Below are positions 1 to 64,000 of a stretch of DNA of 64,000 nt, one piece after another. Position numbers and translations under genes: made by a program. The DNA lies in IMG/VR virus record IMGVR_UViG_3300014913_001094, positions 1-64,000 of that record; one strand, given 5' to 3'. The number at the start of each line of letters is the position of its first letter. Position 1 is the stretch's first letter. The notes beneath the pieces were generated by a model. The model was not told the origin of the DNA, made no database searches, and saw only the letters and a list, made by a program, of their open reading frames with translations. The stretch is from a virus.

Positions 1-15
1 ATAAAGGTTAAAAAT

Positions 16-918
16 ATGAAAAACAATTTAAAAGGTTTTACTAAAGAGGCAACATCAGTTAAGGAGATTCTTTGGGAATATCTGATGAATGGTTACATAA
101 ATCATCTCAAAGGACTTAGAAGTAATAATGATGTCTGGTGGACAAGTAATGAGCCTGTTGATTGGGAAAAGCTTAGTCAAGAATTAAACATTCCTGGTGC
201 ACTAGTTCATCCAGTAGAAACCTTTATAACTGATACGGCTGATCTTTATTGGGATGAAGATGAAGAGAAATGTCGCATCCTCGGTCAATTGTTAGATGAG
301 AACGATCTTGCCTTAATATTTAACTCATTGGAGCCACAGTTTATTGAGGAAATGAATAAGGTACTCGAAAGTCCACCATTTTCTGAGAAGGAAGAAGAAG
401 ACGATGACGATTGGGCTCCTCCTTTTCAACCTCAAAAAACGCGCAGACAAGAGATTGATGAAGCTAAGCGGATGTTGGATCTTCAAACTCACAATCAAAT
501 TAAACTACTTCGATTAGCAATGACTCTCGACGAAAAGGGCTTTTCAAAAGAGGCTGGTACTTTAGATCAAATTGTCAAAGAAGCCTCTTGTCCTTATTGT
601 GGAGATCCTGCTGGCTATCAAGGGTTTAATAGAGTAGATTGTCCTTCTTGTGGTGGAAGAGCAAAAGGAAGAAGTCAAGAACCTGAGCCTCCTCGATATG
701 CTTTAACAGATACTGAAGAGACAATAGGTAAATATCGCACTCTAGAGGAAGTTGAACAAGCAAAGCGAGATTACATAAATAAAGCAGCAGAAGAGGCATA
801 TTACACATATGACGAAGAAGATCCTCTTTTTGAGGGATATCTTTCTGAAGGACATTTGAGAGATTATCTAGATGATATATTAGAGATTGTAGATCTCGAT
901 ACATTGTACTCTGGTTAA
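16..918 (+). CDS. Hypothetical protein with helical-hairpin motif and zinc ribbon
   Basis: I do not recognise the family. The 300-residue product is hydrophilic and acidic. Residues 164-191 form an amphipathic helical hairpin of the recurring L-A-x-x-L-D-x-K-G-x-x-x-E-A-x-x-L-D-x-I type found in about ten other genes here. A four-cysteine zinc ribbon follows directly (C192, C195, C209, C212). The hairpin-plus-ribbon pair recurs at 7174-7370, where the ribbon lies in a -1 frame. The C-terminal third is charged and predicted helical. The start follows an AAAGG-like Shine-Dalgarno and the stop lies ten bases before the next gene, so it is probably co-transcribed with the virion genes downstream. 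Function is unknown; a virion or packaging role is inference from position only. Confidence 0.8.
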   Translation: MKNNLKGFTKEATSVKEILWEYLMNGYINHLKGLRSNNDVWWTSNEPVDWEKLSQELNIPGALVHPVETFITDTADLYWDEDEEKCRILGQLLDENDLALIFNSLEPQFIEEMNKVLESPPFSEKEEEDDDDWAPPFQPQKTRRQEIDEAKRMLDLQTHNQIKLLRLAMTLDEKGFSKEAGTLDQIVKEASCPYCGDPAGYQGFNRVDCPSCGGRAKGRSQEPEPPRYALTDTEETIGKYRTLEEVEQAKRDYINKAAEEAYYTYDEEDPLFEGYLSEGHLRDYLDDILEIVDLDTLYSG

Positions 919-927
919 AGGATGTAA

Positions 928-1464
928 ATGAAAAAGAGGGACCAGCTAGTGGAACCACGTTATACAGTTACCCTACGAGTACGCGATGACACAGATACTA
1001 TCTATTATCGTGTTGCTGTCGAAGACAATAAAGAGCAAGAAGTAAGTGGATTTATGCATTCGTCAGAGAATTATAATGAGGCTTTTGCTTATGCTCGTAT
1101 TTTCTTTGATGAATTGTCACAGAGAGAAAAAATAATCGCTTCTTACATAGAGCAGCCTGGTATGGTTACTGGTCAAGGAGCATTATTCAGTATAGGCTCC
1201 TTTGCTGCACAATATGAAGATATTGTTTCTGATGAAGAGTTTTATAAGATGTTGGCTCATGAATTAATTGCCAATATAATTCGAGGACCTAAGAGACACA
1301 TTAATGTAATATTTAGACATATCATTCAAAGACATAAGTTAGATATATATAAGGAAAAGAAATTTTTTCAATATCTCGAAAATGAGGGCATAATCAAATC
1401 CGAGGAAGATGATGTTGAGGGCTGGTTAGAGCGACAGCAAGAGGAAATGAGAAGAGATGGCTAA
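928..1464 (+). CDS. Hypothetical protein, 178 aa
   Basis: Unrecognised. The N-terminal half (about residues 10-65) looks like a small beta-rich domain and the rest is helical and charged, ending in a Glu/Arg-rich helix. There are no signal peptide, membrane segment or zinc motif. An AAAGGATGTAA Shine-Dalgarno precedes the ATG, and the last bases overlap the start of the next gene at 1457, suggesting translational coupling. Gene order and strand place it in the late operon. Confidence 0.75.
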   Translation: MKKRDQLVEPRYTVTLRVRDDTDTIYYRVAVEDNKEQEVSGFMHSSENYNEAFAYARIFFDELSQREKIIASYIEQPGMVTGQGALFSIGSFAAQYEDIVSDEEFYKMLAHELIANIIRGPKRHINVIFRHIIQRHKLDIYKEKKFFQYLENEGIIKSEEDDVEGWLERQQEEMRRDG

Positions 1465-2347
1465 AGCAGAGAGTAGATTAGACTTCCATAAGTCTGCATA
1501 CAATGACATGCTAGGTAAGGGCTGGGATAGTGGAAAGCAATATTCGTATTGCATTCAGCGTGCTGTAGATAATGATCCTCAGTTTTGGTGGGTTTGGGAT
1601 GCCTTACATAAATTTCCTCATCCTCCTAATTGGGAAAGCGTTCAGAGAAATTCTGATGGAACATACAAAAGCTTCCCCAGTGGCAGTACTGCTTCATTGC
1701 ATGATCGCATCGTAAAGCTAGCCTGTGATATGAATAAGAAAGGACTCGTAAAGTCGGCTTGTCGTCTTTTAAAAATGTCTCAGTGGAAAGAAAAAAATCC
1801 TGATGCTTGGAAAGAAAATCCTGATGCCGGGAAAGAGAGTGGAGAAGTATGGGAGAATAACTTCGAGTCCTATGCTGTTGGGTATGGAGGATGGAATTTT
1901 GGTGAGGATTTCTTTATCTTTGAGCAGCCATGGCAGGAGTTGGAAGTCGGACCTGAGACAACAATGGTTTATAGAAGAGAGCCATATCTCATGGGAGGAA
2001 ATCTGACAGAACAACATGGACCACATGATCAGTCTTGTTACTGCACTAACATACCCGGTAAAGCCAAATTAGACGGAAGCGGTGAGCTTGTAGAGGTTAA
2101 TTGGGAATTAAATGAAGATGATGAAATTCATATGGATATGACTCTCGAGCTGCGCGAAGATTTGGTAGATGAGGATAGACAGCCATTACTAGGTAGTAAA
2201 AATCAATTCAAAGTTATGTTTGAATATGAGCCGCTTGGTGCATTTGACTCTCTCCAGGAAGCTAAAGCTTTTGTTGAGCAAGAGCATGCTAGATATGTTA
2301 GTGGCGAGTGGAGTTCGTGGGACTTAAGTCAGGTTGATAAAGGATAA
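1457..2347 (+). CDS. Hypothetical protein, 296 aa, with helical-hairpin motif
   Basis: Unrecognised. The N-terminal about 75 residues are rich in Trp and aromatic residues. Residues about 85-109 carry a divergent copy of the recurring helical hairpin (I-V-K-L-A...K-K-G...A-C-R-L-L). A short imperfect repeat around K-N-P-D-A-W-K-E-N-P-D-A follows, then a Trp-rich linker and a C-terminal beta-rich domain. The start overlaps the previous gene by 8 bases. The TAA at 2345-2347 is followed in the same frame by an open coherent stretch running into the gene at 2441, discussed there. Confidence 0.78.
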   Translation: MAKAESRLDFHKSAYNDMLGKGWDSGKQYSYCIQRAVDNDPQFWWVWDALHKFPHPPNWESVQRNSDGTYKSFPSGSTASLHDRIVKLACDMNKKGLVKSACRLLKMSQWKEKNPDAWKENPDAGKESGEVWENNFESYAVGYGGWNFGEDFFIFEQPWQELEVGPETTMVYRREPYLMGGNLTEQHGPHDQSCYCTNIPGKAKLDGSGELVEVNWELNEDDEIHMDMTLELREDLVDEDRQPLLGSKNQFKVMFEYEPLGAFDSLQEAKAFVEQEHARYVSGEWSSWDLSQVDKG

Positions 2348-2440
2348 GATGAGCCTCTCTTTTTAAAAAATGATGAAAATGATGAAAATGGTTCGCACGA
2401 AAAAGATCCGACAGCTCCCTCTGTTGAGGATTTAAATCAA

Positions 2441-2713
2441 ATGTTCAAATGGGAGCATCTCTTCAAGCGCCTAGTGCGTAAAGGATACCATAAAGAGGCT
2501 CGTAAATTACGCAAGGTTGCACAAGAGTATGTTGCCGATGAATGGATGAGGTCAAATGACCCTGGATCAGGGTGGGAGCTTATCGACGGTGAGAACGACG
2601 GAACTATATTCCGTTACACCTATCAGTCAGCAAAAACGGGAGAGATTCGAACATATGCCGTTACCACAGCTAACGGAGCTATTGTTGATGCTCGACATGA
2701 AATAGTGGAGTAA
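2441..2713 (+). CDS. Small helical-hairpin protein, N-terminus probably incomplete
   Basis: From the first in-frame ATG the product is 90 residues: a helical hairpin (residues about 6-29, K-G-Y-H-K-E-A) then a small beta-rich domain (about 35-90). The same frame is open back to the TAA at 2345 and encodes A-P-S-V-E-D-L-N-Q-M-F-K just across the ATG. This almost repeats A-P-S-P-E-D-L-N-Q-M-F-K in the protein at 9594-11810 (residues 159-170), so real coding sequence seems to start upstream. An ATG with a good AAAGGA Shine-Dalgarno sits at 2349 in the adjacent frame and would join this frame if the T5 run at 2360-2364 were read as T6. The gene may therefore start at 2349 through a frameshift, or the assembly may lack one T. 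Confidence 0.6.
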   Translation: MFKWEHLFKRLVRKGYHKEARKLRKVAQEYVADEWMRSNDPGSGWELIDGENDGTIFRYTYQSAKTGEIRTYAVTTANGAIVDARHEIVE

Positions 2714-2719
2714 AAATCT

Positions 2720-5053
2720 ATGAAAAAGATATTTGCCAATTATCTAGAACATCTTAAGCGTACTATGGAAGATCGAAGTACTAATAAGAAACAGTCTTCC
2801 GTTGAAGATGCTCTTCAAGATTTTGCAGAGCGTACTGGATTGTCAGAAATGCAAAAGCGTGCTTTACGTCGACAGATTTTTGTTAAACAAGCAATGGATT
2901 TTGTTGTACCTGAAGTAAAAAAAGATAAAGAACGTGTTGATTCTGGTGACGCCCCTCCTTCTATCCTTCCTGGGATTAAACCTGGAGATAAGACTGATAA
3001 AATTCTTCAAAAGAAAAAGAAAAAACCTAGCAACCTTACACGTAGAGACGATTCTTTAACATATGACAAGACTGAATTTGATGCAAAAGATATGGGTGGA
3101 CTCGAGGAGGCTTCGAGCCGCAGACAGAATGTCTATGCTCGCACTAGTCTTCGAGATAAGATTGTTACCCTACAGCAAGAGCTAGTAAGCGATTACATGA
3201 CTCCAGATGGAACTCTAAAAAATCCAGACTGGGATCCAGAGGCGAGTTGGGAGGCTAGAGTAGAACTTGAGTCTGAGATTAATTCTCTGCTCTATGACTA
3301 CCAAGATGCTGTTGAACAACAAAGAGATAAAGAAGAAAAAAAATCACCAAAAGGCAGAGCTCGTAAGAACAACGTAAAGTTTTTAGAGCATTTTGATACA
3401 GCTTTGAAGGTAAAAAATGCAGAGGAGCGAGTACAAGCACTAGGTAGATTAAATGAGCGTGGAATTCAACACGCCTTTGATACAGCTCTTAGTAGTTTTG
3501 AAAAAGAAAAATATTATAAAAAATCACAAGGCTATGATAAGTCTCGTGGTGATTACGTAAGATGTATGATCTGTGAATGGATCAACCCCAATAATCCCAG
3601 CATCTTACCTGTTGAGCATCTTAAGTCTCACGACGAACTATCAACTCAAGATATTGTTCAAGCATATCTCAAGCTATATCCTGAAGGCGCAATGCAGTCT
3701 CGTGAACAAGAATTAGCTGCTTTTACAGATCGAGTTATGAGAACGGCTCTTCATGCAAGACCTACAGAAGCTCCTACGATAATTATAGATCAGGTGCTCA
3801 ACTATACTGATGAGGTTATGTTAGAAATTGTCAAACACCATCTTGCAAGACTTCAAGTAGCACCCTACGAGGTTAATATGGGTGATTTGGCAAATCAAAT
3901 TATAGAAGATGTAAAATCTGATCTGAATGAAGAGTATCCAGGGCAATCGTTTGATCAAGTAGGAGAATTAGATCAAAAGGAAGTCACTTCTGAGGATTTT
4001 CATAAGATTTTGATTACAAATATAAAAGATGCAGCGCGTGAATATGATGGATTAATTGTCAGACGTAGAGCAGTTCAACCTGAACGTAAAATTGAGACCA
4101 AAGAAGAGTTGCCAAAGTTTCAATATGAAAATCCAACAGAAGAAGAAATTAAAGAGAACAGCTTAGTTCCCATTACTTTATCTGTTGATGCAAATGCATG
4201 CTGGAATTGTGGTCAAAATCACCTAATACACGTTAAAAACATACAAAAAGACATAGTTTCTGTAACATGTCCAACATGTGAAAGTTACAGGGAATTGGCA
4301 GTCACCTGGAATTGTCCAAGTTGTGATGATGAAAAGTTCTATGTAATCAGAGATCCTAATGAAAACGACTCCGGTGGTACCAAGAAATACACAATATTTT
4401 GTGATCAATCTAAAATCAATGGTGGTGAGAATGCTGTTGGAAATAGTAAACTTGTACATATCCGTGGACAGGTCCAACAAAGAGTAACAACAGAGCTTGA
4501 AAGCTTTGAAGCAACATCAAGTGAAACTTTTGACGAGAGACTGCAAGTAGCAGACTCTGTTGCTTCCGATCAATATGGATTCGGCAAAGTTGTTATGCTT
4601 GGAGAAGGAAATCAGATATTTGTGGATTTTCCAGAGAACCCTAAAACAACTGAGATTGAGCAGAGTGAAGGTGAAGTAATATTTTTACAAACGAGTCGCC
4701 AAGGTTATTCAGGGCATTATGAAGTCACAGATATAGTTTTTGAAGAAGATAAGATTATTATTAAAATGAGAAACGAAAAGGGTATGATGTTTTCTAAAGA
4801 ACTTTCTTCTTCTCAAGGAAAGCAAGAGATTCCAATAGCAACTGAGGTTGCAAGAGATAGTCTCAAAAAGTCAGACTTAGATAAGAAGAGGATTCGTCGA
4901 TGTGCCTTATTGAAGAGATGTGGTGTGGAGTGTCAAGGACAAGAAGTTGTTGAGATAACGAGACGAGAAGATCCAGTACTTACATATGCTGAAATGACAA
5001 AAAAGCTAATTCGAAGAGCAAAGATAACCAAATACTTACGGAGAAGATCATGA
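2720..5053 (+). CDS. Large hypothetical protein with zinc-finger clusters, 777 aa
   Basis: Unrecognised. The N-terminal 130 residues are charged and probably disordered, with a K-x-A segment (V-K-Q-A) near residue 55. A C-x2-C with later histidines lies near residue 282. A zinc-ribbon cluster lies around residues 495-540 (C-W-N-C...C-P-T-C...C-P-S-C). The C-terminal 100 residues are strongly basic. There are no membrane segments. The size, zinc sites and place upstream of the terminase fit a virion-associated or nucleic-acid-binding protein, but that is inference. The last four bases (ATGA) overlap the next start, a classic coupled junction. Confidence 0.8.
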   Translation: MKKIFANYLEHLKRTMEDRSTNKKQSSVEDALQDFAERTGLSEMQKRALRRQIFVKQAMDFVVPEVKKDKERVDSGDAPPSILPGIKPGDKTDKILQKKKKKPSNLTRRDDSLTYDKTEFDAKDMGGLEEASSRRQNVYARTSLRDKIVTLQQELVSDYMTPDGTLKNPDWDPEASWEARVELESEINSLLYDYQDAVEQQRDKEEKKSPKGRARKNNVKFLEHFDTALKVKNAEERVQALGRLNERGIQHAFDTALSSFEKEKYYKKSQGYDKSRGDYVRCMICEWINPNNPSILPVEHLKSHDELSTQDIVQAYLKLYPEGAMQSREQELAAFTDRVMRTALHARPTEAPTIIIDQVLNYTDEVMLEIVKHHLARLQVAPYEVNMGDLANQIIEDVKSDLNEEYPGQSFDQVGELDQKEVTSEDFHKILITNIKDAAREYDGLIVRRRAVQPERKIETKEELPKFQYENPTEEEIKENSLVPITLSVDANACWNCGQNHLIHVKNIQKDIVSVTCPTCESYRELAVTWNCPSCDDEKFYVIRDPNENDSGGTKKYTIFCDQSKINGGENAVGNSKLVHIRGQVQQRVTTELESFEATSSETFDERLQVADSVASDQYGFGKVVMLGEGNQIFVDFPENPKTTEIEQSEGEVIFLQTSRQGYSGHYEVTDIVFEEDKIIIKMRNEKGMMFSKELSSSQGKQEIPIATEVARDSLKKSDLDKKRIRRCALLKRCGVECQGQEVVEITRREDPVLTYAEMTKKLIRRAKITKYLRRRS

Positions 5054-6846
5054 AAAAAAGAGCCGCAGACTATCCATGGGGTGATCCTCAAGAGCCAGAA
5101 ATTACAGAAGAAGACAAAGAGCGAGCAAAGGAATGGGTTACTCAAACTCCAGAAAAAGCCAAGCAAGAAGGGTTTTACGAACAGGAGCAGAAAGCCGCCT
5201 CCAAGATGTTCTTTCAAGCATGGACCACAGCACGCGGTAAGGGGCGTAGTGCAAATATAATGTACGATGAGCCTCTTAAAATTACAGTTTGGAGATCTCG
5301 AAGTGTAGATCACACAGCCTTCATTAGTCAAATTATGGAAAACATGCTACCATACTATGTAGCTGCCTTGAGAGCTGTTTATCCCGAACTACAACAGCAG
5401 GCATTAGGAAATTCTAAGTCAGCAAGAGATTTGAAACAACGACTTACACTTGTTGATAGACTCATTGGAGAAGGAAGTTACGAGCACGAGTCTCTACAGA
5501 TAGGTGTAGAGAAAGCTTGGGAAGAAAAAGAGAGAATACTACAAGAGAAAAAAGATCAAGGTGGAAGCACAAAGAGACTCAACTCAGAAAGAGATGCCAT
5601 AGAGGCCTTCTATAGTGGTATTTCCTCTTTTCCTGGACTTCAGCAAAACTTTCTTGAACATATTGTTGAGCAAGCTTATACTGATTTTTCAAAGGCTCAC
5701 ACAGGAACGACGGGTCGTTATCCAAATGCTTTGCTTACTTTCTATATGATGGATAATCCATATCCTTACCTCGTTAGTTCTCCTGCTGAATGCAAGACTC
5801 AAGCTGAGCTTGAAGAAAAATATCCAGATGGTACTACGGAAGAAAATCCTGCTCCTGGTGTAGCTTTGGCAGACAAAAGACCAACCTTTGAGGCTTTTCG
5901 TAATTTGGCAGATAAGTGGTTTGTACAGAATGTTCCAAACCCAGACTATAAGCCAATACAATATGGCACGAGCCAGTTTCCAATTGGACCTAAAGGTGAA
6001 GAGTCTTTAAAGAATGATGTTGCCGATCGAGTTTCTGATCTAATGGAAAAGGCAATGTTTACACCTAATTTTTACATTGCTAAACAAGTAACTTCTGCCG
6101 ACTTTGGAGATCAGCCTGGAATCAGACTTCAGGATCTTGGAAAAGAAAAGAAGGGGATTGTTATTCCTGGTTCAGCGCTTAAACCAAGTGAATCAACCTG
6201 GATTCCCAACGTTGAAGAGCGTGACATTACCTCTTCTCCTTCAGGAGGACTATTTACTGGTGAGCCTCCAGAGCGAAAAGAGAAGATAGTTGAAGAGGTA
6301 AAAAAGAAGCCAAGTGGTAAATTCACTCTTCCCAAGGGCTATCCAAAGATCTCTTCAAAGGAAAGTCTTATAAAGACGCCAAAACAACAAATACGTCCAT
6401 CAGCAGACATTTTTAGTAGAGCCTTGATTGAGACTTTTGCTCAGACAGCAGGAGGAGATCTTTGGATTGATGATGGTGGTAAGATCTACGACAGTATGGA
6501 GCAATTGCTTCAGCAAGATCAGTCAGGCGAGGAGATGGATGAGGTAGCCTTTAGAGCGGCCATAAAGGAAGCAGTTGTACAAGACTTAGGAAGTGGACTT
6601 GCCGCTCCCCAACCAGAGGCTCCTGAAGTTCAGCCAACATTTGATATTGTAGAGGAAGAGGATTTTGAAGAAGAAAACGTAATTCAATTACCACAAGAGC
6701 AAGAAGATGAAGTGCTCGCTCCTGCAGCATCTAAAATTAAACGACTCGTTGCATTGGCAGAGCAATTAGATAAGCAAGGATTAACTAAACAAGCAGATCG
6801 TGTTGACCAACAGATACAAAATTTACTGGACAAAATGTCCAAATAA
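5050..6846 (+). CDS. Hypothetical protein, 598 aa, C-terminal helical hairpin
   Basis: Unrecognised. It is mostly helical and charged, with proline-rich linkers (about residues 380-440) and an acidic stretch (about 520-560). The recurring hairpin sits at the extreme C-terminus (about residues 564-590, L-A-E-Q-L-D-K-Q-G-L-T-K-Q-A). It overlaps the preceding gene by ATGA. A C-terminal hairpin after an acidic linker is repeated in other proteins here (for example 14608-15213), suggesting that the hairpin is a detachable docking or targeting tag. Confidence 0.8.
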   Translation: MKKRAADYPWGDPQEPEITEEDKERAKEWVTQTPEKAKQEGFYEQEQKAASKMFFQAWTTARGKGRSANIMYDEPLKITVWRSRSVDHTAFISQIMENMLPYYVAALRAVYPELQQQALGNSKSARDLKQRLTLVDRLIGEGSYEHESLQIGVEKAWEEKERILQEKKDQGGSTKRLNSERDAIEAFYSGISSFPGLQQNFLEHIVEQAYTDFSKAHTGTTGRYPNALLTFYMMDNPYPYLVSSPAECKTQAELEEKYPDGTTEENPAPGVALADKRPTFEAFRNLADKWFVQNVPNPDYKPIQYGTSQFPIGPKGEESLKNDVADRVSDLMEKAMFTPNFYIAKQVTSADFGDQPGIRLQDLGKEKKGIVIPGSALKPSESTWIPNVEERDITSSPSGGLFTGEPPERKEKIVEEVKKKPSGKFTLPKGYPKISSKESLIKTPKQQIRPSADIFSRALIETFAQTAGGDLWIDDGGKIYDSMEQLLQQDQSGEEMDEVAFRAAIKEAVVQDLGSGLAAPQPEAPEVQPTFDIVEEEDFEEENVIQLPQEQEDEVLAPAASKIKRLVALAEQLDKQGLTKQADRVDQQIQNLLDKMSK

Positions 6847-6864
6847 TTGAGAGAGGACTCACAA

Positions 6865-7287
6865 ATGTCAGACGTACTAAGAGAATTTTGGGACAGTAAG
6901 TATGGAAAAGGTCTTATGAAGAAGGCTTCTACAGAGAAGAAAGCATTTGATCAGGATTCGTACTATGAAAGTGGACTACAAGGACCAACACAAGATGAAA
7001 TTAAACTTGCACATCCAGGCGGCGGAACAGATATTCCCGATGTCGGTCCAGGTGATGCACATTTTGAGACAGTTGATGAGGTAGCGCAGGTAATGGAAGA
7101 GGTTGCTCGCAAAGCTCCAACATGCACTGAAGGTTCCCTCAAAGGTATTTCTAAAAAGGCTAAAATGAACACACTCCAAAAGCTTGCTCAAATTGCTGAT
7201 CAACTTGATCAAGCAGGTCTTTCTGAAGAAGCTGATATGATTGACGCTATTATTCAGGAAGAAATGAAGGTGGCTGGAAAAAAGTAA
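6865..7287 (+). CDS. Hairpin-motif protein; likely zero-frame product of a -1 frameshift gene
   Basis: The start is taken at ATG 6865, seven to eight bases after GAGAGGA; an in-frame TTG exists at 6847. The 140-residue product carries A-H-P-G-G-G-T-D-I-P-D-V, a box almost identical to one in the protease-scaffold protein (about 22499-22560). A helical hairpin (residues about 104-133) follows. The gene ends in the heptamer A-AAA-AAG then TAA. A -1 shift there would fuse it to a zinc ribbon and to the ORF ending at 7631, giving about 255 residues. The hairpin-plus-ribbon order then matches the protein at 16-918. Function is unknown. Confidence 0.75.
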   Translation: MSDVLREFWDSKYGKGLMKKASTEKKAFDQDSYYESGLQGPTQDEIKLAHPGGGTDIPDVGPGDAHFETVDEVAQVMEEVARKAPTCTEGSLKGISKKAKMNTLQKLAQIADQLDQAGLSEEADMIDAIIQEEMKVAGKK

Positions 7288-7312
7288 TCAAAGAGGCATC
7301 TTGTCCTCTTTG
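7267..7312 (+). promoter_or_regulatory. Candidate programmed -1 ribosomal frameshift signal
   Basis: The slippery heptamer A-AAA-AAG occupies 7278-7284 with zero-frame codons AAA AAG, and the TAA stop is at 7285-7287. After a 4-base spacer, CAAAGAGG (7289-7296) can pair with CCTCTTTG (7305-7312) as an 8-bp stem with an 8-base loop. AAGG at 7267-7270 is a Shine-Dalgarno-like stimulator 7 bases upstream. This is the three-part layout of E. coli dnaX. The -1 frame encodes a zinc ribbon whose close relative is fused in frame in the protein at 16-918. An undercalled A-run in the assembly would look the same. Confidence 0.65.
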
Positions 7313-7376
7313 TGGAGACCCAGCAGGCTATCAAGGATTTAAAAAAATAGAATGTCCAAGCTGCAATGGCGATCCA

Positions 7377-7631
7377 ATGAATTTTAAGAAGAACCAACAT
7401 AAGATTTGGGATAACGAGCAAGAGTTGATAGTCACTCTTACAGATGTTGCTAGTGAACAGGAACTTAATGAAAGATTGAGTCAAGTAGATCAGGATATAC
7501 TTGATCGAGCTTTTGATACTCCTTTTTTTGCTCAACCAGTAGAGCCTAGAGACGATGAGCCAGGTATAGATCATCTAACGACGACATTTGATAGATGGTG
7601 GCAAGAAACAGTAGACTGGGCAACGCAATAA
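7377..7631 (+). CDS. C-terminal part of frameshifted gene (zinc ribbon upstream in the same frame)
   Basis: The first ATG in this frame is 7377, giving 84 acidic residues of unknown function. The frame is open back to 7284 and encodes a four-cysteine ribbon (C-P-L-C-G-D-P-A-G-Y-Q-G-F...C-P-S-C) nearly identical to that in the protein at 16-918. The ATG has no convincing Shine-Dalgarno and would cut the ribbon off. Expression by -1 frameshift from the gene at 6865 is therefore more likely than independent translation. Confidence 0.55.
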   Translation: MNFKKNQHKIWDNEQELIVTLTDVASEQELNERLSQVDQDILDRAFDTPFFAQPVEPRDDEPGIDHLTTTFDRWWQETVDWATQ

Positions 7632-7727
7632 AAAACTAGTCGCTGATTGGTCAAAAGCCGTGTTAAATGCGACACCCTTTAGAGGGCACGGTCAATGAAG
7701 AGTCGACTTCGCTAAAGCTAATCATTA
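7632..7727 (+). other. Structured intergenic segment before the terminase
   Basis: No convincing gene lies here. Nested pairing is visible: CCGTG (7658-7662) with CACGG (7687-7691), enclosing CCCT (7675-7678) with AGGG (7683-7686). A palindromic AGTCGACT follows near 7701. It does not fold as a tRNA by eye because no TTC-arm consensus is present. It could be a leader RNA, part of a packaging site near the terminase gene, or chance. Confidence 0.35.
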
Positions 7728-7766
7728 AGGTAAAGCTCATTTTGAGCTTTACCTGTCTTTATTTTA
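7728..7766 (+). terminator. Terminator-like 12-bp hairpin before the terminase gene
   Basis: AGGTAAAGCTCA (7728-7739) pairs perfectly with TGAGCTTTACCT (7743-7754) around a TTT loop. It is followed by GTCTTTATTTTA, a U-rich but interrupted tail. It lies 25 bases upstream of the terminase ATG. It may end the upstream transcript or shape the terminase leader. Confidence 0.6.
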
Positions 7767-7779
7767 TTGAAAGAAATAT

Positions 7780-9594
7780 ATGGCTAAGAAAAAACAAGAT
7801 GATATGCCATTCCTTACTGGTGATCTTTTATCAGATATGGCAATTTTAGATCCAATTGCTTTTGTGGAAAAGACCCTAACGGTTGATGGTAATCCATTTT
7901 TATTATCAGATTGTGGTAGAGATTATCTACATGAGATTTATAGATATCTTTGCTTAGAGGCACCTGGACCAAAAGGAAAGCCATGTGTTATTAGAAAAGG
8001 TCGTCAGGTTGAAATGACGACAACAGCATCTTGCATTTCGTTGTATATTGCAACAAGCGGTGCCTTTGACCATATTCGTGGACTTCATGCATTTCCGCAG
8101 ATTGAGCAGGCTCGTAGATATTCGAAGATTGTCTTTAGTCCTCGTGTAAAAGAGTCAATTAATGGAGCATTGCAGTCTCGTCTCAAAGGAGATGGTTCAG
8201 TGATGTCACAAGAATTCACTGAAGGAAACTTCATTATGATTGAGGGTTCAGGTGAGTCTGGTGACCGTCTTCGTGGTACTCCGTTAGATTATGTGCTGTT
8301 TGATGAGATTCAGGACTTACCTCGAGCAGCTCGAGAAAATACTCAGGAAGCACTGTCTCATAGTAAGTTTGGCCCTCCTGGTTTTGGTTTAGAAATGGAC
8401 TTTGGAACACCAAAAGAAGAGGGTTCTGACTTTCATAGATTATGGATAGATTCCGATCAAAGACATTATTTTGTTAAATGTCCACATTGTGGTCACTATC
8501 AAATTTTGTATTATGATACGGCTCCTGGTAAACGCTTACTTAAGACCAATCTTGCTGAAGGACGTATGATAAAATGTAATGATCGAGAAGATCAAGGTTG
8601 CCAGCAAATCTATGATAAGAGATTGGGAATTAAACATGGTAAGTGGATGCCAACAGTAGAAAATCCCGATACAGCATCGCGACGCGGATATCATATTGAT
8701 CAACTACTGGTTCCTGATATTACACGTGAATCAATAGATAAGAAGTTGGAAGATCGTACTGAAAGAGCGTTTGCAAATGAAGTAATGGGCTTATTCTACA
8801 GTGGTAGAGACACTGGTCCTTCCTTCGCTCAAGTTGTAGAAGTCGTTACAACAGAGCCAAGTACTTTTGATTGGCATATTAATGCTACAGCGCAAGATCG
8901 CTTCACGTGGGCGGGAATTGACTGGGGACAGAGAATTTCAGGTGAAGATGATGAGGGTGCAGGTGGATATACAGTGTTCGTAGCCATCTCTCGCCTCCCC
9001 AATGGTAAATTTAGATTAGAGCGTGCTGAACGATTGGAGCAGGTTAAAGTAATTGATGGACAACTTGATGACATTATCAAGTGGATAAGGTTATATAAGT
9101 GTAGAGTGGTTTGTGCGGATCATGGTTTTGGACATGTTCAAAATCAAGAATTAATGGAGAGGTATCCAGAGATAGTAAAGAAGATATATTCTTCTGCAGG
9201 TACAAATCAAGCATTTAATTATAAGCCTAAGGAAAAACAAATTACAATAGATAAGCACAGAGTCTTTGAAGAAGTGTATGACCTTATGCTTGATCAAAAG
9301 GGCTTTGCATTTCCATATAGTGAGCCAGCAAAAGTAGAGTGGCTCTGTCGACATCTATCAAATGTTGAGATTGTAAGTAAAACCAATCAATCTGGTCGCG
9401 GTAAGAAGATGTATCAAAAACAAGGTGTAACACAACCAATTGATGGTGCCGCGGCACTTGTTTATGCATATGCAGCATACAAGTTTCAGCAGACATCTGG
9501 ATTTAGCAATATGGATACGGGCGGATTTAGTGGAGGACGTAACATGCCAGCACCTGGTGGCGCGATTGTAAGACGACGAGCAGGGAGAAGGTAA
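7780..9594 (+). CDS. terL: Terminase large subunit (DNA-packaging ATPase-nuclease)
   Basis: This is the motor that pumps the genome into the prohead and cuts it. The N-terminal ATPase domain has a Walker A-like R-K-G-R-Q-V-E-M-T-T (72-81) and Walker B Y-V-L-F-D-E (171-176, catalytic E176). A zinc-binding insertion has C234, C237, C266 and C274. The RNase H-like nuclease domain has acidic residues in G-I-D-W-G (D381), C-A-D-H-G (D447) and D-G-A-A-A-L (D555). The length, 604 residues, is normal for TerL. The zinc insertion resembles GpA-type terminases. The ATG follows an AAAGAAA sequence after a terminator-like hairpin. No obvious small subunit was recognised nearby. Confidence 0.93.
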   Translation: MAKKKQDDMPFLTGDLLSDMAILDPIAFVEKTLTVDGNPFLLSDCGRDYLHEIYRYLCLEAPGPKGKPCVIRKGRQVEMTTTASCISLYIATSGAFDHIRGLHAFPQIEQARRYSKIVFSPRVKESINGALQSRLKGDGSVMSQEFTEGNFIMIEGSGESGDRLRGTPLDYVLFDEIQDLPRAARENTQEALSHSKFGPPGFGLEMDFGTPKEEGSDFHRLWIDSDQRHYFVKCPHCGHYQILYYDTAPGKRLLKTNLAEGRMIKCNDREDQGCQQIYDKRLGIKHGKWMPTVENPDTASRRGYHIDQLLVPDITRESIDKKLEDRTERAFANEVMGLFYSGRDTGPSFAQVVEVVTTEPSTFDWHINATAQDRFTWAGIDWGQRISGEDDEGAGGYTVFVAISRLPNGKFRLERAERLEQVKVIDGQLDDIIKWIRLYKCRVVCADHGFGHVQNQELMERYPEIVKKIYSSAGTNQAFNYKPKEKQITIDKHRVFEEVYDLMLDQKGFAFPYSEPAKVEWLCRHLSNVEIVSKTNQSGRGKKMYQKQGVTQPIDGAAALVYAYAAYKFQQTSGFSNMDTGGFSGGRNMPAPGGAIVRRRAGRR

Positions 9595-11810
9595 TGAAAA
9601 AGAAGCCAATAAGAGGATATGAACGTCGATACAAGAAGAAAAAAAAGAAAAAAGACGATAAAATGCCATCTCCATCTAAAATTGTACCAGTAGATTATGA
9701 AGGTGGTGATCGCGATTCAACACAAACACCAGGTTCGAGCTTACCTGCTTCGTTCATTCCTGCTCCCTTTGGTCACCCAGAAAATTCTTTTGGAAGCTCG
9801 ATGAAGTTTGTCAAAGAAGCTCAGGATTCTGATGAGATTAAAAGGATTTTGAGAGAGATCAAAGATACGGAAGAGGAAGATTCCCCCGAAGATATTCAGA
9901 GAGCTATTGATCTTCTTGAAAAAGATCGCTTTGCTGTTATAAGAATGCAGGATCAATTTGCTATGGGACAAGATGTAGGTCACTCAACAGCGGAACTGAG
10001 TGGAATAATAGAGAGTATTGACGAAGATATGTCAGCACTTCGAAAAAGACAGCAATTTAAACAAGAAGCTCCATCACCAGAAGACCTCAACCAAATGTTT
10101 AAATTTGAGCGTCTTAAAGCATTGATAAAACAAGCTAAGAAGAAGACATATGGATTTGACATAGATGAAGTGCTATGTGCTATGCACTCAACAATAATTG
10201 AGATGGCAAGAGAATATGTTGAGATTCCTAATGACATCATGTGGGATTATAAAAAACTCAAGGATATCCCAGGTGTGGGAGAAGAAATTCAAGATAAAGT
10301 TTTTGCGCATTTAACCGATAATCAGCAGTTATTAATTGATATGCCACAAGTTCCAGGAGCCATAGAAAAAGTCAACTCTCTTCATGACGCTGGACATCGT
10401 ATTGTTTTAATTACAGCACGTGGCAAAGGTTGGGACGAAGGAACAAAAGGATGGCTTGAGAAGAATCAGGTTAAATATGATAAGCTAATTACGGGAGCAA
10501 ATGAAAAAAGTGAAGCAGTTGAAGAAGAAGGTGTTGAAATTTTTATAGATGATACTGTAGGCCGCCTTGATGAGATAGATGCTTCAACAGATGCAAGAGT
10601 GTATCGTTTTGACACTCCTTGGGAAGATAGTGAGCAGTTTGTAGTGCTTGATAATTGGGACAAGTTTGATGAGACAGTAAAAGCAGAGATTAAAGGTTTC
10701 ACCAAACAAGCAGCACCTCGATGGACTCCACAACAAACAGAGCGTCTCAAGTGTTTATATCTCAAATGGCGTGACCGTGGATACCCGCATCATGTTATTT
10801 ATAAAGCTGCTGCTCAGCTTCTTGGCCGCTCATTCTTGGCTACAAAGCAAAAGCTTGAATCAATGTATGGTTGTGATGAAGAGCTGGCACCAATGAAATT
10901 TGAACATTGGGACCAAAACAAGATTGATCAAACAATACAAGATTTATATTGTGGCGGACAACCAATTAGTAGATTAAGTCTTCCATCAATTTTAATGTAT
11001 CAAATTACAAATCACGCTTTACCAAAAGCCGAAACTCGAGGTTTTCCAGTATTTTATGATTCATTTGATCATGCTATGGCAAATAATGTTCTTAAGATTG
11101 GTTTTGAGCGTGAAGGTTGCAATTTGCTACAAGACAGGCCAATAACTACTTTTGAACAAGCGCTTCAATATTATAGACGTCAAGAAAAACAAGCACACAG
11201 CTGGTCGCGAGATGAAATACTTGCTTTACTTAGAGATGCTCACGTAGTTGGATTGCCTCTGACACACAGCTTCTTTAAATCTCACAGTGACATTTATAAG
11301 CCCTTGTTGGGAATGAATAGAACTCTTGAAGGTTTAAGAGATTCGATCAAGCGAAGCGGTGACAATTGGAGTGATTTAGTCATAGAAGCAGCACCGGAAT
11401 ATATCGATTTATATACAGATAATGGAAGGCTATCTCAATCTACAGAGGAAATCAGAATACGTAGATTTCTAGAGTTAAATAGTATCCCATTTAAGGTTGC
11501 TACTATTGAAGATAAGTTTGAGGTTAATATACCAGAATTGCAGGAGTTAGGTTATAGAAACTTTGTTCCTGATTTCTTTATTCTTGACGAAAAAGGAGAC
11601 ACTAGGGCTGTAGTTGAGGTCTTTGGGTCTATTGCTGATTCACAAGCTGCAAATACAGCAGAAATTTATAGAGAAAAAAGGACAGCTAAAGAGCAATTTT
11701 ATCAAACTTTACCACATACTTTTATTGCCATCAACAATAATACCGACGGGATTGATCTTACTGATGAAATCCTAAAGGATAAATTTCATCAGTTTTTGGA
11801 GGGAGAGTAA
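9594..11810 (+). CDS. Fusion: HAD/5'-nucleotidase-like, HTH repeats, PD-(D/E)XK-like nuclease
   Basis: The 738-residue protein starts inside the terminase stop (TAATG). Residues 1-30 are very basic. Residues 159-170 repeat the A-P-S-x-E-D-L-N-Q-M-F-K box seen near 2441. Residues 185-365 form a HAD-type phosphatase with D-I-D (D189, D191), the T-A-R-G loop (T274) and F-I-D-D (D319, D320), closest to NT5C-like nucleotidases. Residues about 376-600 hold Myb/HTH-like repeats starting W-T-P-Q-Q, W-D-Q-N-K and W-S-R-D-E, like DNA-binding repeats of homing endonucleases. Residues 655-678 give V-P-D-F (PD) and V-V-E-V-F-G, a PD-(D/E)XK-like core lacking the usual Lys. Roles in packaging or genome cutting are inference. 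Confidence 0.75.
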   Translation: MKKKPIRGYERRYKKKKKKKDDKMPSPSKIVPVDYEGGDRDSTQTPGSSLPASFIPAPFGHPENSFGSSMKFVKEAQDSDEIKRILREIKDTEEEDSPEDIQRAIDLLEKDRFAVIRMQDQFAMGQDVGHSTAELSGIIESIDEDMSALRKRQQFKQEAPSPEDLNQMFKFERLKALIKQAKKKTYGFDIDEVLCAMHSTIIEMAREYVEIPNDIMWDYKKLKDIPGVGEEIQDKVFAHLTDNQQLLIDMPQVPGAIEKVNSLHDAGHRIVLITARGKGWDEGTKGWLEKNQVKYDKLITGANEKSEAVEEEGVEIFIDDTVGRLDEIDASTDARVYRFDTPWEDSEQFVVLDNWDKFDETVKAEIKGFTKQAAPRWTPQQTERLKCLYLKWRDRGYPHHVIYKAAAQLLGRSFLATKQKLESMYGCDEELAPMKFEHWDQNKIDQTIQDLYCGGQPISRLSLPSILMYQITNHALPKAETRGFPVFYDSFDHAMANNVLKIGFEREGCNLLQDRPITTFEQALQYYRRQEKQAHSWSRDEILALLRDAHVVGLPLTHSFFKSHSDIYKPLLGMNRTLEGLRDSIKRSGDNWSDLVIEAAPEYIDLYTDNGRLSQSTEEIRIRRFLELNSIPFKVATIEDKFEVNIPELQELGYRNFVPDFFILDEKGDTRAVVEVFGSIADSQAANTAEIYREKRTAKEQFYQTLPHTFIAINNNTDGIDLTDEILKDKFHQFLEGE

Positions 11811-11814
11811 AAAA

Positions 11815-13524
11815 ATGAAAAAACAAAGCAAGATTCAATTAATTAAGATAGCCGTGCAGCTCGAAGAAAAGGGATATGCTAAGTTTGCTAGTTTTTTAGA
11901 TAAGATTGCGGTTGGAGAGTCTGTAACATTTAAAAATTTCGATGATGGTAAGCTTTGGAGTGCACGAGAAATAGAAGATATCGCGGAAGAAGCAGCACAA
12001 ATGTGTGTTGATGAAGGTAATTTTGATTCTATGGATGACTACGAAGCTGTAGAATATCAGGAGCAGTTTATCAGGGATGCTGAAGAAGCAATGAAGGGCA
12101 GAAAGCCGGAGCCAGAAAGAAAACCTCAAGAGCAACCTCAAAGACGCGGTCCTATTGTTGTAACTCCAGAAGATAGGATAAAAAATCAGATAAGAAATGA
12201 AATGCGTGCCTTGTTGGGTATATATCCTAATCTTACTGAGAAGCAGTTGATCGAAGCATGGAAAGAAGAGTCTAATCGTTTTGATAGGACAGGGCGTGGC
12301 AGCCTTGCCGACGGAGCAAATGCTATCGTGGTGGCTAAGGAAATCATCAATAAGCAAGTTGTTCCCAAAGAAAAAGTGCAGATTAAAGAAGAAAAGCGAA
12401 TTAGAGAAGAAGAGCGAATTAAGTCAATTCCAATCATACCACTAGAAGAGCAAACCCTCAAAAATAGTGTAGGAGAAGGAGATCCTGTTATAATTCTTCC
12501 AGAAGGAGATTCGGATGCAGGACCTTGGATAAGAGAGAGTATTAAAGCTAAGGATGATAGTATTGTACCTGATTTCGGTAAGGACGATGTAATTAAAGGA
12601 ATGCAAGGCTTACTGACTCAATGTGCAAAAAAAGGAAAACAAATAATTCAAATAACAAGACCATTGAAGGAAGAAAATCCAAGACAACATACAGACGAGT
12701 CTCTAACAATAAAACCAACGTCGCATTATAAGAGAAAGGATGGTTTTATTCTTGAGCCCAATACAGGATATTATGGAATAGAACATGAGATTGACGGTGT
12801 TCCTGCTATAATACTTATGAATACAAAACCTATGCGTGCAAGAGTGAACAGAGATGGCACATTAGTGCGATATAAGGCAGAAGGAAACGCAACATTTATT
12901 ATTCCATTATACCCAGATGGTATAAGTTGGGTAGATTTCTTAAAAGAGAAAACAAAGAATGAAGTTCACGATTATATTAATCAGAAAAACAAAGAAGGCG
13001 AATCAGGATGGAAATGGATGATGCGTATTCCCACAAATTTGGCCTTCTTGAAAGAAAAAGTGCTGCTGGGTAAAGTATCTAGTCAAAGAGTTGAACTACT
13101 CAAGCTCGCTATGCGTCTTGAAGAAAAAGGACACCCCAAATTTGCTTCTCTTCTCGATAAGATTGCAATATCATTCTCTCCAGAAAAGAGACCATCTGTA
13201 TCAGAAGATCCAGATTATGATGTGCCTGCTAATTATCCTTTAGGCTGGCCAGAGCCTGGAGATATTGTTGAGATGAAATCAGATTATGTAGTAAGAGATA
13301 GGCATGGACAATATAGGCTTTATAAAGGACAAAGGGGTTTCTGTGAAGACATAGAAGATGGTAAACCAGCAATATATTTTGATTTAAGAGACAGCTCTCT
13401 GGCAATGGCTCCTCCTATATCTGGAGATCTCGTTAGAATAGTACAAAAAAGAGTAGGCGATCCTGCTCATGGCGCCGTTCTCCCAGGAGAAGACATGGAA
13501 GATCCAATGGATTGGATCAATTAG
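11815..13524 (+). CDS. Hypothetical protein with two helical-hairpin motifs, 569 aa
   Basis: Unrecognised. One copy of the hairpin motif is at the N-terminus (residues about 10-33, L-E-E-K-G-Y-A-K-F-A-S-F-L-D) and a nearly identical one at about 425-451 (L-E-E-K-G-H-P-K-F-A-S-L-L-D). Between them is a charged helical segment and a beta-rich domain (about 290-400). The C-terminal 100 residues are beta-rich with an SH3-like look (P-G-D-I-V-E-M...). The internal duplication suggests two hairpin-headed proteins joined in one gene. Confidence 0.78.
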   Translation: MKKQSKIQLIKIAVQLEEKGYAKFASFLDKIAVGESVTFKNFDDGKLWSAREIEDIAEEAAQMCVDEGNFDSMDDYEAVEYQEQFIRDAEEAMKGRKPEPERKPQEQPQRRGPIVVTPEDRIKNQIRNEMRALLGIYPNLTEKQLIEAWKEESNRFDRTGRGSLADGANAIVVAKEIINKQVVPKEKVQIKEEKRIREEERIKSIPIIPLEEQTLKNSVGEGDPVIILPEGDSDAGPWIRESIKAKDDSIVPDFGKDDVIKGMQGLLTQCAKKGKQIIQITRPLKEENPRQHTDESLTIKPTSHYKRKDGFILEPNTGYYGIEHEIDGVPAIILMNTKPMRARVNRDGTLVRYKAEGNATFIIPLYPDGISWVDFLKEKTKNEVHDYINQKNKEGESGWKWMMRIPTNLAFLKEKVLLGKVSSQRVELLKLAMRLEEKGHPKFASLLDKIAISFSPEKRPSVSEDPDYDVPANYPLGWPEPGDIVEMKSDYVVRDRHGQYRLYKGQRGFCEDIEDGKPAIYFDLRDSSLAMAPPISGDLVRIVQKRVGDPAHGAVLPGEDMEDPMDWIN

Positions 13525-13536
13525 AAAGAGAAGAGT

Positions 13537-14598
13537 ATGACTAAAACTGTATTGATCATCGGAACAGGAACAATTGGTGAACCTCTGATCACCCTATTTG
13601 CTCGAATGAGAGTCGAGCTTGGGGTTGACGAGGTAATCTTTCATAAAAGAACCCCTTTGTACACTGACAGAAGTAAGGTTATGGAGTTGATCAATCTTGG
13701 TGCTCGTTTATGTGTAACTTCCGGAAGAGATTTTAAAAAGTTTCGTGAAATTGGGTTGCATCCAAAAATGACTTTGCATAGAGCTTTGACAAAAGCTACA
13801 GTTGTTATTGATTGTACACCTTCTGGTATTGGAAGAAGTAATAAGGAAGAATACTACTTAAAGTTTGCCGATAATACAGCAGGATTTATTGCTCAAGGAA
13901 GTGAAGCAGGTTTTGGTAAACCGTATGCGCATCAAATTAATGATCATATCATCACACCAAAAGATCAGTTTATCCAGGTAGTCAGTTGTAATACACATAA
14001 TATGGCATCTCTAATCAGAACGTTTGGCTTTAAAAAAGACAAATCAATTCTTAACAGTGGAACGTTCATATGCATCAGACGTGCATCGGACATCAGTCAG
14101 ACCTCATTCATTGCATCTCCAACAGTAGGAAAGCACGATGACAACATTTATGGAACTCATCACGCCACAGATGTAGTAAGGTTATTTGAAACAACAGGCT
14201 GTAATCTTAATATATTTTCTTCTGCTGTTAAGGTTCCAACACAATATATGCATGTAATTCATTTTGATTTAGAGCTACAAAAATCAACAACAGCCGCTAA
14301 GATAGTCCAACAAGCAGAGGCAAATCCTCTTATGGCTATTACACATAAAAAAGACGCAGGAACAATTTTTAGTTTTGCACGTGACCACAGCCCACTACTG
14401 GGTAGAATATTGAATCAAGCAATCATTCCAGTCGATACGCTTCATGTTGATGGAAAAAGGGTTGTAGGATTTGCGTTTACGAGTCAAGATGGAAATAGTC
14501 TGCTAAGTAGTATTGTAGCAGCAGAAAGATTTTTATATCCAGACTCATATTTAGATAAGATTAAGTGTCTAGATTCTTTATTGTTCGATGAAGTATAA
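13537..14598 (+). CDS. Archaeal-type (type II) glyceraldehyde-3-phosphate dehydrogenase homologue
   Basis: The 353-residue protein has a Rossmann start (I-I-G-T-G-T-I-G-E-P, residues 7-16), V-I-D-C-T-P-S-G-I-G (90-99) and V-V-S-C-N-T (148-153), with the catalytic cysteine at C151. A V-P-T-Q-Y-M-H segment follows later. These blocks match archaeal-type GAPDH, which has V-I-D-C-T-P-E-G-I-G and V-V-S-C-N-T-T-G. The length is close to that family. Known members oxidise glyceraldehyde 3-phosphate with NAD(P)+. The T-G-L-C-R after the cysteine is changed to H-N-M-A-S-L-I-R, so the substrate may differ. It sits between a hairpin protein and a charged hairpin-tailed protein, an odd place for a metabolic enzyme. 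Confidence 0.82.
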   Translation: MTKTVLIIGTGTIGEPLITLFARMRVELGVDEVIFHKRTPLYTDRSKVMELINLGARLCVTSGRDFKKFREIGLHPKMTLHRALTKATVVIDCTPSGIGRSNKEEYYLKFADNTAGFIAQGSEAGFGKPYAHQINDHIITPKDQFIQVVSCNTHNMASLIRTFGFKKDKSILNSGTFICIRRASDISQTSFIASPTVGKHDDNIYGTHHATDVVRLFETTGCNLNIFSSAVKVPTQYMHVIHFDLELQKSTTAAKIVQQAEANPLMAITHKKDAGTIFSFARDHSPLLGRILNQAIIPVDTLHVDGKRVVGFAFTSQDGNSLLSSIVAAERFLYPDSYLDKIKCLDSLLFDEV

Positions 14599-14607
14599 AG
14601 GATAAAA

Positions 14608-15213
14608 ATGGTTAGCAACGATTATTTTGATGAATTTCTTCTTGAAGATTGGAGTAATATTGACAAGGAATTAGCTAATGATAGCTATTTTCATAACGAT
14701 AAGGCTCAACAAGAAAAAACAGATCAATCTTCTATGGACGAGCAAGGTCCTACAGAAACTCCAGAAGCTCTTGTTCAACGTCCAACATATGACAGACATA
14801 AGAGTGAAAGTAAGAAAGAGCGTCTTGATCGTGTTCGTGAAGAATATAATAGAAGACCACATGTTTTTGTTGGTGCTAAGCTTCAGGAACGTAGGCGAGC
14901 AAGAGCTGCTCAGGTAGAGCAGATTGATATGACTGTTTTTAAGAAAGACGAGCAAGATGATCAAGAGTTGCGTAAGAAAAAGATTAAAAAGCAACACCCA
15001 GAAATTGATGACGATGCAATTATTAAATTAACAGGAGACGACGAAGACTACCCAGAAGCACGTCCCTCTAGTGTGTCTCACGATAGTACAATTACATATT
15101 TGAAGCCTGGTAGTTTGAAGCAACAATTAACTGCTTTTGCAAAAGATCTTCTTTCTAAAGGATATAAAAAAGAAGCAGCAGCAATTCTTAGAGTGACAAG
15201 TATGGTAAAATAA
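14608..15213 (+). CDS. Charged protein with C-terminal helical hairpin, 201 aa
   Basis: Unrecognised. It is highly charged and probably disordered over residues 1-165, with a Lys/Arg-rich helix at about 65-115. It ends with the recurring hairpin (about 171-199, L-L-S-K-G-Y-K-K-E-A-A-A-I-L). An AAAGGATAAAA Shine-Dalgarno precedes the ATG. It lies directly upstream of the portal gene, a position that in other phages can hold head assembly or packaging factors, but nothing in the sequence decides this. Confidence 0.75.
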   Translation: MVSNDYFDEFLLEDWSNIDKELANDSYFHNDKAQQEKTDQSSMDEQGPTETPEALVQRPTYDRHKSESKKERLDRVREEYNRRPHVFVGAKLQERRRARAAQVEQIDMTVFKKDEQDDQELRKKKIKKQHPEIDDDAIIKLTGDDEDYPEARPSSVSHDSTITYLKPGSLKQQLTAFAKDLLSKGYKKEAAAILRVTSMVK

Positions 15214-15217
15214 TAAT

Positions 15218-15241
15218 AAAATAGATATTCTATTTTGAAGG
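15218..15241 (+). promoter_or_regulatory. GATATT motif with inverted repeat upstream of the portal
   Basis: AAAATAGA (15218-15225) pairs with TCTATTTT (15229-15236), followed by GAAGG. It resembles the motif found upstream of several other genes here, TATYGATATT followed by an AT-rich inverted repeat and AAGG. It may be a late promoter or leader hairpin, and is a weaker match than the other sites. Confidence 0.35.
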
Positions 15242-15248
15242 AAGTGAT

Positions 15249-17024
15249 ATGGCAGATAAAACAGGAAATTCTGGCGGAGGCGATGATCTCAGCAGACGTG
15301 GACAACAGCACAGCGGACCTGCTAAACCCGCCGTTCCTTTGCCTCCACATATTCAAGCAGAAGTGCAACGTCGTGAAGCGGCAAAGAATGTGAAGGCAAC
15401 GGCAATGACAAAGACAGCAGGATCTGGTATGGCTTCTCCTGGTGTTGCTGTTGTGCGTAATATTCCTAAAGTATATAGTCCTCTCTATGAGATGACTAAC
15501 TTAATGCTTCCCCGCGACCAGAAGACATTAAACGCGTGGAATCGTCACTTCTTCTCAACCAATCCTATTGTACGTAATGCCGTCACTTTACATGCCACCT
15601 ATCCTATTAGTAAGTTTAATATCACCTGCGAAGATCCAGATATAAAAGATTTCTTTGAAGAGATGTTTCGAACGATAAATTTTAGAGGTTTTCTTTTAGG
15701 TATTTCTTTAGAATACTGGAAGTTAGGAGAGTGCTTCCCCTATCTTGAGCTTGATGAAGAAAATGGAATTTGGGATTATGGATTTGTTCATAATCCAGAC
15801 TTTATTAGAGTTCGCTACTCGTCGTTAGCCAGAGATCCTGTATTTGGACTTGTACCTGATGATTCATTAAGAAAAGTTGTTCAGGGAATGAGTCAGGGTG
15901 ATGCGCAACTTCGACAACAATTACCCGCAGAGGTTGTAAATTATGTACAAAAAGGACAGGACATTCCTCTTCCTAATTTTAACATATCACACCTCAAAAT
16001 GTTGGCGTCAGACTATGATCAGCGTGGTACATCGTTAATTACGTCGGTTTATAAAGATTTAATGTTATACGATAAGATTCGAGAAGCTCAATTTGCACAA
16101 GCAGATGATATGATTAACCCTATGACTCTTGTTAAGTTAGGGGATCCACAAGGTGCTTGGAAACCAAATGATGAAGACATTAGAGCATTCCAGGATATAA
16201 TTGAAGAAAGTCAGTATGATCCAGATTTCAAATTGATAACCCATGGTGCTGTTAATATTGAACGAGTTGGTTATAGTGGAACAACACTCGATGTAGGTCA
16301 AATGTGGGAAGCAATCAATAAGAATTTATATACAGGGCTTCTCGCTCCCGAAGCAATCCTCAACGGTGAAGGTCCCAATTACAGTACAGCTGCAATTGGT
16401 CTCGAAGTACTACGTGTACGTTATGATCGTTTCCGCGAGCAACTATCAGAATGGATTGAAAAGAAAGTCATGGAGCCAATTTGTAAGCTTCAAGATTTCT
16501 ATGTTCGAGAAAAGGGCGCGCAAAGACTAGTTTGTCCAAAGGTGATTTGGAATAAGCTAAATCTGCGAGACATTGATGGTTATACAAGTAATCTTGTAGG
16601 ACTTCTTGCAACACCAGAAGCTCCAGGTAAAGTATCAGATCAAGCTTTGTTTGAAATTCTTGACATAGATTATGAAGAAAATCGAAAGGTTCTACGTAAA
16701 GAAGCAATTGATTCTGCAATCTTCATAAAAGAATCACAAGCACTTGGTAAGATGTCTCTCGAAGAGTTACGTGCTCTTGATTCAGATAAGCCAATCGTCG
16801 ATTTACATAAAGATGAAGAGCTTCCTACTTCAGATGAAATAGGAGGTGATGAAGAAGGTGGACCTGGTGGACTTGAGATGCCAGATCTAGGCGGAATAGG
16901 TGGTGGAAGCGAGGGTGGCTTTGGCGAAGAGGGGATTGCTCCTGAAGGTGGAGATCTCGGTGGATTAGGTGGAGAAGGCGCACCGCCAGCACCACCAGCA
17001 GGCGAAGGTACCGAAATTGGTTAA
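15249..17024 (+). CDS. Portal protein
   Basis: The 591-residue protein matches the portal family in length and order: a disordered N-terminus (1-65), the clip/stem alpha-beta core beginning around V-Y-S-P-L-Y-E-M, then I-R-E-A-Q-F-A-Q-A-D-D and L-L-A-P-E-A-I-L-N-G-E-G-P-N-Y-S-T-A. A long helix follows (R-Y-D-R-F-R-E-Q-L), and a Gly/Glu-rich tail from about 530. Portals form the dodecameric ring at one vertex through which terminase packages DNA and to which the tail connects. An M-T-K-T-A-G-S-G segment near residue 54 fits the K-x-A pattern noted as a possible processing site. Confidence 0.9.
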   Translation: MADKTGNSGGGDDLSRRGQQHSGPAKPAVPLPPHIQAEVQRREAAKNVKATAMTKTAGSGMASPGVAVVRNIPKVYSPLYEMTNLMLPRDQKTLNAWNRHFFSTNPIVRNAVTLHATYPISKFNITCEDPDIKDFFEEMFRTINFRGFLLGISLEYWKLGECFPYLELDEENGIWDYGFVHNPDFIRVRYSSLARDPVFGLVPDDSLRKVVQGMSQGDAQLRQQLPAEVVNYVQKGQDIPLPNFNISHLKMLASDYDQRGTSLITSVYKDLMLYDKIREAQFAQADDMINPMTLVKLGDPQGAWKPNDEDIRAFQDIIEESQYDPDFKLITHGAVNIERVGYSGTTLDVGQMWEAINKNLYTGLLAPEAILNGEGPNYSTAAIGLEVLRVRYDRFREQLSEWIEKKVMEPICKLQDFYVREKGAQRLVCPKVIWNKLNLRDIDGYTSNLVGLLATPEAPGKVSDQALFEILDIDYEENRKVLRKEAIDSAIFIKESQALGKMSLEELRALDSDKPIVDLHKDEELPTSDEIGGDEEGGPGGLEMPDLGGIGGGSEGGFGEEGIAPEGGDLGGLGGEGAPPAPPAGEGTEIG

Positions 17025-17033
17025 AAAATCTAT

Positions 17034-17065
17034 AAATGTATTGATATTCCTTCATTAAATGAAGG
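17034..17065 (+). promoter_or_regulatory. Promoter-like motif with hairpin
   Basis: AAATGTATTGATATT (17034-17048) is followed by CCTTCAT (17049-17055) pairing with ATGAAGG (17059-17065). It lies in the 65-base gap between portal and the next gene. Similar sequences occur at 19972, 27373, 35041 and 56674, each before a gene start, so it is likely a phage late promoter or leader element. Confidence 0.5.
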
Positions 17066-17089
17066 TCTCATAGCTTTAAGAGGAGATGT

Positions 17090-17779
17090 ATGAGTTATTT
17101 AAATTTGATCATTGATACAGTAAACAGTCTGCGAGCAAAAGGTAAAACGCTTTTTGCTGCTGAACTCGATCAATTTTTGCGTAAAAATGCTCAAGATCTG
17201 GGCAATCTTGTTGATATGGAAGAAACACCAGCTCCAGAAGAGGCTCCACAAGAAGAGGCTCCACAAGAAGAGTTGCTCACTGAACCTATTGAGCCTGTAA
17301 AAGAAGAAGTAGATGTGCAAGCAAAGCTTGAACGTACACTACATTATCAATTTGGAGAGTGGCACAGTATAATTGACAGAATGCTTCCAAAATTTGATTA
17401 TTTTGGTGATGATAATATACAAAACTTACGCCATACATTTTCTCATGTAGCAAAAGTCTTTGAACAAGCTATGGAAGGTCAAGAGTCGAATTTTGATAAT
17501 GTATATATGGAGACTTTTAAGGCTCGAATGAGTAATGTAAAAGACCAGTTGAAAGAATCCATAGATGCAAAATTAGATGAAACTAAAGCAAAACTTGATG
17601 CTAGCTTATTGTATGGAGAAACTGAAAAGTTGCACAAATCTTTTAAACGAATTACCAAAGAAGATCCTCGCTTTGCAAAGGTTGGGACTGAATTTGGCAA
17701 TCTAATGAGAGTTTTTGCATTGATAATTCAAAATGTATCAGAAGCAATTGCTAAGACGGATCTAACAGAGGTAAGATAA
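17090..17779 (+). CDS. Hypothetical protein with N-terminal helical hairpin, 229 aa
   Basis: Unrecognised. Residues about 6-34 form a divergent hairpin (S-L-R-A-K-G-K-T-L-F-A-A-E-L-D). A Pro/Glu repeat (E-A-P-Q-E, about 43-70) links it to a helical domain (80-229) with predicted long amphipathic helices. A strong AAGAGGAG Shine-Dalgarno lies just before the ATG and a promoter-like motif is upstream. The stop overlaps the next start by one base (TAATG). Confidence 0.78.
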   Translation: MSYLNLIIDTVNSLRAKGKTLFAAELDQFLRKNAQDLGNLVDMEETPAPEEAPQEEAPQEELLTEPIEPVKEEVDVQAKLERTLHYQFGEWHSIIDRMLPKFDYFGDDNIQNLRHTFSHVAKVFEQAMEGQESNFDNVYMETFKARMSNVKDQLKESIDAKLDETKAKLDASLLYGETEKLHKSFKRITKEDPRFAKVGTEFGNLMRVFALIIQNVSEAIAKTDLTEVR

Positions 17780-18366
17780 TGGCTCTCTTTAAAAAAATAA
17801 CAGCAAGTACAAGAGCTTTAGCTAATGTTGAGCCAACTCTTGAAATGAAGGAGCACTTTGCAGAGAGAACTCAGCGTCATATTGACCTAGTGAATAAGTA
17901 CTTAGAAAAGATGAGTGAAGTTTGTGATTATGACTTTGATGATCACGACGAGAGCAAATTTCAGAGTCCAGAGTATAAGCCATATCTCTTTGTTTCGTGG
18001 GAATATAGATGTAAAGATAAGGACGAAGAATATGAAATACCAGCTGAATGGCAGGATAAATGTCATGAAGCTACAGGTCATCATGTAAAAACAAACAAGC
18101 ATCATCCTGAATACTGGGATGATTCAATTGATGGTGATCCCATTAACGAGAAAGATAGAAATAAGCCACCAGAGACGGTCACAGATGCAACAAAAATGCC
18201 ACCACAATATGTTTTAGAAATGGTGGCTGATTGGTGTGCTATGTCGGAAGAAATGGGAAGCAACACTCCTAAGGAGTGGGCAGACGAGAATGTTGACGTC
18301 AGGTGGAAGTTTAGTTCTGATCAAAAAGATTTAATATATAAGACAATAGATTTGATATGGGAGTAG
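17779..18366 (+). CDS. DUF5662 family protein
   Basis: The 195-residue product shows D-D-H-D-E-S-K-F (about 53-60), H-H-V-K-T-N-K-H-H-P-E-Y-W (about 102-114) and M-P-P-Q-Y-V-L-E-M-V-A-D-W. These are the hallmarks of DUF5662, a family seen in phage and bacterial genomes. The spaced His/Asp residues suggest a metal site of HD-hydrolase type, but no activity is established. The first residues, M-A-L-F-K-K, are repeated in the tiny gene just downstream. Confidence 0.8.
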   Translation: MALFKKITASTRALANVEPTLEMKEHFAERTQRHIDLVNKYLEKMSEVCDYDFDDHDESKFQSPEYKPYLFVSWEYRCKDKDEEYEIPAEWQDKCHEATGHHVKTNKHHPEYWDDSIDGDPINEKDRNKPPETVTDATKMPPQYVLEMVADWCAMSEEMGSNTPKEWADENVDVRWKFSSDQKDLIYKTIDLIWE

Positions 18367-18369
18367 AAA

Positions 18370-18486
18370 ATGGCTCTTTTTAAAAAGGTAGTAGCAGGTA
18401 TTAAAAAGGTTATTACCGATAAAGAAATCAAAAAAGTTGAAGATGAAAAAGAAGCTGAAAAGGCTAAAGATGAAAAAAAAGATTAA
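18370..18486 (+). CDS. Small Lys/Glu-rich peptide, 38 aa
   Basis: ATG 18370 lies three bases after the DUF5662 stop. The peptide begins M-A-L-F-K-K-V-V-A-G like its neighbour's M-A-L-F-K-K-I-T-A-S and continues as a charged helix ending K-K-D at 18486. It overlaps the next gene's ATG (18470) by 17 bases. The shared N-terminus suggests a partial duplication of the upstream gene's start; it may serve as a coupled leader. Confidence 0.5.
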   Translation: MALFKKVVAGIKKVITDKEIKKVEDEKEAEKAKDEKKD

Positions 18487-19960
18487 AACTGCTCAAAACG
18501 AACATCACACATTGACTGTCAAAAAGGCTACTCAGCTTTATGTCATAGGTGGTGTTGGAGAAGCAGAAGATGATGATGATCGACTTCTTTTTTGGTATGC
18601 AATACGTAAATATCCCACTATGTCAAGAGAGATGAAGAGGGAAACCGATACCCAGAGTTTAACTGAGTATATACAAAAGAATCGCCCAGAATGGACTGAA
18701 GGTGAAGAGCCACCGCTCGGTTATGTAGAGTTTTATAAAACTTTACCAGAGCAATTTGGTGAAGGCTCGTCTGAAAGTGCTAGTAAAAATAAGGTTCCAG
18801 GTAAAACTACAATAATTGTGCCACCAACTCCTATTGAAAATTTTAAAGAGCCAACTGGAGATATAAAAAGTGACACACAAGCCGTAATTGAGATTATTAA
18901 AAGAATACGCCAGTTAATTTGGGACTTCCCTGTACAAGGAATTTTTACAGACAATGCAGGATTTCAAGGACAACAACTACGTGATTATATAGGTCAGAAT
19001 TTAATAGCGAGTAGTAAGCATATGACCAAAAAAGCACAACAATCTTTTAAAATTAAGCCAAAAACAGTTCGTTATATTTCTGTTGACACTGGAGAAGTCT
19101 TTTCTAGTGAACAAGCAGTACAAAATGCAATACAAGACCATGTTGATCAGCAGTCCCCGATGGCTGCTGCTGCGTCTAACAATAGAGGAGGAAAAATGAA
19201 AAAAGTGATTGCAGAACTTCTCTCAATTGCTGATTCTCTCGATGAAGCTGGTGCACATGCAGAGGCAGACGAGATTATGACAATTCTTACAGAATTAAAG
19301 TCTGAGGATGATGTAGAGCAAGTAGAAGTAGAAGAGACAGTAGGTGATCAAACACTTCAAGCAAAGAGTGTAATTCAGACTTTAGTCCGAGTTGCTGATT
19401 CGCTTGATGCAAAAGGTGCCACAAAAGAAGCTCAGATTGCAGATAATCTTTTACAAGATATGCAAACAGCTCTTCCACAAGCTTTTACGCCTTTTAGTCA
19501 ACTTGAAACTCCAATTCAAGAGGCTCCAGCTTCAGAGATTGAAGTCCCAGCTCAAGAAGAGGTAATAGTTGAAGAACCTAAAATGACTACCTTTGATCAG
19601 CTTGAAGAGATTATTGAAGAGGAACAAGCTGAGCCAGTAGTTGAAGAGACACCAGCTGAGCCAGTAGTTGAAGAGACACCAGCTGAGCCAGTAGTTGAAG
19701 CTGAACCACAAGAGCCTGTTGAGCCTACTATAGAAGGCGTTGTTGAGCCCGAAGTAGAACATGATGTTTTGACTCTCGAGCAGTTCCAAGAGGTAATTGA
19801 TGGTATGAAATATCGCTTTTCTCAAGGGAAACAGCGTGTACAGTATGAAAAGATTATGGAACAAGCTGAACGAGCAGCAGAATATAAGCGTGCCTATGAA
19901 GAGTGGCTCACGTCTGCACACGAGATGTTTGGTGATACTCCAATTAGACTAGATGTATAA
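18470..19960 (+). CDS. Hypothetical protein with two helical hairpins and Pro/Glu repeats
   Basis: The start is taken at ATG 18470; an in-frame TTG lies at 18437. The product is 496 residues of unknown family. The N-terminal part (1-235) is globular and includes a K-A-T-Q-L-Y segment. Two copies of the hairpin motif follow (nt 19205-19290 and 19376-19460), then an acidic Pro-Val-Glu repeat and a helical C-terminus. A very strong Shine-Dalgarno and in-frame ATG at 19196 suggest that a shorter 254-residue product, starting exactly at the first hairpin, is also made. Confidence 0.75.
   Translation: MKKKIKTAQNEHHTLTVKKATQLYVIGGVGEAEDDDDRLLFWYAIRKYPTMSREMKRETDTQSLTEYIQKNRPEWTEGEEPPLGYVEFYKTLPEQFGEGSSESASKNKVPGKTTIIVPPTPIENFKEPTGDIKSDTQAVIEIIKRIRQLIWDFPVQGIFTDNAGFQGQQLRDYIGQNLIASSKHMTKKAQQSFKIKPKTVRYISVDTGEVFSSEQAVQNAIQDHVDQQSPMAAAASNNRGGKMKKVIAELLSIADSLDEAGAHAEADEIMTILTELKSEDDVEQVEVEETVGDQTLQAKSVIQTLVRVADSLDAKGATKEAQIADNLLQDMQTALPQAFTPFSQLETPIQEAPASEIEVPAQEEVIVEEPKMTTFDQLEEIIEEEQAEPVVEETPAEPVVEETPAEPVVEAEPQEPVEPTIEGVVEPEVEHDVLTLEQFQEVIDGMKYRFSQGKQRVQYEKIMEQAERAAEYKRAYEEWLTSAHEMFGDTPIRLDV
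19184..19198 (+). promoter_or_regulatory. Internal ribosome binding site and in-frame ATG
   Basis: AGAGGAGG (19184-19191) lies five bases before ATG 19196, which is in frame with the gene at 18470. This is a stronger Shine-Dalgarno than at most gene starts in the window. It would give a 254-residue C-terminal protein beginning M-K-K-V-I-A-E-L-L-S, at the boundary of the hairpin module. Confidence 0.6.
19628..19700 (+). repeat. 27-bp tandem repeat encoding A-E-P-V-V-E-E-T-P
   Basis: Two full copies and a partial third copy of a 27-base unit start at 19628, 19655 and 19682. They are almost identical at nucleotide level and extend an acidic Pro/Glu-rich linker. Such repeats usually expand by slippage and act as flexible spacers. 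Confidence 0.8.
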
Positions 19961-19971
19961 TAAAAATATTT

Positions 19972-20001
19972 AAATGTATCGATATTTTTAGCTAAAAATG
20001 G
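19972..20001 (+). promoter_or_regulatory. Promoter-like motif with perfect 16-bp palindrome
   Basis: AAATGTATCGATATT (19972-19986) runs into ATTTTTAGCTAAAAAT (19984-19999), a perfect palindrome. It lies 36 bases before the ATG of the protease-scaffold gene, in the only real gap nearby. It matches the sites at 17034, 27373, 35041 and 56674. Confidence 0.55.
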
Positions 20002-20036
20002 TAGTCTATCACCCTGGTTTTATACGGAGATAATAT

Positions 20037-23000
20037 ATGTTAAAAAAATATGCAACAGGAGAAGTCGCTATTCAAAGCATTAATGCTGAGATGGCTCTTA
20101 ATTCTGAAGCCAATATGAAGCGCTTCCGTGAGCTAACTGCTGAAATTAAGCGGGTTGCTCCAAAGTCAGATGAGTTTGTATATTTTGTATGTCGAGCAAT
20201 TCACGCAATGGAACACGCAAACCTCGATCCTGTCACACAGCAATTTTCTGGTGATGGACACATTGTTAGACGCGGTGAAGATGGATGTTGTTCTACTTGC
20301 AAGCAAAATATGCAAGATTGGCAAGAAGGTTTATGGCACTCAGAAGCAGGAGTTAAACCTTATATTAATCAGAATGGCGATGCGTTTCCAGAATCGGAAC
20401 TTCTCAAAGAAGTTACATCAGAGGACGGAAAAGAAATAAAGGCATTCGAAACATTTATAGGCCGTGGATTATTTGTAAATCATGCAAGTGATGATGCAGA
20501 GAAAATTCGTGGTATCATCTTAGACGCACAGTGGGACCAGGGGACCAAGGGTGTCGACATTCTTGTAGCGTGTGATAAGGTTGCATATCCTGAATTAGCA
20601 CGTCAGATTGAGATGGGATATTCCAACGATGTTTCTATGGGGACACAAGTTGCCTACAGCTTATGTTCTGATTGTGGAAACAGAGCAGTAACAGAAGATG
20701 ATTATTGCGAACATGTTCGTGCCAGTAAAGGTCTAACAACAGCAGGTTGTGAAGATGTATATGAAATTAATAATGGTTTGAACTTTATAGAAATCAGCGT
20801 CGTATCTAACGGTGCTGATCCAAGAGCGAAGATCAAGACGGTTCTCGCAAAACTTAACGAAACAGTCAACGAAAGAGAAACACGTGCTAATACGTGTGTG
20901 AATCCTATGGAAGCTGAGAGACTTCGTGACGAGATTCGTGATCTGCAAGCACAAATTCAAAAGCTCTCAAAAGAGGCCAGTGAGGGTGTTTGCAATGACG
21001 ATTGCGATGATATAGAAAATGGAGGTGTTTGCACAGACGACTCTCGGAATGATGCAGAACAAATAGAGGCAAGACGTATTAGACGTTATAAGACAGCAAG
21101 AGACCTAGGTTTAGAATTAGAAGCCGATCCTTTGAAAGAGGACGGCGTCATTAATGACAAGAAGGAGTCATCCATGTCAAAAGATCAGGAAAAGAAAGCT
21201 TATTTCCAAGGTGGTGGTGGCTTGAACGATCCTTCTGCAACTCCTTATCAGAGCGAAGATTACACAAGCGTTCGCGATAACGACGACAAGCAGATGATCG
21301 GACAAGGTATGGAACCAGGTTCCGAGGGAATGGCCGGGGACGACGAGTCCGTAAAGCAACAAGTACAACGTGGCAGCATTGAAGAGCGTAGACAAAGACG
21401 TCATGCACTCTTGAATCAAACCAAAGAAGCTTACTTTCAAGGTGGTGGAGACGTTAACGATCCCGCTACTCTTCCGTATGAAAAAGAAGATTACGTAAAA
21501 GTACGTGATACCGAAGATAAGCAGATGGTCGGACAAGGCATGGAGCCGGGTTCTGACGGGATGGCTGGCGACGACGCATCCATTAAAGAACAATTACAGC
21601 GTGCCAAACTTCGCGCTACCTTCCGTAAAAGTGCAAGCCGTGGTAATTCTGCTTGGACTCTTTTTGCAGGTAGCGAACCCTTAATGTCCGTAACTGCTGA
21701 GCAGCTCTATGGTGAAGATCTTGATGTTCCTAATGAGGATAATTCAGAGATCACAAATTGGGAATGGGTTAATAGTAAAGATTACGGTAAGAACTTAATT
21801 CAAGCTGTCAAGCAATTAGGTTTTGATACAGTAAAAGCTCAAATTGAGCGCGCTGCCCAAGCTGAAGAAGGCATGCCACTGATGGACCTCGAAGGGGGTG
21901 AAGATCTCGGTCTTGAGGAAATGGCACCTGAAGAAGGCGAAGGCGAAGAACTTGGCGTTGGTGAACAAATTAGTGCTGCTATTGATACCATTGAAGAAGC
22001 TTCACGTGAGCTTCGTGCTCTTAATGAAGGTGATGAAGCTGATGTAGAGTCACTCGGAACCGAAATGAACCTTAACGATGCTGGTGTTGAGCTCGAAGGT
22101 TTAGGTGAAAATTTGGAAGCTGCTAAAGATGACGAAGGTAGACTAAAGGCCCTTAACGTAGTTGTTAAGGAGGCTCTTGAAGATGCTGATAAAGCTGTCA
22201 AAAAGGCTAAGGCATTAGTGACTGCTAAATCCGCATCAATTCCTTCTTCTCCGAAGATTGAAAAGGTAGCAGCTGAAGATGAAGTAGACGAAGAAGATGT
22301 TGAAGAAGCAAAAGAAGACATCGACGATGCTGAAGAGAAGCTTGACGATGCTGAAGAAGAGCTTAGTGATAGCGAAGATGATGACGATGATGATACATGT
22401 GAAGCAATGTCAGCATCTAAGATTCTTGAGCGCAAAGCTGCTCGTTATAAGCTTGCTTCTGAACTTTATCAGATTACTGATGGTGACATGATTGCTGAAG
22501 CACATCCAGGTGGTGGAACTGATGTCCCAGACGTAGATGGTGATGCACATGTTGAAACTGAGACTGAGCAGCAAGCAGCCGACATGGAAGTTGCTGAGAA
22601 GCAGCCCCGTGGCGAATTAACAGCGCGTCAATCAGCTCGCCGCAAGCTAATTGCAAAGCTTGAAGCTGAAGCTGAGTGTGGTAATTGCACTGGTCCAGAA
22701 GATTGCACAAAAGGTGATGACGAAGAGGACGAAGAAGAAGCTACTGATAAGACAGCTCAAGTTCAAGAGCATCTTACTGAAGTTTTTAGTGAAGCTGAAG
22801 AAGCTGAAGAGAAGCCAGAGATTGATGAAGAACTCAAGCAAGAGTTTGTTCAAAAGTCAACAGCCAATACTCATGAGCTTAAGCTTCGCATGAAACGTGC
22901 TTATCGTATTGCTAATAAGCAAGCTCAACTTGGTCAGATCGAATCTACCGATGAGTCTATTGAAGCTCAAGTAGATCGCCTCACTGATATGGATAGTGAT

Positions 23001-23174
23001 AGTTTTGATGCTCTTGCTAATGTTGTTGACAATACAGAGATTGTCAAGGACGCAAAAGTAACTAAAGCTTTCGTTAAGTCAGCTGGTGCTATACAGTTAG
23101 GTCGCACAAAGCCAGGTTTAGGTAATGGTTCAGAAGATCTTTCTAAAGGTCTTGGAAATCTGCCCTGGAAATAA
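20037..23174 (+). CDS. Prohead maturation protease fused to scaffold
   Basis: The 1045-residue protein has an N-terminal domain (about 1-275) resembling phage prohead proteases: G-L-F-V-N-H (candidate catalytic H149), G-V-D-I-L-V-A and Y-S-N-D-V-S-M-G (candidate nucleophile S200). Cysteine clusters C84/C85/C88 and C210/C213/C224/H226 may bind zinc. From about residue 380 the protein is acidic, low-complexity and helical as expected of scaffold, with a tandem repeat (388-523), long Glu/Asp runs (about 720-785) and an A-H-P-G-G-G-T-D box. An internal Shine-Dalgarno and ATG at 21174 could express the scaffold part alone, as Nu3 within lambda C. Expected role: internal core of the prohead, then digestion of itself and other head proteins. 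It ends at a strong terminator. The protease assignment rests on motifs and context only. Confidence 0.72.
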   Translation: MLKKYATGEVAIQSINAEMALNSEANMKRFRELTAEIKRVAPKSDEFVYFVCRAIHAMEHANLDPVTQQFSGDGHIVRRGEDGCCSTCKQNMQDWQEGLWHSEAGVKPYINQNGDAFPESELLKEVTSEDGKEIKAFETFIGRGLFVNHASDDAEKIRGIILDAQWDQGTKGVDILVACDKVAYPELARQIEMGYSNDVSMGTQVAYSLCSDCGNRAVTEDDYCEHVRASKGLTTAGCEDVYEINNGLNFIEISVVSNGADPRAKIKTVLAKLNETVNERETRANTCVNPMEAERLRDEIRDLQAQIQKLSKEASEGVCNDDCDDIENGGVCTDDSRNDAEQIEARRIRRYKTARDLGLELEADPLKEDGVINDKKESSMSKDQEKKAYFQGGGGLNDPSATPYQSEDYTSVRDNDDKQMIGQGMEPGSEGMAGDDESVKQQVQRGSIEERRQRRHALLNQTKEAYFQGGGDVNDPATLPYEKEDYVKVRDTEDKQMVGQGMEPGSDGMAGDDASIKEQLQRAKLRATFRKSASRGNSAWTLFAGSEPLMSVTAEQLYGEDLDVPNEDNSEITNWEWVNSKDYGKNLIQAVKQLGFDTVKAQIERAAQAEEGMPLMDLEGGEDLGLEEMAPEEGEGEELGVGEQISAAIDTIEEASRELRALNEGDEADVESLGTEMNLNDAGVELEGLGENLEAAKDDEGRLKALNVVVKEALEDADKAVKKAKALVTAKSASIPSSPKIEKVAAEDEVDEEDVEEAKEDIDDAEEKLDDAEEELSDSEDDDDDDTCEAMSASKILERKAARYKLASELYQITDGDMIAEAHPGGGTDVPDVDGDAHVETETEQQAADMEVAEKQPRGELTARQSARRKLIAKLEAEAECGNCTGPEDCTKGDDEEDEEEATDKTAQVQEHLTEVFSEAEEAEEKPEIDEELKQEFVQKSTANTHELKLRMKRAYRIANKQAQLGQIESTDESIEAQVDRLTDMDSDSFDALANVVDNTEIVKDAKVTKAFVKSAGAIQLGRTKPGLGNGSEDLSKGLGNLPWK
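21162..21176 (+). promoter_or_regulatory. Internal start for scaffold-only product
   Basis: AAGGAG (21162-21167) is followed six bases later by ATG 21174, in frame with the protease-scaffold gene. Translation here would give a 666-residue protein (M-S-K-D-Q-E-K-K-A-Y-F-Q...) lacking the protease domain. This mirrors the nested C/Nu3 design in lambda. Confidence 0.6.
21198..21605 (+). repeat. Tandem coding repeat of about 77 codons in the scaffold
   Basis: Two copies begin A-Y-F-Q-G-G-G at residues 388 and 465. They share N-D-P, E-D-Y, V-R-D, D-K-Q-M and the G-Q-G-M-E-P-G-S-(E/D)-G-M-A-G-D-D core. Codons differ at many positions, so the duplication is old or the copies are under selection. 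Confidence 0.8.
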
Positions 23175-23200
23175 GGCTAAGTCAGCTATAAGTTGATGAT

Positions 23201-23245
23201 GGTGGTCTCATCGGTCTCCTATGAGACTTGAGACCACCTTTTTTT
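23201..23245 (+). terminator. Intrinsic terminator after protease-scaffold
   Basis: GGTGGTCTCA (23201-23210) pairs perfectly with TGAGACCACC (23229-23238), followed by seven T. The 18-base loop holds a second pair, GTCTC (23214-23218) with GAGAC (23223-23227), so the hairpin can extend or refold. Confidence 0.85.
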
Positions 23246-23256
23246 ATGAAAGATCA

Positions 23257-23439
23257 ATGATGAAAGTCAATGAGAAAAATTGTATTGAGCAACTTAAAGA
23301 AACATTGAATGTTCTGAGAAATATTTGTGCTTTCTTGCAAAAAGATAAGGCCAAGAATCGTCGGGAAATTGGTAATCTCGATGGTGCAATTCGTAACATC
23401 AATGAAGCAATTCGTTCAAGACAAAAAAATAGAAAATGA
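23257..23439 (+). CDS. Small coiled-coil protein, 60 aa
   Basis: The start is taken at ATG 23257 (a second ATG follows at once), just after the terminator tail. The product is a single charged amphipathic helix with heptad-like hydrophobics. It ends at TGA 23437-23439. If the A7 run at 23423-23429 were A6, the frame would continue without a stop into the gene below, giving one protein of about 300 residues. Function is unknown. Confidence 0.55.
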   Translation: MMKVNEKNCIEQLKETLNVLRNICAFLQKDKAKNRREIGNLDGAIRNINEAIRSRQKNRK

Positions 23440-23446
23440 GCTTGAC

Positions 23447-24169
23447 GTGAACCTTATAAAAATTAAAGCGCAGATAAAGTTAATTCGTCGCCTTCATAGT
23501 TTTGGGCAGCAATTAGTCAATAAGAAGTGCTATGCTGAAGCAACAAATCTTCTTACGTTGATTCAAGACATAGCACAAACGCTGCCTCCTGAATTGGCAC
23601 AACAAATGGTTATGCAGGTAGATCTTTCGCCAATATCCGAAAGTCATGATGCACTAGGGTTACAGATTGTTCTTCCTCAAGGAGCAATTTCCATCGATGA
23701 GCTCCCCCAAGCCTTTGATCAACAACAGACAATCGCAGATAAGGTTGAAGACTTTAAAGGAAGATTGAGTCTTGCTAAGCAAAAAATGTTTATTACTGCA
23801 CAATATCAAATTTCATGTTCATGGTGTAATGATTCTTTGATTGAGTGTGAAATTGAAGAATCACATGGAGTTTGTAGACAGTGTGCTCTCGAAATGTTAG
23901 CAAAAGAGGGTGTTGAACTAACCTCAGTTGAGATAGAAGAGCTTAATAGACTCAGAGAAGAAAAGAAAAAAGATCAAAGTGGCAGTGATGGACATATAAT
24001 TGCTTCCAAGCCAAAAAAGGTGAAAGAAATCGCAGATGCAATCAGAAGAGATGATCCAAAGGTTTCTGATGAAAAGGCTTACAAAATGTCCTGGGAAACT
24101 TACTGTTCCTATGTAAACCCGAGCTATAAAGGGTGTACAGAAAAAGGCAAAAGTAAGAGGAAGAGTTAA
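23447..24169 (+). CDS. Hypothetical protein with helical hairpin and zinc finger, about 240 aa
   Basis: The frame is open from 23327, but upstream codons overlap the preceding coiled-coil gene. GTG 23447 is the most sensible start, though it lacks a good Shine-Dalgarno. A divergent hairpin occupies residues about 10-44 (L-V-N-K-K-C-Y-A-E-A-T-N-L-L). A four-cysteine finger (C-S-W-C...C...C-R-Q-C) lies at about 125-150. The C-terminus ends with a Lys-rich tail. The family is unknown. It may be the second half of a gene broken at an A-run. Confidence 0.65.
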   Translation: MNLIKIKAQIKLIRRLHSFGQQLVNKKCYAEATNLLTLIQDIAQTLPPELAQQMVMQVDLSPISESHDALGLQIVLPQGAISIDELPQAFDQQQTIADKVEDFKGRLSLAKQKMFITAQYQISCSWCNDSLIECEIEESHGVCRQCALEMLAKEGVELTSVEIEELNRLREEKKKDQSGSDGHIIASKPKKVKEIADAIRRDDPKVSDEKAYKMSWETYCSYVNPSYKGCTEKGKSKRKS

Positions 24170-24195
24170 TCACTTAGAATAATTAGGAGATAAAG

Positions 24196-24885
24196 ATGGT
24201 TCTACGATTGGTTTATACGTCTGGTGAGATTCATGGCCTTTGGCCCGTGGATCCGTCTATCGAATTTCAGGCTGGTATGATCGGAGCCTTGATTGAGATA
24301 GGTGGAAGTATCTTTGTAACTATTTCCGATGGTTGCACACTACCACCAATTGGAATTATTGATGACGTAAAGACAGAGGCGTTTAGCCGCAACTCAATGG
24401 ATGAGCTCATCTTTATACCTGCAGCAGGAGTCTCAGATGGATATGGTAACTTAGTTAGTACTGTTGATACAATGGGTTTTCTAGAGAATACAAACATCAT
24501 TCCAAATACCTTTGTAGCAACGGTTGATGTTCAACTGAATCCTCGTAATGGTGTTCTTGTTGTTCCAGCTGGTACAGCTCTTAATGTAATTGATCCGACA
24601 GATCCAACAAAAACAGGATTTGAAATTATGGCCTCTTATATGTCTCAGATTCCTGATCTTCCAGGTGAAGACACAACAGCTGGAAGTGGTAAGGTGTCAG
24701 TTCATATATTCAGAGGAATCTTTGCAACTGACCAATTTGACCCAGTGGTCGACTATCCTCTTAATGGGCCAATGTATTGTGGGCGTGATGGAAGATTTAC
24801 AACAGAACCCAACGGTCCTATAATTGCGTTAGTAACCGGTCCACCTAGTGTTCTAATAAATGAACTAGAAGCGCTGTGGCTTTAA
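24196..24885 (+). CDS. Capsid decoration-like protein, 229 aa
   Basis: Predicted all-beta. It shares a pattern with the protein at 27856, just before the capsid gene: G-M-(I/V)-G near residue 28, (V/L)-G-(I/L)-(I/L)-D-D near 55, S-G-K in the second half, then F/Y-A-T-D-x-F-D. Two such paralogues among head genes suggest head decoration or cement proteins binding the capsid surface; this is inference from layout and fold, not a recognised family. A TAGGAGATAAAG Shine-Dalgarno precedes the ATG. Confidence 0.65.
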   Translation: MVLRLVYTSGEIHGLWPVDPSIEFQAGMIGALIEIGGSIFVTISDGCTLPPIGIIDDVKTEAFSRNSMDELIFIPAAGVSDGYGNLVSTVDTMGFLENTNIIPNTFVATVDVQLNPRNGVLVVPAGTALNVIDPTDPTKTGFEIMASYMSQIPDLPGEDTTAGSGKVSVHIFRGIFATDQFDPVVDYPLNGPMYCGRDGRFTTEPNGPIIALVTGPPSVLINELEALWL

Positions 24886-25208
24886 TGAGTAAAGATGACG
24901 ACAAAAAATCTCTAATTGATATGGCAGACGAGACAGTCTTTATCAAGGCCTCTACTCCTGAAGAGATGGAAGAAGCAAAGCGAGTACTTGAGGTCAGGCT
25001 AAATCATATACTCGCAACACGACGTCAAAAAGAAATAAATGAACGAGATAACCCTAAAATAGAAAAAGCCGTACAAAGTCCAGGTGGTGGAGTTGTTTTA
25101 GGAAGGTTATCCGCAGAAGAGATTAATGCGATTAAAACAAATAACGATGCAGAATTGCGAAGATTAGCAAGAAATCGTGCAAGAAGCATAAGACGACGTA
25201 GAAAGTAA
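24885..25208 (+). CDS. Small charged protein, 107 aa
   Basis: The ATG overlaps the previous stop (TAATG). A GTG three codons upstream is in frame but less likely. The product is helical and charged with an Arg-rich C-terminus, which could touch nucleic acid or the acidic capsid interior. No family is recognised. Confidence 0.7.
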   Translation: MSKDDDKKSLIDMADETVFIKASTPEEMEEAKRVLEVRLNHILATRRQKEINERDNPKIEKAVQSPGGGVVLGRLSAEEINAIKTNNDAELRRLARNRARSIRRRRK

Positions 25209-25217
25209 GGAGGACGT

Positions 25218-25451
25218 ATGGGATTTTTTGACAGGATTCGAGGAAAAAGATTAGCAGTTAAATGGGAAAAGATTACGTATAAGAACATTGAAAAGCTATA
25301 CGAAGAACTCGATGATCAACAGGCAGAAGAGGTCTTTGAAGAATTACAAAGAGTAATCGCTACTAACAATAAGCGAAAAGCTCTTGTAAAAGCAAGTGTT
25401 GCTATCCTTAAAATGGCAGGCAAAATCGGGATTAATATAGCAAAGGCTTAG
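25218..25451 (+). CDS. Small basic helical protein, 77 aa
   Basis: AAGGAGGACGT gives a strong Shine-Dalgarno. The product is basic at the N-terminus (M-G-F-F-D-R-I-R-G-K) with a central acidic helix and a hydrophobic C-terminal helix. There is no clear transmembrane segment. Function is unknown. Confidence 0.7.
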   Translation: MGFFDRIRGKRLAVKWEKITYKNIEKLYEELDDQQAEEVFEELQRVIATNNKRKALVKASVAILKMAGKIGINIAKA

Positions 25452-25460
25452 GAGTAGAAA

Positions 25461-25682
25461 ATGGTAACAGTAACTAATCAAGCTGAATTTGAAGCTGCAG
25501 TCACAGCTGAAGAAGTAGAAATCACCATAAGTGGTACAGTTAATACATTAACAGTTCCAGTCCATGTGTGCCGATTGGTTATACCAGCCGGATCGAGCGT
25601 AATTGGTGCAATCATTAGTGCCTGTACCGCTGGTACGGCAGAGACATATTACAACGGAGCAGAGCCAGTAGATCCATCTTAA
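25461..25682 (+). CDS. Small beta protein, first gene of a duplicated LamG cassette
   Basis: The 73-residue product begins M-V-T-V-T-N, as does the paralogue at 40652. The two share the Shine-Dalgarno block GGAGTAGAAA and the first codons almost base for base, and each is followed by a LamG-domain gene. It appears beta-rich with a repeated short hydrophobic pattern, perhaps a small beta-helix cap or fibre base. Function is unknown; the constant partnership suggests a structural unit with the LamG protein. Confidence 0.72.
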   Translation: MVTVTNQAEFEAAVTAEEVEITISGTVNTLTVPVHVCRLVIPAGSSVIGAIISACTAGTAETYYNGAEPVDPS

Positions 25683-25694
25683 AAGGAGAGAAAA

Positions 25695-26591
25695 ATGGCA
25701 TTATCAGATAATCTAATTGCATACTGGAAGATGGAAGAGACAGGAACAACCACAACTCGTGCCGATTCTGTAGGCTCAGCTGATGCCTCATCCTTTACTG
25801 GAACGGTTGCTGCTGGTCCCTCAACAGGTAAATTGAACAATGGAATGTTTACCAACAATAGTGGATTTCCCTGGGTTCCCAATGGAAGCCTTGGTAGCAT
25901 TACTTCTGATAATTTCTCAGTTGCAGGTTGGTTCAGACATGATAGCTTCAATAGTCTCCCACCAAATGGAACTGGTCCCTTAGCTCTTGGAGGATATAAT
26001 AAAACAGATGGCTGGGGGATATGGTCTGACGGCTCTGCAAATAACTATAATCTTCGAGCAAGACTCCGCAGCAGTGGAGCATCGGTAGTGACAATCTCTT
26101 CTGGAGCTAATCCATGGACAGAGGGTGTTTATAACCATATAGCACTCACTCGTACTCAAAATGGTGCAATGGATCTCTGGTTAAATGGTGTATCTATTGC
26201 AAATACGGCAAATTCAGGGTCAACAAATTTTTCGGCAACAACTGAAGGACTAAAGCTTGGCAGCGGTAGTACTGCATATGGAGATTGGTACATTGACGAA
26301 GTAGGCTACTGGAACACGGGACTATCCTCAGATGATGTTAGTCTTCTCTACAACAGTGGAGCTGGTAACTTTTATGATAATGATAATCCTAATGAATTTG
26401 ACGAAGAAAGTCCACCTCCAATCTGCTGGAACTACACTGCACAGTACAAAAGTTCCACCAAAATGTTTAAACTATCAGGTCCTGGATCTTTCCCAAAAAG
26501 AATCAATATTCCAGGCAACGTAGATATTTCAACTGGCAAAATGATTGATGATGGTCGAGAGATTGATCCTTCAAATTATGAAGTCGAATAA
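25695..26591 (+). CDS. LamG/concanavalin-like domain protein, 298 aa
   Basis: Residues about 1-230 match the LamG/ConA-like jelly-roll. It begins L-I-A-Y-W-K-M-E-E, with F-S-V-A-G-W-F, Y-N-H-I-A-L-T-R, L-W-L-N-G-V and Y-I-D-E-V-G-Y-W-N at the expected spacing. Such domains bind glycans and are common on phage exteriors. The last 58 residues, starting P-P-I-C-W-N-Y-T-A-Q-Y-K, are almost identical to the end of the protein at 40905, so they may be a shared anchor for attachment to the virion. A head or tail surface glycan-binding role is likely. Confidence 0.82.
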   Translation: MALSDNLIAYWKMEETGTTTTRADSVGSADASSFTGTVAAGPSTGKLNNGMFTNNSGFPWVPNGSLGSITSDNFSVAGWFRHDSFNSLPPNGTGPLALGGYNKTDGWGIWSDGSANNYNLRARLRSSGASVVTISSGANPWTEGVYNHIALTRTQNGAMDLWLNGVSIANTANSGSTNFSATTEGLKLGSGSTAYGDWYIDEVGYWNTGLSSDDVSLLYNSGAGNFYDNDNPNEFDEESPPPICWNYTAQYKSSTKMFKLSGPGSFPKRINIPGNVDISTGKMIDDGREIDPSNYEVE

Positions 26592-26612
26592 GACAAAAGA
26601 GAAAGAAGAAAG

Positions 26613-27002
26613 ATGAAAGCAAGACTCCTCACAATGCTGCTACTCGTCACATTCTTTACAGGATGTAGGACGCCACAAGCAGTATTCGACAACATGCAGA
26701 TTGTGCGAGATAACTTTGAAATTCAGAGGGAAATACAGAATTTGCTTCTGGACGCGATTGATGTTAATCCGGATAGTTACGAAAATCCAGAGGACGCATA
26801 TGTAATTGCAGAAGCAATCGCACAACAAAAAATTGACGCACAAGTTCAGTACAGAGAAATAGCCGACGCAGTAAATCGGCTAATCAATTATCTACACGCA
26901 GACACAGAAGTAGATTATATTCTTTCTATTATTTCTTTTCTGAAGAATGATGAGACGATTAAAAAGGTTCTTGAAGAACTTACGCAAGGAGAAGAGAGAT
27001 AA
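26613..27002 (+). CDS. Predicted lipoprotein, 129 aa
   Basis: The N-terminus is a lipoprotein signal: M-K-A-R, a hydrophobic stretch L-L-T-M-L-L-L-V-T-F, then F-T-G-C with the lipidated Cys at residue 18. The mature part is helical. It sits next to a second lipoprotein gene of similar design. Phage lipoproteins can block superinfection at the outer membrane or act as outer-membrane spanins. No inner-membrane spanin partner is visible, so the role is open. Confidence 0.75.
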   Translation: MKARLLTMLLLVTFFTGCRTPQAVFDNMQIVRDNFEIQREIQNLLLDAIDVNPDSYENPEDAYVIAEAIAQQKIDAQVQYREIADAVNRLINYLHADTEVDYILSIISFLKNDETIKKVLEELTQGEER

Positions 27003-27003
27003 T

Positions 27004-27339
27004 ATGAAACACATACATATGATTATATGCACTCTTCTACTGGTTGCAGGGTGCCAGATCCCAACGCAAGTATCAGAAGACATGGGAATTTTACATAAAA
27101 ATAACAATGCAATGTATCAGTTTAATCTTCAGCTTCTTGATGAATTTCCAGTTACAGACGAGGAATCTATCACTAAAAAATTACAATTACGAGACGTAAT
27201 TAATACGGTCTATCATCGCACTAAAAAAGCAATTACACTATTGGCTGAATATTTTGACTCCACACAGTATGTCGATAGTGAATCAGAAGATGAGATGCGT
27301 ACTTTTTTTGAAGAACTTATAGAGAAGGTTAAGAAGTAG
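27004..27339 (+). CDS. Second predicted lipoprotein, 111 aa
   Basis: The start is taken at ATG 27004, after an AAGGAGAAGAG sequence; an ATG at 26947 is in frame but would bury the signal. The signal is M-K-H-I-H-M-I-I-C-T-L-L-L-V-A-G-C with lipobox V-A-G-C. The mature part is a helical bundle-like segment of similar length to the preceding lipoprotein (both have D-x-M soon after the Cys), so they are probably tandem paralogues. Confidence 0.75.
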   Translation: MKHIHMIICTLLLVAGCQIPTQVSEDMGILHKNNNAMYQFNLQLLDEFPVTDEESITKKLQLRDVINTVYHRTKKAITLLAEYFDSTQYVDSESEDEMRTFFEELIEKVKK

Positions 27340-27370
27340 CCTTTATTTAAAAAAAATAAAATAAAAGTTT

Positions 27371-27403
27371 CGAATGTATTGATTTTTGGGACTTTAGGTA
27401 AGG
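27371..27403 (+). promoter_or_regulatory. Promoter-like motif
   Basis: GAATGTATTGATTTTTGG (27372-27389) followed by ACTTTAGGTAAGG lies 40 bases upstream of the ATG at 27411. It shares the TGTATTGAT core and the trailing AAGG with the other sites in the window, but lacks their inverted repeat. Confidence 0.45.
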
Positions 27404-27410
27404 AATAGCG

Positions 27411-27830
27411 ATGTCCTGGATAAAAGGAAACGACATTGAAGAGGTATTGAGCTTTCTTATAAGTGAGACACCTCAGAAAACCACTGACGAAGCGTGCTAC
27501 GACGCATTGTTGGTATTCGACTTTTTTCCTACGTTGGGTCAGCAATTCGAAAACTCACCGGAGATTTCGGAGAAACAGATCCAGGCTTTCGTAAGAGAGC
27601 TTGACTGTGAAAGACTTTGCATAGATGCGAACGAAGTTATAAAGAAAGTCAAAAACTTTCGAAGCATCAGGCGAGTAATAGATGAGTTGATTCAGATGTT
27701 ATCGCAACAGGTCAAAGAACAACTTGCACGCAAGTATTTGTTTGAGATCTGGTTTAAACAGAATTCTAATGGTGATCTTGAAAACTTCAGAGGTAGTCTT
27801 AGGGAAGACTACTGGTCACCTAAAACTTAA
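27411..27830 (+). CDS. Hypothetical protein, 139 aa
   Basis: Unrecognised, all-helical by eye, with no signal or metal motif. A TAAGGAATAG Shine-Dalgarno and a promoter-like motif lie upstream. It is the first gene of the block that continues with the decoration-like and capsid genes, so it may be expressed with them. Confidence 0.7.
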   Translation: MSWIKGNDIEEVLSFLISETPQKTTDEACYDALLVFDFFPTLGQQFENSPEISEKQIQAFVRELDCERLCIDANEVIKKVKNFRSIRRVIDELIQMLSQQVKEQLARKYLFEIWFKQNSNGDLENFRGSLREDYWSPKT

Positions 27831-27855
27831 CAACTCGTAGTAGAGGAGGAACTCT

Positions 27856-28440
27856 ATGACCTTATTTCCACTACAAGCATTTGAGCGTAACCCAATTGGG
27901 TTATTCCCGCTCGCAGCTAGTGTAGCGATTGAGGGCGGCATGGTTGGCGAAATTGTAGCCGCTGGTGGTGCTGGCAGTACTCCTGAGGTAGATATTATGA
28001 GCGACAGCGGAGCAGGCACTAAGCAGCTCTCACTAGTCGGTCTTCTTGATGATTCTACGTCAGGCGCTGGTTACGGTGGAGCTGTCTTTGGTACGCCTAT
28101 TAATGCAGGCACAACCGAAGCAACAGGAACACCCGCTGGACCTGCATCCCACTTCGCATCAGGTAAAGCAACAATTTGGACCGATTCCGGTCTTTATGCA
28201 ACAGACGTTTTTGATTCCAGTCTTTCTGATCTAACTGGTTTAACCCCAGGCGACCTGCTTTATTCAGGTACCGGTGGTTCTGCTGGCTTACTCATTACTG
28301 GTCTCACAGATGAAATCGGACGTTTCGTCCGTCGTTTTGAGGGCGGCATTGGTTCTGTAGATGCTTTTGATAGCTTCTTCATGCCTCGTGTTCAACCCCA
28401 ACTCGCTGGGTCCGTATACATGATCTTTAAATTCAAGTAA
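27856..28440 (+). CDS. Capsid decoration/cement-like protein, 194 aa
   Basis: Gly/Ala/Ser/Thr-rich, predicted all-beta, directly upstream of the major capsid gene, where decoration proteins commonly lie. It is a distant paralogue of the protein at 24196, sharing G-G-M-V-G, S-L-V-G-L-L-D-D, S-G-K-A and Y-A-T-D-V-F-D. Codons here are richer in C-ending forms (GGC, GTC, ACC) than in nearby accessory genes, as in the capsid gene, which suggests high expression. A GAGGAGG Shine-Dalgarno precedes the ATG. Confidence 0.7.
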   Translation: MTLFPLQAFERNPIGLFPLAASVAIEGGMVGEIVAAGGAGSTPEVDIMSDSGAGTKQLSLVGLLDDSTSGAGYGGAVFGTPINAGTTEATGTPAGPASHFASGKATIWTDSGLYATDVFDSSLSDLTGLTPGDLLYSGTGGSAGLLITGLTDEIGRFVRRFEGGIGSVDAFDSFFMPRVQPQLAGSVYMIFKFK

Positions 28441-28465
28441 AGCTGAGAGAATAGGAGTAAAATAG

Positions 28466-29509
28466 ATGAACCTTTTCAATGACAAAGGCGAAGTCAATGC
28501 GCATGATCGTGCAGAAGCTCTCCAGAATCTCATCCGCTATGCAAACATGCTTGGCTCTACTGAGCCTGCAGCTGCAGCAGCAGATGCTGATGGTCCCTCT
28601 TTCAGTGATGAAGCTAAAGAGGCAATGCTGGCACAAGCGCTCGCTTCCCCCGAAGGCAAAGTTGCCCTCGGTCAGGCAATGGCGAATCCAATTCGTCGAA
28701 ACTTAGACTATCAAGGTGTTGGTCGTAAAGCACTAATCGTAGATCCCCTTCCACAGGGCGCTCTACCAGTTTACGACAAAGATATTGACGTCTCCGCATG
28801 TATTATCGCTGCTAACGGTTCGGCTCCTGAGAGCCGTGTCCAAGGCGACCGTCTGATGGTTCCTGAGTTGGAAATCGTTTCCAATCCAACCGTCCGTATC
28901 GCTGAGGTTAAGCGTCGTCGATTCAACGTTATCGACAGAGCGCAGCAAAAAGCACGTCAAGAGATTCAAGCTCAAGAAGATGCTAACATTTTCTCCGCTA
29001 TCGATTTTTCATCAGATACAGCTGGTGGCTTCGGTGGTGAGAATGCTCGTACCGGTTTCGCCGGTGGTGCAGCTAGCCGTCTACAGCTTTTGGATCTACT
29101 TGATATTAAACAAAACATCGACAAGTGGGATTTAGTTACAGCTAAATTCTTCATGCACATCACACAGTTTACCGACCTTCTTGCGGTTGGTATGACTAAT
29201 GTTGGTGGCGCCGGTGTTGGTGGTCCAATCTATGGTGGCTTTGATCCGGTAACGGTCCGCGAAGTACTACAGACTGGTCTTTATGGTAGTATTTGGGGCG
29301 CTGACATGATCGTCAGCAAGATTGTACCACAAGGTACCGTCTATGGTCTCGCAGAGCCAGAATTTGTTGGTGTATTCCCTGTCCGTCAAGACATTGAAGT
29401 ACTACCTGCTGACGAACCAAAACAGCTGAAGCTAGGTTGGGTCGTTAATGAGATCGTCGGTGTTGGTATTGTTAATCCTAGAGGAATCGCATCCGCAGAT
29501 AACTCCTAA
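28466..29509 (+). CDS. Major capsid protein (HK97 fold)
   Basis: The 347-residue protein has the expected order: a helical, Ala-rich N-terminal segment (about 1-75) resembling a scaffold/delta domain, a beta E-loop region (about 85-140), a long basic spine helix (about 150-172, R-A-Q-Q-K-A-R-Q-E-I-Q) and A/P-domain segments with Gly-rich turns (G-G-A-G-V-G-G-P). A C-terminal beta strand region ends V-N-E-I-V-G-V-G-I-V-N-P-R-G-I. Codon choice is more biased than in neighbours and a strong terminator follows. An A-K-E-A segment in the N-terminal domain fits the K-x-A pattern noted elsewhere. It forms the capsid shell. Confidence 0.87.
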   Translation: MNLFNDKGEVNAHDRAEALQNLIRYANMLGSTEPAAAAADADGPSFSDEAKEAMLAQALASPEGKVALGQAMANPIRRNLDYQGVGRKALIVDPLPQGALPVYDKDIDVSACIIAANGSAPESRVQGDRLMVPELEIVSNPTVRIAEVKRRRFNVIDRAQQKARQEIQAQEDANIFSAIDFSSDTAGGFGGENARTGFAGGAASRLQLLDLLDIKQNIDKWDLVTAKFFMHITQFTDLLAVGMTNVGGAGVGGPIYGGFDPVTVREVLQTGLYGSIWGADMIVSKIVPQGTVYGLAEPEFVGVFPVRQDIEVLPADEPKQLKLGWVVNEIVGVGIVNPRGIASADNS

Positions 29510-29562
29510 TAATACTTGGAGTTAAGAGCGAAGCAATTCTTTTAATTCGATATCTAATAAGG

Positions 29563-29590
29563 GAGGTTACTAAGTAACCTCTCTTTTTTT
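29563..29590 (+). terminator. Intrinsic terminator after the capsid gene
   Basis: GAGGTTAC (29563-29570) pairs with GTAACCTC (29574-29581) around TAA, followed by T-C and seven T. It separates the capsid transcript from the HNH gene. Confidence 0.85.
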
Positions 29591-29633
29591 ATAATTAATG
29601 TGACAATCGTGTTCTTCTATTAGATAAAAGCAT

Positions 29634-30341
29634 ATGTCTACAAAATGGTCAAGAAAATATAACCACTGTCAGAATCGAGAGTGTCCTAATACTGTTAATG
29701 GGATTACTCGCATGAAACATAATGCGAAGGGGCTCTGTAAGAGCTGCTTTTCATCTGAGCACCGCCGTAAGAATCTTAAGCGGTCACAAGAAAATGAAGC
29801 TACTCGAAGAGTAAAGCCTGAAAATAGGGCAAAGCAAAAAGAAGCTCATGCAAAGTGGTACAGAGAACATGCAGAAGAACATATAGCTAATACAACTCAA
29901 TATCGCAAAGAGCATCCAGAACAATCTCGTAAGCATTGGGCTAAATACCGTGCAAACAATAGAGAAGCATGTAATGTAGCGTGTCGCAAACATTGGCATG
30001 CCAATAAGGAGGCTGAGTCAGAAAAGCGCAGACAGTGGCGTAAAAGTAATAAAGAAAAAGTGAGAATAAGCAATAACCGACGCCGCGCCCTCAAAGAAAA
30101 TGCAGAAGGCTCGTTTACTCTAGAAGAGTGGCTTGCCTGTATTGCTAGTTATAATCATCAATGTTATGGTTGTCTTTGTGTTTTTGATGAAGAAAATATT
30201 CCTACAGTAGATCATTCGACTCCTCTCTCAAGAGGAGGTTCAAATTATATTGACAATATTGAACCTCTATGTGGAAAATGTAATAGTAAAAAAGGAACAA
30301 AAACCAAAGAAGAATTCTTAACAAAAATTAACAGTTCCTAA
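29634..30341 (+). CDS. HNH homing endonuclease, free-standing
   Basis: The 235-residue protein has an N-terminal zinc site (C-Q-N-R-E-C...C-K-S-C), a long Lys/Arg/His/Glu-rich helical repeat region (about 45-150, likely DNA-binding) and a C-terminal HNH domain. The domain shows C-Y-G-C, V-D-H-S-T-P-L-S-R-G-G-S-N and E-P-L-C-G-K-C-N-S-K-K-G. Such enzymes cut a specific DNA site and spread their own gene. Codon use and flanking terminators mark it as an inserted cassette next to the capsid gene, which is intact, so no intron is implied. Confidence 0.9.
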   Translation: MSTKWSRKYNHCQNRECPNTVNGITRMKHNAKGLCKSCFSSEHRRKNLKRSQENEATRRVKPENRAKQKEAHAKWYREHAEEHIANTTQYRKEHPEQSRKHWAKYRANNREACNVACRKHWHANKEAESEKRRQWRKSNKEKVRISNNRRRALKENAEGSFTLEEWLACIASYNHQCYGCLCVFDEENIPTVDHSTPLSRGGSNYIDNIEPLCGKCNSKKGTKTKEEFLTKINSS

Positions 30342-30362
30342 GCCCAATATTTAGGATACCAT

Positions 30363-30396
30363 AGGGACTGACTTCGGTCAGTCCCTTATTTTTTTT
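30363..30396 (+). terminator. Intrinsic terminator after the HNH gene
   Basis: AGGGACTGAC (30363-30372) pairs perfectly with GTCAGTCCCT (30377-30386) around a TTCG tetraloop, followed by TA and eight T. One of the strongest terminators in the window. Confidence 0.9.
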
Positions 30397-30476
30397 GGAA
30401 AAGCGGTGACAAGAATGAACAACTATATATAAAAATATAGAGTATTAAATGTAGTAACGAAAAGAAAGGAAGCAGA

Positions 30477-31301
30477 ATGCTCAAAATCACCGCTATTGTA
30501 GTAGTCCTTTGTGGTCTCCTCTTAACTCCCACCTTTGCTGATCAACAAGTCAGAGACATGCATGATCAACTAATGAAAACGGTTGTACGAGTTTCAACAG
30601 AGGGAGGTACTGGCTCTGGTACTGTCATTTATTGTGATGATAGAGACGAGGCAGGCAAATTTGAGACTTATGTTTTAACTAACTATCACGTCATCAGCGA
30701 TGCAATCAACTTCGAAGAGCGTTGGGATTCTAATAGTAAAAGTATGAAAAAAATTCAAGAGCTCGACAGAGTTGAAGTTGAAATTTTTCTATACAATAAT
30801 GAAGGTACAGCTCAAGGTCAAAATGTATTTCAAGCTGACATTATAGCCTATGATGAAAAGGGAGATATAGCCATACTTAAGCTATATACCACCAGAAGCA
30901 TTACGGCTGATGCAAGAGTCGCACCTCTTCTTCCTGAAGGCGCTAGGTTGCAGGTATTTCAGGTAGTATATAATGTTGGATGCTCTCTTGCACATGAACC
31001 AATTCCGACAAAAGGAATGATCACTGATACAGACGATACAATTGATAATCGTCGATATGTAATGACCAACGCAGATATCATTTTTGGTAACAGTGGTGGT
31101 GCTTGTTTTGTTCAACACAATGGTGTGTGGCATCTTGCTGGCATTCCTGCTCGTGGACGAGTTGCCCAAGGTAATATGGTTACTCATATGAACTGGATTG
31201 TTCCTATCGAAAGAATTCGTGATTTCATCATTAAAGAAGAGCTCACTTTTCTTCTCAATAGGAAAGTAACACCAAAGAAAAGTAAAGGTGTAATTCTCTA
31301 G
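30477..31301 (+). CDS. Exported trypsin-like (S1/HtrA-type) serine protease
   Basis: A signal peptide occupies residues 1-21 (I-V-V-V-L-C-G-L-L-L-T-P-T-F-A). The chymotrypsin-fold triad is visible: L-T-N-Y-H-V (H71), E-K-G-D-I-A-I-L (D130) and F-G-N-S-G-G (S206). There is no PDZ domain, unlike HtrA. It would act in the periplasm or outside the cell. A paralogue lies at 47225. Possible roles are processing of tail or fibre proteins, attack on host surface proteins, or release; none is proven. It opens the transcription unit after the HNH terminator. Confidence 0.85.
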   Translation: MLKITAIVVVLCGLLLTPTFADQQVRDMHDQLMKTVVRVSTEGGTGSGTVIYCDDRDEAGKFETYVLTNYHVISDAINFEERWDSNSKSMKKIQELDRVEVEIFLYNNEGTAQGQNVFQADIIAYDEKGDIAILKLYTTRSITADARVAPLLPEGARLQVFQVVYNVGCSLAHEPIPTKGMITDTDDTIDNRRYVMTNADIIFGNSGGACFVQHNGVWHLAGIPARGRVAQGNMVTHMNWIVPIERIRDFIIKEELTFLLNRKVTPKKSKGVIL

Positions 31302-31309
31302 GAGATCAA

Positions 31310-31498
31310 ATGAATATGGAAGCTGAAGCAGAGAGTTTGAAGATTCAAATTATGGAACTTCAGCGTATGGAATTTGATATTCAAGAAGACATTGAAAAAC
31401 TTTATCAAGACCTCGAGAGAGTACGCAAAGAGCGTACTCTCAAAGAGACTCAGCTTCGTTTAATAGAAGATAAGCAACTTGGTAGGACTGAAGAGTAG
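31310..31498 (+). CDS. Small coiled-coil protein, 62 aa
   Basis: A TAGGAGATCAA Shine-Dalgarno precedes the ATG. Almost the whole product is one charged amphipathic helix with regular heptads, typical of a coiled-coil dimer or trimer. No function can be assigned. Confidence 0.65.
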   Translation: MNMEAEAESLKIQIMELQRMEFDIQEDIEKLYQDLERVRKERTLKETQLRLIEDKQLGRTEE

Positions 31499-31508
31499 AA
31501 AGAAAGAA

Positions 31509-32543
31509 ATGTTTGAGAATATTCCCACAGGCTATTTTTATGAAGACCTTTTATTGAGACCTTGTGGTAGTGAAGTCATGTCTCGTATGGATGTTAATAT
31601 GTCAACAGAATTGTTGCCAGGAATAGTTCTCAAGGCTCCAATTATTTCTTCGCCAATGTCTTCAATAACTGAATCAAAGATGGCTATTAAAATGCATGAA
31701 GTCGGTGGATTGGGCATTCTTCATCGCTTTGCAAGCCTTACTCACCTTGAGCAAGAAATGAAAATAATAGGCAAAGAAGTCCCGAAGTCTCATCGTGCTT
31801 TTGCTGTTGGAATTAAAGAAGCCGATACTGCTCTTCTTAGACTCTTAACTCCTCATGCAGATATTATTTGTGTTGATGTTAATGTAGGTCACCATGTTAA
31901 AACGATAGAAATGATCAAATATATTCGTCATGCATATCCTGATCATCAAGTAATTGCTGGAAGTGTCTCAACAGCAGAAGGTACAACAGACTTATGTAAA
32001 GCAGGAGCTCACTGCATTAGAGCGACCAATGGGGGCGGCAGTATGTGTACCACTTTAATTGAAACTGGCGTTGGTGTTCCAACTGCTACTTCGCTTGCTG
32101 AATGTGTTCAAGCTGCTGATCAATATGGAGTAACAGTTATTGCAGATGGTGGCATTACAGGCTCAGGTACCATTGTTAAAGCTCTTGCAATAGGAGCAGA
32201 TGCTGCAATGACTGGTTCATTGTTATCAGGTTCTTCTGCAATTCCAACTGAAGCATTTTTTCTTGATGAAGATGGTAATTATAAAGCTCATTATTATGGA
32301 ATGGCATCGAGAGAGGCGCAGTTGCGCCGTGGCGATGAAGTTAGAGAAGGTACAGCTCCAGAAGGAATTAGTCGAAGTGTGCCAGTACGAGGAAAAACAA
32401 GTGTCATACTTGAGAGATTGATTAATGGGATTAGATCAGGTATGTCGCAGGTAAATGCAAAAGATCTGTCAGCTCTAAGAGCTAATGCACAATGGGTAAA
32501 AGTAAATAAGTGGCCAAATTCGTTTTCAGGAAAAATGAAATAA
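31509..32543 (+). CDS. IMP dehydrogenase / GMP reductase family enzyme
   Basis: The start is taken at ATG 31509; an in-frame TTG at 31479 would overlap the previous gene. The 344-residue TIM barrel has S-S-P-M (48-51), I-C-V-D-V-N-V-G (120-127) and N-G-G-G-S-M-C-T-T with the catalytic C180. I-A-D-G-G-I (211-216) and Y-Y-G-M-A-S-R-E-A follow. The absence of CBS domains and the length favour GMP reductase (GMP to IMP with NADPH) over IMP dehydrogenase. The Arg that usually follows C-T-T is Leu here and the usual G-P-G-S is G-G-G-S, so specificity is uncertain. It would alter guanine nucleotide pools in the infected cell. Confidence 0.82.
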   Translation: MFENIPTGYFYEDLLLRPCGSEVMSRMDVNMSTELLPGIVLKAPIISSPMSSITESKMAIKMHEVGGLGILHRFASLTHLEQEMKIIGKEVPKSHRAFAVGIKEADTALLRLLTPHADIICVDVNVGHHVKTIEMIKYIRHAYPDHQVIAGSVSTAEGTTDLCKAGAHCIRATNGGGSMCTTLIETGVGVPTATSLAECVQAADQYGVTVIADGGITGSGTIVKALAIGADAAMTGSLLSGSSAIPTEAFFLDEDGNYKAHYYGMASREAQLRRGDEVREGTAPEGISRSVPVRGKTSVILERLINGIRSGMSQVNAKDLSALRANAQWVKVNKWPNSFSGKMK

Positions 32544-32951
32544 ATGTTTAAAAGCAAGAAGATCAAAGAGATAGAGAAGTTATGGGAACAAGTCCTCATG
32601 CTTTATACAGCAGTACAGATCACGGAGCTCAAAGACAAAAGACAAGCAGAAAAGGCTTTTGTTTCCGTAAGTATGAAAACAATAGGACTATATCCAAAGA
32701 AAAAGATCAATAAAACTATTCTGAGAGCGATGATTTTTCTTAAAAGAATAGCAGCGGATAAGGCAATGTACGATTCAGTTAAGGTAATAGACTACATAAC
32801 TGGAGGACATAATGCAAGTAGAAAATTTAAAGGAGAGCTTCGAGATCGCATCATAGCTCATTTTTGGCAATATGCATCAAACTATTGTACTATAATTATT
32901 AATGCTGAGAAGACAAATCCCATGGTTCCTGGAACATCCTTCAGAAAGTAA
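32544..32951 (+). CDS. Hypothetical protein, 135 aa
   Basis: The ATG follows the previous stop without a gap. Unrecognised, basic and helical (K-S-K-K-I-K-E-I-E-K-L-W at the N-terminus), with no motif I can name. The tight spacing implies translational coupling with the GMP-reductase-like gene. Confidence 0.68.
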   Translation: MFKSKKIKEIEKLWEQVLMLYTAVQITELKDKRQAEKAFVSVSMKTIGLYPKKKINKTILRAMIFLKRIAADKAMYDSVKVIDYITGGHNASRKFKGELRDRIIAHFWQYASNYCTIIINAEKTNPMVPGTSFRK

Positions 32952-32960
32952 GGAAGAGGT

Positions 32961-33854
32961 ATGAGTAAGAAGAACAAGAATAAAAAGAAAAACAAAAACA
33001 AAAAAGCACAACGATCCAAGGTGTTACCAGAAGTATCTCAACAAGTGCCTCAACAAGCATTGAAGCCTTTTGCTGAGATGACTACCGAAGAAAAGATTGA
33101 GACAATCAATCGAGGACATTCATTTTTTGATAAGCAAGCTACCCTGGATGATTTTAGTATTATGATTGCAACACCCCATTCTTATGACTTTGTCTATAAA
33201 GAATGGTTTGCTATGTATGAGCGTTTGATGAAACCTAAATCTGCAAGACTTTATATGGATCCTAGTCTTCCTCTCTCTGTTAATCGTAACAATTGTGTAG
33301 AAGAAGCTCAAAAGTCGGGTGTGGATTTTTTGATGTTTATTGATCATGATAATATTTTACCGCCTGATACAATTTTAAAATTTATTGAACATAATGCTCC
33401 AATTGTCGGTGGTTTATATTTTGAACGCAAGTATCCTCATCTTCCTGTATGCTATGTTTTTGAGAAGGATCGTCAAACGGTAAGAGTTGTGTATGATTAC
33501 AAAAAAGGACTTGTCCCTGTTCATGTAACAGGACTGGGTTGTACTCTGTTTGATATGAGAGTTTTTGATGTCATTGACGCTCCCTGGTTTTGTTATGAGC
33601 ACGATGGACACTCTTGGGGTACAGAAGATATTGGATTTTTTCATAAAGTAATGGATGTAGGTATTAATACTTTTATGGATACAGCACATACAGTTGGACA
33701 CTATACTCAAACAGTTATAGATGAAGGTGACTGGCTTGAATACAAGCCTGGTTATTTGGAAGAAGTTAATAAAAAGGCACAGGAGTTTGGTGGGAATTCA
33801 GTCTACGTCGATAAGCGTAAAAATCAAATTCTACCCTCTCCAAGTGGTCAATGA
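32961..33854 (+). CDS. GT-A fold glycosyltransferase (GT2-like)
   Basis: Residues 1-25 are almost all Lys/Asn, an unusual basic tail. The GT-A domain covers about 45-290: I-M-I-A-T-P near 56, a D-P-S-L-P-L-S-V-N-R-N segment, F-L-M-F-I-D-H-D-N (the DxD-type metal site) near 135, P-I-V-G-G-L-Y-F and the acceptor-side W-G-T-E-D-I-G-F-F. It is predicted to transfer a sugar from a nucleotide donor. It is the first of several glycosyltransferases scattered among the fibre genes. Confidence 0.8.
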   Translation: MSKKNKNKKKNKNKKAQRSKVLPEVSQQVPQQALKPFAEMTTEEKIETINRGHSFFDKQATLDDFSIMIATPHSYDFVYKEWFAMYERLMKPKSARLYMDPSLPLSVNRNNCVEEAQKSGVDFLMFIDHDNILPPDTILKFIEHNAPIVGGLYFERKYPHLPVCYVFEKDRQTVRVVYDYKKGLVPVHVTGLGCTLFDMRVFDVIDAPWFCYEHDGHSWGTEDIGFFHKVMDVGINTFMDTAHTVGHYTQTVIDEGDWLEYKPGYLEEVNKKAQEFGGNSVYVDKRKNQILPSPSGQ

Positions 33855-33867
33855 AAAAGGAGTAAAG

Positions 33868-34428
33868 ATGAAAGTAAGAAACATTAGTAGACTGTTTTGG
33901 CCAAAAGGAATGGAACTATCTAGAGATTTACAATCAGGAGAAGAAGGTGTAGTTCTTGCAGAGGCAGAAAATAATGATAGGCTTCGTAATGCTATCGCTT
34001 CTGGGGTTCTTGAGATTGTTACTGAAGTGACACATATTCAAACTTCTGCTGGTATTGTTCAAATTGTTCAAGGAGATGATCCATTTGAATCTTCTATTGG
34101 ACAAGAAGCAATCAATCCCGCAATGGCAGAAACAAAGAGAGGCGCAGTTCGTCGCTTAACGGAAGCGGAGGCCTCTAAAGTAGCGAAAGAAGTGTCTACT
34201 GAAAAGTCGGAGATTGACGGATTTAAGCATCGTAAAGGTGGTGCTAAAGTTAAGTTTGTCAAAGAAATGACCGACGTTAAGGCGCTAAGACAAGTTTTGA
34301 GTCTCTCTAAAGGAGCAAAAGTTCTTGCTGCTGCACAGGCAAGGATTGAAGAGCTCAGTAATGTAGCTAAGGCTCCTGAAGAAATGATTCAATCAGTCCC
34401 AGCTCCAGAAGATAATAATGATAGTTAA
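33868..34428 (+). CDS. Hypothetical protein, 186 aa, related to its downstream neighbour
   Basis: The start is taken at ATG 33868, just after AAAGGAGTAAAG; upstream in-frame codons overlap the glycosyltransferase. The N-terminal 50 residues (V-R-N-I-S...G-E-E-G-V-V-L...L-R-N-A-I-A-S-G-V-L) follow the same pattern as the start of the next protein, so both may share a small head-tail or neck domain. The remainder is charged and helical. Function is unknown. Confidence 0.7.
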   Translation: MKVRNISRLFWPKGMELSRDLQSGEEGVVLAEAENNDRLRNAIASGVLEIVTEVTHIQTSAGIVQIVQGDDPFESSIGQEAINPAMAETKRGAVRRLTEAEASKVAKEVSTEKSEIDGFKHRKGGAKVKFVKEMTDVKALRQVLSLSKGAKVLAAAQARIEELSNVAKAPEEMIQSVPAPEDNNDS

Positions 34429-35029
34429 AAATATTTCCATCACTATTCAAGAGTTTCCTGGCTTAGGCGGATTGCGTTTAATGCCAGGAGAACAGCAAGA
34501 TATAAGTAATTTTAGCCAAAGAGAACGAGATAACTCTTACGAATTGCAAGAAGCTTTTCGTAAGGGTGATCTCATTTGTATTGGAGTTGGTAAGAGTGAT
34601 CGTCCTGATATCGATCCAAAGATGCGAGTTGCTCGAGCTCGATTTATGGAAAAAATTGAAGAACAACCTCTTCTTGATGATCGTCATGAACAAAAAGAAA
34701 CGCTAACACACGAAGATGAAAGAACAGGGGTTACTATTATTGATAATCCTCACGCTTTTATTACTATGAATGAAGAGGGAGTAACACAAGTACAGCACAT
34801 CGTTCCTCCCCCAAAAACCCCTCCTCCACCAAAGCCTCCTGTTGAGCATCCTACTATTACGCCTGAGCGTGCCCGTGAAATTCTTAGTCAACAATGTTTA
34901 GGGACCCGCACAAATGGCCGCGAATGTCGCCGCCGTGCTGTAAAGGGTTACGAGCACTGTCTTGTTCATATGCCACCTGAAATTAAGGCAGAATATAAAA
35001 GACGTAAAAAACAACAATTTTTCGATTAA
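34418..35029 (+). CDS. Protein with C-terminal zinc-knuckle, 203 aa
   Basis: The N-terminal domain (1-55, V-K-N-I-S...P-G-E...L-Q-E-A-F-R-K-G-D-L) parallels the upstream neighbour. A Pro-rich linker (about 129-145, P-P-P-K-T-P-P-P-P-K) leads to C-L-G-T-R-T-N-G-R-E-C-R...C-L-V-H (about 163-184), a common small zinc finger of C-x-x-x-T-x-x-G-x-x-C type. The C-terminus is basic. It overlaps the previous gene by 11 bases. It is likely structural or DNA-interacting. Confidence 0.72.
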   Translation: MIVKNISITIQEFPGLGGLRLMPGEQQDISNFSQRERDNSYELQEAFRKGDLICIGVGKSDRPDIDPKMRVARARFMEKIEEQPLLDDRHEQKETLTHEDERTGVTIIDNPHAFITMNEEGVTQVQHIVPPPKTPPPPKPPVEHPTITPERAREILSQQCLGTRTNGRECRRRAVKGYEHCLVHMPPEIKAEYKRRKKQQFFD

Positions 35030-35040
35030 GACATCCCAAC

Positions 35041-35074
35041 AAATCTATCGATATTTCTCCTTAATAATGGAAGG
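35041..35074 (+). promoter_or_regulatory. Promoter-like motif
   Basis: AAATCTATCGATATTTCTCC (35041-35060) followed by TTAATAATGGAAGG lies in the 86-base gap before ATG 35116. It is one of the best matches to the recurring TATCGAT element, suggesting that a new transcript starts here and covers the glycosyltransferase and GHKL genes. Confidence 0.55.
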
Positions 35075-35115
35075 ATTGTATATATCCTATACACCCATTT
35101 GAACGGGAGTTATAT

Positions 35116-35490
35116 ATGGTTGAGATTATTGGTGGACAAGTCTTAAGATATTCTGTCTTCGGAAACGAAGCAGTATCTATTCCTTTTGTAGGGACTACTA
35201 CAAGTACAGCAGCCTATGGAGGCGAACATCCTCCAATCTTTATCTACACTGGTTTCTCTGTTTCAGGTGCAAATACTTCATTTGAGAGAGAGTTTGGACC
35301 GCGTGATGCTGAGATAATTTACGATTTCAGGGATGACAGAAGTGCAGCACGAATACGAGTAAGAGCTCCAATAGATCCTTGTCTAAACGGATTTTATGTT
35401 GATTTCTCACAAGAACCTGGCTTCAATGAACCTTTTGTATTGAGATTCAACTGGATAGCAGTTGGCGGTTCGATATCGTGTGATAATTAG
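35116..35490 (+). CDS. Hypothetical beta-rich protein, 124 aa
   Basis: An ACGGGAGT Shine-Dalgarno and a promoter-like motif lie upstream. The product is all-beta by eye with many aromatic and Gly residues and no charged tails, like small virion proteins. No family is recognised. Confidence 0.7.
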   Translation: MVEIIGGQVLRYSVFGNEAVSIPFVGTTTSTAAYGGEHPPIFIYTGFSVSGANTSFEREFGPRDAEIIYDFRDDRSAARIRVRAPIDPCLNGFYVDFSQEPGFNEPFVLRFNWIAVGGSISCDN

Positions 35491-35502
35491 GAAGGGCATG
35501 AC

Positions 35503-35937
35503 GTGGTAGCAAAAGTAGCAGTTATCTATCGTAAAGAAGATGGAAAAATCGTCAGAGTAACGACGTTGACTCCATTGACTGAGCGCACTATAACAGAAGA
35601 AGATATGGCAATCTTCATGCCTGGCATTAAGCTTGACAGTTTTGCTATGGTCCTCATTCAAGGTAAGCAATATCTAGATATTGAGAGATATCGTGTTAAT
35701 GTTAGTGCTGATGGTGAATATCTTGGAATCATTGAGGACGAAGATATTGAGATTATGAGTGCAATTGATTCAAGTGCAGAAATAACAGATGGACTTCTTG
35801 ACAGAGAAGCAAGCATAGTAATCAGTGTATTAAGTGTTATTGATGATCAAGCAAGACTATTAAAATACAAAGAGATTGAGATTAAGGGTAAGAATAGAAC
35901 AGAGATATTGAATTTCTTTAAGCAAAGGGGTCTATAG
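35503..35937 (+). CDS. Hypothetical protein, 144 aa
   Basis: GTG start at 35503 after AGGAAGGGC; the nearby ATG at 35499 is in another frame that stops at once. The product is beta-rich at the N-terminus and mixed later, without known motifs. The next gene starts four bases after its stop. Confidence 0.68.
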   Translation: MVAKVAVIYRKEDGKIVRVTTLTPLTERTITEEDMAIFMPGIKLDSFAMVLIQGKQYLDIERYRVNVSADGEYLGIIEDEDIEIMSAIDSSAEITDGLLDREASIVISVLSVIDDQARLLKYKEIEIKGKNRTEILNFFKQRGL

Positions 35938-35941
35938 AAAT

Positions 35942-37954
35942 ATGAAGATCTTTGACATGCTTGTTCATGAAGGACATCAATATGAACTCTGCAAATTGGG
36001 TTGTGACTTCACAGTTATGACGGATGAGAGTACAGGTAAGGTTTGGGATACAAAAATGCGTCCTGTACCATCTAATGTCACTTTTGTTGATAAAGTGGGA
36101 CTATCTATAAAGACTATTGAGTCACATGATCTTGCAATTATTCGCAATTATAGACAATTTAAATTGTTGGAAAATTGTCGCTTACCAAAAATAATTGTGA
36201 TGCATTGTTCAAGACATGGTCAAGGTAATGTAGAATTTGTACAAGAAGATCTTTCTAATTATACAATAGTATTTTGTTCTCACAAGGATAAAGAAAGATG
36301 GAACCTTGCTTCTGGTAGACAGCATGTTATTTATCCTGGATTAGATCCAAATGAATGGCCAATTAGTCAAAGAACAACAAACAGAGTGTTTACAGTAGGG
36401 AGAATGATAAAAGAGCGGAGTAAGATTTGTGGTTTCAAGATTGTTGAAGAGTTCCAAAGGAGTAGGATACCAGTTAGTGTAGTTGGAGACAATCCTGCAA
36501 TACAAGTTCAAGCTCCTGGTAGTTTTGAAGCATTTAAAAGAAATCATGAAAGATATGCAGTCTATTTGAATCCAACTCTAAGGTCACCACAACCTCGTGG
36601 CCGAGTTGAAGCAATGATGTCAGGAATCCCTATTGTAACAACAGCGTTTTATGATGAGTCATCTTTTATTGAGAACGGCATCAATGGTTTTTTCTCAAAT
36701 AATGCTCAACAGTTAAAAGAATATGCTGTTTTACTGTTAAATGATCGAACCTTACAAGAGTCAATGGCAACTAAAAGTAGACAAACAGCAGTAGAGCATT
36801 TTCACATTGATAGATTTCTTGGACAATGGAGAGAAATTATTGAAGAGATGGTTGGAAGTGCAAATATTCCTATCATCAAAGCACGACCAACGAATATATC
36901 TATGACAAGAAAAGATAGTAGTGGTGGTGGAGGAACAGTAACATCAAACAATGTAGTTGAAGGACTAAAGAAAAGCGGATACAATGTAAGCTGCTTAGAT
37001 ATTAACAGCAAAGGATGGGTTTCTTTTGTAAATGATATTAAGCTCCCAGCTACTGGCGATAGAATATTCGAGAATTATATTAGACAAAATCCATGCGATG
37101 TTTTGATTTTTGATGATGTAGCTCGATATATATTATGTAAAGACTCCATCGATCCTCATTGTCGAGTGTTTTTATGTCTTCTTGGTAATCCTCAAGTTCA
37201 CTCAGAACATTGGGCAAGTTCAGGAGTAAATCTCAATGACCCAGATAATCGTATAGAAAGAATTTTATGTAGACCTGTATATGCTAAATTTCTAAAAGTT
37301 CAATTTGGAGATGAAAGGGTGATAAGCTGGGTTGGTGGATGTGATGGAGAAGCGTTGCGTAGAGAATATGGCTCCGCTCAATATAGAAGTCCACAAGATG
37401 GAGCACTAGTTATATCAGCTCATAGAGGTACAGATTGGTGGAAAAACCCAACAACTTCATTCCTAGCAGCTTATGGGTTATCCAAGACACATCCTGGGTT
37501 AATATATTTTAAGCCTAGCGGAAATGAGATGGAAAAGCAATTTCTTAAGCATTCGCCATTTGATATTCAATATGGTGGAACACGTAGAGAAGGAATGGAA
37601 AGAGAAAAGCTTTTAAGAACAATGGCTTGTGCTCAATTAGCAATTGAACCTGGATATTCAGAAGGGTTTTCGAGATCTTGTAATGAGATGATGAACTTTG
37701 GTATACCAGTAATTCAAGGACCGAATGCACAGCATTTGAGACAAAACGAGCTTCTCAGTAAATACTTATTGCTTAATGATGGAAGTGATATTCAAGAATT
37801 GGTTGAAAAGTCATCAGCTCTTTTGGAAGATAAAGAGCTGTGGGAACAGGTTAGTGCAGAATGTATTGAGTTTTCTGCACAATATGATATACAACAAGAA
37901 GTAGCAACTTTACTTGAGGCTTTAGGAGATGAAGATCATGAAGCTGGCTGCTAA
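35942..37954 (+). CDS. Tandem GT-B glycosyltransferase fusion, 670 aa
   Basis: Two GT-B type (GT4-like) modules appear in one chain. Module 1 (about 1-305) has V-F-T-V-G-R-M near 140 and the donor-binding P-R-G-R-V-E-A-M-M-S-G-I-P-I-V segment. Module 2 (about 315-665) has an N-terminal half starting after S-G-G-G-G-T-V-T-S, A-H-R-G-T-D-W-W-K, and the donor loop E-G-F-S-R-S-C-N-E-M-M-N-F-G-I-P-V-I. Each would transfer a sugar from a nucleotide donor. It overlaps the sugar-isomerase-like gene by 17 bases. Expected to build a short glycan together with its neighbours. Confidence 0.8.
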   Translation: MKIFDMLVHEGHQYELCKLGCDFTVMTDESTGKVWDTKMRPVPSNVTFVDKVGLSIKTIESHDLAIIRNYRQFKLLENCRLPKIIVMHCSRHGQGNVEFVQEDLSNYTIVFCSHKDKERWNLASGRQHVIYPGLDPNEWPISQRTTNRVFTVGRMIKERSKICGFKIVEEFQRSRIPVSVVGDNPAIQVQAPGSFEAFKRNHERYAVYLNPTLRSPQPRGRVEAMMSGIPIVTTAFYDESSFIENGINGFFSNNAQQLKEYAVLLLNDRTLQESMATKSRQTAVEHFHIDRFLGQWREIIEEMVGSANIPIIKARPTNISMTRKDSSGGGGTVTSNNVVEGLKKSGYNVSCLDINSKGWVSFVNDIKLPATGDRIFENYIRQNPCDVLIFDDVARYILCKDSIDPHCRVFLCLLGNPQVHSEHWASSGVNLNDPDNRIERILCRPVYAKFLKVQFGDERVISWVGGCDGEALRREYGSAQYRSPQDGALVISAHRGTDWWKNPTTSFLAAYGLSKTHPGLIYFKPSGNEMEKQFLKHSPFDIQYGGTRREGMEREKLLRTMACAQLAIEPGYSEGFSRSCNEMMNFGIPVIQGPNAQHLRQNELLSKYLLLNDGSDIQELVEKSSALLEDKELWEQVSAECIEFSAQYDIQQEVATLLEALGDEDHEAGC

Positions 37955-38696
37955 GACAGAGCCCAATAAAGAAAAGATGCAAACAATATGGGATGCTGGA
38001 TTTCGGTATCTTGAAATTTATACAACTGTTCAAAATATCAATAAGGATAGTGAGGACTTACTTAATTCATTTGAATTTGAATATGCTATACATGCTCCTA
38101 TCTATTCTTTTGATGAGAGTGTAATTGATTTTGCTCATCATGTTGGAGCACGAATTATAAATACACATAAGATTCTTAATCCTGATAGATTTAGAGAATT
38201 AGTACAATACGCTAGAGGAAAAAATATAACAATAACAATAGAAAATGATTCACTTCCTTCAGCTCATCAAATTAAAGATGGACAGTTGATAGTGATGCCA
38301 CCAGAGCCCTTTCATGCAGCTTCAGATGGAGAGAGAATAGTACGAGACATATTAGGAGTAAAGTTGTGCTTAGATATTGAGCACGCTTGGTTAAGAGGAG
38401 AATATAGTCAGATTCTTACAGCACACGCTTCACATCACATTAGACATGTTCATTTAACGGGCTACATATCATCCAATTCAAAAGGATTTCATAGGCCTGT
38501 ATATGAGAGTGACTTTTTAGTAGAGAATACAATTCATTACCTAGCACGAGAAAGCTACGAAGGTTTTGTAGTATGTGAGCACAATGTGCAGTATCATACA
38601 TTTGAAATATGGAAGAGATCTTTTGATTTTTGTAACGACATTATAGTAGAGAAAGAAATGCTAAATAGGACCAAATTAGCTAGGAGAACCAAATGA
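37938..38696 (+). CDS. Xylose-isomerase-like TIM barrel (sugar isomerase/epimerase family)
   Basis: ATG 37938 is preferred because AGGAG lies nine bases upstream; ATG 37929 is too close to it. The 252-residue barrel has acidic and His metal-ligand segments typical of the AP-endonuclease-2/xylose-isomerase superfamily: Y-A-I-H-A-P near 45, I-E-N-D near 107, C-L-D-I-E-H near 146, R-H-V-H-L-T-G and C-E-H-N. The family includes sugar isomerases, epimerases and endonuclease IV. Between glycosyltransferases, a sugar-nucleotide or sugar-phosphate role is more likely. Confidence 0.75.
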   Translation: MKLAAKTEPNKEKMQTIWDAGFRYLEIYTTVQNINKDSEDLLNSFEFEYAIHAPIYSFDESVIDFAHHVGARIINTHKILNPDRFRELVQYARGKNITITIENDSLPSAHQIKDGQLIVMPPEPFHAASDGERIVRDILGVKLCLDIEHAWLRGEYSQILTAHASHHIRHVHLTGYISSNSKGFHRPVYESDFLVENTIHYLARESYEGFVVCEHNVQYHTFEIWKRSFDFCNDIIVEKEMLNRTKLARRTK

Positions 38697-40642
38697 ATTT
38701 TCGCCTAAAAACAAGTACAAACATTCAACAAGCTATTGGAAGAAGAATGTATCCAGATCCACATATGGCTATTGTTGAGCTTGTAAGTAATTCTTATGAC
38801 GCTGATGCCGATAAGGTACATGTTATTGTAACAGCAGATAAGATTATTGTCCACGACGATGGTTGGGGCATGACAGAAGATAATCTAGCCGGATTCTTTA
38901 CGATTGGTAAAAGTTCGAAAGCCCCTTCAGAAAAGGGCAGAGAGCCAATTGGAACATTCGGAATTGGTAAATTTGCTATTCTTAGTATGGCAGAGCAGTT
39001 CTTAGTATTCTCAAAGTCTGAAACTGGTCCCTACAGAAGCTGTGCATTTTATTCACACGAAGCAGCAATAGCAGCAGGTGATTTAATCGACGACTATGAG
39101 ATTGAAGTAAGTACATATTTAACAGAAGAAGAGTATGAAACTGCTCTTGTTGCAGAGATTGGTACAGAGCTGTATGATGTAAATAAAACTGGCGTTTGCA
39201 TTATTATGAAGAATCTTCATAGACAATATTCTGATATGGCTATTCGAGAGAGGCTTTCTGAAATGCTTGTTCCCCAAGCAGAGAGCGAGTTCAGTGTATT
39301 TGTTAATGATGAGCTGCTTGAAGAAAAGTATGTTCATGGTCTTCGTTACGATATTGATCTTACCACTGAATTTGGTCCAATCACAGGCGAGATTGTCATA
39401 GCAGCAGAGAGCATTGATCTTGCAGATCAGGCTGGTGTTCAAATTCAAGTACAGAGTAGAGGAGTATATAGAACCTATTTTGGACTTGAAGGTTATGATA
39501 AGTCGGCAGGTCGTCTTTCAGGATATGTGGTTGCCAATTGGCTTAAGGATGTGATCTCTTCTAATAGAACAGATTTGATTGCCTCTCCAGAAAAAACAGC
39601 ATTTGAAGCTGCTGTTACAGAAGCTATTCGTTCCATCCTCGACGTTGAAGCTCAGAAGAGAGCAGCAGAAGACGAAGAACGAAAAGCAGAAGTTCTTAAT
39701 AGAGCTGTTAGAACAGTAACAAATATTTTAAACAAGCTTCCAGAGTTTGATTTTCCACAGAGACCTATGCAGTCAATGATTCCTGTAGGGATTCTCGAAG
39801 ATGTTCTCGCCGGTAAAGATCCAGCAGGAGAAATAAATGAAGATGGAAGTATGGAAGCAACAGTATCTGCTGCTTCAGGTGCTTTTAAGGAATTGTTAAA
39901 ATATCTAAGAGAAATAGCACCACAATTCAATGTTGATCCTTCTGATGTTCCTACTGAAGTTCGTACCATCTCTGAATTGCTCGATGTAGTTGAGAAGGTA
40001 CTTGGAGTATCGCTGGTTGAACTAATTGGAAAAGAAGCTCTTGAGCAATTAATTAGTGCAGCTATCCCAGAAGCAGAAATGGAAGATGAAGAAAGAATTA
40101 GAGGTGCATTTAGATTAGTTAGTCAAAGAATTGAGCAGCTAATAAGAGAAATTACAGCACAAGAAGATATGCCAACAGAATGTGCCCAACCAGCAGAAGG
40201 TGTTTCTTTACGTACTCCTATTACCAATTCGTTGGAGCTAGGTAAGATTAATCTTACTCCTATTGCTCCTCCACTTGACTTTTCTTCTTTAGATCTCAAT
40301 ATTAATCCTCAAGAAGACGGATATGTTCCAGATGCACCACAAGCACAAATAAACAACTTTGTTGCTGCTAGTGTTGAGCATCTTGGAGAAGATGGTCCCG
40401 CAAGCATGGTAGCTGAGGGAGCAGGTTTCGACGGTATTCAAATTTACATTAATGCAGATCATCCAGTATATCAAGGTATCAAAGAGGATTCCCCAAGTAT
40501 GCTTGCTTTTTATCAAGCACAGTTAATTTTTGGTGAGGTTATTTTAATGCAGAACTTTACACCAAGAGAGGCAATGGATAAACAAGCAGAACTCATGAGA
40601 TTACTTGTCAATACTGACAGAAAGATTCTTAAATTTAAATAA
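38693..40642 (+). CDS. GHKL (Hsp90/MutL/MORC-like) ATPase, 649 aa
   Basis: Overlaps the previous stop by ATGA. The N-terminal ATPase has the N box E-L-V-S-N-S-Y-D-A (E29, N33), D-D-G-W-G-M (55-60) and G-T-F-G-I-G-K (87-93), with I-G-K-S-S-K (71-76) as in MORC/MutL-like proteins rather than kinases. A transducer-like domain follows (about 190-300, with N-R-T-D), then helical segments. The C-terminal domain carries I-N-A-D-H-P-V-Y-Q, a feature of stand-alone Hsp90-like ATPases. No dimerisation-histidine domain is present. GHKL clamps remodel proteins or DNA; its role among fibre genes is unknown. A chaperone for virion assembly or a counter-defence factor are both possible. Confidence 0.8.
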   Translation: MNFRLKTSTNIQQAIGRRMYPDPHMAIVELVSNSYDADADKVHVIVTADKIIVHDDGWGMTEDNLAGFFTIGKSSKAPSEKGREPIGTFGIGKFAILSMAEQFLVFSKSETGPYRSCAFYSHEAAIAAGDLIDDYEIEVSTYLTEEEYETALVAEIGTELYDVNKTGVCIIMKNLHRQYSDMAIRERLSEMLVPQAESEFSVFVNDELLEEKYVHGLRYDIDLTTEFGPITGEIVIAAESIDLADQAGVQIQVQSRGVYRTYFGLEGYDKSAGRLSGYVVANWLKDVISSNRTDLIASPEKTAFEAAVTEAIRSILDVEAQKRAAEDEERKAEVLNRAVRTVTNILNKLPEFDFPQRPMQSMIPVGILEDVLAGKDPAGEINEDGSMEATVSAASGAFKELLKYLREIAPQFNVDPSDVPTEVRTISELLDVVEKVLGVSLVELIGKEALEQLISAAIPEAEMEDEERIRGAFRLVSQRIEQLIREITAQEDMPTECAQPAEGVSLRTPITNSLELGKINLTPIAPPLDFSSLDLNINPQEDGYVPDAPQAQINNFVAASVEHLGEDGPASMVAEGAGFDGIQIYINADHPVYQGIKEDSPSMLAFYQAQLIFGEVILMQNFTPREAMDKQAELMRLLVNTDRKILKFK

Positions 40643-40651
40643 GGAGTAGAA

Positions 40652-40891
40652 ATGGTAACAGTAACAAACAGTGCTGAGTTAAATGCAGCAATTGCAGCAA
40701 CAGAAGCACAGATTGTGTGTGAGACAGGTACGTATGTGGTATCTGCTGTACCAACATACAATTGCTTGCTCACTATGAGAGTTGGGGCAATTCTAACAGG
40801 TGCAATTGAGAATTTTTGTTTAGGACATCCTGGCGCAATGGCTCATCTTGTGTACGAAGGTGCGACAATTCCAGAAGATTATAATCCGTAG
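40652..40891 (+). CDS. Small beta protein, second copy of the M-V-T-V-T-N family
   Basis: The 79-residue product is a paralogue of the one at 25461: same start, same GGAGTAGAAA leader, same position immediately before a LamG gene. The middle is shared in pattern (L-N-A-A-I-A...L-T-G-A-I-E). Function is unknown; likely a structural partner of the LamG protein. Confidence 0.72.
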   Translation: MVTVTNSAELNAAIAATEAQIVCETGTYVVSAVPTYNCLLTMRVGAILTGAIENFCLGHPGAMAHLVYEGATIPEDYNP

Positions 40892-40904
40892 GAGGATATA
40901 GATC

Positions 40905-41789
40905 ATGGCATTAGAAACTAATTTAGTATCATATTGGAAAATGGATGAAACATCTGGAACAAGATCTGACTCAAAAGGGTCAAATGATCTTACAGCAAGT
41001 GGCGTTGACTACGACACAGGTCAGTTCAATAATGCAGCAGATTTTAATGACCTTTCAGATTATTTAACAATAGCCGATGGTAGTCAAAGTGGTCTTGACG
41101 GTTCTCTTGACTTTTCATTCTCTCTTTGGGTAAATTGGCGAGGTGTGAGTTCAAGTGGAGATAATCAGTTTATAGCTAAACACTCTAGCCCCTTCCATTC
41201 TACTAGTCCAAATTACGACCTTGCGGCCCGTCTAACTTCAGGTCGTCTGATACTCTCTTCCACCATGACTGGAGGGAGTACTGCTTCTCTTACTGGTGGC
41301 TTTTGGACATTTTCCACAGATACATGGCATCACATTGTTGTGACAAGAGCAAATTCTGGTAATTTGACTTTGTATCTTAATAATGTTTTATATTTTCAGA
41401 CTGCTTCAGGTGGAGGAACAAGTCACGACAGCGACCGGCCATTCTATATTGGCAACCGTTACAACCCTACTCCAAGTGAAGGTGCTGATGCGCTAATTGA
41501 TGAAGTTGGTTTCTGGAGTCGCGAATTGACGACTGATGAAGTTGAAGAGCTACATAACTCTGGTAGTGGTCTCCAATTTGATAATGAAAAGCCTGGCGAA
41601 TTTGACGATATTCCTCCAATTTGTTGGAACTACACAGCACAATACAAAGGCTCTACCAAAATGTTCAAAATGTCTGGTCCTGGCGACTTCCCAAAAAGAA
41701 TCAGTATCCCAGGTAATATAGATACATCAACCGGTAAAATGATTGATGATGGTCAAGAAATTGACCCTTCAAATTACGAAGTAGAGTGA
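40905..41789 (+). CDS. LamG/concanavalin-like domain protein, second copy
   Basis: 294 residues: a LamG jelly-roll (Y-W-K-M-D-E, F-S-F-S-L-W-V-N-W, H-H-I-V-V-T-R, L-Y-L-N-N-V, L-I-D-E-V-G-F-W-S) followed by the same C-terminal module as the protein at 25695, beginning P-P-I-C-W-N-Y-T-A-Q-Y-K. The lectin part has diverged much more than the tail, as expected if the tail anchors to a conserved virion part and the lectin part varies with its ligand. Likely a surface glycan-binding protein. Confidence 0.82.
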   Translation: MALETNLVSYWKMDETSGTRSDSKGSNDLTASGVDYDTGQFNNAADFNDLSDYLTIADGSQSGLDGSLDFSFSLWVNWRGVSSSGDNQFIAKHSSPFHSTSPNYDLAARLTSGRLILSSTMTGGSTASLTGGFWTFSTDTWHHIVVTRANSGNLTLYLNNVLYFQTASGGGTSHDSDRPFYIGNRYNPTPSEGADALIDEVGFWSRELTTDEVEELHNSGSGLQFDNEKPGEFDDIPPICWNYTAQYKGSTKMFKMSGPGDFPKRISIPGNIDTSTGKMIDDGQEIDPSNYEVE

Positions 41790-41805
41790 GTAAAAAGGAA
41801 AGAAA

Positions 41806-43257
41806 ATGAAAGTAGTAACTCGATTTGCACCCACAATTAGTGGAGACCTACATATTGGTGGTTTGTATAATGCTCTTGTAAATTATTTGTTTGCTAAAAG
41901 GTATGATGGTGATTTTAAGCTTCGACTCGATGGAATATTTACCAACGATGACAGGCTACAATGGCAAAAGAGTCTTGAAGAGGATCTAATAACCTTTGGT
42001 TTAATTCCAGACGAGGTTCTTAGGTGCTCTGATAGACTTGAATATTACAAGACAACAGCAACAAGCATGCTTTTGGATCACCCAAGATCATACTACTGCG
42101 ACTGTACAGTGCAAGATTTATTGAAGCGTGCTGATAAAAGTGATGTAGGATTTTATCATTTATATCGTCCAGAAAAGTATCCGCCATATTGTAAGATAGC
42201 GCAAATCAAGTTATTTGGTTTAGAAAATGACAACAATATTGCAGTAGGATGTGGAGTTAAATCAGGCACTACATCGCAGAATAGTTCTATTGAATGTCTA
42301 ACAGGACATACTGCAAATAAGAATAAGTATTGGGAGCCAGTAGATTCAGGTTATGCATTTCATCCAATGAAGCCTGAAGTGACTATTCACTTCAAAGAGG
42401 CAACAGATGTGAGTGGAATCGAAATTGTATGGCGAGATAGACCAATTCAAGAATACAAAGTAGAAGTGTGTACAGAAGGTAAAGGGAGTCAGGAAGTTGT
42501 TCACTGCAGTAAACCAGGAAGGCATTTTGTAGACCATAAACCAGGCCAACCTTATCCTACTTTAACAAGTGATAAGCAAAGCTTTGCTGCAGTTAAGGGT
42601 ACATATGTGAGGATAACTTTTATTGGATGTCCTCGACCTGTAGATCGACCATATTTTTATGATTATCATTGTCGTGATCTTGGTAAGTCTTTAGATCTTA
42701 CCGAGCGCGATGCAACAATGAGAATGAAAAATAAAGATTGGTATGAGGGTGGCTACAGTGGTCCAGTAGACTTTTTGACTCAAGAGTCAACCATTCAGCC
42801 CGAAGATCTTAATGTTGATACCTGTTGGTGGTTTGGACGAGCACCAGATTTAGTTTTTACAAGCCCGCTTGACGATCATGACCTTGGAGTTACACATTTG
42901 CTGAGAGGTGAAGATATTCAACCTTTTAGTGTGATAGAGTCACAAATTGCAGAAGCAATGGGAATGTTGGTAAAACCCCAGCTCTACCATGGAATGATAA
43001 TAGATACAAGCGGATATAAGTACAGTAAGTTTGTTGAGAGTACACCAGTGAGACAACATTTAAAAGACGGAATAACCGCTGATATGATCTTAACCTATCT
43101 TGCACACAGAACAGGATTAGTTGAAAGTCTTGATAAGATTATGACGCCCAAACAGCTGGTACAGTGCTTTGAGGCAAGTAGTATTTTGACTCAAAATATT
43201 GTGATTGATGAAGAAATCATGATTGAAGTGATCAAAGAGAGATTTATAAGGAGCTAA
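41806..43257 (+). CDS. GluRS/GlnRS-like class I synthetase core with discoidin-like insertion
   Basis: The 483-residue protein starts R-F-A-P-T-I-S-G-D-L-H-I-G-G (6-19), the HIGH motif of glutamyl/glutaminyl-tRNA synthetases. It also has Y-Y-C-D-C (96-100, as in the zinc region), V-T-H-L-L-R-G-E-D (362-370), L-Y-H-G-M-I and K-Y-S-K-F (405-409, the KMSKS loop). Residues about 137-285 are an inserted domain with an F5/8C (discoidin) pattern: K-Y-W-E-P, V-T-I-H-F-K-E, I-E-I-V-W-R, Y-V-R-I-T-F. The usual E-D-T-D substrate motif is replaced (L-D-G-I-F-T-N-D-D-R) and the anticodon-binding domain is missing or very short. Adenylation chemistry is likely kept; the acceptor is unknown and probably not ordinary tRNA-Glu. 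It sits between a LamG gene and a fibre gene. Confidence 0.82.
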   Translation: MKVVTRFAPTISGDLHIGGLYNALVNYLFAKRYDGDFKLRLDGIFTNDDRLQWQKSLEEDLITFGLIPDEVLRCSDRLEYYKTTATSMLLDHPRSYYCDCTVQDLLKRADKSDVGFYHLYRPEKYPPYCKIAQIKLFGLENDNNIAVGCGVKSGTTSQNSSIECLTGHTANKNKYWEPVDSGYAFHPMKPEVTIHFKEATDVSGIEIVWRDRPIQEYKVEVCTEGKGSQEVVHCSKPGRHFVDHKPGQPYPTLTSDKQSFAAVKGTYVRITFIGCPRPVDRPYFYDYHCRDLGKSLDLTERDATMRMKNKDWYEGGYSGPVDFLTQESTIQPEDLNVDTCWWFGRAPDLVFTSPLDDHDLGVTHLLRGEDIQPFSVIESQIAEAMGMLVKPQLYHGMIIDTSGYKYSKFVESTPVRQHLKDGITADMILTYLAHRTGLVESLDKIMTPKQLVQCFEASSILTQNIVIDEEIMIEVIKERFIRS

Positions 43258-43260
43258 AAA

Positions 43261-44901
43261 ATGGCCAGTACACCTACCGATAATTTCGGTTATGACAAGC
43301 CAGCAGCTGGTGACAGAGGCTGGGGTACAACAATGAATACCAATCTTACCAATCTCGATGTTCATCTTGCAGCTGAACATCGCAGTAGTTCAGGTAATGA
43401 AGGTAAGCATGGTCCCAATCTTACAATTCTTAATTCAAACTCAACTCCAGCTCTTGATATCACTCAGAGTGCAGGATCTGCAGTAGCAGTTAATATTACT
43501 AATTCGACAACAACTGCGGGTGATATGCTTTCCATTAATTGCAACTCGAGCACTGGCAGCGCCGTATCAGTCACCTCAACTCATACTAATAATTATGTCA
43601 CTTTGATTGATATTGATGACAGCTCTACAAATTCCGGTGGCTGCACTTTTAGTGTAAAGAGTGCAAGGAAAGTCGGTGCTGGGGGTGCTAAGTTTGAGAA
43701 CACATCTACTCACTCAAACAGTTCTTCATTGGCAGTATCAAAGGCTGCAGGAACAAGTGGTAGGGTTCTCAAGGTCACCAACGATGGTAATGGTATAGGA
43801 ATAGATATAAATCATTCTAGCGATGGTGTTATTATAGATATTGATTGCACAAACGCTGGTTCTGGTATTATGACCATCAATCAATCAGGAGCAAGTGGTG
43901 GTGCAGGCATCACAATGACAACAATATGTAATCAGGAGGCTCTAGGAATAACTGCAAATGGTACTCACAGTAATGCTCACGGCATTGAGCTCACCAATAG
44001 TGGTGGTGGCAAGGTCTTGTGGCTCAAACAGTATGCATCTGGCATTGGAATAGATTTAGATTACAATCACACCACTAGTGGCAATGCAGCAATTGATATT
44101 GATACATCAAACCCTGCCAATGTTATTGATATTAACAAAACTCATACAGGTAGTGGAAGTCCGATCAGTATCAACAACTCTGGTACAGGTGTTGGTATTT
44201 ATGCACAACAAGTTGGTACAGGATATGGTCTACAAATTAGAAAGACAGCAACCTCTGGAACGACAGCACTTCTTGAATGTACCTCTACGGCTAATACGAG
44301 CACTCTCTTGTCAATAAGTCACAGTGGTACTGGGAATGCAATAACAGTCAGTCCTTTGAGCTCAGGTAAAGGTATTTTTGTCAACAAGACGACAGTAGCC
44401 GCTGGAGCTTGTATTGATATTATGAACTCTGGAACTGGTCATAGTATTAATATTACACAAAATGGTGATCAAATACCAATAAGAGTTTCAATGGCAAGTG
44501 GCAACACTTATGCTGCCATTTACGTTACAAATTCTGGTTCTGGACATCACTTTGATACTGATGCTGGTTCAGGTACCGCAGCTCATTTAACAAATGGTGG
44601 TGTTTGGACTGATGCGTCTTGCTTTAGAGAGTTTAAAGAAGAGATTGAAGAACTAGATGCTGAGGCACTAACTGACGTATTAGATAGGGTTAGTGAGATG
44701 CCAGTTGCTCGTTATTATGATAAGGCAGATAAGGCTAAAGTACGTCGTCGTCGTTTTGGTCCATTCCAAGATGAATTGGTTGATCGGTTTGGTCTTGATC
44801 CTCGTGGAGTCAGTCCAGTAGAAGTAGCCACAATTGCACTTGCTGCAGTTAAAGCTCTTAAAGCCGAGATGAATGATCTTAAAAAGCAGTTAGGTCAATA
44901 A
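43261..44901 (+). CDS. Fibre protein with beta-helix-like repeats and S74-type chaperone
   Basis: The 546-residue protein has repeating N-S-G-T-G-x-x-I-x-I units over about 60-440, which suggest a trimeric beta-helix or beta-prism shaft. The end (about 450-546) matches the S74 intramolecular chaperone: C-F-R-E-F-K-E-E-I-E-E-L, then V-A-R-Y-Y-D and a final helix A-V-K-A-L-K-A-E-M-N-D-L-K. In S74 domains a Ser-Lys dyad (S-D-R-R-L-K) cuts the chaperone off. Here the aligned nucleophile is C454 with K459, though S453 is adjacent. Likely a tail fibre or spike. Confidence 0.8.
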   Translation: MASTPTDNFGYDKPAAGDRGWGTTMNTNLTNLDVHLAAEHRSSSGNEGKHGPNLTILNSNSTPALDITQSAGSAVAVNITNSTTTAGDMLSINCNSSTGSAVSVTSTHTNNYVTLIDIDDSSTNSGGCTFSVKSARKVGAGGAKFENTSTHSNSSSLAVSKAAGTSGRVLKVTNDGNGIGIDINHSSDGVIIDIDCTNAGSGIMTINQSGASGGAGITMTTICNQEALGITANGTHSNAHGIELTNSGGGKVLWLKQYASGIGIDLDYNHTTSGNAAIDIDTSNPANVIDINKTHTGSGSPISINNSGTGVGIYAQQVGTGYGLQIRKTATSGTTALLECTSTANTSTLLSISHSGTGNAITVSPLSSGKGIFVNKTTVAAGACIDIMNSGTGHSINITQNGDQIPIRVSMASGNTYAAIYVTNSGSGHHFDTDAGSGTAAHLTNGGVWTDASCFREFKEEIEELDAEALTDVLDRVSEMPVARYYDKADKAKVRRRRFGPFQDELVDRFGLDPRGVSPVEVATIALAAVKALKAEMNDLKKQLGQ

Positions 44902-44902
44902 T

Positions 44903-46243
44903 ATGGTTCTTTGGAATGAGTCAGGTTGGGATGCCGCAAGGTGGGATCTAGGCGGAAGTGAATTAGCTTCTGACTGGTTTCAGATTGCATATGACGGCGA
45001 CACAGAGATAGCTGGCATTCTAAGTATTATTGAGTTTGATGGCGATTTGTATGCTGGTACTAGCGATGGTAGAGTTATAACATCAGTAAATGGTACAACA
45101 TGGTCTCTTGCTTATGATTCGCTAGAAGATGAGATGCATGGTCTTGCACTCTTCGGCGGTGACTTATATGCTATAACAGGAAACAATGGAAGAGTACTAA
45201 AGACCACTGATGGTTCTTCCTGGACTCTTGCTTACGACTCTCCACAGACAGATTTATTTGCAATTCAAGAATTCAGTAGCTATTTATATGTGGGTGGCGA
45301 CAATGGAGTAATCTACAGAAGTAGCGATGGTGCTACCTGGACTCTTGCTTACGATTCTCCACAAACTACCATTCATGATTTTGGAGATTTCAATGGCTCC
45401 CTATTTGCCGCAACAGGAACTAATGGGGTGATTTATTCTAGTGCAGACGGAACAACATGGTCTCTCGCTTATGACTCTCCGCAAACTGGAATTTTATCAT
45501 TAGCATCTTTAGATCCTTCTTTAGATCCTTATGTTGACGATACACTCTTTGCTGGAGTTGATACGTCGTTCTTAATCTATAAGACTACTGATGGTACAAC
45601 GTGGGAAGTTGCATATGATGGACCAGACGGTGCTGGTGGCGTTAATAGTATGTATGCAACTGATGCAATGATATTTGCTGGCTCTGATACAGATGGATCA
45701 TTATTTAAAAGCGACGATGGTCTCACTTGGTTCATGAGCTATGACTCACCAGCAGGTTCAATCAATGCAATGGCTCCATGGTCTAGCAATTGTAATCTAT
45801 ATTTAGGTGCTGATGAATTTGTATATAGTATGGATAATCTTCCGCAGATATCTCTTGCTGATACATGTCCTGATATTACTGCACCAGATGGTGGAGAGAC
45901 AATAACAGTTGATACCTTTACGGTTCAATGGAGTGTAGAAGATGATACAAATCTCGTTTTTGATGTTGAGTATTCAAGAAATTGGTCAACGAATAGAGAT
46001 TGGGAGACTGCAGTAGATGATACTGGAGGAGATCCAGGACATACAGGAGCGCCTCTCACAGGAATACCAGGAGATCCAAATGGTAACTACCTAGAGGCTG
46101 ATTGGAATGTTTTACCAATTGTTGACAGTACAGATATGAAAATTAGGATTAGAGCGAGAGATACCAGTGCTTCTGGATGTGCACGAATAGGATCTTGGAA
46201 CGAATCAGAAGATATATTCGAACTTAATAATGGACCTTGTTAG
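44903..46243 (+). CDS. Beta-propeller fibre protein with BNR-like repeats, 446 aa
   Basis: About seven repeats of S-x-D-G-x-T-W-x-L-A-Y-D-S-P (Asp-box/BNR style) between residues 45 and 310 form a predicted propeller, like sialidase folds but without a visible Arg triad. A C-terminal Ig-like domain (about 330-446) begins I-T-A-P-D-G-G-E-T-I-T-V. It starts two bases after the previous gene. Probably a carbohydrate-binding or structural part of the tail or fibres. Confidence 0.78.
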   Translation: MVLWNESGWDAARWDLGGSELASDWFQIAYDGDTEIAGILSIIEFDGDLYAGTSDGRVITSVNGTTWSLAYDSLEDEMHGLALFGGDLYAITGNNGRVLKTTDGSSWTLAYDSPQTDLFAIQEFSSYLYVGGDNGVIYRSSDGATWTLAYDSPQTTIHDFGDFNGSLFAATGTNGVIYSSADGTTWSLAYDSPQTGILSLASLDPSLDPYVDDTLFAGVDTSFLIYKTTDGTTWEVAYDGPDGAGGVNSMYATDAMIFAGSDTDGSLFKSDDGLTWFMSYDSPAGSINAMAPWSSNCNLYLGADEFVYSMDNLPQISLADTCPDITAPDGGETITVDTFTVQWSVEDDTNLVFDVEYSRNWSTNRDWETAVDDTGGDPGHTGAPLTGIPGDPNGNYLEADWNVLPIVDSTDMKIRIRARDTSASGCARIGSWNESEDIFELNNGPC

Positions 46244-46259
46244 TCCAGGAAGAGGAAAG

Positions 46260-47228
46260 ATGACAGCTTTAGGAATAACATGCTGGTCAGCGACAAAGGC
46301 TAATTTTGAAATAATGAAAGAACTTGGTTGCACTGAGTTTTACTCTGTAGTAGAGTGGTGTAATCATCATAAGTCTCCTGATCATTATTACTGGAGTCAG
46401 TTAGATAAAGAATTTGCTCTTGAAGAACAATATGGAATTAAGAGCATAAGAGTAATAATGCACACACCATTGTGGGCATCAGGAGTTGATCGTACAGATT
46501 GTAAGTTTAGACCTAGATCTTATCCGCCAAGAACGTTAGAATATTATGGTCGTTTTTGTGCTGCTCTTGTAAGAAGATATCCAGATAGAGAATGGATACT
46601 TTGGGGTGAGCCAGATAACTCTTGGCCACGAGAAGACGCGAAAATTATACAGTGGGCAGGTGATGCTGAAACATATGCTAAAATGGCAAAGTATGCATAT
46701 GTGGAAATGAAGAAAGCTGATTCTAAATGTGTTGTGGGACTTGGAAGTCTTGTTGGAGCAACGCTGAATGGAACTTATCGAACAGTAGTAGAGAATAATA
46801 AGCCTCTCAATAAGCTACCGTTTTTTGAAAAGTTGTTAGAATTAGATATGGGCAATTATTGTGATTTCATTCCCCTTGATCTCTATTGCTGGGGTTACGG
46901 AGGATCAAGAAACTTTTTAGCAGGAATTCGAAAAATAAAGGGAATAATGGCTGACTTTAATGTAAAGAAGCCACTATATATAATGGAGTGTGGTGCCAAG
47001 ATAACTCCTCCAGGAGGAAAGATGAGAGAGGAATTTCATCACGAGGTAGTGAATGAAGAAACTCAGGCTGGTTTCTTACTACGCGCCTACAAGTGGTCCC
47101 AAGAGAACAAAATTGACAAATTGTTCTGGCATACCTTAAAGGATAGTAATTGGGGAGTCATTAATCGCTTGGGTAGACCACATCTGAGTTACCATGTATT
47201 TAAAGCCATGAAAGCGGGTTCGTTTTGA
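46260..47228 (+). CDS. Clan GH-A-like glycoside hydrolase
   Basis: The start is taken at ATG 46260, after AGGAAGAGGAAAG; ATG 46230 is in frame but overlaps the previous gene. The 322-residue TIM barrel has I-L-W-G-E-P-D-N (candidate acid/base E117), at the place of the W-N-E-P motif of clan GH-A, and L-Y-I-M-E-C-G (candidate nucleophile E243). G-I-T-C-W-S and H-T-P-L-W-A-S fit the barrel strands. No signal peptide is seen, so it may be virion-borne. It could cut host surface polysaccharide as a depolymerase. Confidence 0.68.
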   Translation: MTALGITCWSATKANFEIMKELGCTEFYSVVEWCNHHKSPDHYYWSQLDKEFALEEQYGIKSIRVIMHTPLWASGVDRTDCKFRPRSYPPRTLEYYGRFCAALVRRYPDREWILWGEPDNSWPREDAKIIQWAGDAETYAKMAKYAYVEMKKADSKCVVGLGSLVGATLNGTYRTVVENNKPLNKLPFFEKLLELDMGNYCDFIPLDLYCWGYGGSRNFLAGIRKIKGIMADFNVKKPLYIMECGAKITPPGGKMREEFHHEVVNEETQAGFLLRAYKWSQENKIDKLFWHTLKDSNWGVINRLGRPHLSYHVFKAMKAGSF

Positions 47229-48109
47229 GAGCACAGAGTATTTCGAGTTTGATTATGTTCATCGTTACAATTACTTTCTGCATAAGCGCTACAGAGGTGC
47301 CTATAGCTGAGTCACAAGATAGAGGTGCTCCAATTATTGTTCAAGTTGGGCAAACAGAGCAAGAAGAGATTACACAAAAGCAGGAAGAAATGCTCTTTCC
47401 GACTGTTCGTCTTGCTGTAACTCATAAGTCTGGAGGAGTCACAATACATGGAGCTGGAAGCGGATCTGTAGTGTCTTCAAAGTTTCTAGGGGTTGAAAAA
47501 ACAGAGTCTGGAGAAAGAGATATTTATGAAAATTTCATAATCACAGCCCACCATGTTGCTGTAAGTCCTTTTAAAAAGAAGAGTGAGTCAGAAATTGTAG
47601 TAAGTGTATTTTGCGATGAACCGCTATTGTCTATGAAAGTTTGTGGAAAAGTTGTTTATGGAGACAAGCTAGCAGATTTTGCAATTGTACGTCTTGATTA
47701 TGACGGTCCTCTGTTTGTTGCTAAAGTATTGCCTTCTGAGTTTACTCCAAGAGCTTTTCAAACAAGCTACACATTGGGATGTCCTCTTGGAATATCAGTA
47801 CCTTTGCCCATTGAAGGTATTATTAGATTGCCTGAAGCAAATAGGAAAGATGTGCAAATGGGGGTCACAAGTGCAGGAGCTCTGCCAGGAAATAGTGGTG
47901 GTGGAGTTTATGTTAAATTTAATAATACATATTATCTTGTTGGAGTTATCTCTTTTATTTCAGTAAACAATGAGATTGTGATTGGTGGTCCTTGTGGATT
48001 TCATCTAAGTGTTGATGTAGGAGTCCCTGAGTTAGCATGGTATGTAACAATTTCACATATAGAAGAAATCCTTCTTAATGAAACTTATGAAGAGTATTTA
48101 GGGAGATAA
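47225..48109 (+). CDS. Second exported trypsin-like serine protease
   Basis: TTG 47225 overlaps the previous stop (TTGA); an internal ATG near 47255 is possible and would still leave a hydrophobic leader. The signal region is I-S-S-L-I-M-F-I-V-T-I-T-F-C-I-S-A. The triad is T-A-H-H-V (H110), K-L-A-D-F-A-I-V (D151) and P-G-N-S-G-G (S224). It is a paralogue of the protease at 30477, again without PDZ domains. Two exported S1-type proteases in one phage region is unusual. Confidence 0.8.
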   Translation: MRAQSISSLIMFIVTITFCISATEVPIAESQDRGAPIIVQVGQTEQEEITQKQEEMLFPTVRLAVTHKSGGVTIHGAGSGSVVSSKFLGVEKTESGERDIYENFIITAHHVAVSPFKKKSESEIVVSVFCDEPLLSMKVCGKVVYGDKLADFAIVRLDYDGPLFVAKVLPSEFTPRAFQTSYTLGCPLGISVPLPIEGIIRLPEANRKDVQMGVTSAGALPGNSGGGVYVKFNNTYYLVGVISFISVNNEIVIGGPCGFHLSVDVGVPELAWYVTISHIEEILLNETYEEYLGR

Positions 48110-48110
48110 A

Positions 48111-48623
48111 GTGTCAATATTAACTAATGTAATTCATTTTCGTGGAGAGACTGTTACTCTCTATGCTACCTTTAAGCAAGCTACTTCTGTTCCTGAGTCG
48201 ACTGGAATTTTGACAATTCAACCGACTGTAAGGATAGAATATGTAAATTCTCTTGGAAATGTAATTACAACGTTACCTGACACTCAAATGTCTCTTATAT
48301 CAAAAGAGAGATTCTTTTACAATTGGTTGATACCAGATTCAGCTCCAATTACTGCATATATAGTAACTTATACTGGAATCATTGATGAAATTGAAGCATC
48401 GAGAACAGAAGAGCTTGTAGTAGGTAATCCCAATATCACTACAAAGAATCGTTGTATGCTTAGATATGGCCCAGGAAGCGTTTTGTTGCGTCCTCGTGAT
48501 TTTTCTGTTCGACCACACCCTGCACAACCAAGAATAGTGCCAATACCAGCGAGAACAAATAAAAAATTCTGTGGAACTTGTCCGCCACAACAAACAATAG
48601 TTCCGCCTCCACCTGGATCTTAG
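48111..48623 (+). CDS. Beta-sandwich domain protein, first of three paralogues
   Basis: GTG start directly after the protease stop. Residues about 8-105 follow the pattern F-R-G-E-T-V-T-L-Y...P-T-V-R-I-E-Y...F-F-Y-N-W-L-I-P...I-V-T-Y-T-G-I-I-D, which recurs at 48632 and 51089 and looks like a macroglobulin/Ig-type sandwich. The C-terminal 50 residues are Pro/Arg-rich with two cysteines. Probably a structural piece of the fibre assembly. Confidence 0.7.
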   Translation: MSILTNVIHFRGETVTLYATFKQATSVPESTGILTIQPTVRIEYVNSLGNVITTLPDTQMSLISKERFFYNWLIPDSAPITAYIVTYTGIIDEIEASRTEELVVGNPNITTKNRCMLRYGPGSVLLRPRDFSVRPHPAQPRIVPIPARTNKKFCGTCPPQQTIVPPPPGS

Positions 48624-48631
48624 GAGACCTA

Positions 48632-48997
48632 ATGACAGAACAAATTTTTAGACAGGGTACAACAGAAAGAATCACCACTGCCTTTATAACCTATAGTGGT
48701 GTAGTAATTCCTCAACCTGTTGGTCTTCCTACGGTTGAGATTATTTTTATAAATGACAATTTAAAGCCTGAGTCAGCAATAGCGAGAATGGTAATGACAG
48801 AATATGATGTAGGAAGATATTTTTATGATTGGAATATTCCTATAGATCAACCTACTACTGAACATCAAATTATATATAAAGGAATCATCGATGGCAGGAA
48901 AGTAATAGGAGAAGATACTGTTACAATATTACCAATAATAGTAGATTGTCCAGTTACACCTGTAAACCTTGATAATAATCAGGGATGTGGATGTTAA
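48632..48997 (+). CDS. Beta-sandwich domain protein, second paralogue, 121 aa
   Basis: The start is taken at ATG 48632, after GGAGACCT. The domain matches its neighbour: F-R-Q-G-T-T-E-R-I-T-T-A...T-V-E-I-I-F...Y-F-Y-D-W-N-I-P...I-I-Y-K-G-I-I-D-G. A short Cys-rich end (C-G-C) follows. Function is unknown, likely virion structural. Confidence 0.7.
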   Translation: MTEQIFRQGTTERITTAFITYSGVVIPQPVGLPTVEIIFINDNLKPESAIARMVMTEYDVGRYFYDWNIPIDQPTTEHQIIYKGIIDGRKVIGEDTVTILPIIVDCPVTPVNLDNNQGCGC

Positions 48998-49010
48998 ATA
49001 AGGAGAGAAT

Positions 49011-51062
49011 ATGGTAGACTATAACGATACACCACAATCTGGTGGTCCTTTAGAATCGTCATCGCTTCGTGATAATTTTCAGATTTTGAGAAACGCAACT
49101 GGATTATATGCATCAGAAACAGATCTTTTAAGTTTAGCTGTGAATGTACATGAAGGGTACTATCAAACTAATTATGTCAATAGTATTTTTCTTTCTGAAC
49201 AAGATAGTCCTGCTTTAGCAGCTAATCATGTAAGTGGCGACGGTGGTGTTCTTGGTCAACAAAGAATTGCTACACTTACAGTTGAAGCAATAGGAAGTTT
49301 CCCTTCAATAGTAAGCACTTTGAGCTGGGTTGTAGGAAGCTGGGAAACACCTCCTACTACTCCTAACCCTCCTCCTATTTTTCCTAATCGTATTCCAATT
49401 TGCAATGTTTTGATTACATTCGATATGACAGAGGTAACAAACGACCTCATCACCGACACTCGTCCTTTAATAAGTCTTGGTGGAGATGGTCCTACAGGTA
49501 TCACAGGGACACAAGGAATAACAGGTCTTCAAGGTATCCAAGGTGCAACTGGGAGTCTAGGTATTCAAGGAGACACAGGTGCTTTAGGAAATACAGGAGT
49601 CCAAGGTATCCAAGGTGACCAAGGAGATACAGGAGTCCAAGGACTACAAGGTGACACAGGTACTCAAGGTACAATTGGAAGTGCAGGAATCCAAGGCGAC
49701 ACTGGAATCCAAGGCGACACGGGTATCCAAGGTGACACGGGTCCTATAGGAGCGACAACTCTTCAAGCAGCTTATGATGGTGGAAATACGATTATTCCAA
49801 CTGGTCTTGGTCTTGGTGGGGATGAAGTAGAGATATTCCCAACTCCTGGCACAGGAGGAATCAGAATGGTATCTTCTGGAGGTAGTTTTCCTTCTCTCCT
49901 TATTCAACATATGACTAATGGACCAGCGAACCCAAGCGGACAACCGATCCGCATAGAAACAGGAACTGTTGGTAATGGAGATAGTACAACAGGAACGGCT
50001 CTACGCATAGTTGCAGATAGTTCTTTTTCAAGTGGGAATGGAACCTCTGGCTTACATATATCTACTGGGCATTCAAATTCTGGTAGAGCAGTGTTCATTG
50101 ATAGTAGAGGGACATCGGCAAATGCAATAGGTCTTCGAATCGACAGAATAGATGCCTCTAGCGTAGGAGCCCTAGGCTCCCTCATGGCTGTTACAAATTC
50201 TGCCTCTGGTCGTTTGATGGTTATATCAGATAGATTGTCAACGAGTACTGCTGATACAATATTATTTGATCACAGGACTCAAGGCATCGTTCTCAATATT
50301 GATTCAACAAATACAGCAAATGCAGCTAATATTGTTGATATCACAAATAGTGGTACTGGTGATAGTGTTGAAATTAATCAAGTTGGTGCTGGTGCAGCTC
50401 TTGATATAAATTATACCAATACTGGTTCAAGTAATGTAATTGATATTGTTAGTTCAAGCACTGGTGATGTTATTGCTATTGTTAAGAACGATACTGGTGT
50501 TGGAAGTCCAATTGATATTATTAACAAAGGTTCAGCCGCATCAATCAGGATTATTGATGAAGGTACCGGAACAATGCTCGACCTGACCCAAAGTGGGTCA
50601 GGTATAGCGATGCTACTAAATAAATCACACACTGGTAGCGACACTTGTCTTGACATCAACAATAGTGGTACAGGTACTGCAATATCTATTGCTCAATATG
50701 CATCGAGTACAGCAATGTTAATAGAATCGACATCAGCAAGTACAGCAGATTGTGTTCAAATTAAGAATAGTGGTTCAGGTAGAGGTCTTTACATTTCACA
50801 AAGTGCCACAGCAAGTGCAAGTAAAGTGATAGATATTGATAATAGTGGTACAGGAATTGGTATTAATCTCAATCAATCAACAACTACAGCCCCTGCCTTT
50901 GTAATGGGTGGTGCTGCTGATAGGTTTGAATTGACAAATTCTAAAACACCATTGAATGCTTCAGATACAGGTACAGTAGGAACTATATGTTGGGATGCAA
51001 GTTATGTTTATGTTTGCACAGCAACGAATACTTGGAAGAGAACAGCAATAGCAAGTTGGTAA
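49011..51062 (+). CDS. Collagen-like fibre protein, 683 aa
   Basis: N-terminal domain (1-160) with an attachment-like start M-V-D-Y-N-D-T-P-Q-S-G-G. A collagen-like Gly-X-Y stretch follows (about 160-247, rich in G-D-T and G-I-Q), then a shaft of N-S-G-T-G-type beta-helix repeats as in the fibre at 43261. The C-terminal cap ends V-G-T-I-C-W-D-A-S-Y-V-Y-V-C-T-A, a common phage fibre tip. The protein should form a trimer. There is no S74 chaperone at the end, unlike 43261. Confidence 0.82.
   Translation: MVDYNDTPQSGGPLESSSLRDNFQILRNATGLYASETDLLSLAVNVHEGYYQTNYVNSIFLSEQDSPALAANHVSGDGGVLGQQRIATLTVEAIGSFPSIVSTLSWVVGSWETPPTTPNPPPIFPNRIPICNVLITFDMTEVTNDLITDTRPLISLGGDGPTGITGTQGITGLQGIQGATGSLGIQGDTGALGNTGVQGIQGDQGDTGVQGLQGDTGTQGTIGSAGIQGDTGIQGDTGIQGDTGPIGATTLQAAYDGGNTIIPTGLGLGGDEVEIFPTPGTGGIRMVSSGGSFPSLLIQHMTNGPANPSGQPIRIETGTVGNGDSTTGTALRIVADSSFSSGNGTSGLHISTGHSNSGRAVFIDSRGTSANAIGLRIDRIDASSVGALGSLMAVTNSASGRLMVISDRLSTSTADTILFDHRTQGIVLNIDSTNTANAANIVDITNSGTGDSVEINQVGAGAALDINYTNTGSSNVIDIVSSSTGDVIAIVKNDTGVGSPIDIINKGSAASIRIIDEGTGTMLDLTQSGSGIAMLLNKSHTGSDTCLDINNSGTGTAISIAQYASSTAMLIESTSASTADCVQIKNSGSGRGLYISQSATASASKVIDIDNSGTGIGINLNQSTTTAPAFVMGGAADRFELTNSKTPLNASDTGTVGTICWDASYVYVCTATNTWKRTAIASW
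49490..49750 (+). repeat. Short collagen-coding repeat in the 49011 fibre
   Basis: About 87 codons of Gly-X-Y with repeated G-I-Q-G-D-T units; the last three copies (49685-49740) are almost base-identical. Confidence 0.8.
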
Positions 51063-51088
51063 AATAGGCTATATACAAAGGATATAAA

Positions 51089-51766
51089 ATGCCAGATCTC
51101 AATACAGGTGTACTTCAAGGAGACATCGTACCAATTTATCTAGCAATACGTGCCTTAACGGGAGAGCTGATTCCTCAGCCACCCGACGCTCCAACAATTG
51201 CGATTACTTTCACTGATCCAGAGACTAATATTATTCATACAAGAATAGAGCAGACGCAGATGAGTGAAATAATTCCTGGACAGTATTATTACTTATGGCG
51301 AATACCACTGAATGAATTTATTGGAGAACATAGACTCTTGCTTCGTGGTGTTATAGATAATACTCCACTTGAGGCAACTGATAGTTCTTTTGTTGTTTCT
51401 GATCTCTTTCAAGTTGAAGATTTTGAAATAAGGATAAAAGTTACTGAAAGACATGAAGTATGTTATCCTGAAGTAACAGACAAGCCTGTAAAATGTAGAC
51501 GAAGAGGTCCTCTACCAGCTTCTCACATGCAAGAGGCTGACATAGGGCTTGATGATAGGGTACTTGAAGGAGCTTTCAGATTTGGTGAATTTCCAAATCA
51601 AGTTGTCGACAGGAGAGTGTCTGGAAGATTTGAAATTGGTTATGGCGCCAGAAGTGGCCTAAACAGTTACATCAACAGTAGAATGCCTGGAGGAGGTCCA
51701 GCTCATCGTCTGAGAGGCATCAATGAGGGACAGGTACCACCTCATAAAGGTGGATTTAGATATTAA
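51089..51766 (+). CDS. Beta-sandwich domain protein, third paralogue, 225 aa
   Basis: Residues about 8-110 repeat the sandwich pattern of 48111 and 48632 (G-D-I-V-P-I-Y-L-A...I-A-I-T-F...Y-Y-Y-L-W-R-I-P...L-L-R-G-V-I-D). The C-terminal 100 residues are Arg/Gly-rich and unlike the other two copies. A terminator follows, so this closes the fibre transcript. Confidence 0.7.
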   Translation: MPDLNTGVLQGDIVPIYLAIRALTGELIPQPPDAPTIAITFTDPETNIIHTRIEQTQMSEIIPGQYYYLWRIPLNEFIGEHRLLLRGVIDNTPLEATDSSFVVSDLFQVEDFEIRIKVTERHEVCYPEVTDKPVKCRRRGPLPASHMQEADIGLDDRVLEGAFRFGEFPNQVVDRRVSGRFEIGYGARSGLNSYINSRMPGGGPAHRLRGINEGQVPPHKGGFRY

Positions 51767-51782
51767 AATAGAGTGACAAAAT

Positions 51783-51818
51783 AAATAGCCTTGCATATAA
51801 AAGTGCAAGGCTATTTTT
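51783..51818 (+). terminator. Intrinsic terminator
   Basis: AAATAGCCTTGCA (51783-51795) pairs perfectly over 13 bp with TGCAAGGCTATTT (51804-51816) around an 8-base loop, and the T-run continues for two further bases. The symmetric A/T ends make it potentially bidirectional. Confidence 0.82.
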
Positions 51819-51848
51819 GTAGCTTTTGATATATAAAGAGGAGAAAGA

Positions 51849-54800
51849 ATGACTACTGTCAGCATATGTATGATTGTTAAGAATGAGGAAGAGGTCCTTG
51901 CACGATGCCTCAAATCTCTCGGTAATTTTCCTGATCAATTAGTTATAGTAGACACAGGTTCAATAGATAGAACAATTGAAATTGCAAAGGAATTTGGAGC
52001 TGAAATTCATCACTTCGAATGGATACGAGACTTTGCCAAAGCGCGTAACTATTCCTTTAGTAAGGCAACTTGCGACTATGTTTTCTGGCTTGATGGCGAC
52101 GATGAAATTGCACCAGAAGAGCTTGAAAAGCTAATGACTCTCAAATCTAATCTCACCAAAGATATGTATCTAATGGTTTATGATTACTTCCAAGATGCAG
52201 ACGGTAATCCTAAATGTGATCTTTGGAGAGAGCGCCTTGTAAAACGAGAGTTGGGATTGAAGTGGCGCTATCCAATTCACGAATGTATCCCTATGGATCA
52301 GCGTCCTCTTGAAACAGAGCAAGTTCCAATTCGAATTACACACAAACGAACAGAGGCTGGATTTGCTAGCGACCTCAGCCGTAATATAGATATTCTTGAA
52401 AATGCTGTAAGAGGCGATTATGCCGACGATCCTCGTGTTAGATATTATTTAGCTAAAGAGATTCATGACAATAGAGATTTTGAAAGAGCATCAAGAGAGT
52501 ACACAAAGTTTCTTAATATGAATGCCGGCTGGTATGAAGATAAATTATATGCACAATTTAAATTAGCTCAGTGTTATTATGAAATGGGCTGCGACAAACA
52601 AAGGCAAGTAGAGAAATTTGAAAAGCAAGCAAGAGAAGCAAAGAATAGTAAGAAGCGAGAACAAGCAACAAGAGCAGCTAATCGCCGCAAGAAGCAGGTA
52701 AGTATACAGCATGATAATGCAAGAAAAGCCGCAAAGCAAGCGATTAAAAGCGATTCTCAATTTGCAGAGCCATACTATGTTCTTGGTCAACTTGCAATGG
52801 ATGAGCAAGATCATGATGAAGCCATCTACTGGTTTGAAAAAGCGTTTAGACCATTTCCTAATGTTCTAAGTCCTATTCGAAGAGACTTTTATACATGGAT
52901 GCCAGCTCTTCAGTTATGTGTATGTCACAGTAACCGTGGTGACTATGAACAAGCAAGCTATTACAATGAACAAGCTGCCAAGGAAAATCCACAACATTCT
53001 TCTATTATTCATAATACGAAATATTTTGCTGAGAAGCTTGAAGAAAAAACGCAAAGAAAAACTCCAGAAGGAGATATTTCTGTTAAGTTGAATCTTGGTA
53101 GTGGAAATAAAAGATACAAAGATTACACGAGTTGTGATCTGTTTCCAGGAGCAGAAGTAGATGAAGTATTTCCCCTAAATGATATTCCATATGAAGACCA
53201 AACCGTAGATGCAATTCATAGTGAACATTCTCTTGAGCATCTTCGTCATGTCGACGCAAGGTCAGCCATACAAGAATGGGCACGAGTTTTGAAGCCAGGT
53301 GGAGAGTTGCATCTTCAGATTCCAGACCTTGAAGAGTGTTGTAGAAAATATATAGAGGCAGTACAAAACGGAGATCGAAGACTACAACAATGGTATATGT
53401 ATACAATATTCGGTATACAAAAATCACAAGCCGACGAGCCGGATGAAGGTCAAATTCATTATACAGGATTTAATTTGGCTGAGATTTTAGACTTACTTAA
53501 AGATGCTGACTTCATAATAGATTATTATGGAAAATACGATGGACATAGTACGCCGTCTCTTGAGATAAGAGCTGTTAAAGCAATCGGTTCAATCAGAATA
53601 GGATGGTTGGGTCAAACATGTCTTGAAAGTCCACAGTATAGAATTCGAACACACCATATAGATAGATGGCTTCGCAGCAGAGGATATCGTACAGAGATCT
53701 CCCAAAAAGATCAAAAGTATGACACTGTGATTGCTGATAACGGTACACCATATAGGACAATACAACAATACAAGAAAGAGGGTTCAAGAGTAATTCTCAA
53801 TTTATGTGAAGACTATGACACAATGCTTTCTAAAGAAGAGATGAAAGTAGAACAAAGAAGATATGAGGTTGTAGATCTTATAGTATGTTGCTCTCATGCC
53901 CTAGCTGAGAAGTTGAAAAAATATAATACTGTTGTAATAGAAGACGCAGTTGAAGTCGATTTTAATTTAAACTGCACTTATGAAAACAAAGAACAATTGA
54001 CAGTTGGTTGGATCGGTATGGGTGGTAATGTCGTTCATGCAGAAAGACTGCGTCCACTAATTGAAGAGCTAGGATATAAGCTTGTCACAATTCATGAACA
54101 CGATAATGCAGATGTAAAGTGGGATTTGAACACTTGGCAACAAGAGTTAGCAAAATGTGATATGGCAATAGCTCCAATTGATCATCATAAGCAACCCAGC
54201 AAATCAAATAATAAACTGACAACATATATGGCTCTTGGTCTTCCTACTGTCGTCAGTCCACTAGATGCATATAAACACGTTGTTGATAATGGTCCTTCTA
54301 ATTATCCATTTTACATTGCATATAATGATGAAGGATGGAAACATTGTTTGGCTTGTCTAGGAAATGTTGAGCATCGAAGAGAAATGGGATTTGACGCAAA
54401 AGAAAAAGCAAAAGAATATAGCCTTGATGCAATAGGTCAGAAATGGGTAGATGTCTTAATTGAAACTGACTGGATGAGCGATGAAGATTGGGATAAGTTA
54501 TCTGTATCATCACTCGAAAGATTATATGAAGACGAAGATAGAGCAGAACAACTTGTTGATATAATTATTCCTACATATGGTAAAGATGATTATCTTCAAG
54601 CATGTATCAATAGCATTAAGACATGTACAACTGACTATCCATATAATATTATAGTTGTTGATAGCCTAAAGCTGGGACTGAATTTTTCTCAAGCAGTAAA
54701 TCATGGAATTAGACAATCAACAGCATCGCATGTATGTATTATGAATGACGATGTAATAGTATCAAAAGGATGGTTAAAGCCATTGCTTGAAGAGTTAAAA

Positions 54801-55733
54801 GATGATGTTGGTTTTGCGAACCCATTGAGTAATTGCGACAAGGGATGGTTACATAATTATGATCTTAAAGCAGGTGAAGTAAATCTGCTTCCTGGCGTTC
54901 ATAAGCTAGGCGAGGTTGATCCATATGCAATTTATGATTTTAAATCTCCTTCTACAAAAAGATATAAACGAGATTGGCTTCCTTTATACTGCACTTTAGC
55001 AACAAAAGAAGCTATTGAAAAAATAGGATATCTCGATGAAGAGTTTGAAACAGGAAGTGAAGATTTAGATTATTGTAAGAGAGCAGAAAAGCTTGGAATA
55101 AAATGTGCAGTAGCAGAAGATTCGTTTGTGTTTCATTTTGGAGGAGTGAGTCGCAAAGCACATGAAATGGAAGATCGTAGTGTTCATCAAGAAGAAGACA
55201 CAAAGAATCAGAACAGAATTGGATTTAAATACAATCGTCCGCTCGTTGTAATCCAGTCAGGATTAGCCTATGAGGACTGGGATGCGAATACGTTAAGAGA
55301 AAAGGGTTGTGGTGGTAGTGAACTAGCTGCTTGTATGATGGCAGAAAATTTTGCTAAGCAGGGATACAGAGCGGTAGTATTTGCTCAAACAGGAAAACCG
55401 AAGCAGGTAATTAATCAAGTAGAGTGGTACGATCAAAGTGAGTGGTTGAATTTCATCGACATGAATCATATTAGTATCTGCGTTGTTTCGCGCTATGCAA
55501 ACTATCTTGAAGATTCAATAAGAGCAGATCAGCTATGGCTCTGGACGCATGATATTTTTGCGATGTGTAGTAAGGTTGGAGATGTCGACTTAGTTCAAAA
55601 GAATTACGATAAGCTGACAGGAATTTTTGTATTATCCAAATGGCATGCCTGCTTTATGGCTGATTACCATGGGATATCAACAGAAAAGACATGGGTTACA
55701 GGAAATGGTATAAATTTGAAGGGAAGTGAATAA
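51849..55733 (+). CDS. Poly-enzyme: GT2, TPR, methyltransferase, GT-B, GT2, GT4 N-half
   Basis: The 1294-residue protein holds, in order: a GT2 domain (about 1-240; V-D-T-G-S-I-D-R-T and L-D-G-D-D-E at 81-86) and helical TPR-like repeats (about 190-390). A SAM methyltransferase follows (about 408-560; L-N-L-G-S-G-N, L-E-H-L-R-H, L-K-P-G-G-E-L-H-L), then a GT-B-like module (about 565-850; G-W-I-G-M-G-G-N). A second GT2 (about 900-1090; I-I-I-P-T-Y-G, M-N-D-D-V) and the N-terminal Rossmann half of a GT4 enzyme (about 1130-1294; G-C-G-G-S-E-L-A-A) complete it. The GT4 half ends at the inter-domain linker N-G-I-N-L-K and its other half is the next gene, starting in TAATG. Likely assembles a methylated glycan on a phage or host target. 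Confidence 0.82.
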   Translation: MTTVSICMIVKNEEEVLARCLKSLGNFPDQLVIVDTGSIDRTIEIAKEFGAEIHHFEWIRDFAKARNYSFSKATCDYVFWLDGDDEIAPEELEKLMTLKSNLTKDMYLMVYDYFQDADGNPKCDLWRERLVKRELGLKWRYPIHECIPMDQRPLETEQVPIRITHKRTEAGFASDLSRNIDILENAVRGDYADDPRVRYYLAKEIHDNRDFERASREYTKFLNMNAGWYEDKLYAQFKLAQCYYEMGCDKQRQVEKFEKQAREAKNSKKREQATRAANRRKKQVSIQHDNARKAAKQAIKSDSQFAEPYYVLGQLAMDEQDHDEAIYWFEKAFRPFPNVLSPIRRDFYTWMPALQLCVCHSNRGDYEQASYYNEQAAKENPQHSSIIHNTKYFAEKLEEKTQRKTPEGDISVKLNLGSGNKRYKDYTSCDLFPGAEVDEVFPLNDIPYEDQTVDAIHSEHSLEHLRHVDARSAIQEWARVLKPGGELHLQIPDLEECCRKYIEAVQNGDRRLQQWYMYTIFGIQKSQADEPDEGQIHYTGFNLAEILDLLKDADFIIDYYGKYDGHSTPSLEIRAVKAIGSIRIGWLGQTCLESPQYRIRTHHIDRWLRSRGYRTEISQKDQKYDTVIADNGTPYRTIQQYKKEGSRVILNLCEDYDTMLSKEEMKVEQRRYEVVDLIVCCSHALAEKLKKYNTVVIEDAVEVDFNLNCTYENKEQLTVGWIGMGGNVVHAERLRPLIEELGYKLVTIHEHDNADVKWDLNTWQQELAKCDMAIAPIDHHKQPSKSNNKLTTYMALGLPTVVSPLDAYKHVVDNGPSNYPFYIAYNDEGWKHCLACLGNVEHRREMGFDAKEKAKEYSLDAIGQKWVDVLIETDWMSDEDWDKLSVSSLERLYEDEDRAEQLVDIIIPTYGKDDYLQACINSIKTCTTDYPYNIIVVDSLKLGLNFSQAVNHGIRQSTASHVCIMNDDVIVSKGWLKPLLEELKDDVGFANPLSNCDKGWLHNYDLKAGEVNLLPGVHKLGEVDPYAIYDFKSPSTKRYKRDWLPLYCTLATKEAIEKIGYLDEEFETGSEDLDYCKRAEKLGIKCAVAEDSFVFHFGGVSRKAHEMEDRSVHQEEDTKNQNRIGFKYNRPLVVIQSGLAYEDWDANTLREKGCGGSELAACMMAENFAKQGYRAVVFAQTGKPKQVINQVEWYDQSEWLNFIDMNHISICVVSRYANYLEDSIRADQLWLWTHDIFAMCSKVGDVDLVQKNYDKLTGIFVLSKWHACFMADYHGISTEKTWVTGNGINLKGSE

Positions 55734-56338
55734 TGTCAATTGAGAATCCTAAATTCATCTATTCCTCCTCTGCTGATAGAGGGCTCGATACACTTCTTTA
55801 TTTATGGCAATTTATTCGTAAAGAGTTTCCAGAAGCAACCTTAGATGTTCTATACGGTTTTGAAAATTGGAAAAAGTCGATTCTTGCATCTGGAAATGAA
55901 CAACAGAAGCAGTGGATGGAGTCAATTGAAGAAGGATTAAATCAACCTGGTGTCACCAACCATGGTCGTGTAAGTCAGGATGAGTTAGCTAAATACTGGC
56001 AACAGATGGATATATGGGCCTATCCAACAAGATTCACCGAGACATACTGCATAACTGCGCTTGAGGCACAACTCTACAGAACAGCAATTGTCACAACTCG
56101 TCTTGCTGGTCTTATTGATACAGTTGGTGATCGTGGTATCTTGATTGATGGAGATGCTTATACTAAAGAATATCGTGAACAATTTCTCAGTGAAGTTTTT
56201 GCAATTTTGCGTGATGATGAGCGTAGAGAAGTTATGTTAGATAAAGCAGAAAAATGTGCCAAAAAACTAACATGGTCAAATCGTGCAAAAGAATGGACTG
56301 ATGTATTTAAACAAAATGGTCTAACTTTTCCGAAATAG
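55733..56338 (+). CDS. C-terminal half of a split GT4 glycosyltransferase
   Basis: The 201 residues start N-P-K-F-I-Y-S-S-S-A-D-R-G-L-D, the usual first strand of the donor-binding half of GT4 enzymes. They include E-T-Y-C-I-T-A-L-E-A-Q, the E-x7-E region that contacts the nucleotide sugar. There is no acceptor-binding half. That half ends the preceding protein in the -1-related frame, and TAATG couples the two genes. The two chains probably reassemble into one enzyme. Confidence 0.82.
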   Translation: MSIENPKFIYSSSADRGLDTLLYLWQFIRKEFPEATLDVLYGFENWKKSILASGNEQQKQWMESIEEGLNQPGVTNHGRVSQDELAKYWQQMDIWAYPTRFTETYCITALEAQLYRTAIVTTRLAGLIDTVGDRGILIDGDAYTKEYREQFLSEVFAILRDDERREVMLDKAEKCAKKLTWSNRAKEWTDVFKQNGLTFPK

Positions 56339-56345
56339 AGGATTT

Positions 56346-56642
56346 ATGAACCTAGATAGATATCAAAAGCTATTCGAAAGATTTTATGAACAATTCGGAG
56401 AAGTAAGGGATGATAGTCCTTTAGAAATACGATACAATCACCTGCTCGGTCAAGTAGATATCCTAGGAAAGTTTTTATTAGAACATTTTGATCATGAGAT
56501 TGGAGGAGGTCCTGATCCAGGTGGTGAAGGTGCCTGTGAATTAGTCGTAAGACTGCTACAAGGTTGCAGAGCACCAGAACATAGGCTGTATCGTATCATT
56601 GGTCAACCCTTTTCTTGCCCTTGTTTTCCTGACCCCTCCTAA
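56346..56642 (+). CDS. Small protein, 98 aa
   Basis: GAGGATTT precedes the ATG. Helical N-terminal part (1-50), then a Gly/Pro-rich turn (G-G-G-P-D-P-G-G-E-G) and a Cys-containing end (C-P-C-F-P-D-P). Unrecognised. It ends the glycosyltransferase unit before a promoter-like gap. Confidence 0.62.
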   Translation: MNLDRYQKLFERFYEQFGEVRDDSPLEIRYNHLLGQVDILGKFLLEHFDHEIGGGPDPGGEGACELVVRLLQGCRAPEHRLYRIIGQPFSCPCFPDPS

Positions 56643-56673
56643 AAATCCTGTCTATTTCACATCTTACCCTCCC

Positions 56674-56705
56674 AAACCTATCGATTTTCTTCTCCTTAAA
56701 TGAGG
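56674..56705 (+). promoter_or_regulatory. Promoter-like motif before the giant collagen gene
   Basis: AAACCTATCGATTTTCTTC (56674-56692) followed by TCCTTAAATGAGG matches the recurring TATCGAT element and lies about 55 bases before the gene start, within the 117-base gap 56643-56759. A GGAG Shine-Dalgarno sits just before the ATG. The rest of the gap holds no gene I can see. Confidence 0.55.
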
Positions 56706-56759
56706 CTACACGTATAGTCTGATTCCTTGTTTTAACAGCACCTGGATTCCGGAGATAAG

Positions 56760-61505
<4,746 letters not shown>

Positions 61506-61516
61506 GGGAACGATAA

Positions 61517-64000
61517 ATGGTGATCGGTCGCACAATAGATCTACGAAACAACACAATAAGTGATATTCTGATAGAAGACTTAGGTGTCATTCTACCGGCA
61601 AACCTCACTTCCAATACCACTAATGTTGTAAGGATAACAGACTTTGTCCAAGCTGATACTCTTGATTTTTCACAAGATCTAAGAAGTCTCATTACCAGTG
61701 GGCAGGTGAGCGTAAACGGACACAATGGTACTGGAGACGGAACGGCTACGACTAATCTAGAAATAGCGGAGAGTCTTGATGAAGTTTCAATCACCACTAT
61801 TCGTTCCTCTGCTGAAGATTTTGAACATCTTGATAAAGGAGGCCTAAGTCTCCTTGTAACAGGCGGACATTATAATGTTGGTGGAGTTCATGGGGTTGCA
61901 CCTAGTACTACCTTAGTTCTTACTGATAACGCAACTAATTATATTTATGCTGATCCTGTAGGTGGAACGATAGCCTTCAGTACAATTGGTTTTCCTGATA
62001 ATTCAACACCTCTTTGGACAGCAACAACCTCCGGTGGAGATATAGATAGCACATTCGATCATAGAACATTTGTAGTCCCTAATACCTCAGGTGAAACAGG
62101 TGTAGCAGGAACAACAGGTGTCCGTGGAGTAACAGGTCTCTTAGGTGAAACAGGACTAATAGGAGAGACAGGACTTCAAGGACTTCAAGGAACGACAGGC
62201 ATTCGTGGAGTAACAGGTATCCTTGGTCAAACTGGTGTTCAAGGCGAACAAGGAACAACTGGAGTTCGTGGAGTAACAGGTATACTTGGTCAAACAGGAA
62301 TCCAAGGTATCCAAGGTGACACAGGCGTCCAAGGTATCCAAGGTACTACGGGTGTAGTTGGAACAGCAGGAGACCAAGGCGAGACAGGAATCCAAGGAGA
62401 CCAAGGTGACCAAGGTGAAACTGGAACTCAAGGTATCCAAGGAGACCAAGGCGATACAGGCGTCCAAGGCCTTCAAGGAGACACTGGAGCACTAGGTAAC
62501 ACAGGACTCCAAGGAGCAGTAGGCGATCAAGGACAAACTGGTACACAAGGTATCCAAGGTAACGTTGGTGACCAAGGTCAAACTGGTGTTCAAGGAATCC
62601 AAGGTAATCAAGGTAATACTGGTAATCAAGGTGATACAGGTGTTCAAGGTATCCAAGGGATAACGGGACTTGGTACAACTGGTCCAGAAGGACAAACAGG
62701 TACTCAAGGCATTCAAGGTACCCAAGGCGATCAAGGTGAAACTGGTGTAGAAGGACAAACTGGTCCCACTGGTGGAGTCGGAGCTCAAGGTAGCACAGGT
62801 CTTCGAGGTGAAACAGGTACTCAAGGCATCCAAGGCAACCAAGGTAACGTAGGTGCCCAAGGTGAAACAGGCCTTCAAGGCGTCGTAGGTGACGAAGGTC
62901 AAACAGGCATCCAAGGACAAACAGGAGCATTAGGTAATACAGGTGCTCAAGGAGTTCAGGGTAACCAAGGTAATCAAGGCGACCAAGGACAAACTGGTAT
63001 TCAAGGTAATCAGGGTGCACAAGGTATAACTGGACTACAAGGTAACACAGGTATCCAAGGTACCCAAGGAGACACTGGAGCACTGGGCAATACAGGTGCC
63101 CAAGGCGAAACAGGTCTCCAAGGTGTCCAAGGTAACCAAGGTACCCAAGGTGACACTGGTACTCAAGGCGACCAAGGTGACACAGGTACTCAAGGTACTC
63201 AAGGAACAACAGGCGATCAAGGTGACACAGGTATCCAAGGTGAAACAGGAACACAAGGTATCCAAGGTGACACAGGTACTCAAGGTATCCAAGGCGACAC
63301 AGGTGTAGACGGAACAACCGGCGACCAAGGTGAAACAGGACTTCAGGGTGAAACTGGTCTTCAAGGTATCATAGGTGATACAGGTACTCAAGGCATCCAA
63401 GGAGACACTGGAGCACTAGGTAACACAGGACTCCAAGGAACAGTAGGTGACGAAGGTCAAACTGGTATTCAAGGTATCCAAGGTAATGTTGGTGATGAGG
63501 GACAAACTGGTGTTCAAGGAGTTCAAGGCAATCAAGGTAACACTGGTGACCAAGGCGATACAGGTGTTCTAGGTCTTCAAGGTACCACAGGTGTTGGTGC
63601 AACTGGTCCAGCTGGTCCAGAAGGACAAACTGGTCCTCAAGGTACTCAAGGTGACCAAGGTGACACAGGCGTAGAAGGACAAACTGGTCCCGTTGGTGGA
63701 GTCGGAGCTCAAGGAGAAACAGGTCCACAAGGATTAACAGGATTACTAGGTGAGACTGGTCCGTTACAGCAAGGTGAAACTGGCGTAGAAGGACAAACTG
63801 GCGTTCAAGGCGTCCAAGGTGACCAAGGTGAAACTGGAACTCAAGGTATCCAAGGTGATACAGGCATCCAAGGACAAACTGGTGCGCTAGGCAACACTGG
63901 TGTTCAAGGAGTTCAGGGTAACCAAGGTAATCAAGGCGACCAAGGACAAACTGGTATCCAAGGTAACCAAGGTACACAAGGTATAACTGGACTACAAGGT
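61517..64000 (+). CDS. Second giant collagen-like protein, partial at the window end
   Basis: ATG 61517 follows AGGGGAACG, and 828 codons remain open to the window edge. Residues 1-190 form a globular beta-rich domain beginning M-V-I-G-R-T-I-D-L-R-N-N-T-I-S-D. From about 191 the chain is Gly-X-Y collagen with Thr-rich triplets. One register break occurs near 63770 (G-P-L-Q-Q-G-E-T, one residue short). The N-terminal domain differs from the neighbouring giant protein, so the two may attach to different sites or join end to end. The C-terminus lies outside the window. Confidence 0.88.
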   Translation, partial: MVIGRTIDLRNNTISDILIEDLGVILPANLTSNTTNVVRITDFVQADTLDFSQDLRSLITSGQVSVNGHNGTGDGTATTNLEIAESLDEVSITTIRSSAEDFEHLDKGGLSLLVTGGHYNVGGVHGVAPSTTLVLTDNATNYIYADPVGGTIAFSTIGFPDNSTPLWTATTSGGDIDSTFDHRTFVVPNTSGETGVAGTTGVRGVTGLLGETGLIGETGLQGLQGTTGIRGVTGILGQTGVQGEQGTTGVRGVTGILGQTGIQGIQGDTGVQGIQGTTGVVGTAGDQGETGIQGDQGDQGETGTQGIQGDQGDTGVQGLQGDTGALGNTGLQGAVGDQGQTGTQGIQGNVGDQGQTGVQGIQGNQGNTGNQGDTGVQGIQGITGLGTTGPEGQTGTQGIQGTQGDQGETGVEGQTGPTGGVGAQGSTGLRGETGTQGIQGNQGNVGAQGETGLQGVVGDEGQTGIQGQTGALGNTGAQGVQGNQGNQGDQGQTGIQGNQGAQGITGLQGNTGIQGTQGDTGALGNTGAQGETGLQGVQGNQGTQGDTGTQGDQGDTGTQGTQGTTGDQGDTGIQGETGTQGIQGDTGTQGIQGDTGVDGTTGDQGETGLQGETGLQGIIGDTGTQGIQGDTGALGNTGLQGTVGDEGQTGIQGIQGNVGDEGQTGVQGVQGNQGNTGDQGDTGVLGLQGTTGVGATGPAGPEGQTGPQGTQGDQGDTGVEGQTGPVGGVGAQGETGPQGLTGLLGETGPLQQGETGVEGQTGVQGVQGDQGETGTQGIQGDTGIQGQTGALGNTGVQGVQGNQGNQGDQGQTGIQGNQGTQGITGLQG
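62090..64000 (+). repeat. Collagen-coding Gly-X-Y repeat tract 3 (continues beyond the window)
   Basis: The same periodic composition as tracts 1 and 2, with long segments nearly repeated within the tract. For example the block around 62485-62600 resembles that around 63400-63545. This indicates repeated internal duplication. Confidence 0.8.

Follow-up and report, generated by a model that had tools for sequence, protein, structure and literature searches.

The window analysed here comprises bases 1-64000 of the 91,453-base IMG/VR virus record IMGVR_UViG_3300014913_001094, in which genes are densely laid out and the 85 called ORFs are all on the plus strand. From its terminase and portal genes, the record is identified as a large tailed phage; the nearest cultured-phage relative of the portal gene is the portal of Bacillus phage G (35%). 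The window portal has no insertions, in contrast to those of relatives (L089 3853-8109; L027, L028, L029, L032, L033 and L035), which have large in-frame ones, possibly inteins, at a small number of recurrent positions (around window portal residues 161, 280, 320 and 380).

Beside the terminase gene lies a short gene that we denote the frame-0 gene (Table 1). Its proper start is ATG 6865, giving predicted products of 140 aa and, by way of the -1 frame, 255 aa. The C-terminal helical-hairpin motif of the shorter product forms two helices in a low-confidence structure model. This motif (LxxLAxxLDxxGxxxEAxxLDxI) recurs, often in terminal position, in many proteins of the head and packaging region of this phage and its relatives; in the window it is found in genes 16-918, 5050-6846, 6865-7287, 11815-13524 (two copies) and 18437-19960 (two weaker copies). 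Family searches with the frame-0 protein gave no convincing match, and AlphaFold models of the protein and of its extension were too uncertain for use (pLDDT 48 and 55). The position beside the terminase suggests that the frame-0 protein belongs to a head or packaging module; a part for either form in assembling or packaging the head can be conjectured from gene position.

Direct reading of the sequence at the end of the gene gives ...GAAATGAAGGTGGCTGG AAAAAAG TAA T CAAAGAGG CATCTTGT CCTCTTTG TGG..., bearing out a preliminary description in which A-AAA-AAG, a 4-base spacer and an 8-bp stem occur exactly at the stop codon. The heptamer follows the pattern X_XXZ_ZZN in phase with the upstream frame. 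A Shine-Dalgarno (SD)-like AAGG had also been noted at 7267-7270; an SD-like motif is indeed present, and is better described as AGGTG/GGTGG within 7268-7273, 6-7 nt 5′ of the heptamer. Both AGGTG and GGTGG are among the experimentally stimulatory SD-like motifs, and the accompanying rules place the SD 6-17 nt before the second base of the slippery motif and a G-C-closed hairpin of 17-140 nt so that it starts 4-10 nt behind it (PMC4066793). The SD-like motif found here falls within this distance; 12% of random positions have one. The stem-loop (arms 7289-7296 and 7305-7312; spacer TAAT, 7285-7288) is 24 nt long and C-G closed. Its 4-nt spacer is among the shortest usually seen, and its -0.4 kcal/nt is reached at 1% of random positions. 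The stem itself is modest (8 bp, 4 GC, z-score -1.98).

Table 1. Features at and around the end of the frame-0 gene (positions in the window).
Feature	Position	Strand	Remarks
Paralogous ribbon IVKEASCPYCGDPAGYQGFNRVDCPSCGG	571..657	+	In frame behind helical hairpin in gene 16-918 (residues 186-214)
Shine-Dalgarno AGAGAGGA of frame-0 gene	6850..6857	+	From sequence; gene start aligns with orthologue starts
Frame-0 gene, ATG 6865, 140 aa, C-terminus ...IIQEEMKVAGKK and stop	6865..7287	+	Orthologues in three related contigs
Helical-hairpin motif LQKLAQIADQLDQAGLSEEADMIDAIIQ, C-terminus of frame-0 product	7180..7263	+	Repeated in several phage proteins
SD-like motif AGGTGG (contains AGGTG and GGTGG)	7268..7273	+	Motif list and 6-17 nt rule, PMC4066793
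Slippery heptamer A_AAA_AAG	7278..7284	+	In phase with frame 0 (GGA AAA AAG TAA)
-1 frame extension, 115 codons	7284..7631	+	Stop TAA 7629-7631; open upstream only to TGA 7242-7244
Frame-0 stop TAA	7285..7287	+	Immediately 3′ of heptamer; same stop position in orthologues L102 and L106
Stem-loop, perfect 8-bp stem CAAAGAGG/CCTCTTTG, 8-nt loop	7289..7312	+	4-nt spacer; -9.6 kcal/mol (-0.40 per nt)
Four-cysteine zinc ribbon CPLCGDPAGYQGFKKIECPSC	7302..7364	+	-1 frame
Intrinsic-terminator-like stem	7728..7754	+	Between -1 extension and terminase gene
Terminase large subunit	7780..9594	+	Synteny anchor
Predicted fusion-junction peptides VAGKKVIK / EASCPLCGDPAGYQGFK

A scan of the whole 91-kb record for in-phase heptamers of the form X_XXW_WWN (W = A or T) returned 73, accompanied by an SD in 11 cases, by a comparable hairpin in two and by both in two. 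The other heptamer with both lies at a gene start, where the SD is the gene's own and no -1 extension follows; the window site is the only one of the 73 to combine an SD-like motif, a hairpin of -0.4 kcal/nt or lower and an orphan -1 extension. A_AAA_AAR occurs in phase 15 times in 29,272 codons, with both stimulators and an orphan -1 extension only here. An 8-bp stem at the right distance is present at 0.35% of genome positions. Among synonymous recodings of this peptide, 0.41% contain one (none do with the paralogue's Tyr), and the paralogue region folds to -3.0 kcal/mol compared with -10.3 kcal/mol here; the stem is thus not dictated by the peptide. Relative to dinucleotide shuffles, the stability of the fold stands out only moderately (6 of 200 equally stable). 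Twenty-four other genes have a -1 frame that stays open for at least 60 codons past the stop, and in 23 it enters a neighbouring gene that has a start codon of its own close to or at the overlap. In the last (gene 76564-77643), the 70-codon extension coincides with a neighbour read in a different frame, and no heptamer lies close to the gene end.

From TGA 7242 through the ribbon, the -1 frame contains no ATG, GTG or TTG, so the ribbon is unreachable by normal initiation, and independent initiation on it was ruled out. The first start codon (ATG 7377) lies behind the ribbon, with no SD-like sequence in front. The codon score of the frame is 0.254; real genes have a median of 0.173, and off-frame reading reaches about -0.07 at its 99th percentile. 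The ribbon and its in-frame paralogue agree at 21 of 29 residues (72%) and 64 of 87 DNA positions (74%). They had been called nearly identical, which holds for the 17-residue core KEASCPxCGDPAGYQGF (16 of 17 identical) and not for the full 29 residues. Of the 23 base differences between the copies, 13 fall in third positions, and the dN/dS between them is 0.18 (permutation p about 0.0003), a value that may reflect divergence before the ribbon reached the frame-0 gene. As judged by codon usage, this dN/dS and 115 open codons, the -1 frame is demonstrably genuine coding sequence, for a protein that is under selection and has no start codon of its own. The four cysteines are conserved in both copies, suggesting that the long form would carry a metal-binding ribbon.

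At the DNA level, the resemblance to the paralogous ribbon sets in at 7288, the base after the stop, in keeping with a ribbon attached after a stop already in place. Beyond the ribbon, the similarity between the tails of the two proteins is not significant (17% of shuffles are as good), and we therefore claim the ribbon only as the shared part; the tail of the extension is acidic and probably helical. Against DUF7117 (zinc ribbon plus helical tail), the C-terminal part of the 16-918 paralogue scored 23.6 bits, below the Pfam gathering threshold of 28 bits, and the -1 frame protein had no match.

Relatives were located through their terminases (61-62% identity). In contigs L102 (IMGVR 3300035660_000016), L105 and L106, the terminase gene is preceded by an orthologue of the frame-0 gene, at about 50% identity. 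The L102 and L106 proteins end in IIREETQRTQA and IINEETQQ, respectively, each a few residues past the hairpin, and the L105 protein has another tail of about 70 residues, in frame; from this pattern, the frame-0 stop is the ordinary end of this protein, at which C-terminal additions come and go. All three orthologues lack both the ribbon and a terminal A_AAA_AAG; the check for the same heptamer in related phages, suggested in the preliminary description, gave none at these gene ends. Nor did any relative carry the region in one frame without a slippery site, the arrangement named in the preliminary description as contrary to frameshifting: they lack the ribbon, and stop at the frame-0 stop or continue into a different in-frame tail. 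The carrier thus occurs in relatives without the ribbon, and the ribbon occurs in frame on another protein of the same phage, as in a mobile domain. IMG/VR scans with the -1 protein, the frame-0 protein and an alignment of the two ribbons found no second ribbon copy in a frame-0 gene, and the site is accordingly conserved in no relative. A tblastn search of cultured phages gave no match for the fusion, and in the GTDB genomes neither a relative of the terminase nor a near-identical site with A5-A9 turned up. Two other arrangements were seen: in L102, the closest relative, a 361-aa minus-strand gene with repeated cysteine pairs, homing-endonuclease-like, lies between the hairpin gene and the terminase gene (4980-6065), and in L109 a helical hairpin and a cysteine motif are combined in one frame (856-1206).

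We infer that the signal is probably a -1 programmed ribosomal frameshift site of the bacterial dnaX/IS type that adds the ribbon to the hairpin protein. The frame-0 stop is native, and the ribbon would be an added domain reached by frameshifting. This reading, already proposed in the preliminary description, is supported by the agreement of the elements with published rules (PMC4066793), by the coding character of the -1 frame and by a parallel in contig L113, described below.

The main rival, which we consider unlikely, is that the true sequence has A7, through an assembly error or a strain-level indel, and that the gene is a plain in-frame fusion like gene 16-918. One extra A gives GGA AAA AAA GTA ATC... 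and an identical fusion peptide; the paralogue is in frame, as is the different tail of the L105 orthologue. However, intact ORFs contain 101 homopolymer runs of at least 6 (66 of A6; 35 T-runs, A7 or A8), and a comparison with relatives, limited to 37 of about 183 half-kb bins, revealed no further split gene. An error is not expected to coincide with a stimulatory SD and an 8-bp stem at the right distance, given the rarity of such stems among the recodings, and two of the three orthologues stop at the window's frame-0 stop position.

Somewhat less probable again is that recombination placed the ribbon behind the stop, where it is not (or no longer) expressed, or where only the tail is made from ATG 7377, the heptamer and stem being coincidental. 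The start of paralogue similarity at 7288, the existence of orthologues that manage without a ribbon and the unremarkable z-score of the stem would all suit such an event. Against it, the 115 codons are open, with typical codon usage and the low dN/dS, the ATG at 7377 lacks an SD-like sequence, and nowhere else in the genome do heptamer, SD and stem come together on an orphan extension. We regard as very improbable that RNA polymerase adds one A on the A6 run: the product would be the same fusion, and the A9-A10 runs at comparable gene ends of related phages make slippage plausible there, but A6 followed by G is short, and polymerase slippage has no need of an SD-like motif, a stem or an exact tandem-codon phase. 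Such slippage usually takes place on runs of 8-9 or more. A minus-strand terminator formed by the stem and the A-run was ruled out, because all 85 genes are on the plus strand and the T-run lies 5 nt off the stem.

Under -1 programmed frameshifting, ribosomes translating the 140-aa hairpin ORF (6865-7287) would pause at A_AAA_AAG, where the stem 4 nt further on and base-pairing between the upstream GGTGG and 16S rRNA would hold them. The majority would terminate at the adjacent TAA; in a fraction, both tRNA-Lys would re-pair one base back, as in dnaX and IS elements (PMC5009743, PMC4066793), and the shifted ribosomes would read 115 more codons to add the ribbon and tail, 255 aa in all. The long form is probably the minority product. 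Domain shuffling may have brought the ribbon to a place immediately after an existing stop, where recoding then allowed it to be retained, and the short and ribbon-bearing forms may cooperate in the virion or in the packaging module beside the terminase.

Comparison with known systems places these features in context. The site had been called dnaX-like, which is apt for its type: Escherichia coli dnaX and a reversed variant of it share with the window site A_AAA_AAG, an upstream SD-like stimulator and a downstream stem-loop. Its orientation, however, is not that of E. coli dnaX, in which the shift yields the shorter product, but that of the rarer reversed arrangement, predicted for example for Chlorobium phaeobacteroides, in which a frame-0 stop lies just past the site and the shift gives the longer protein (PMC5009743). 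In contrast to dnaX, the window gene is an unrelated one with a weaker stem, encoding phage proteins of 140 and 255 aa. Signals of the IS3/IS911 type likewise combine A_AAA_AAG with an SD and a hairpin within experimentally derived spacing (PMC4066793), whereas the product here is a phage protein of the packaging neighbourhood rather than a transposase, and the stem is simple, with no three-way junction or pseudoknot. A further parallel is offered by the mobile Ig-like domains that phages T3, A2, A118, A500 and PSA add to coat and tail proteins by frameshifting (PMC5009743). Like the ribbon, these domains are C-terminal; one protein has them in frame and another has them in a shifted frame past a frameshift site, and they yield two products, with and without the domain, as predicted in the window; here, the domain is a zinc ribbon and its carrier is a hairpin protein beside the terminase. 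We thus suggest a system of a known kind, mobile C-terminal phage domains made by programmed frameshifting, in which a zinc ribbon would replace the Ig-like domain.

Slippery gene ends also occur among phages related to phage G. In phage G itself (JN638751), gp22/gp23 (L008 16395-18064), which the depositors annotated as two joined pieces, has A AAA AAG TAG and a long (307-codon) -1 extension as in the window; unlike the window gene, it encodes an endolysin and has weak structure and no SD-like motif. In contig L113 (IMGVR 3300028800_000066), the gene directly upstream of the terminase (3838-4871) ends GGT-A9-CAA-TAA, and its -1 frame runs about 52 codons with a match to phrog_3684 (E 1e-7), a part absent from relatives L112 and L114. 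This is likely a second, independent case of recoding, by frameshifting or transcriptional slippage; profile comparison found no homology between the L113 and window genes, which agree in position and architecture alone. In four phages, genes end in KKK(x) and a stop on A9-A10 (phage G gp5/gp6, L008 1284-2770; L020 4293; L022 2725; L026 3929), and the -1 frame enters at once a conserved protein, IADEVENIPLxLVMDAIS..., whose first possible start lies 23-47 nt behind the stop; phage G annotates separate genes. These loci look like conserved recoding, and the A9-A10 sites could act through polymerase slippage. In L042 (12282) and L046 (3993), an A-rich run closes a gene, and a conserved GLLPIMNPLFNMREICKQ... 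protein follows in the -1 frame.

The A-rich slippery gene ends in separate lineages, each with a conserved or mobile domain in the -1 frame (at the gene before the terminase in the window and in L113, and at another gene in phage G gp5/gp6, L020, L022 and L026), raise the possibility, which we put forward tentatively and hold to be less than even, that gene-end recoding is a recurrent habit of the phage-G-related group, giving sub-stoichiometric tagged phage proteins. For the window phage, the zinc ribbon would join the short list of mobile phage domains that pass from one protein to another and are retained even out of frame. One genome offers a clean in-frame/out-of-frame pair of the same domain. 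The extension will escape gene callers, and the locus provides a candidate two-product gene, open to testing, close to the packaging genes of uncultured large phages.

Follow-up and report, generated by a model that had tools for sequence, protein, structure and literature searches.

A divergent phage-encoded glutamyl-tRNA synthetase-like protein with an F5/8 type C-like insert

Introduction

In a review of the field, GluQRS is the sole paralogue of glutamyl-tRNA synthetase (GluRS) with a new function, and it still acts on tRNA; together with MshC, it provides a precedent for a synthetase paralogue turning to a different acceptor (PMC9437257). An earlier sequence-only reading of the DNA discussed here had invoked GluQRS as such a precedent, and the literature bears this out. 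In the GluQRS crystal structure, glutamate is contacted by Arg9, the Ala11 carbonyl, the Ser13 hydroxyl, the Glu45 carboxylate, Tyr172, and Arg190; Arg51 lies in a loop directly above this site, and Cys101, Cys103, His118, and Cys119 are the zinc ligands (PMC12736043). In GluRS, the histidine corresponding to H16 of our protein contacts ATP (PMC5919687), and in a docking model of the E. coli enzyme, Glu44 and the 3'-OH of A76 are both close to the amino group of an adenylate analogue (PMC4393105).

The phage protein described here shares with bacterial GluRS (GltX, TIGR00464) a class Ic core, HIGH- and KMSKS-type motifs, both glutamate-binding arginines, and stem-contact-like helices. Unlike GltX, it has no anticodon domain, carries a 180-residue insert in the acceptor region, and shows replacements in EDTD and SPT as well as at Y349 and R409. 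With GluQRS (YadB, TIGR03838) it has in common that it is a paralogue without anticodon domain, and also, judging by the alignment, chemically similar groups at five of the six glutamate contacts, Y21, and a G-F-Y after the C-x-C strand. GluQRS, on the other hand, has no such insert and largely misses the stem-contact region, whereas its zinc ligands His118 and Cys119 have no counterpart in the phage protein. The insert resembles F5/8 type C/CBM32-like discoidin domains (PF00754) in its sequence profile over residues 171–273, but unlike other such domains it is embedded in a synthetase core. Finally, the GluRS of IMG/VR viruses are phage-encoded class Ic proteins too, some of them compact (255–295 aa) and likewise devoid of an anticodon domain; at 60 such loci, however, no insert of this kind is found, and the complete proteins keep canonical motifs.

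The gene, its neighbors, and its phage

The window, i.e., the whole stretch of 64,000 nucleotides that was analyzed, belongs to a 91,453-base IMG/VR record (IMGVR_UViG_3300014913_001094). Its portal protein shares 35% identity with the one of Bacillus phage G, so the record derives from a tailed phage; it is probably an incomplete genome, a fragment. On the plus strand, an open reading frame at 41806–43257 encodes a single protein of 483 residues, as judged from the list of reading frames, the translation, and the profile and Foldseek matches. A good Shine-Dalgarno-like site (AAGGAAAG, 41795–41802, plus strand), read from the sequence, lies 4–11 bases 5' of the ATG.

The gene is flanked on the same strand by a LamG/concanavalin-A-like protein (40905–41789; E 1.7e-21) ending 16 bases upstream and, 3 bases downstream, by a repetitive, fibre-like protein of 546 residues (43261–44901), whose S74 chaperone match (E 0.0056) stays below the cut-off. 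The location agrees with the one noticed earlier, between a LamG lectin and a tail fibre, insofar as the downstream protein is fibre-like. The fibre neighborhood alone says little, because genes for unrelated enzymes also sit among the virion genes: at 35942–40642, a glycosyltransferase, a TIM-barrel protein, and a HATPase are encoded. In G+C content and codon usage, both core parts and the insert resemble other genes of the same phage, and the insertion therefore does not look recent.

Concerning the LamG neighbor, the window encodes a second such protein (25695–26591). The two are paralogues with divergent lectin domains, yet their last ~60 residues (CWNYTAQYK...DPSNYEVE) are nearly identical, and this common C-terminal end looks like an attachment tail.

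No tRNA genes were found in the 91 kb of the record. Glycosyltransferases are encoded at 35942, 51849, and 55733. A long run of further ones begins at ~71.6 kb of the record and continues almost to its end. In this last stretch (record ~71.6–91 kb), the glycosyltransferases run together with methyltransferases, hexapeptide acyltransferases, and one DegT/DnrJ sugar aminotransferase, a glycan-building gene set that is unusually large for a phage. Collagen-like fibres are encoded as well.

A class Ic synthetase core

The sequence-only reading had recognized a class I Glx-tRNA synthetase core, and the matches to such cores are far stronger than chance would give. Pfam tRNA-synt_1c matches in two stretches (E 2.8e-30), and the NCBIfam models gltX_bact (E 2.2e-30) and GluQRS (E 7e-26) match too, both far under their equivalog cut-offs: 106 bits against the 289.95 of TIGR00464 (bacterial GluRS) and 88–91 bits against the 256–277 of the GluQRS models. 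The first half of the core (residues 1–123; 41806–42174, plus strand) holds the PF00749 match at 2–107, and the second half (residues 304–483; 42715–43254, plus strand) holds phrog_35649 at 347–469. When residues 125–300 are omitted from the search, gltX_bact covers both halves in one single stretch. Sequence matches in the PDB comprise dozens of Glx-tRNA synthetase chains (best E 5.6e-19).

An AlphaFold2 prediction that used 21 viral homologues points in the same direction. Its block means of pLDDT are 73–98 over most of residues 1–100 (the same range holds for 1–90, in the first half of the core) and 70–97 over 340–483. Foldseek against the PDB ranks GluRS 6b1p first (E 4.2e-17), and the top list consists exclusively of GluRS, GluQRS, and GlnRS; E. 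coli GluQRS (4a91) appears at rank 34 with a TM-score of 0.70 by target length. The whole-chain rmsd of these matches is large, as expected with a poorly modelled middle of the chain. The predicted fold is that of GluRS, with a Rossmann HUP core, and not that of an unrelated nucleotidyltransferase. Having HIGH- and KMSKS-type motifs on such a core, the protein belongs with the class I aminoacyl-tRNA synthetases, and profiles and model together confirm a class Ic Glu-tRNA-synthetase core. By curated cut-offs, however, it falls outside both GluRS and GluQRS; if active, it would work as a GluRS-type adenylate-forming enzyme.

Catalytic motifs and the glutamate pocket

We compared the core with 97 homologues, namely 65 cellular GluRS, 9 GluQRS, and 23 viral GluRS. 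The four motifs noticed at the outset are all present and in the same order (all on the plus strand): the HIGH-type H16-I-G-G19 (41851–41862), in which H16 and G18 are kept; C98-D-C100 (42097–42105), the first half of the zinc hairpin; R367-G-E-D370 (42904–42915), whose R367 is the counterpart of the glutamate-binding Arg190 of GluQRS; and the KMSKS-like K405-Y-S-K-F409 (43018–43032), where F replaces the invariant R409. The substrate motif EDTD had been described as rewritten. This applies to the EDTDxxR block D42-G-I-F-T-N-D48 (41929–41949, plus strand) insofar as D43, T44, D45, and also R48 are replaced, but an acidic residue is still found at its first position, D42, where compact viral GluRS have aspartate as well (RIDDTD).

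Conservation is selective. Relative to the homologues, R6, A8, P9, G13, H16, G18, A23, G35, R40, D356, D357, R367, G368, and K408 are kept, as is S407 of the KMSKS-like motif, whereas nine positions that never or hardly vary elsewhere have been replaced (S10 to T, P11 to I, T12 to S, D43 to G, D45 to F, R48 to D, Q74 to C, Y349 to L, and R409 to F). Among the near-invariant columns, 14 of 24 are kept, versus a consensus identity of 28% elsewhere (binomial p 0.0015, a guide only, as the aligned rows are related to each other). Two of the losses counted in these 24 columns (P and H near 391/395) reflect an alignment offset, P391 and H395 being in register.

By the alignment, the counterparts of the glutamate contacts in GluQRS are R6, A8, T10, D42, L349, and R367. 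Five of the six groups are chemically kept, including both arginines that receive the side-chain carboxylate of glutamate (R6 and R367), and the exception is Tyr172, which corresponds to L349. The R48 position aligns with Arg51 of GluQRS. Judging from the cited papers and the alignment, several of the lost residues (D43, D45, R48, and Y349) would surround the mouth of the pocket. At position 21, the protein carries the tyrosine typical of GluQRS, where GluRS has arginine.

The insert and the tRNA-binding regions

Residues ~124–303 (42175–42714, plus strand), about 180 in number, have no counterpart in any aligned homologue. Within them, residues 171–273 (42316–42624, plus strand) match the F5/8 type C (discoidin) profile PF00754 above its curated cut-off of 28.2 bits, both in the whole protein (28.8 bits, E 1.5e-6) and with the insert alone (31.6 bits, E 2e-7), and a second F5/8C family, PF22633, matches the insert with E 1.9e-4. 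The earlier assignment to F5/8C therefore stands at the level of sequence profile, but the insert is longer than the ~150 residues first proposed. Its fold is another matter. Modelled by itself, the insert is beta-rich with a pLDDT of 53, and structural matches are weak: the best is DDR1, a discoidin-domain protein (E 0.029, prob 0.47, not significant), with neuropilin-2 and a Bacteroides F5/8C domain further among them. The structure search thus left the jelly roll unconfirmed, and because the model is beta-rich but weak, we accept the assignment by sequence and leave the fold aside. No other gene of the same phage was found from which the insert could have been duplicated.

In the alignment, the insert is placed after the C98-x-C100 strand and before the strand with R306. 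GluRS has, between its two Rossmann halves, an insertion that binds the tRNA acceptor end, and the position of the insert therefore puts it in this acceptor-end-binding part. Accordingly, it does interrupt the core, as claimed before, but between both halves and not within one of them: as far as the alignment goes, it replaces the second half of the zinc hairpin while neither Rossmann half is split. Of the GluQRS zinc-ligand set, only the cysteines have equivalents (C98 and C100); counterparts of His118 and Cys119 are unrecognizable, both by eye and in the alignment.

At the other end of the chain, residues 412–483 align with viral and cellular GluRS in the stem-contact domain, and this helical region (43039–43254, plus strand) is predicted with block pLDDT values of 91–97 over residues 411–480. 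Afterward the protein ends, and ordinary homologues extend 100–200 residues further. The anticodon domain is hence absent, in line with the first reading.

Relatives

Single-protein scans of IMG/VR viral contigs and of bacterial genome contigs revealed no relative carrying the insert. A tblastn search of phages and plasmids yielded partial matches only. These were GluRS/GluQRS of ordinary appearance, none had the insert, and many seem to belong to bacterial contigs that had been filed as phage. Viral contigs contained no match to a DNA pattern for the altered A-P-T-x-S-G motif with L-H-x-G-G after it, and sister phages sharing the locus, sought via the LamG and fibre proteins, were not found. 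The genomes of one phylum (294 Planctomycetota, threshold 1e-18) yielded no relative either, in a search that had no positive control and for a phylum chosen without a known host. Among 21 portal-related records, many of which are fragments, none matched tRNA-synt_1c, whereas 14 of 14 control genomes did. The singular status of the protein holds within the collections searched, which may omit records near the window's own.

Viral GluRS as such are not rare. Two alignment-based scans of viral contigs gave 38 and 22 loci, a few from the same contigs, and the proteins extracted from these 60 lack an insert of this kind. In the complete ones, the SPTG, (E/D)DTD-type, and KxSKR motifs remain canonical, apart from a rare single change. 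When 98 cores were placed in a tree, the end branch of our protein was 4.7 changes per column long, the median being 0.31. We considered whether it could be a GluQRS and rejected this: its scores are far below the cut-offs, and it falls outside GluQRS in the tree, where the long branch makes the placement unsure. An anti-phage defence role was likewise dropped, PADLOC having given no match. Searches of open-licence papers found none that combines phage, GluRS, and discoidin or carbohydrate binding, which agrees with the earlier impression of an undescribed type of enzyme.

In the same tree, several very short viral GluRS (about 255–285 aa; L017, L023, L030, L031, L032, L036, and L043) form a clade with good support. 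These lack the zinc hairpin, most of the acceptor-binding region, and the anticodon domain, and their catalytic motifs are canonical.

Possible functions

We tentatively lean, with less than even confidence, toward a repurposed, glutamate-activating GluRS paralogue that has been retargeted to a nonstandard acceptor, perhaps a glycan. The core would still bind ATP together with glutamate, or with a similar acidic amino acid, and form the aminoacyl-adenylate, a step for which GluRS itself needs tRNA. The F5/8C module would stand in for the part that guides the tRNA acceptor end and, the anticodon domain having been dropped, the insert would supply a different acceptor to which the activated amino acid is passed. 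Most likely, this would be a glycan, or a product glycosylated by the phage's own large glycosyltransferase set; a fibre protein appears less likely. In favor of this reading are the GluRS fold, the five of six glutamate contacts, the ATP motifs, the 14 of 24 near-invariant columns, the losses at D43, D45, R48, and Y349, the insert at the acceptor-end site, the lack of tRNA genes in the record, the many glycosyltransferases, the DegT aminotransferase, and the precedents of GluQRS and MshC; the gene content would fit an acceptor related to glycans but is no proof of one. F5/8C domains also bind protein or lipid, and glycan binding by the insert is therefore an assumption. Catalysis, the identity of the amino acid, and the acceptor are inferred. 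Against this reading, the loss of Y349, of R409 in KMSKS, and of the SPT triplet, all among the nine replaced residues, could abolish catalysis. Its more specific form, in which a glycan or the phage's own fibre receives the activated amino acid, probably glutamate, and a carbohydrate-binding module has taken the place of the acceptor-end clamp, we consider unlikely. If true, however, it would turn an aminoacyl-tRNA synthetase into an aminoacyl-glycan (or fibre) ligase: with its glutamate and ATP contacts kept and a lectin-like module placed at the acceptor site, such a GluRS core would illustrate how synthetases can be redirected to a new class of acceptors, and amino-acid decoration of glycans or fibres would suggest itself as a phage strategy.

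The lost residues also lie at the heart of the main rival, in which the core is catalytically dead and merely scaffolds the F5/8C domain as a binding protein, perhaps on the virion or host surface, made from a late fibre operon. The very long branch, the disappearance of Y349, R409, D43, D45, R48, and the SPT triplet, and the tight packing of the gene between the LamG and fibre-like genes (16 and 3 bases) all speak for it, and pseudo-synthetases are known, SLIMP having arisen from SerRS by ablation of the active site (PMC10570016). Yet the selective keeping of both glutamate arginines, D42, H16, G18, S407, and K408 is unexpected for a mere scaffold, and LamG and collagen fibres already supply binding modules without an enzyme fold, so that we regard a dead paralogue as somewhat unlikely. 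Next comes an enzyme that glutamylates tRNA, be it a host tRNA or a modified base as in GluQRS, via an altered acceptor site and with the insert as an accessory RNA- or protein-binding domain. The well-predicted stem-contact-like helices, the remaining C-x-C half of the zinc hairpin, the GluQRS-typical Y21, and the compact GluRS encoded by many viral contigs would suit such activity, but the zinc partners, anticodon domain, and pocket-mouth residues are gone, the record is devoid of tRNA genes, and the NCBIfam cut-offs for GluRS and GluQRS are missed by far; we find it distinctly unlikely.

If the gene were a decaying synthetase gene that had once been captured, or a chimera with no function at present, this would explain a singleton that has lost many invariant residues and that has no equivalent in portal-related phages. 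Such a reading is nonetheless very improbable, as the frame of 483 codons has stayed open despite extreme divergence; this, together with the good ribosome-binding site, the tight packing between neighbors, and the phage-like codon usage of core and insert, points to a long-resident, maintained protein. To the idea that, whatever the core does, the insert is another beta-rich or partly disordered segment rather than a discoidin domain, we assign the smallest probability of all: the low pLDDT and the insignificant structural matches speak for it, but both F5/8C families match by sequence (PF00754 above its curated cut-off), and the structural matches, weak as they are, include DDR1, neuropilin-2, and the Bacteroides domain, all of discoidin type.

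Other genes of the phage

Several further genes deserve mention in their own right. At 51849–55733, the window encodes a protein of 1294 residues that unites GT2, TPR, methyltransferase, and GT4-like domains. Amid the genes of the virion region, 31479–32543 encodes an IMP dehydrogenase/GMP reductase domain (Pfam E 4.6e-82). The HATPase at 38693–40642 is MORC/Hsp90-like and weakly similar to the RIIA lysis inhibitor, to PADLOC TmtA, and to type II restriction models. Between the terminase and portal genes, the product of 13537–14598 starts with a nucleotide-binding-like N-terminus and weakly matches the C-domain of glyceraldehyde-3-phosphate dehydrogenase (E 5.4e-5, just under the cut-off). Finally, in related phages (L052, L053, and L055), an intein-like segment (CYDEETETLT ... 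VPPNHLFVTRRNG) seems to split the portal gene at the conserved GEGPNY/S site, where the portal gene of the window (15249–17024) runs on uninterrupted.
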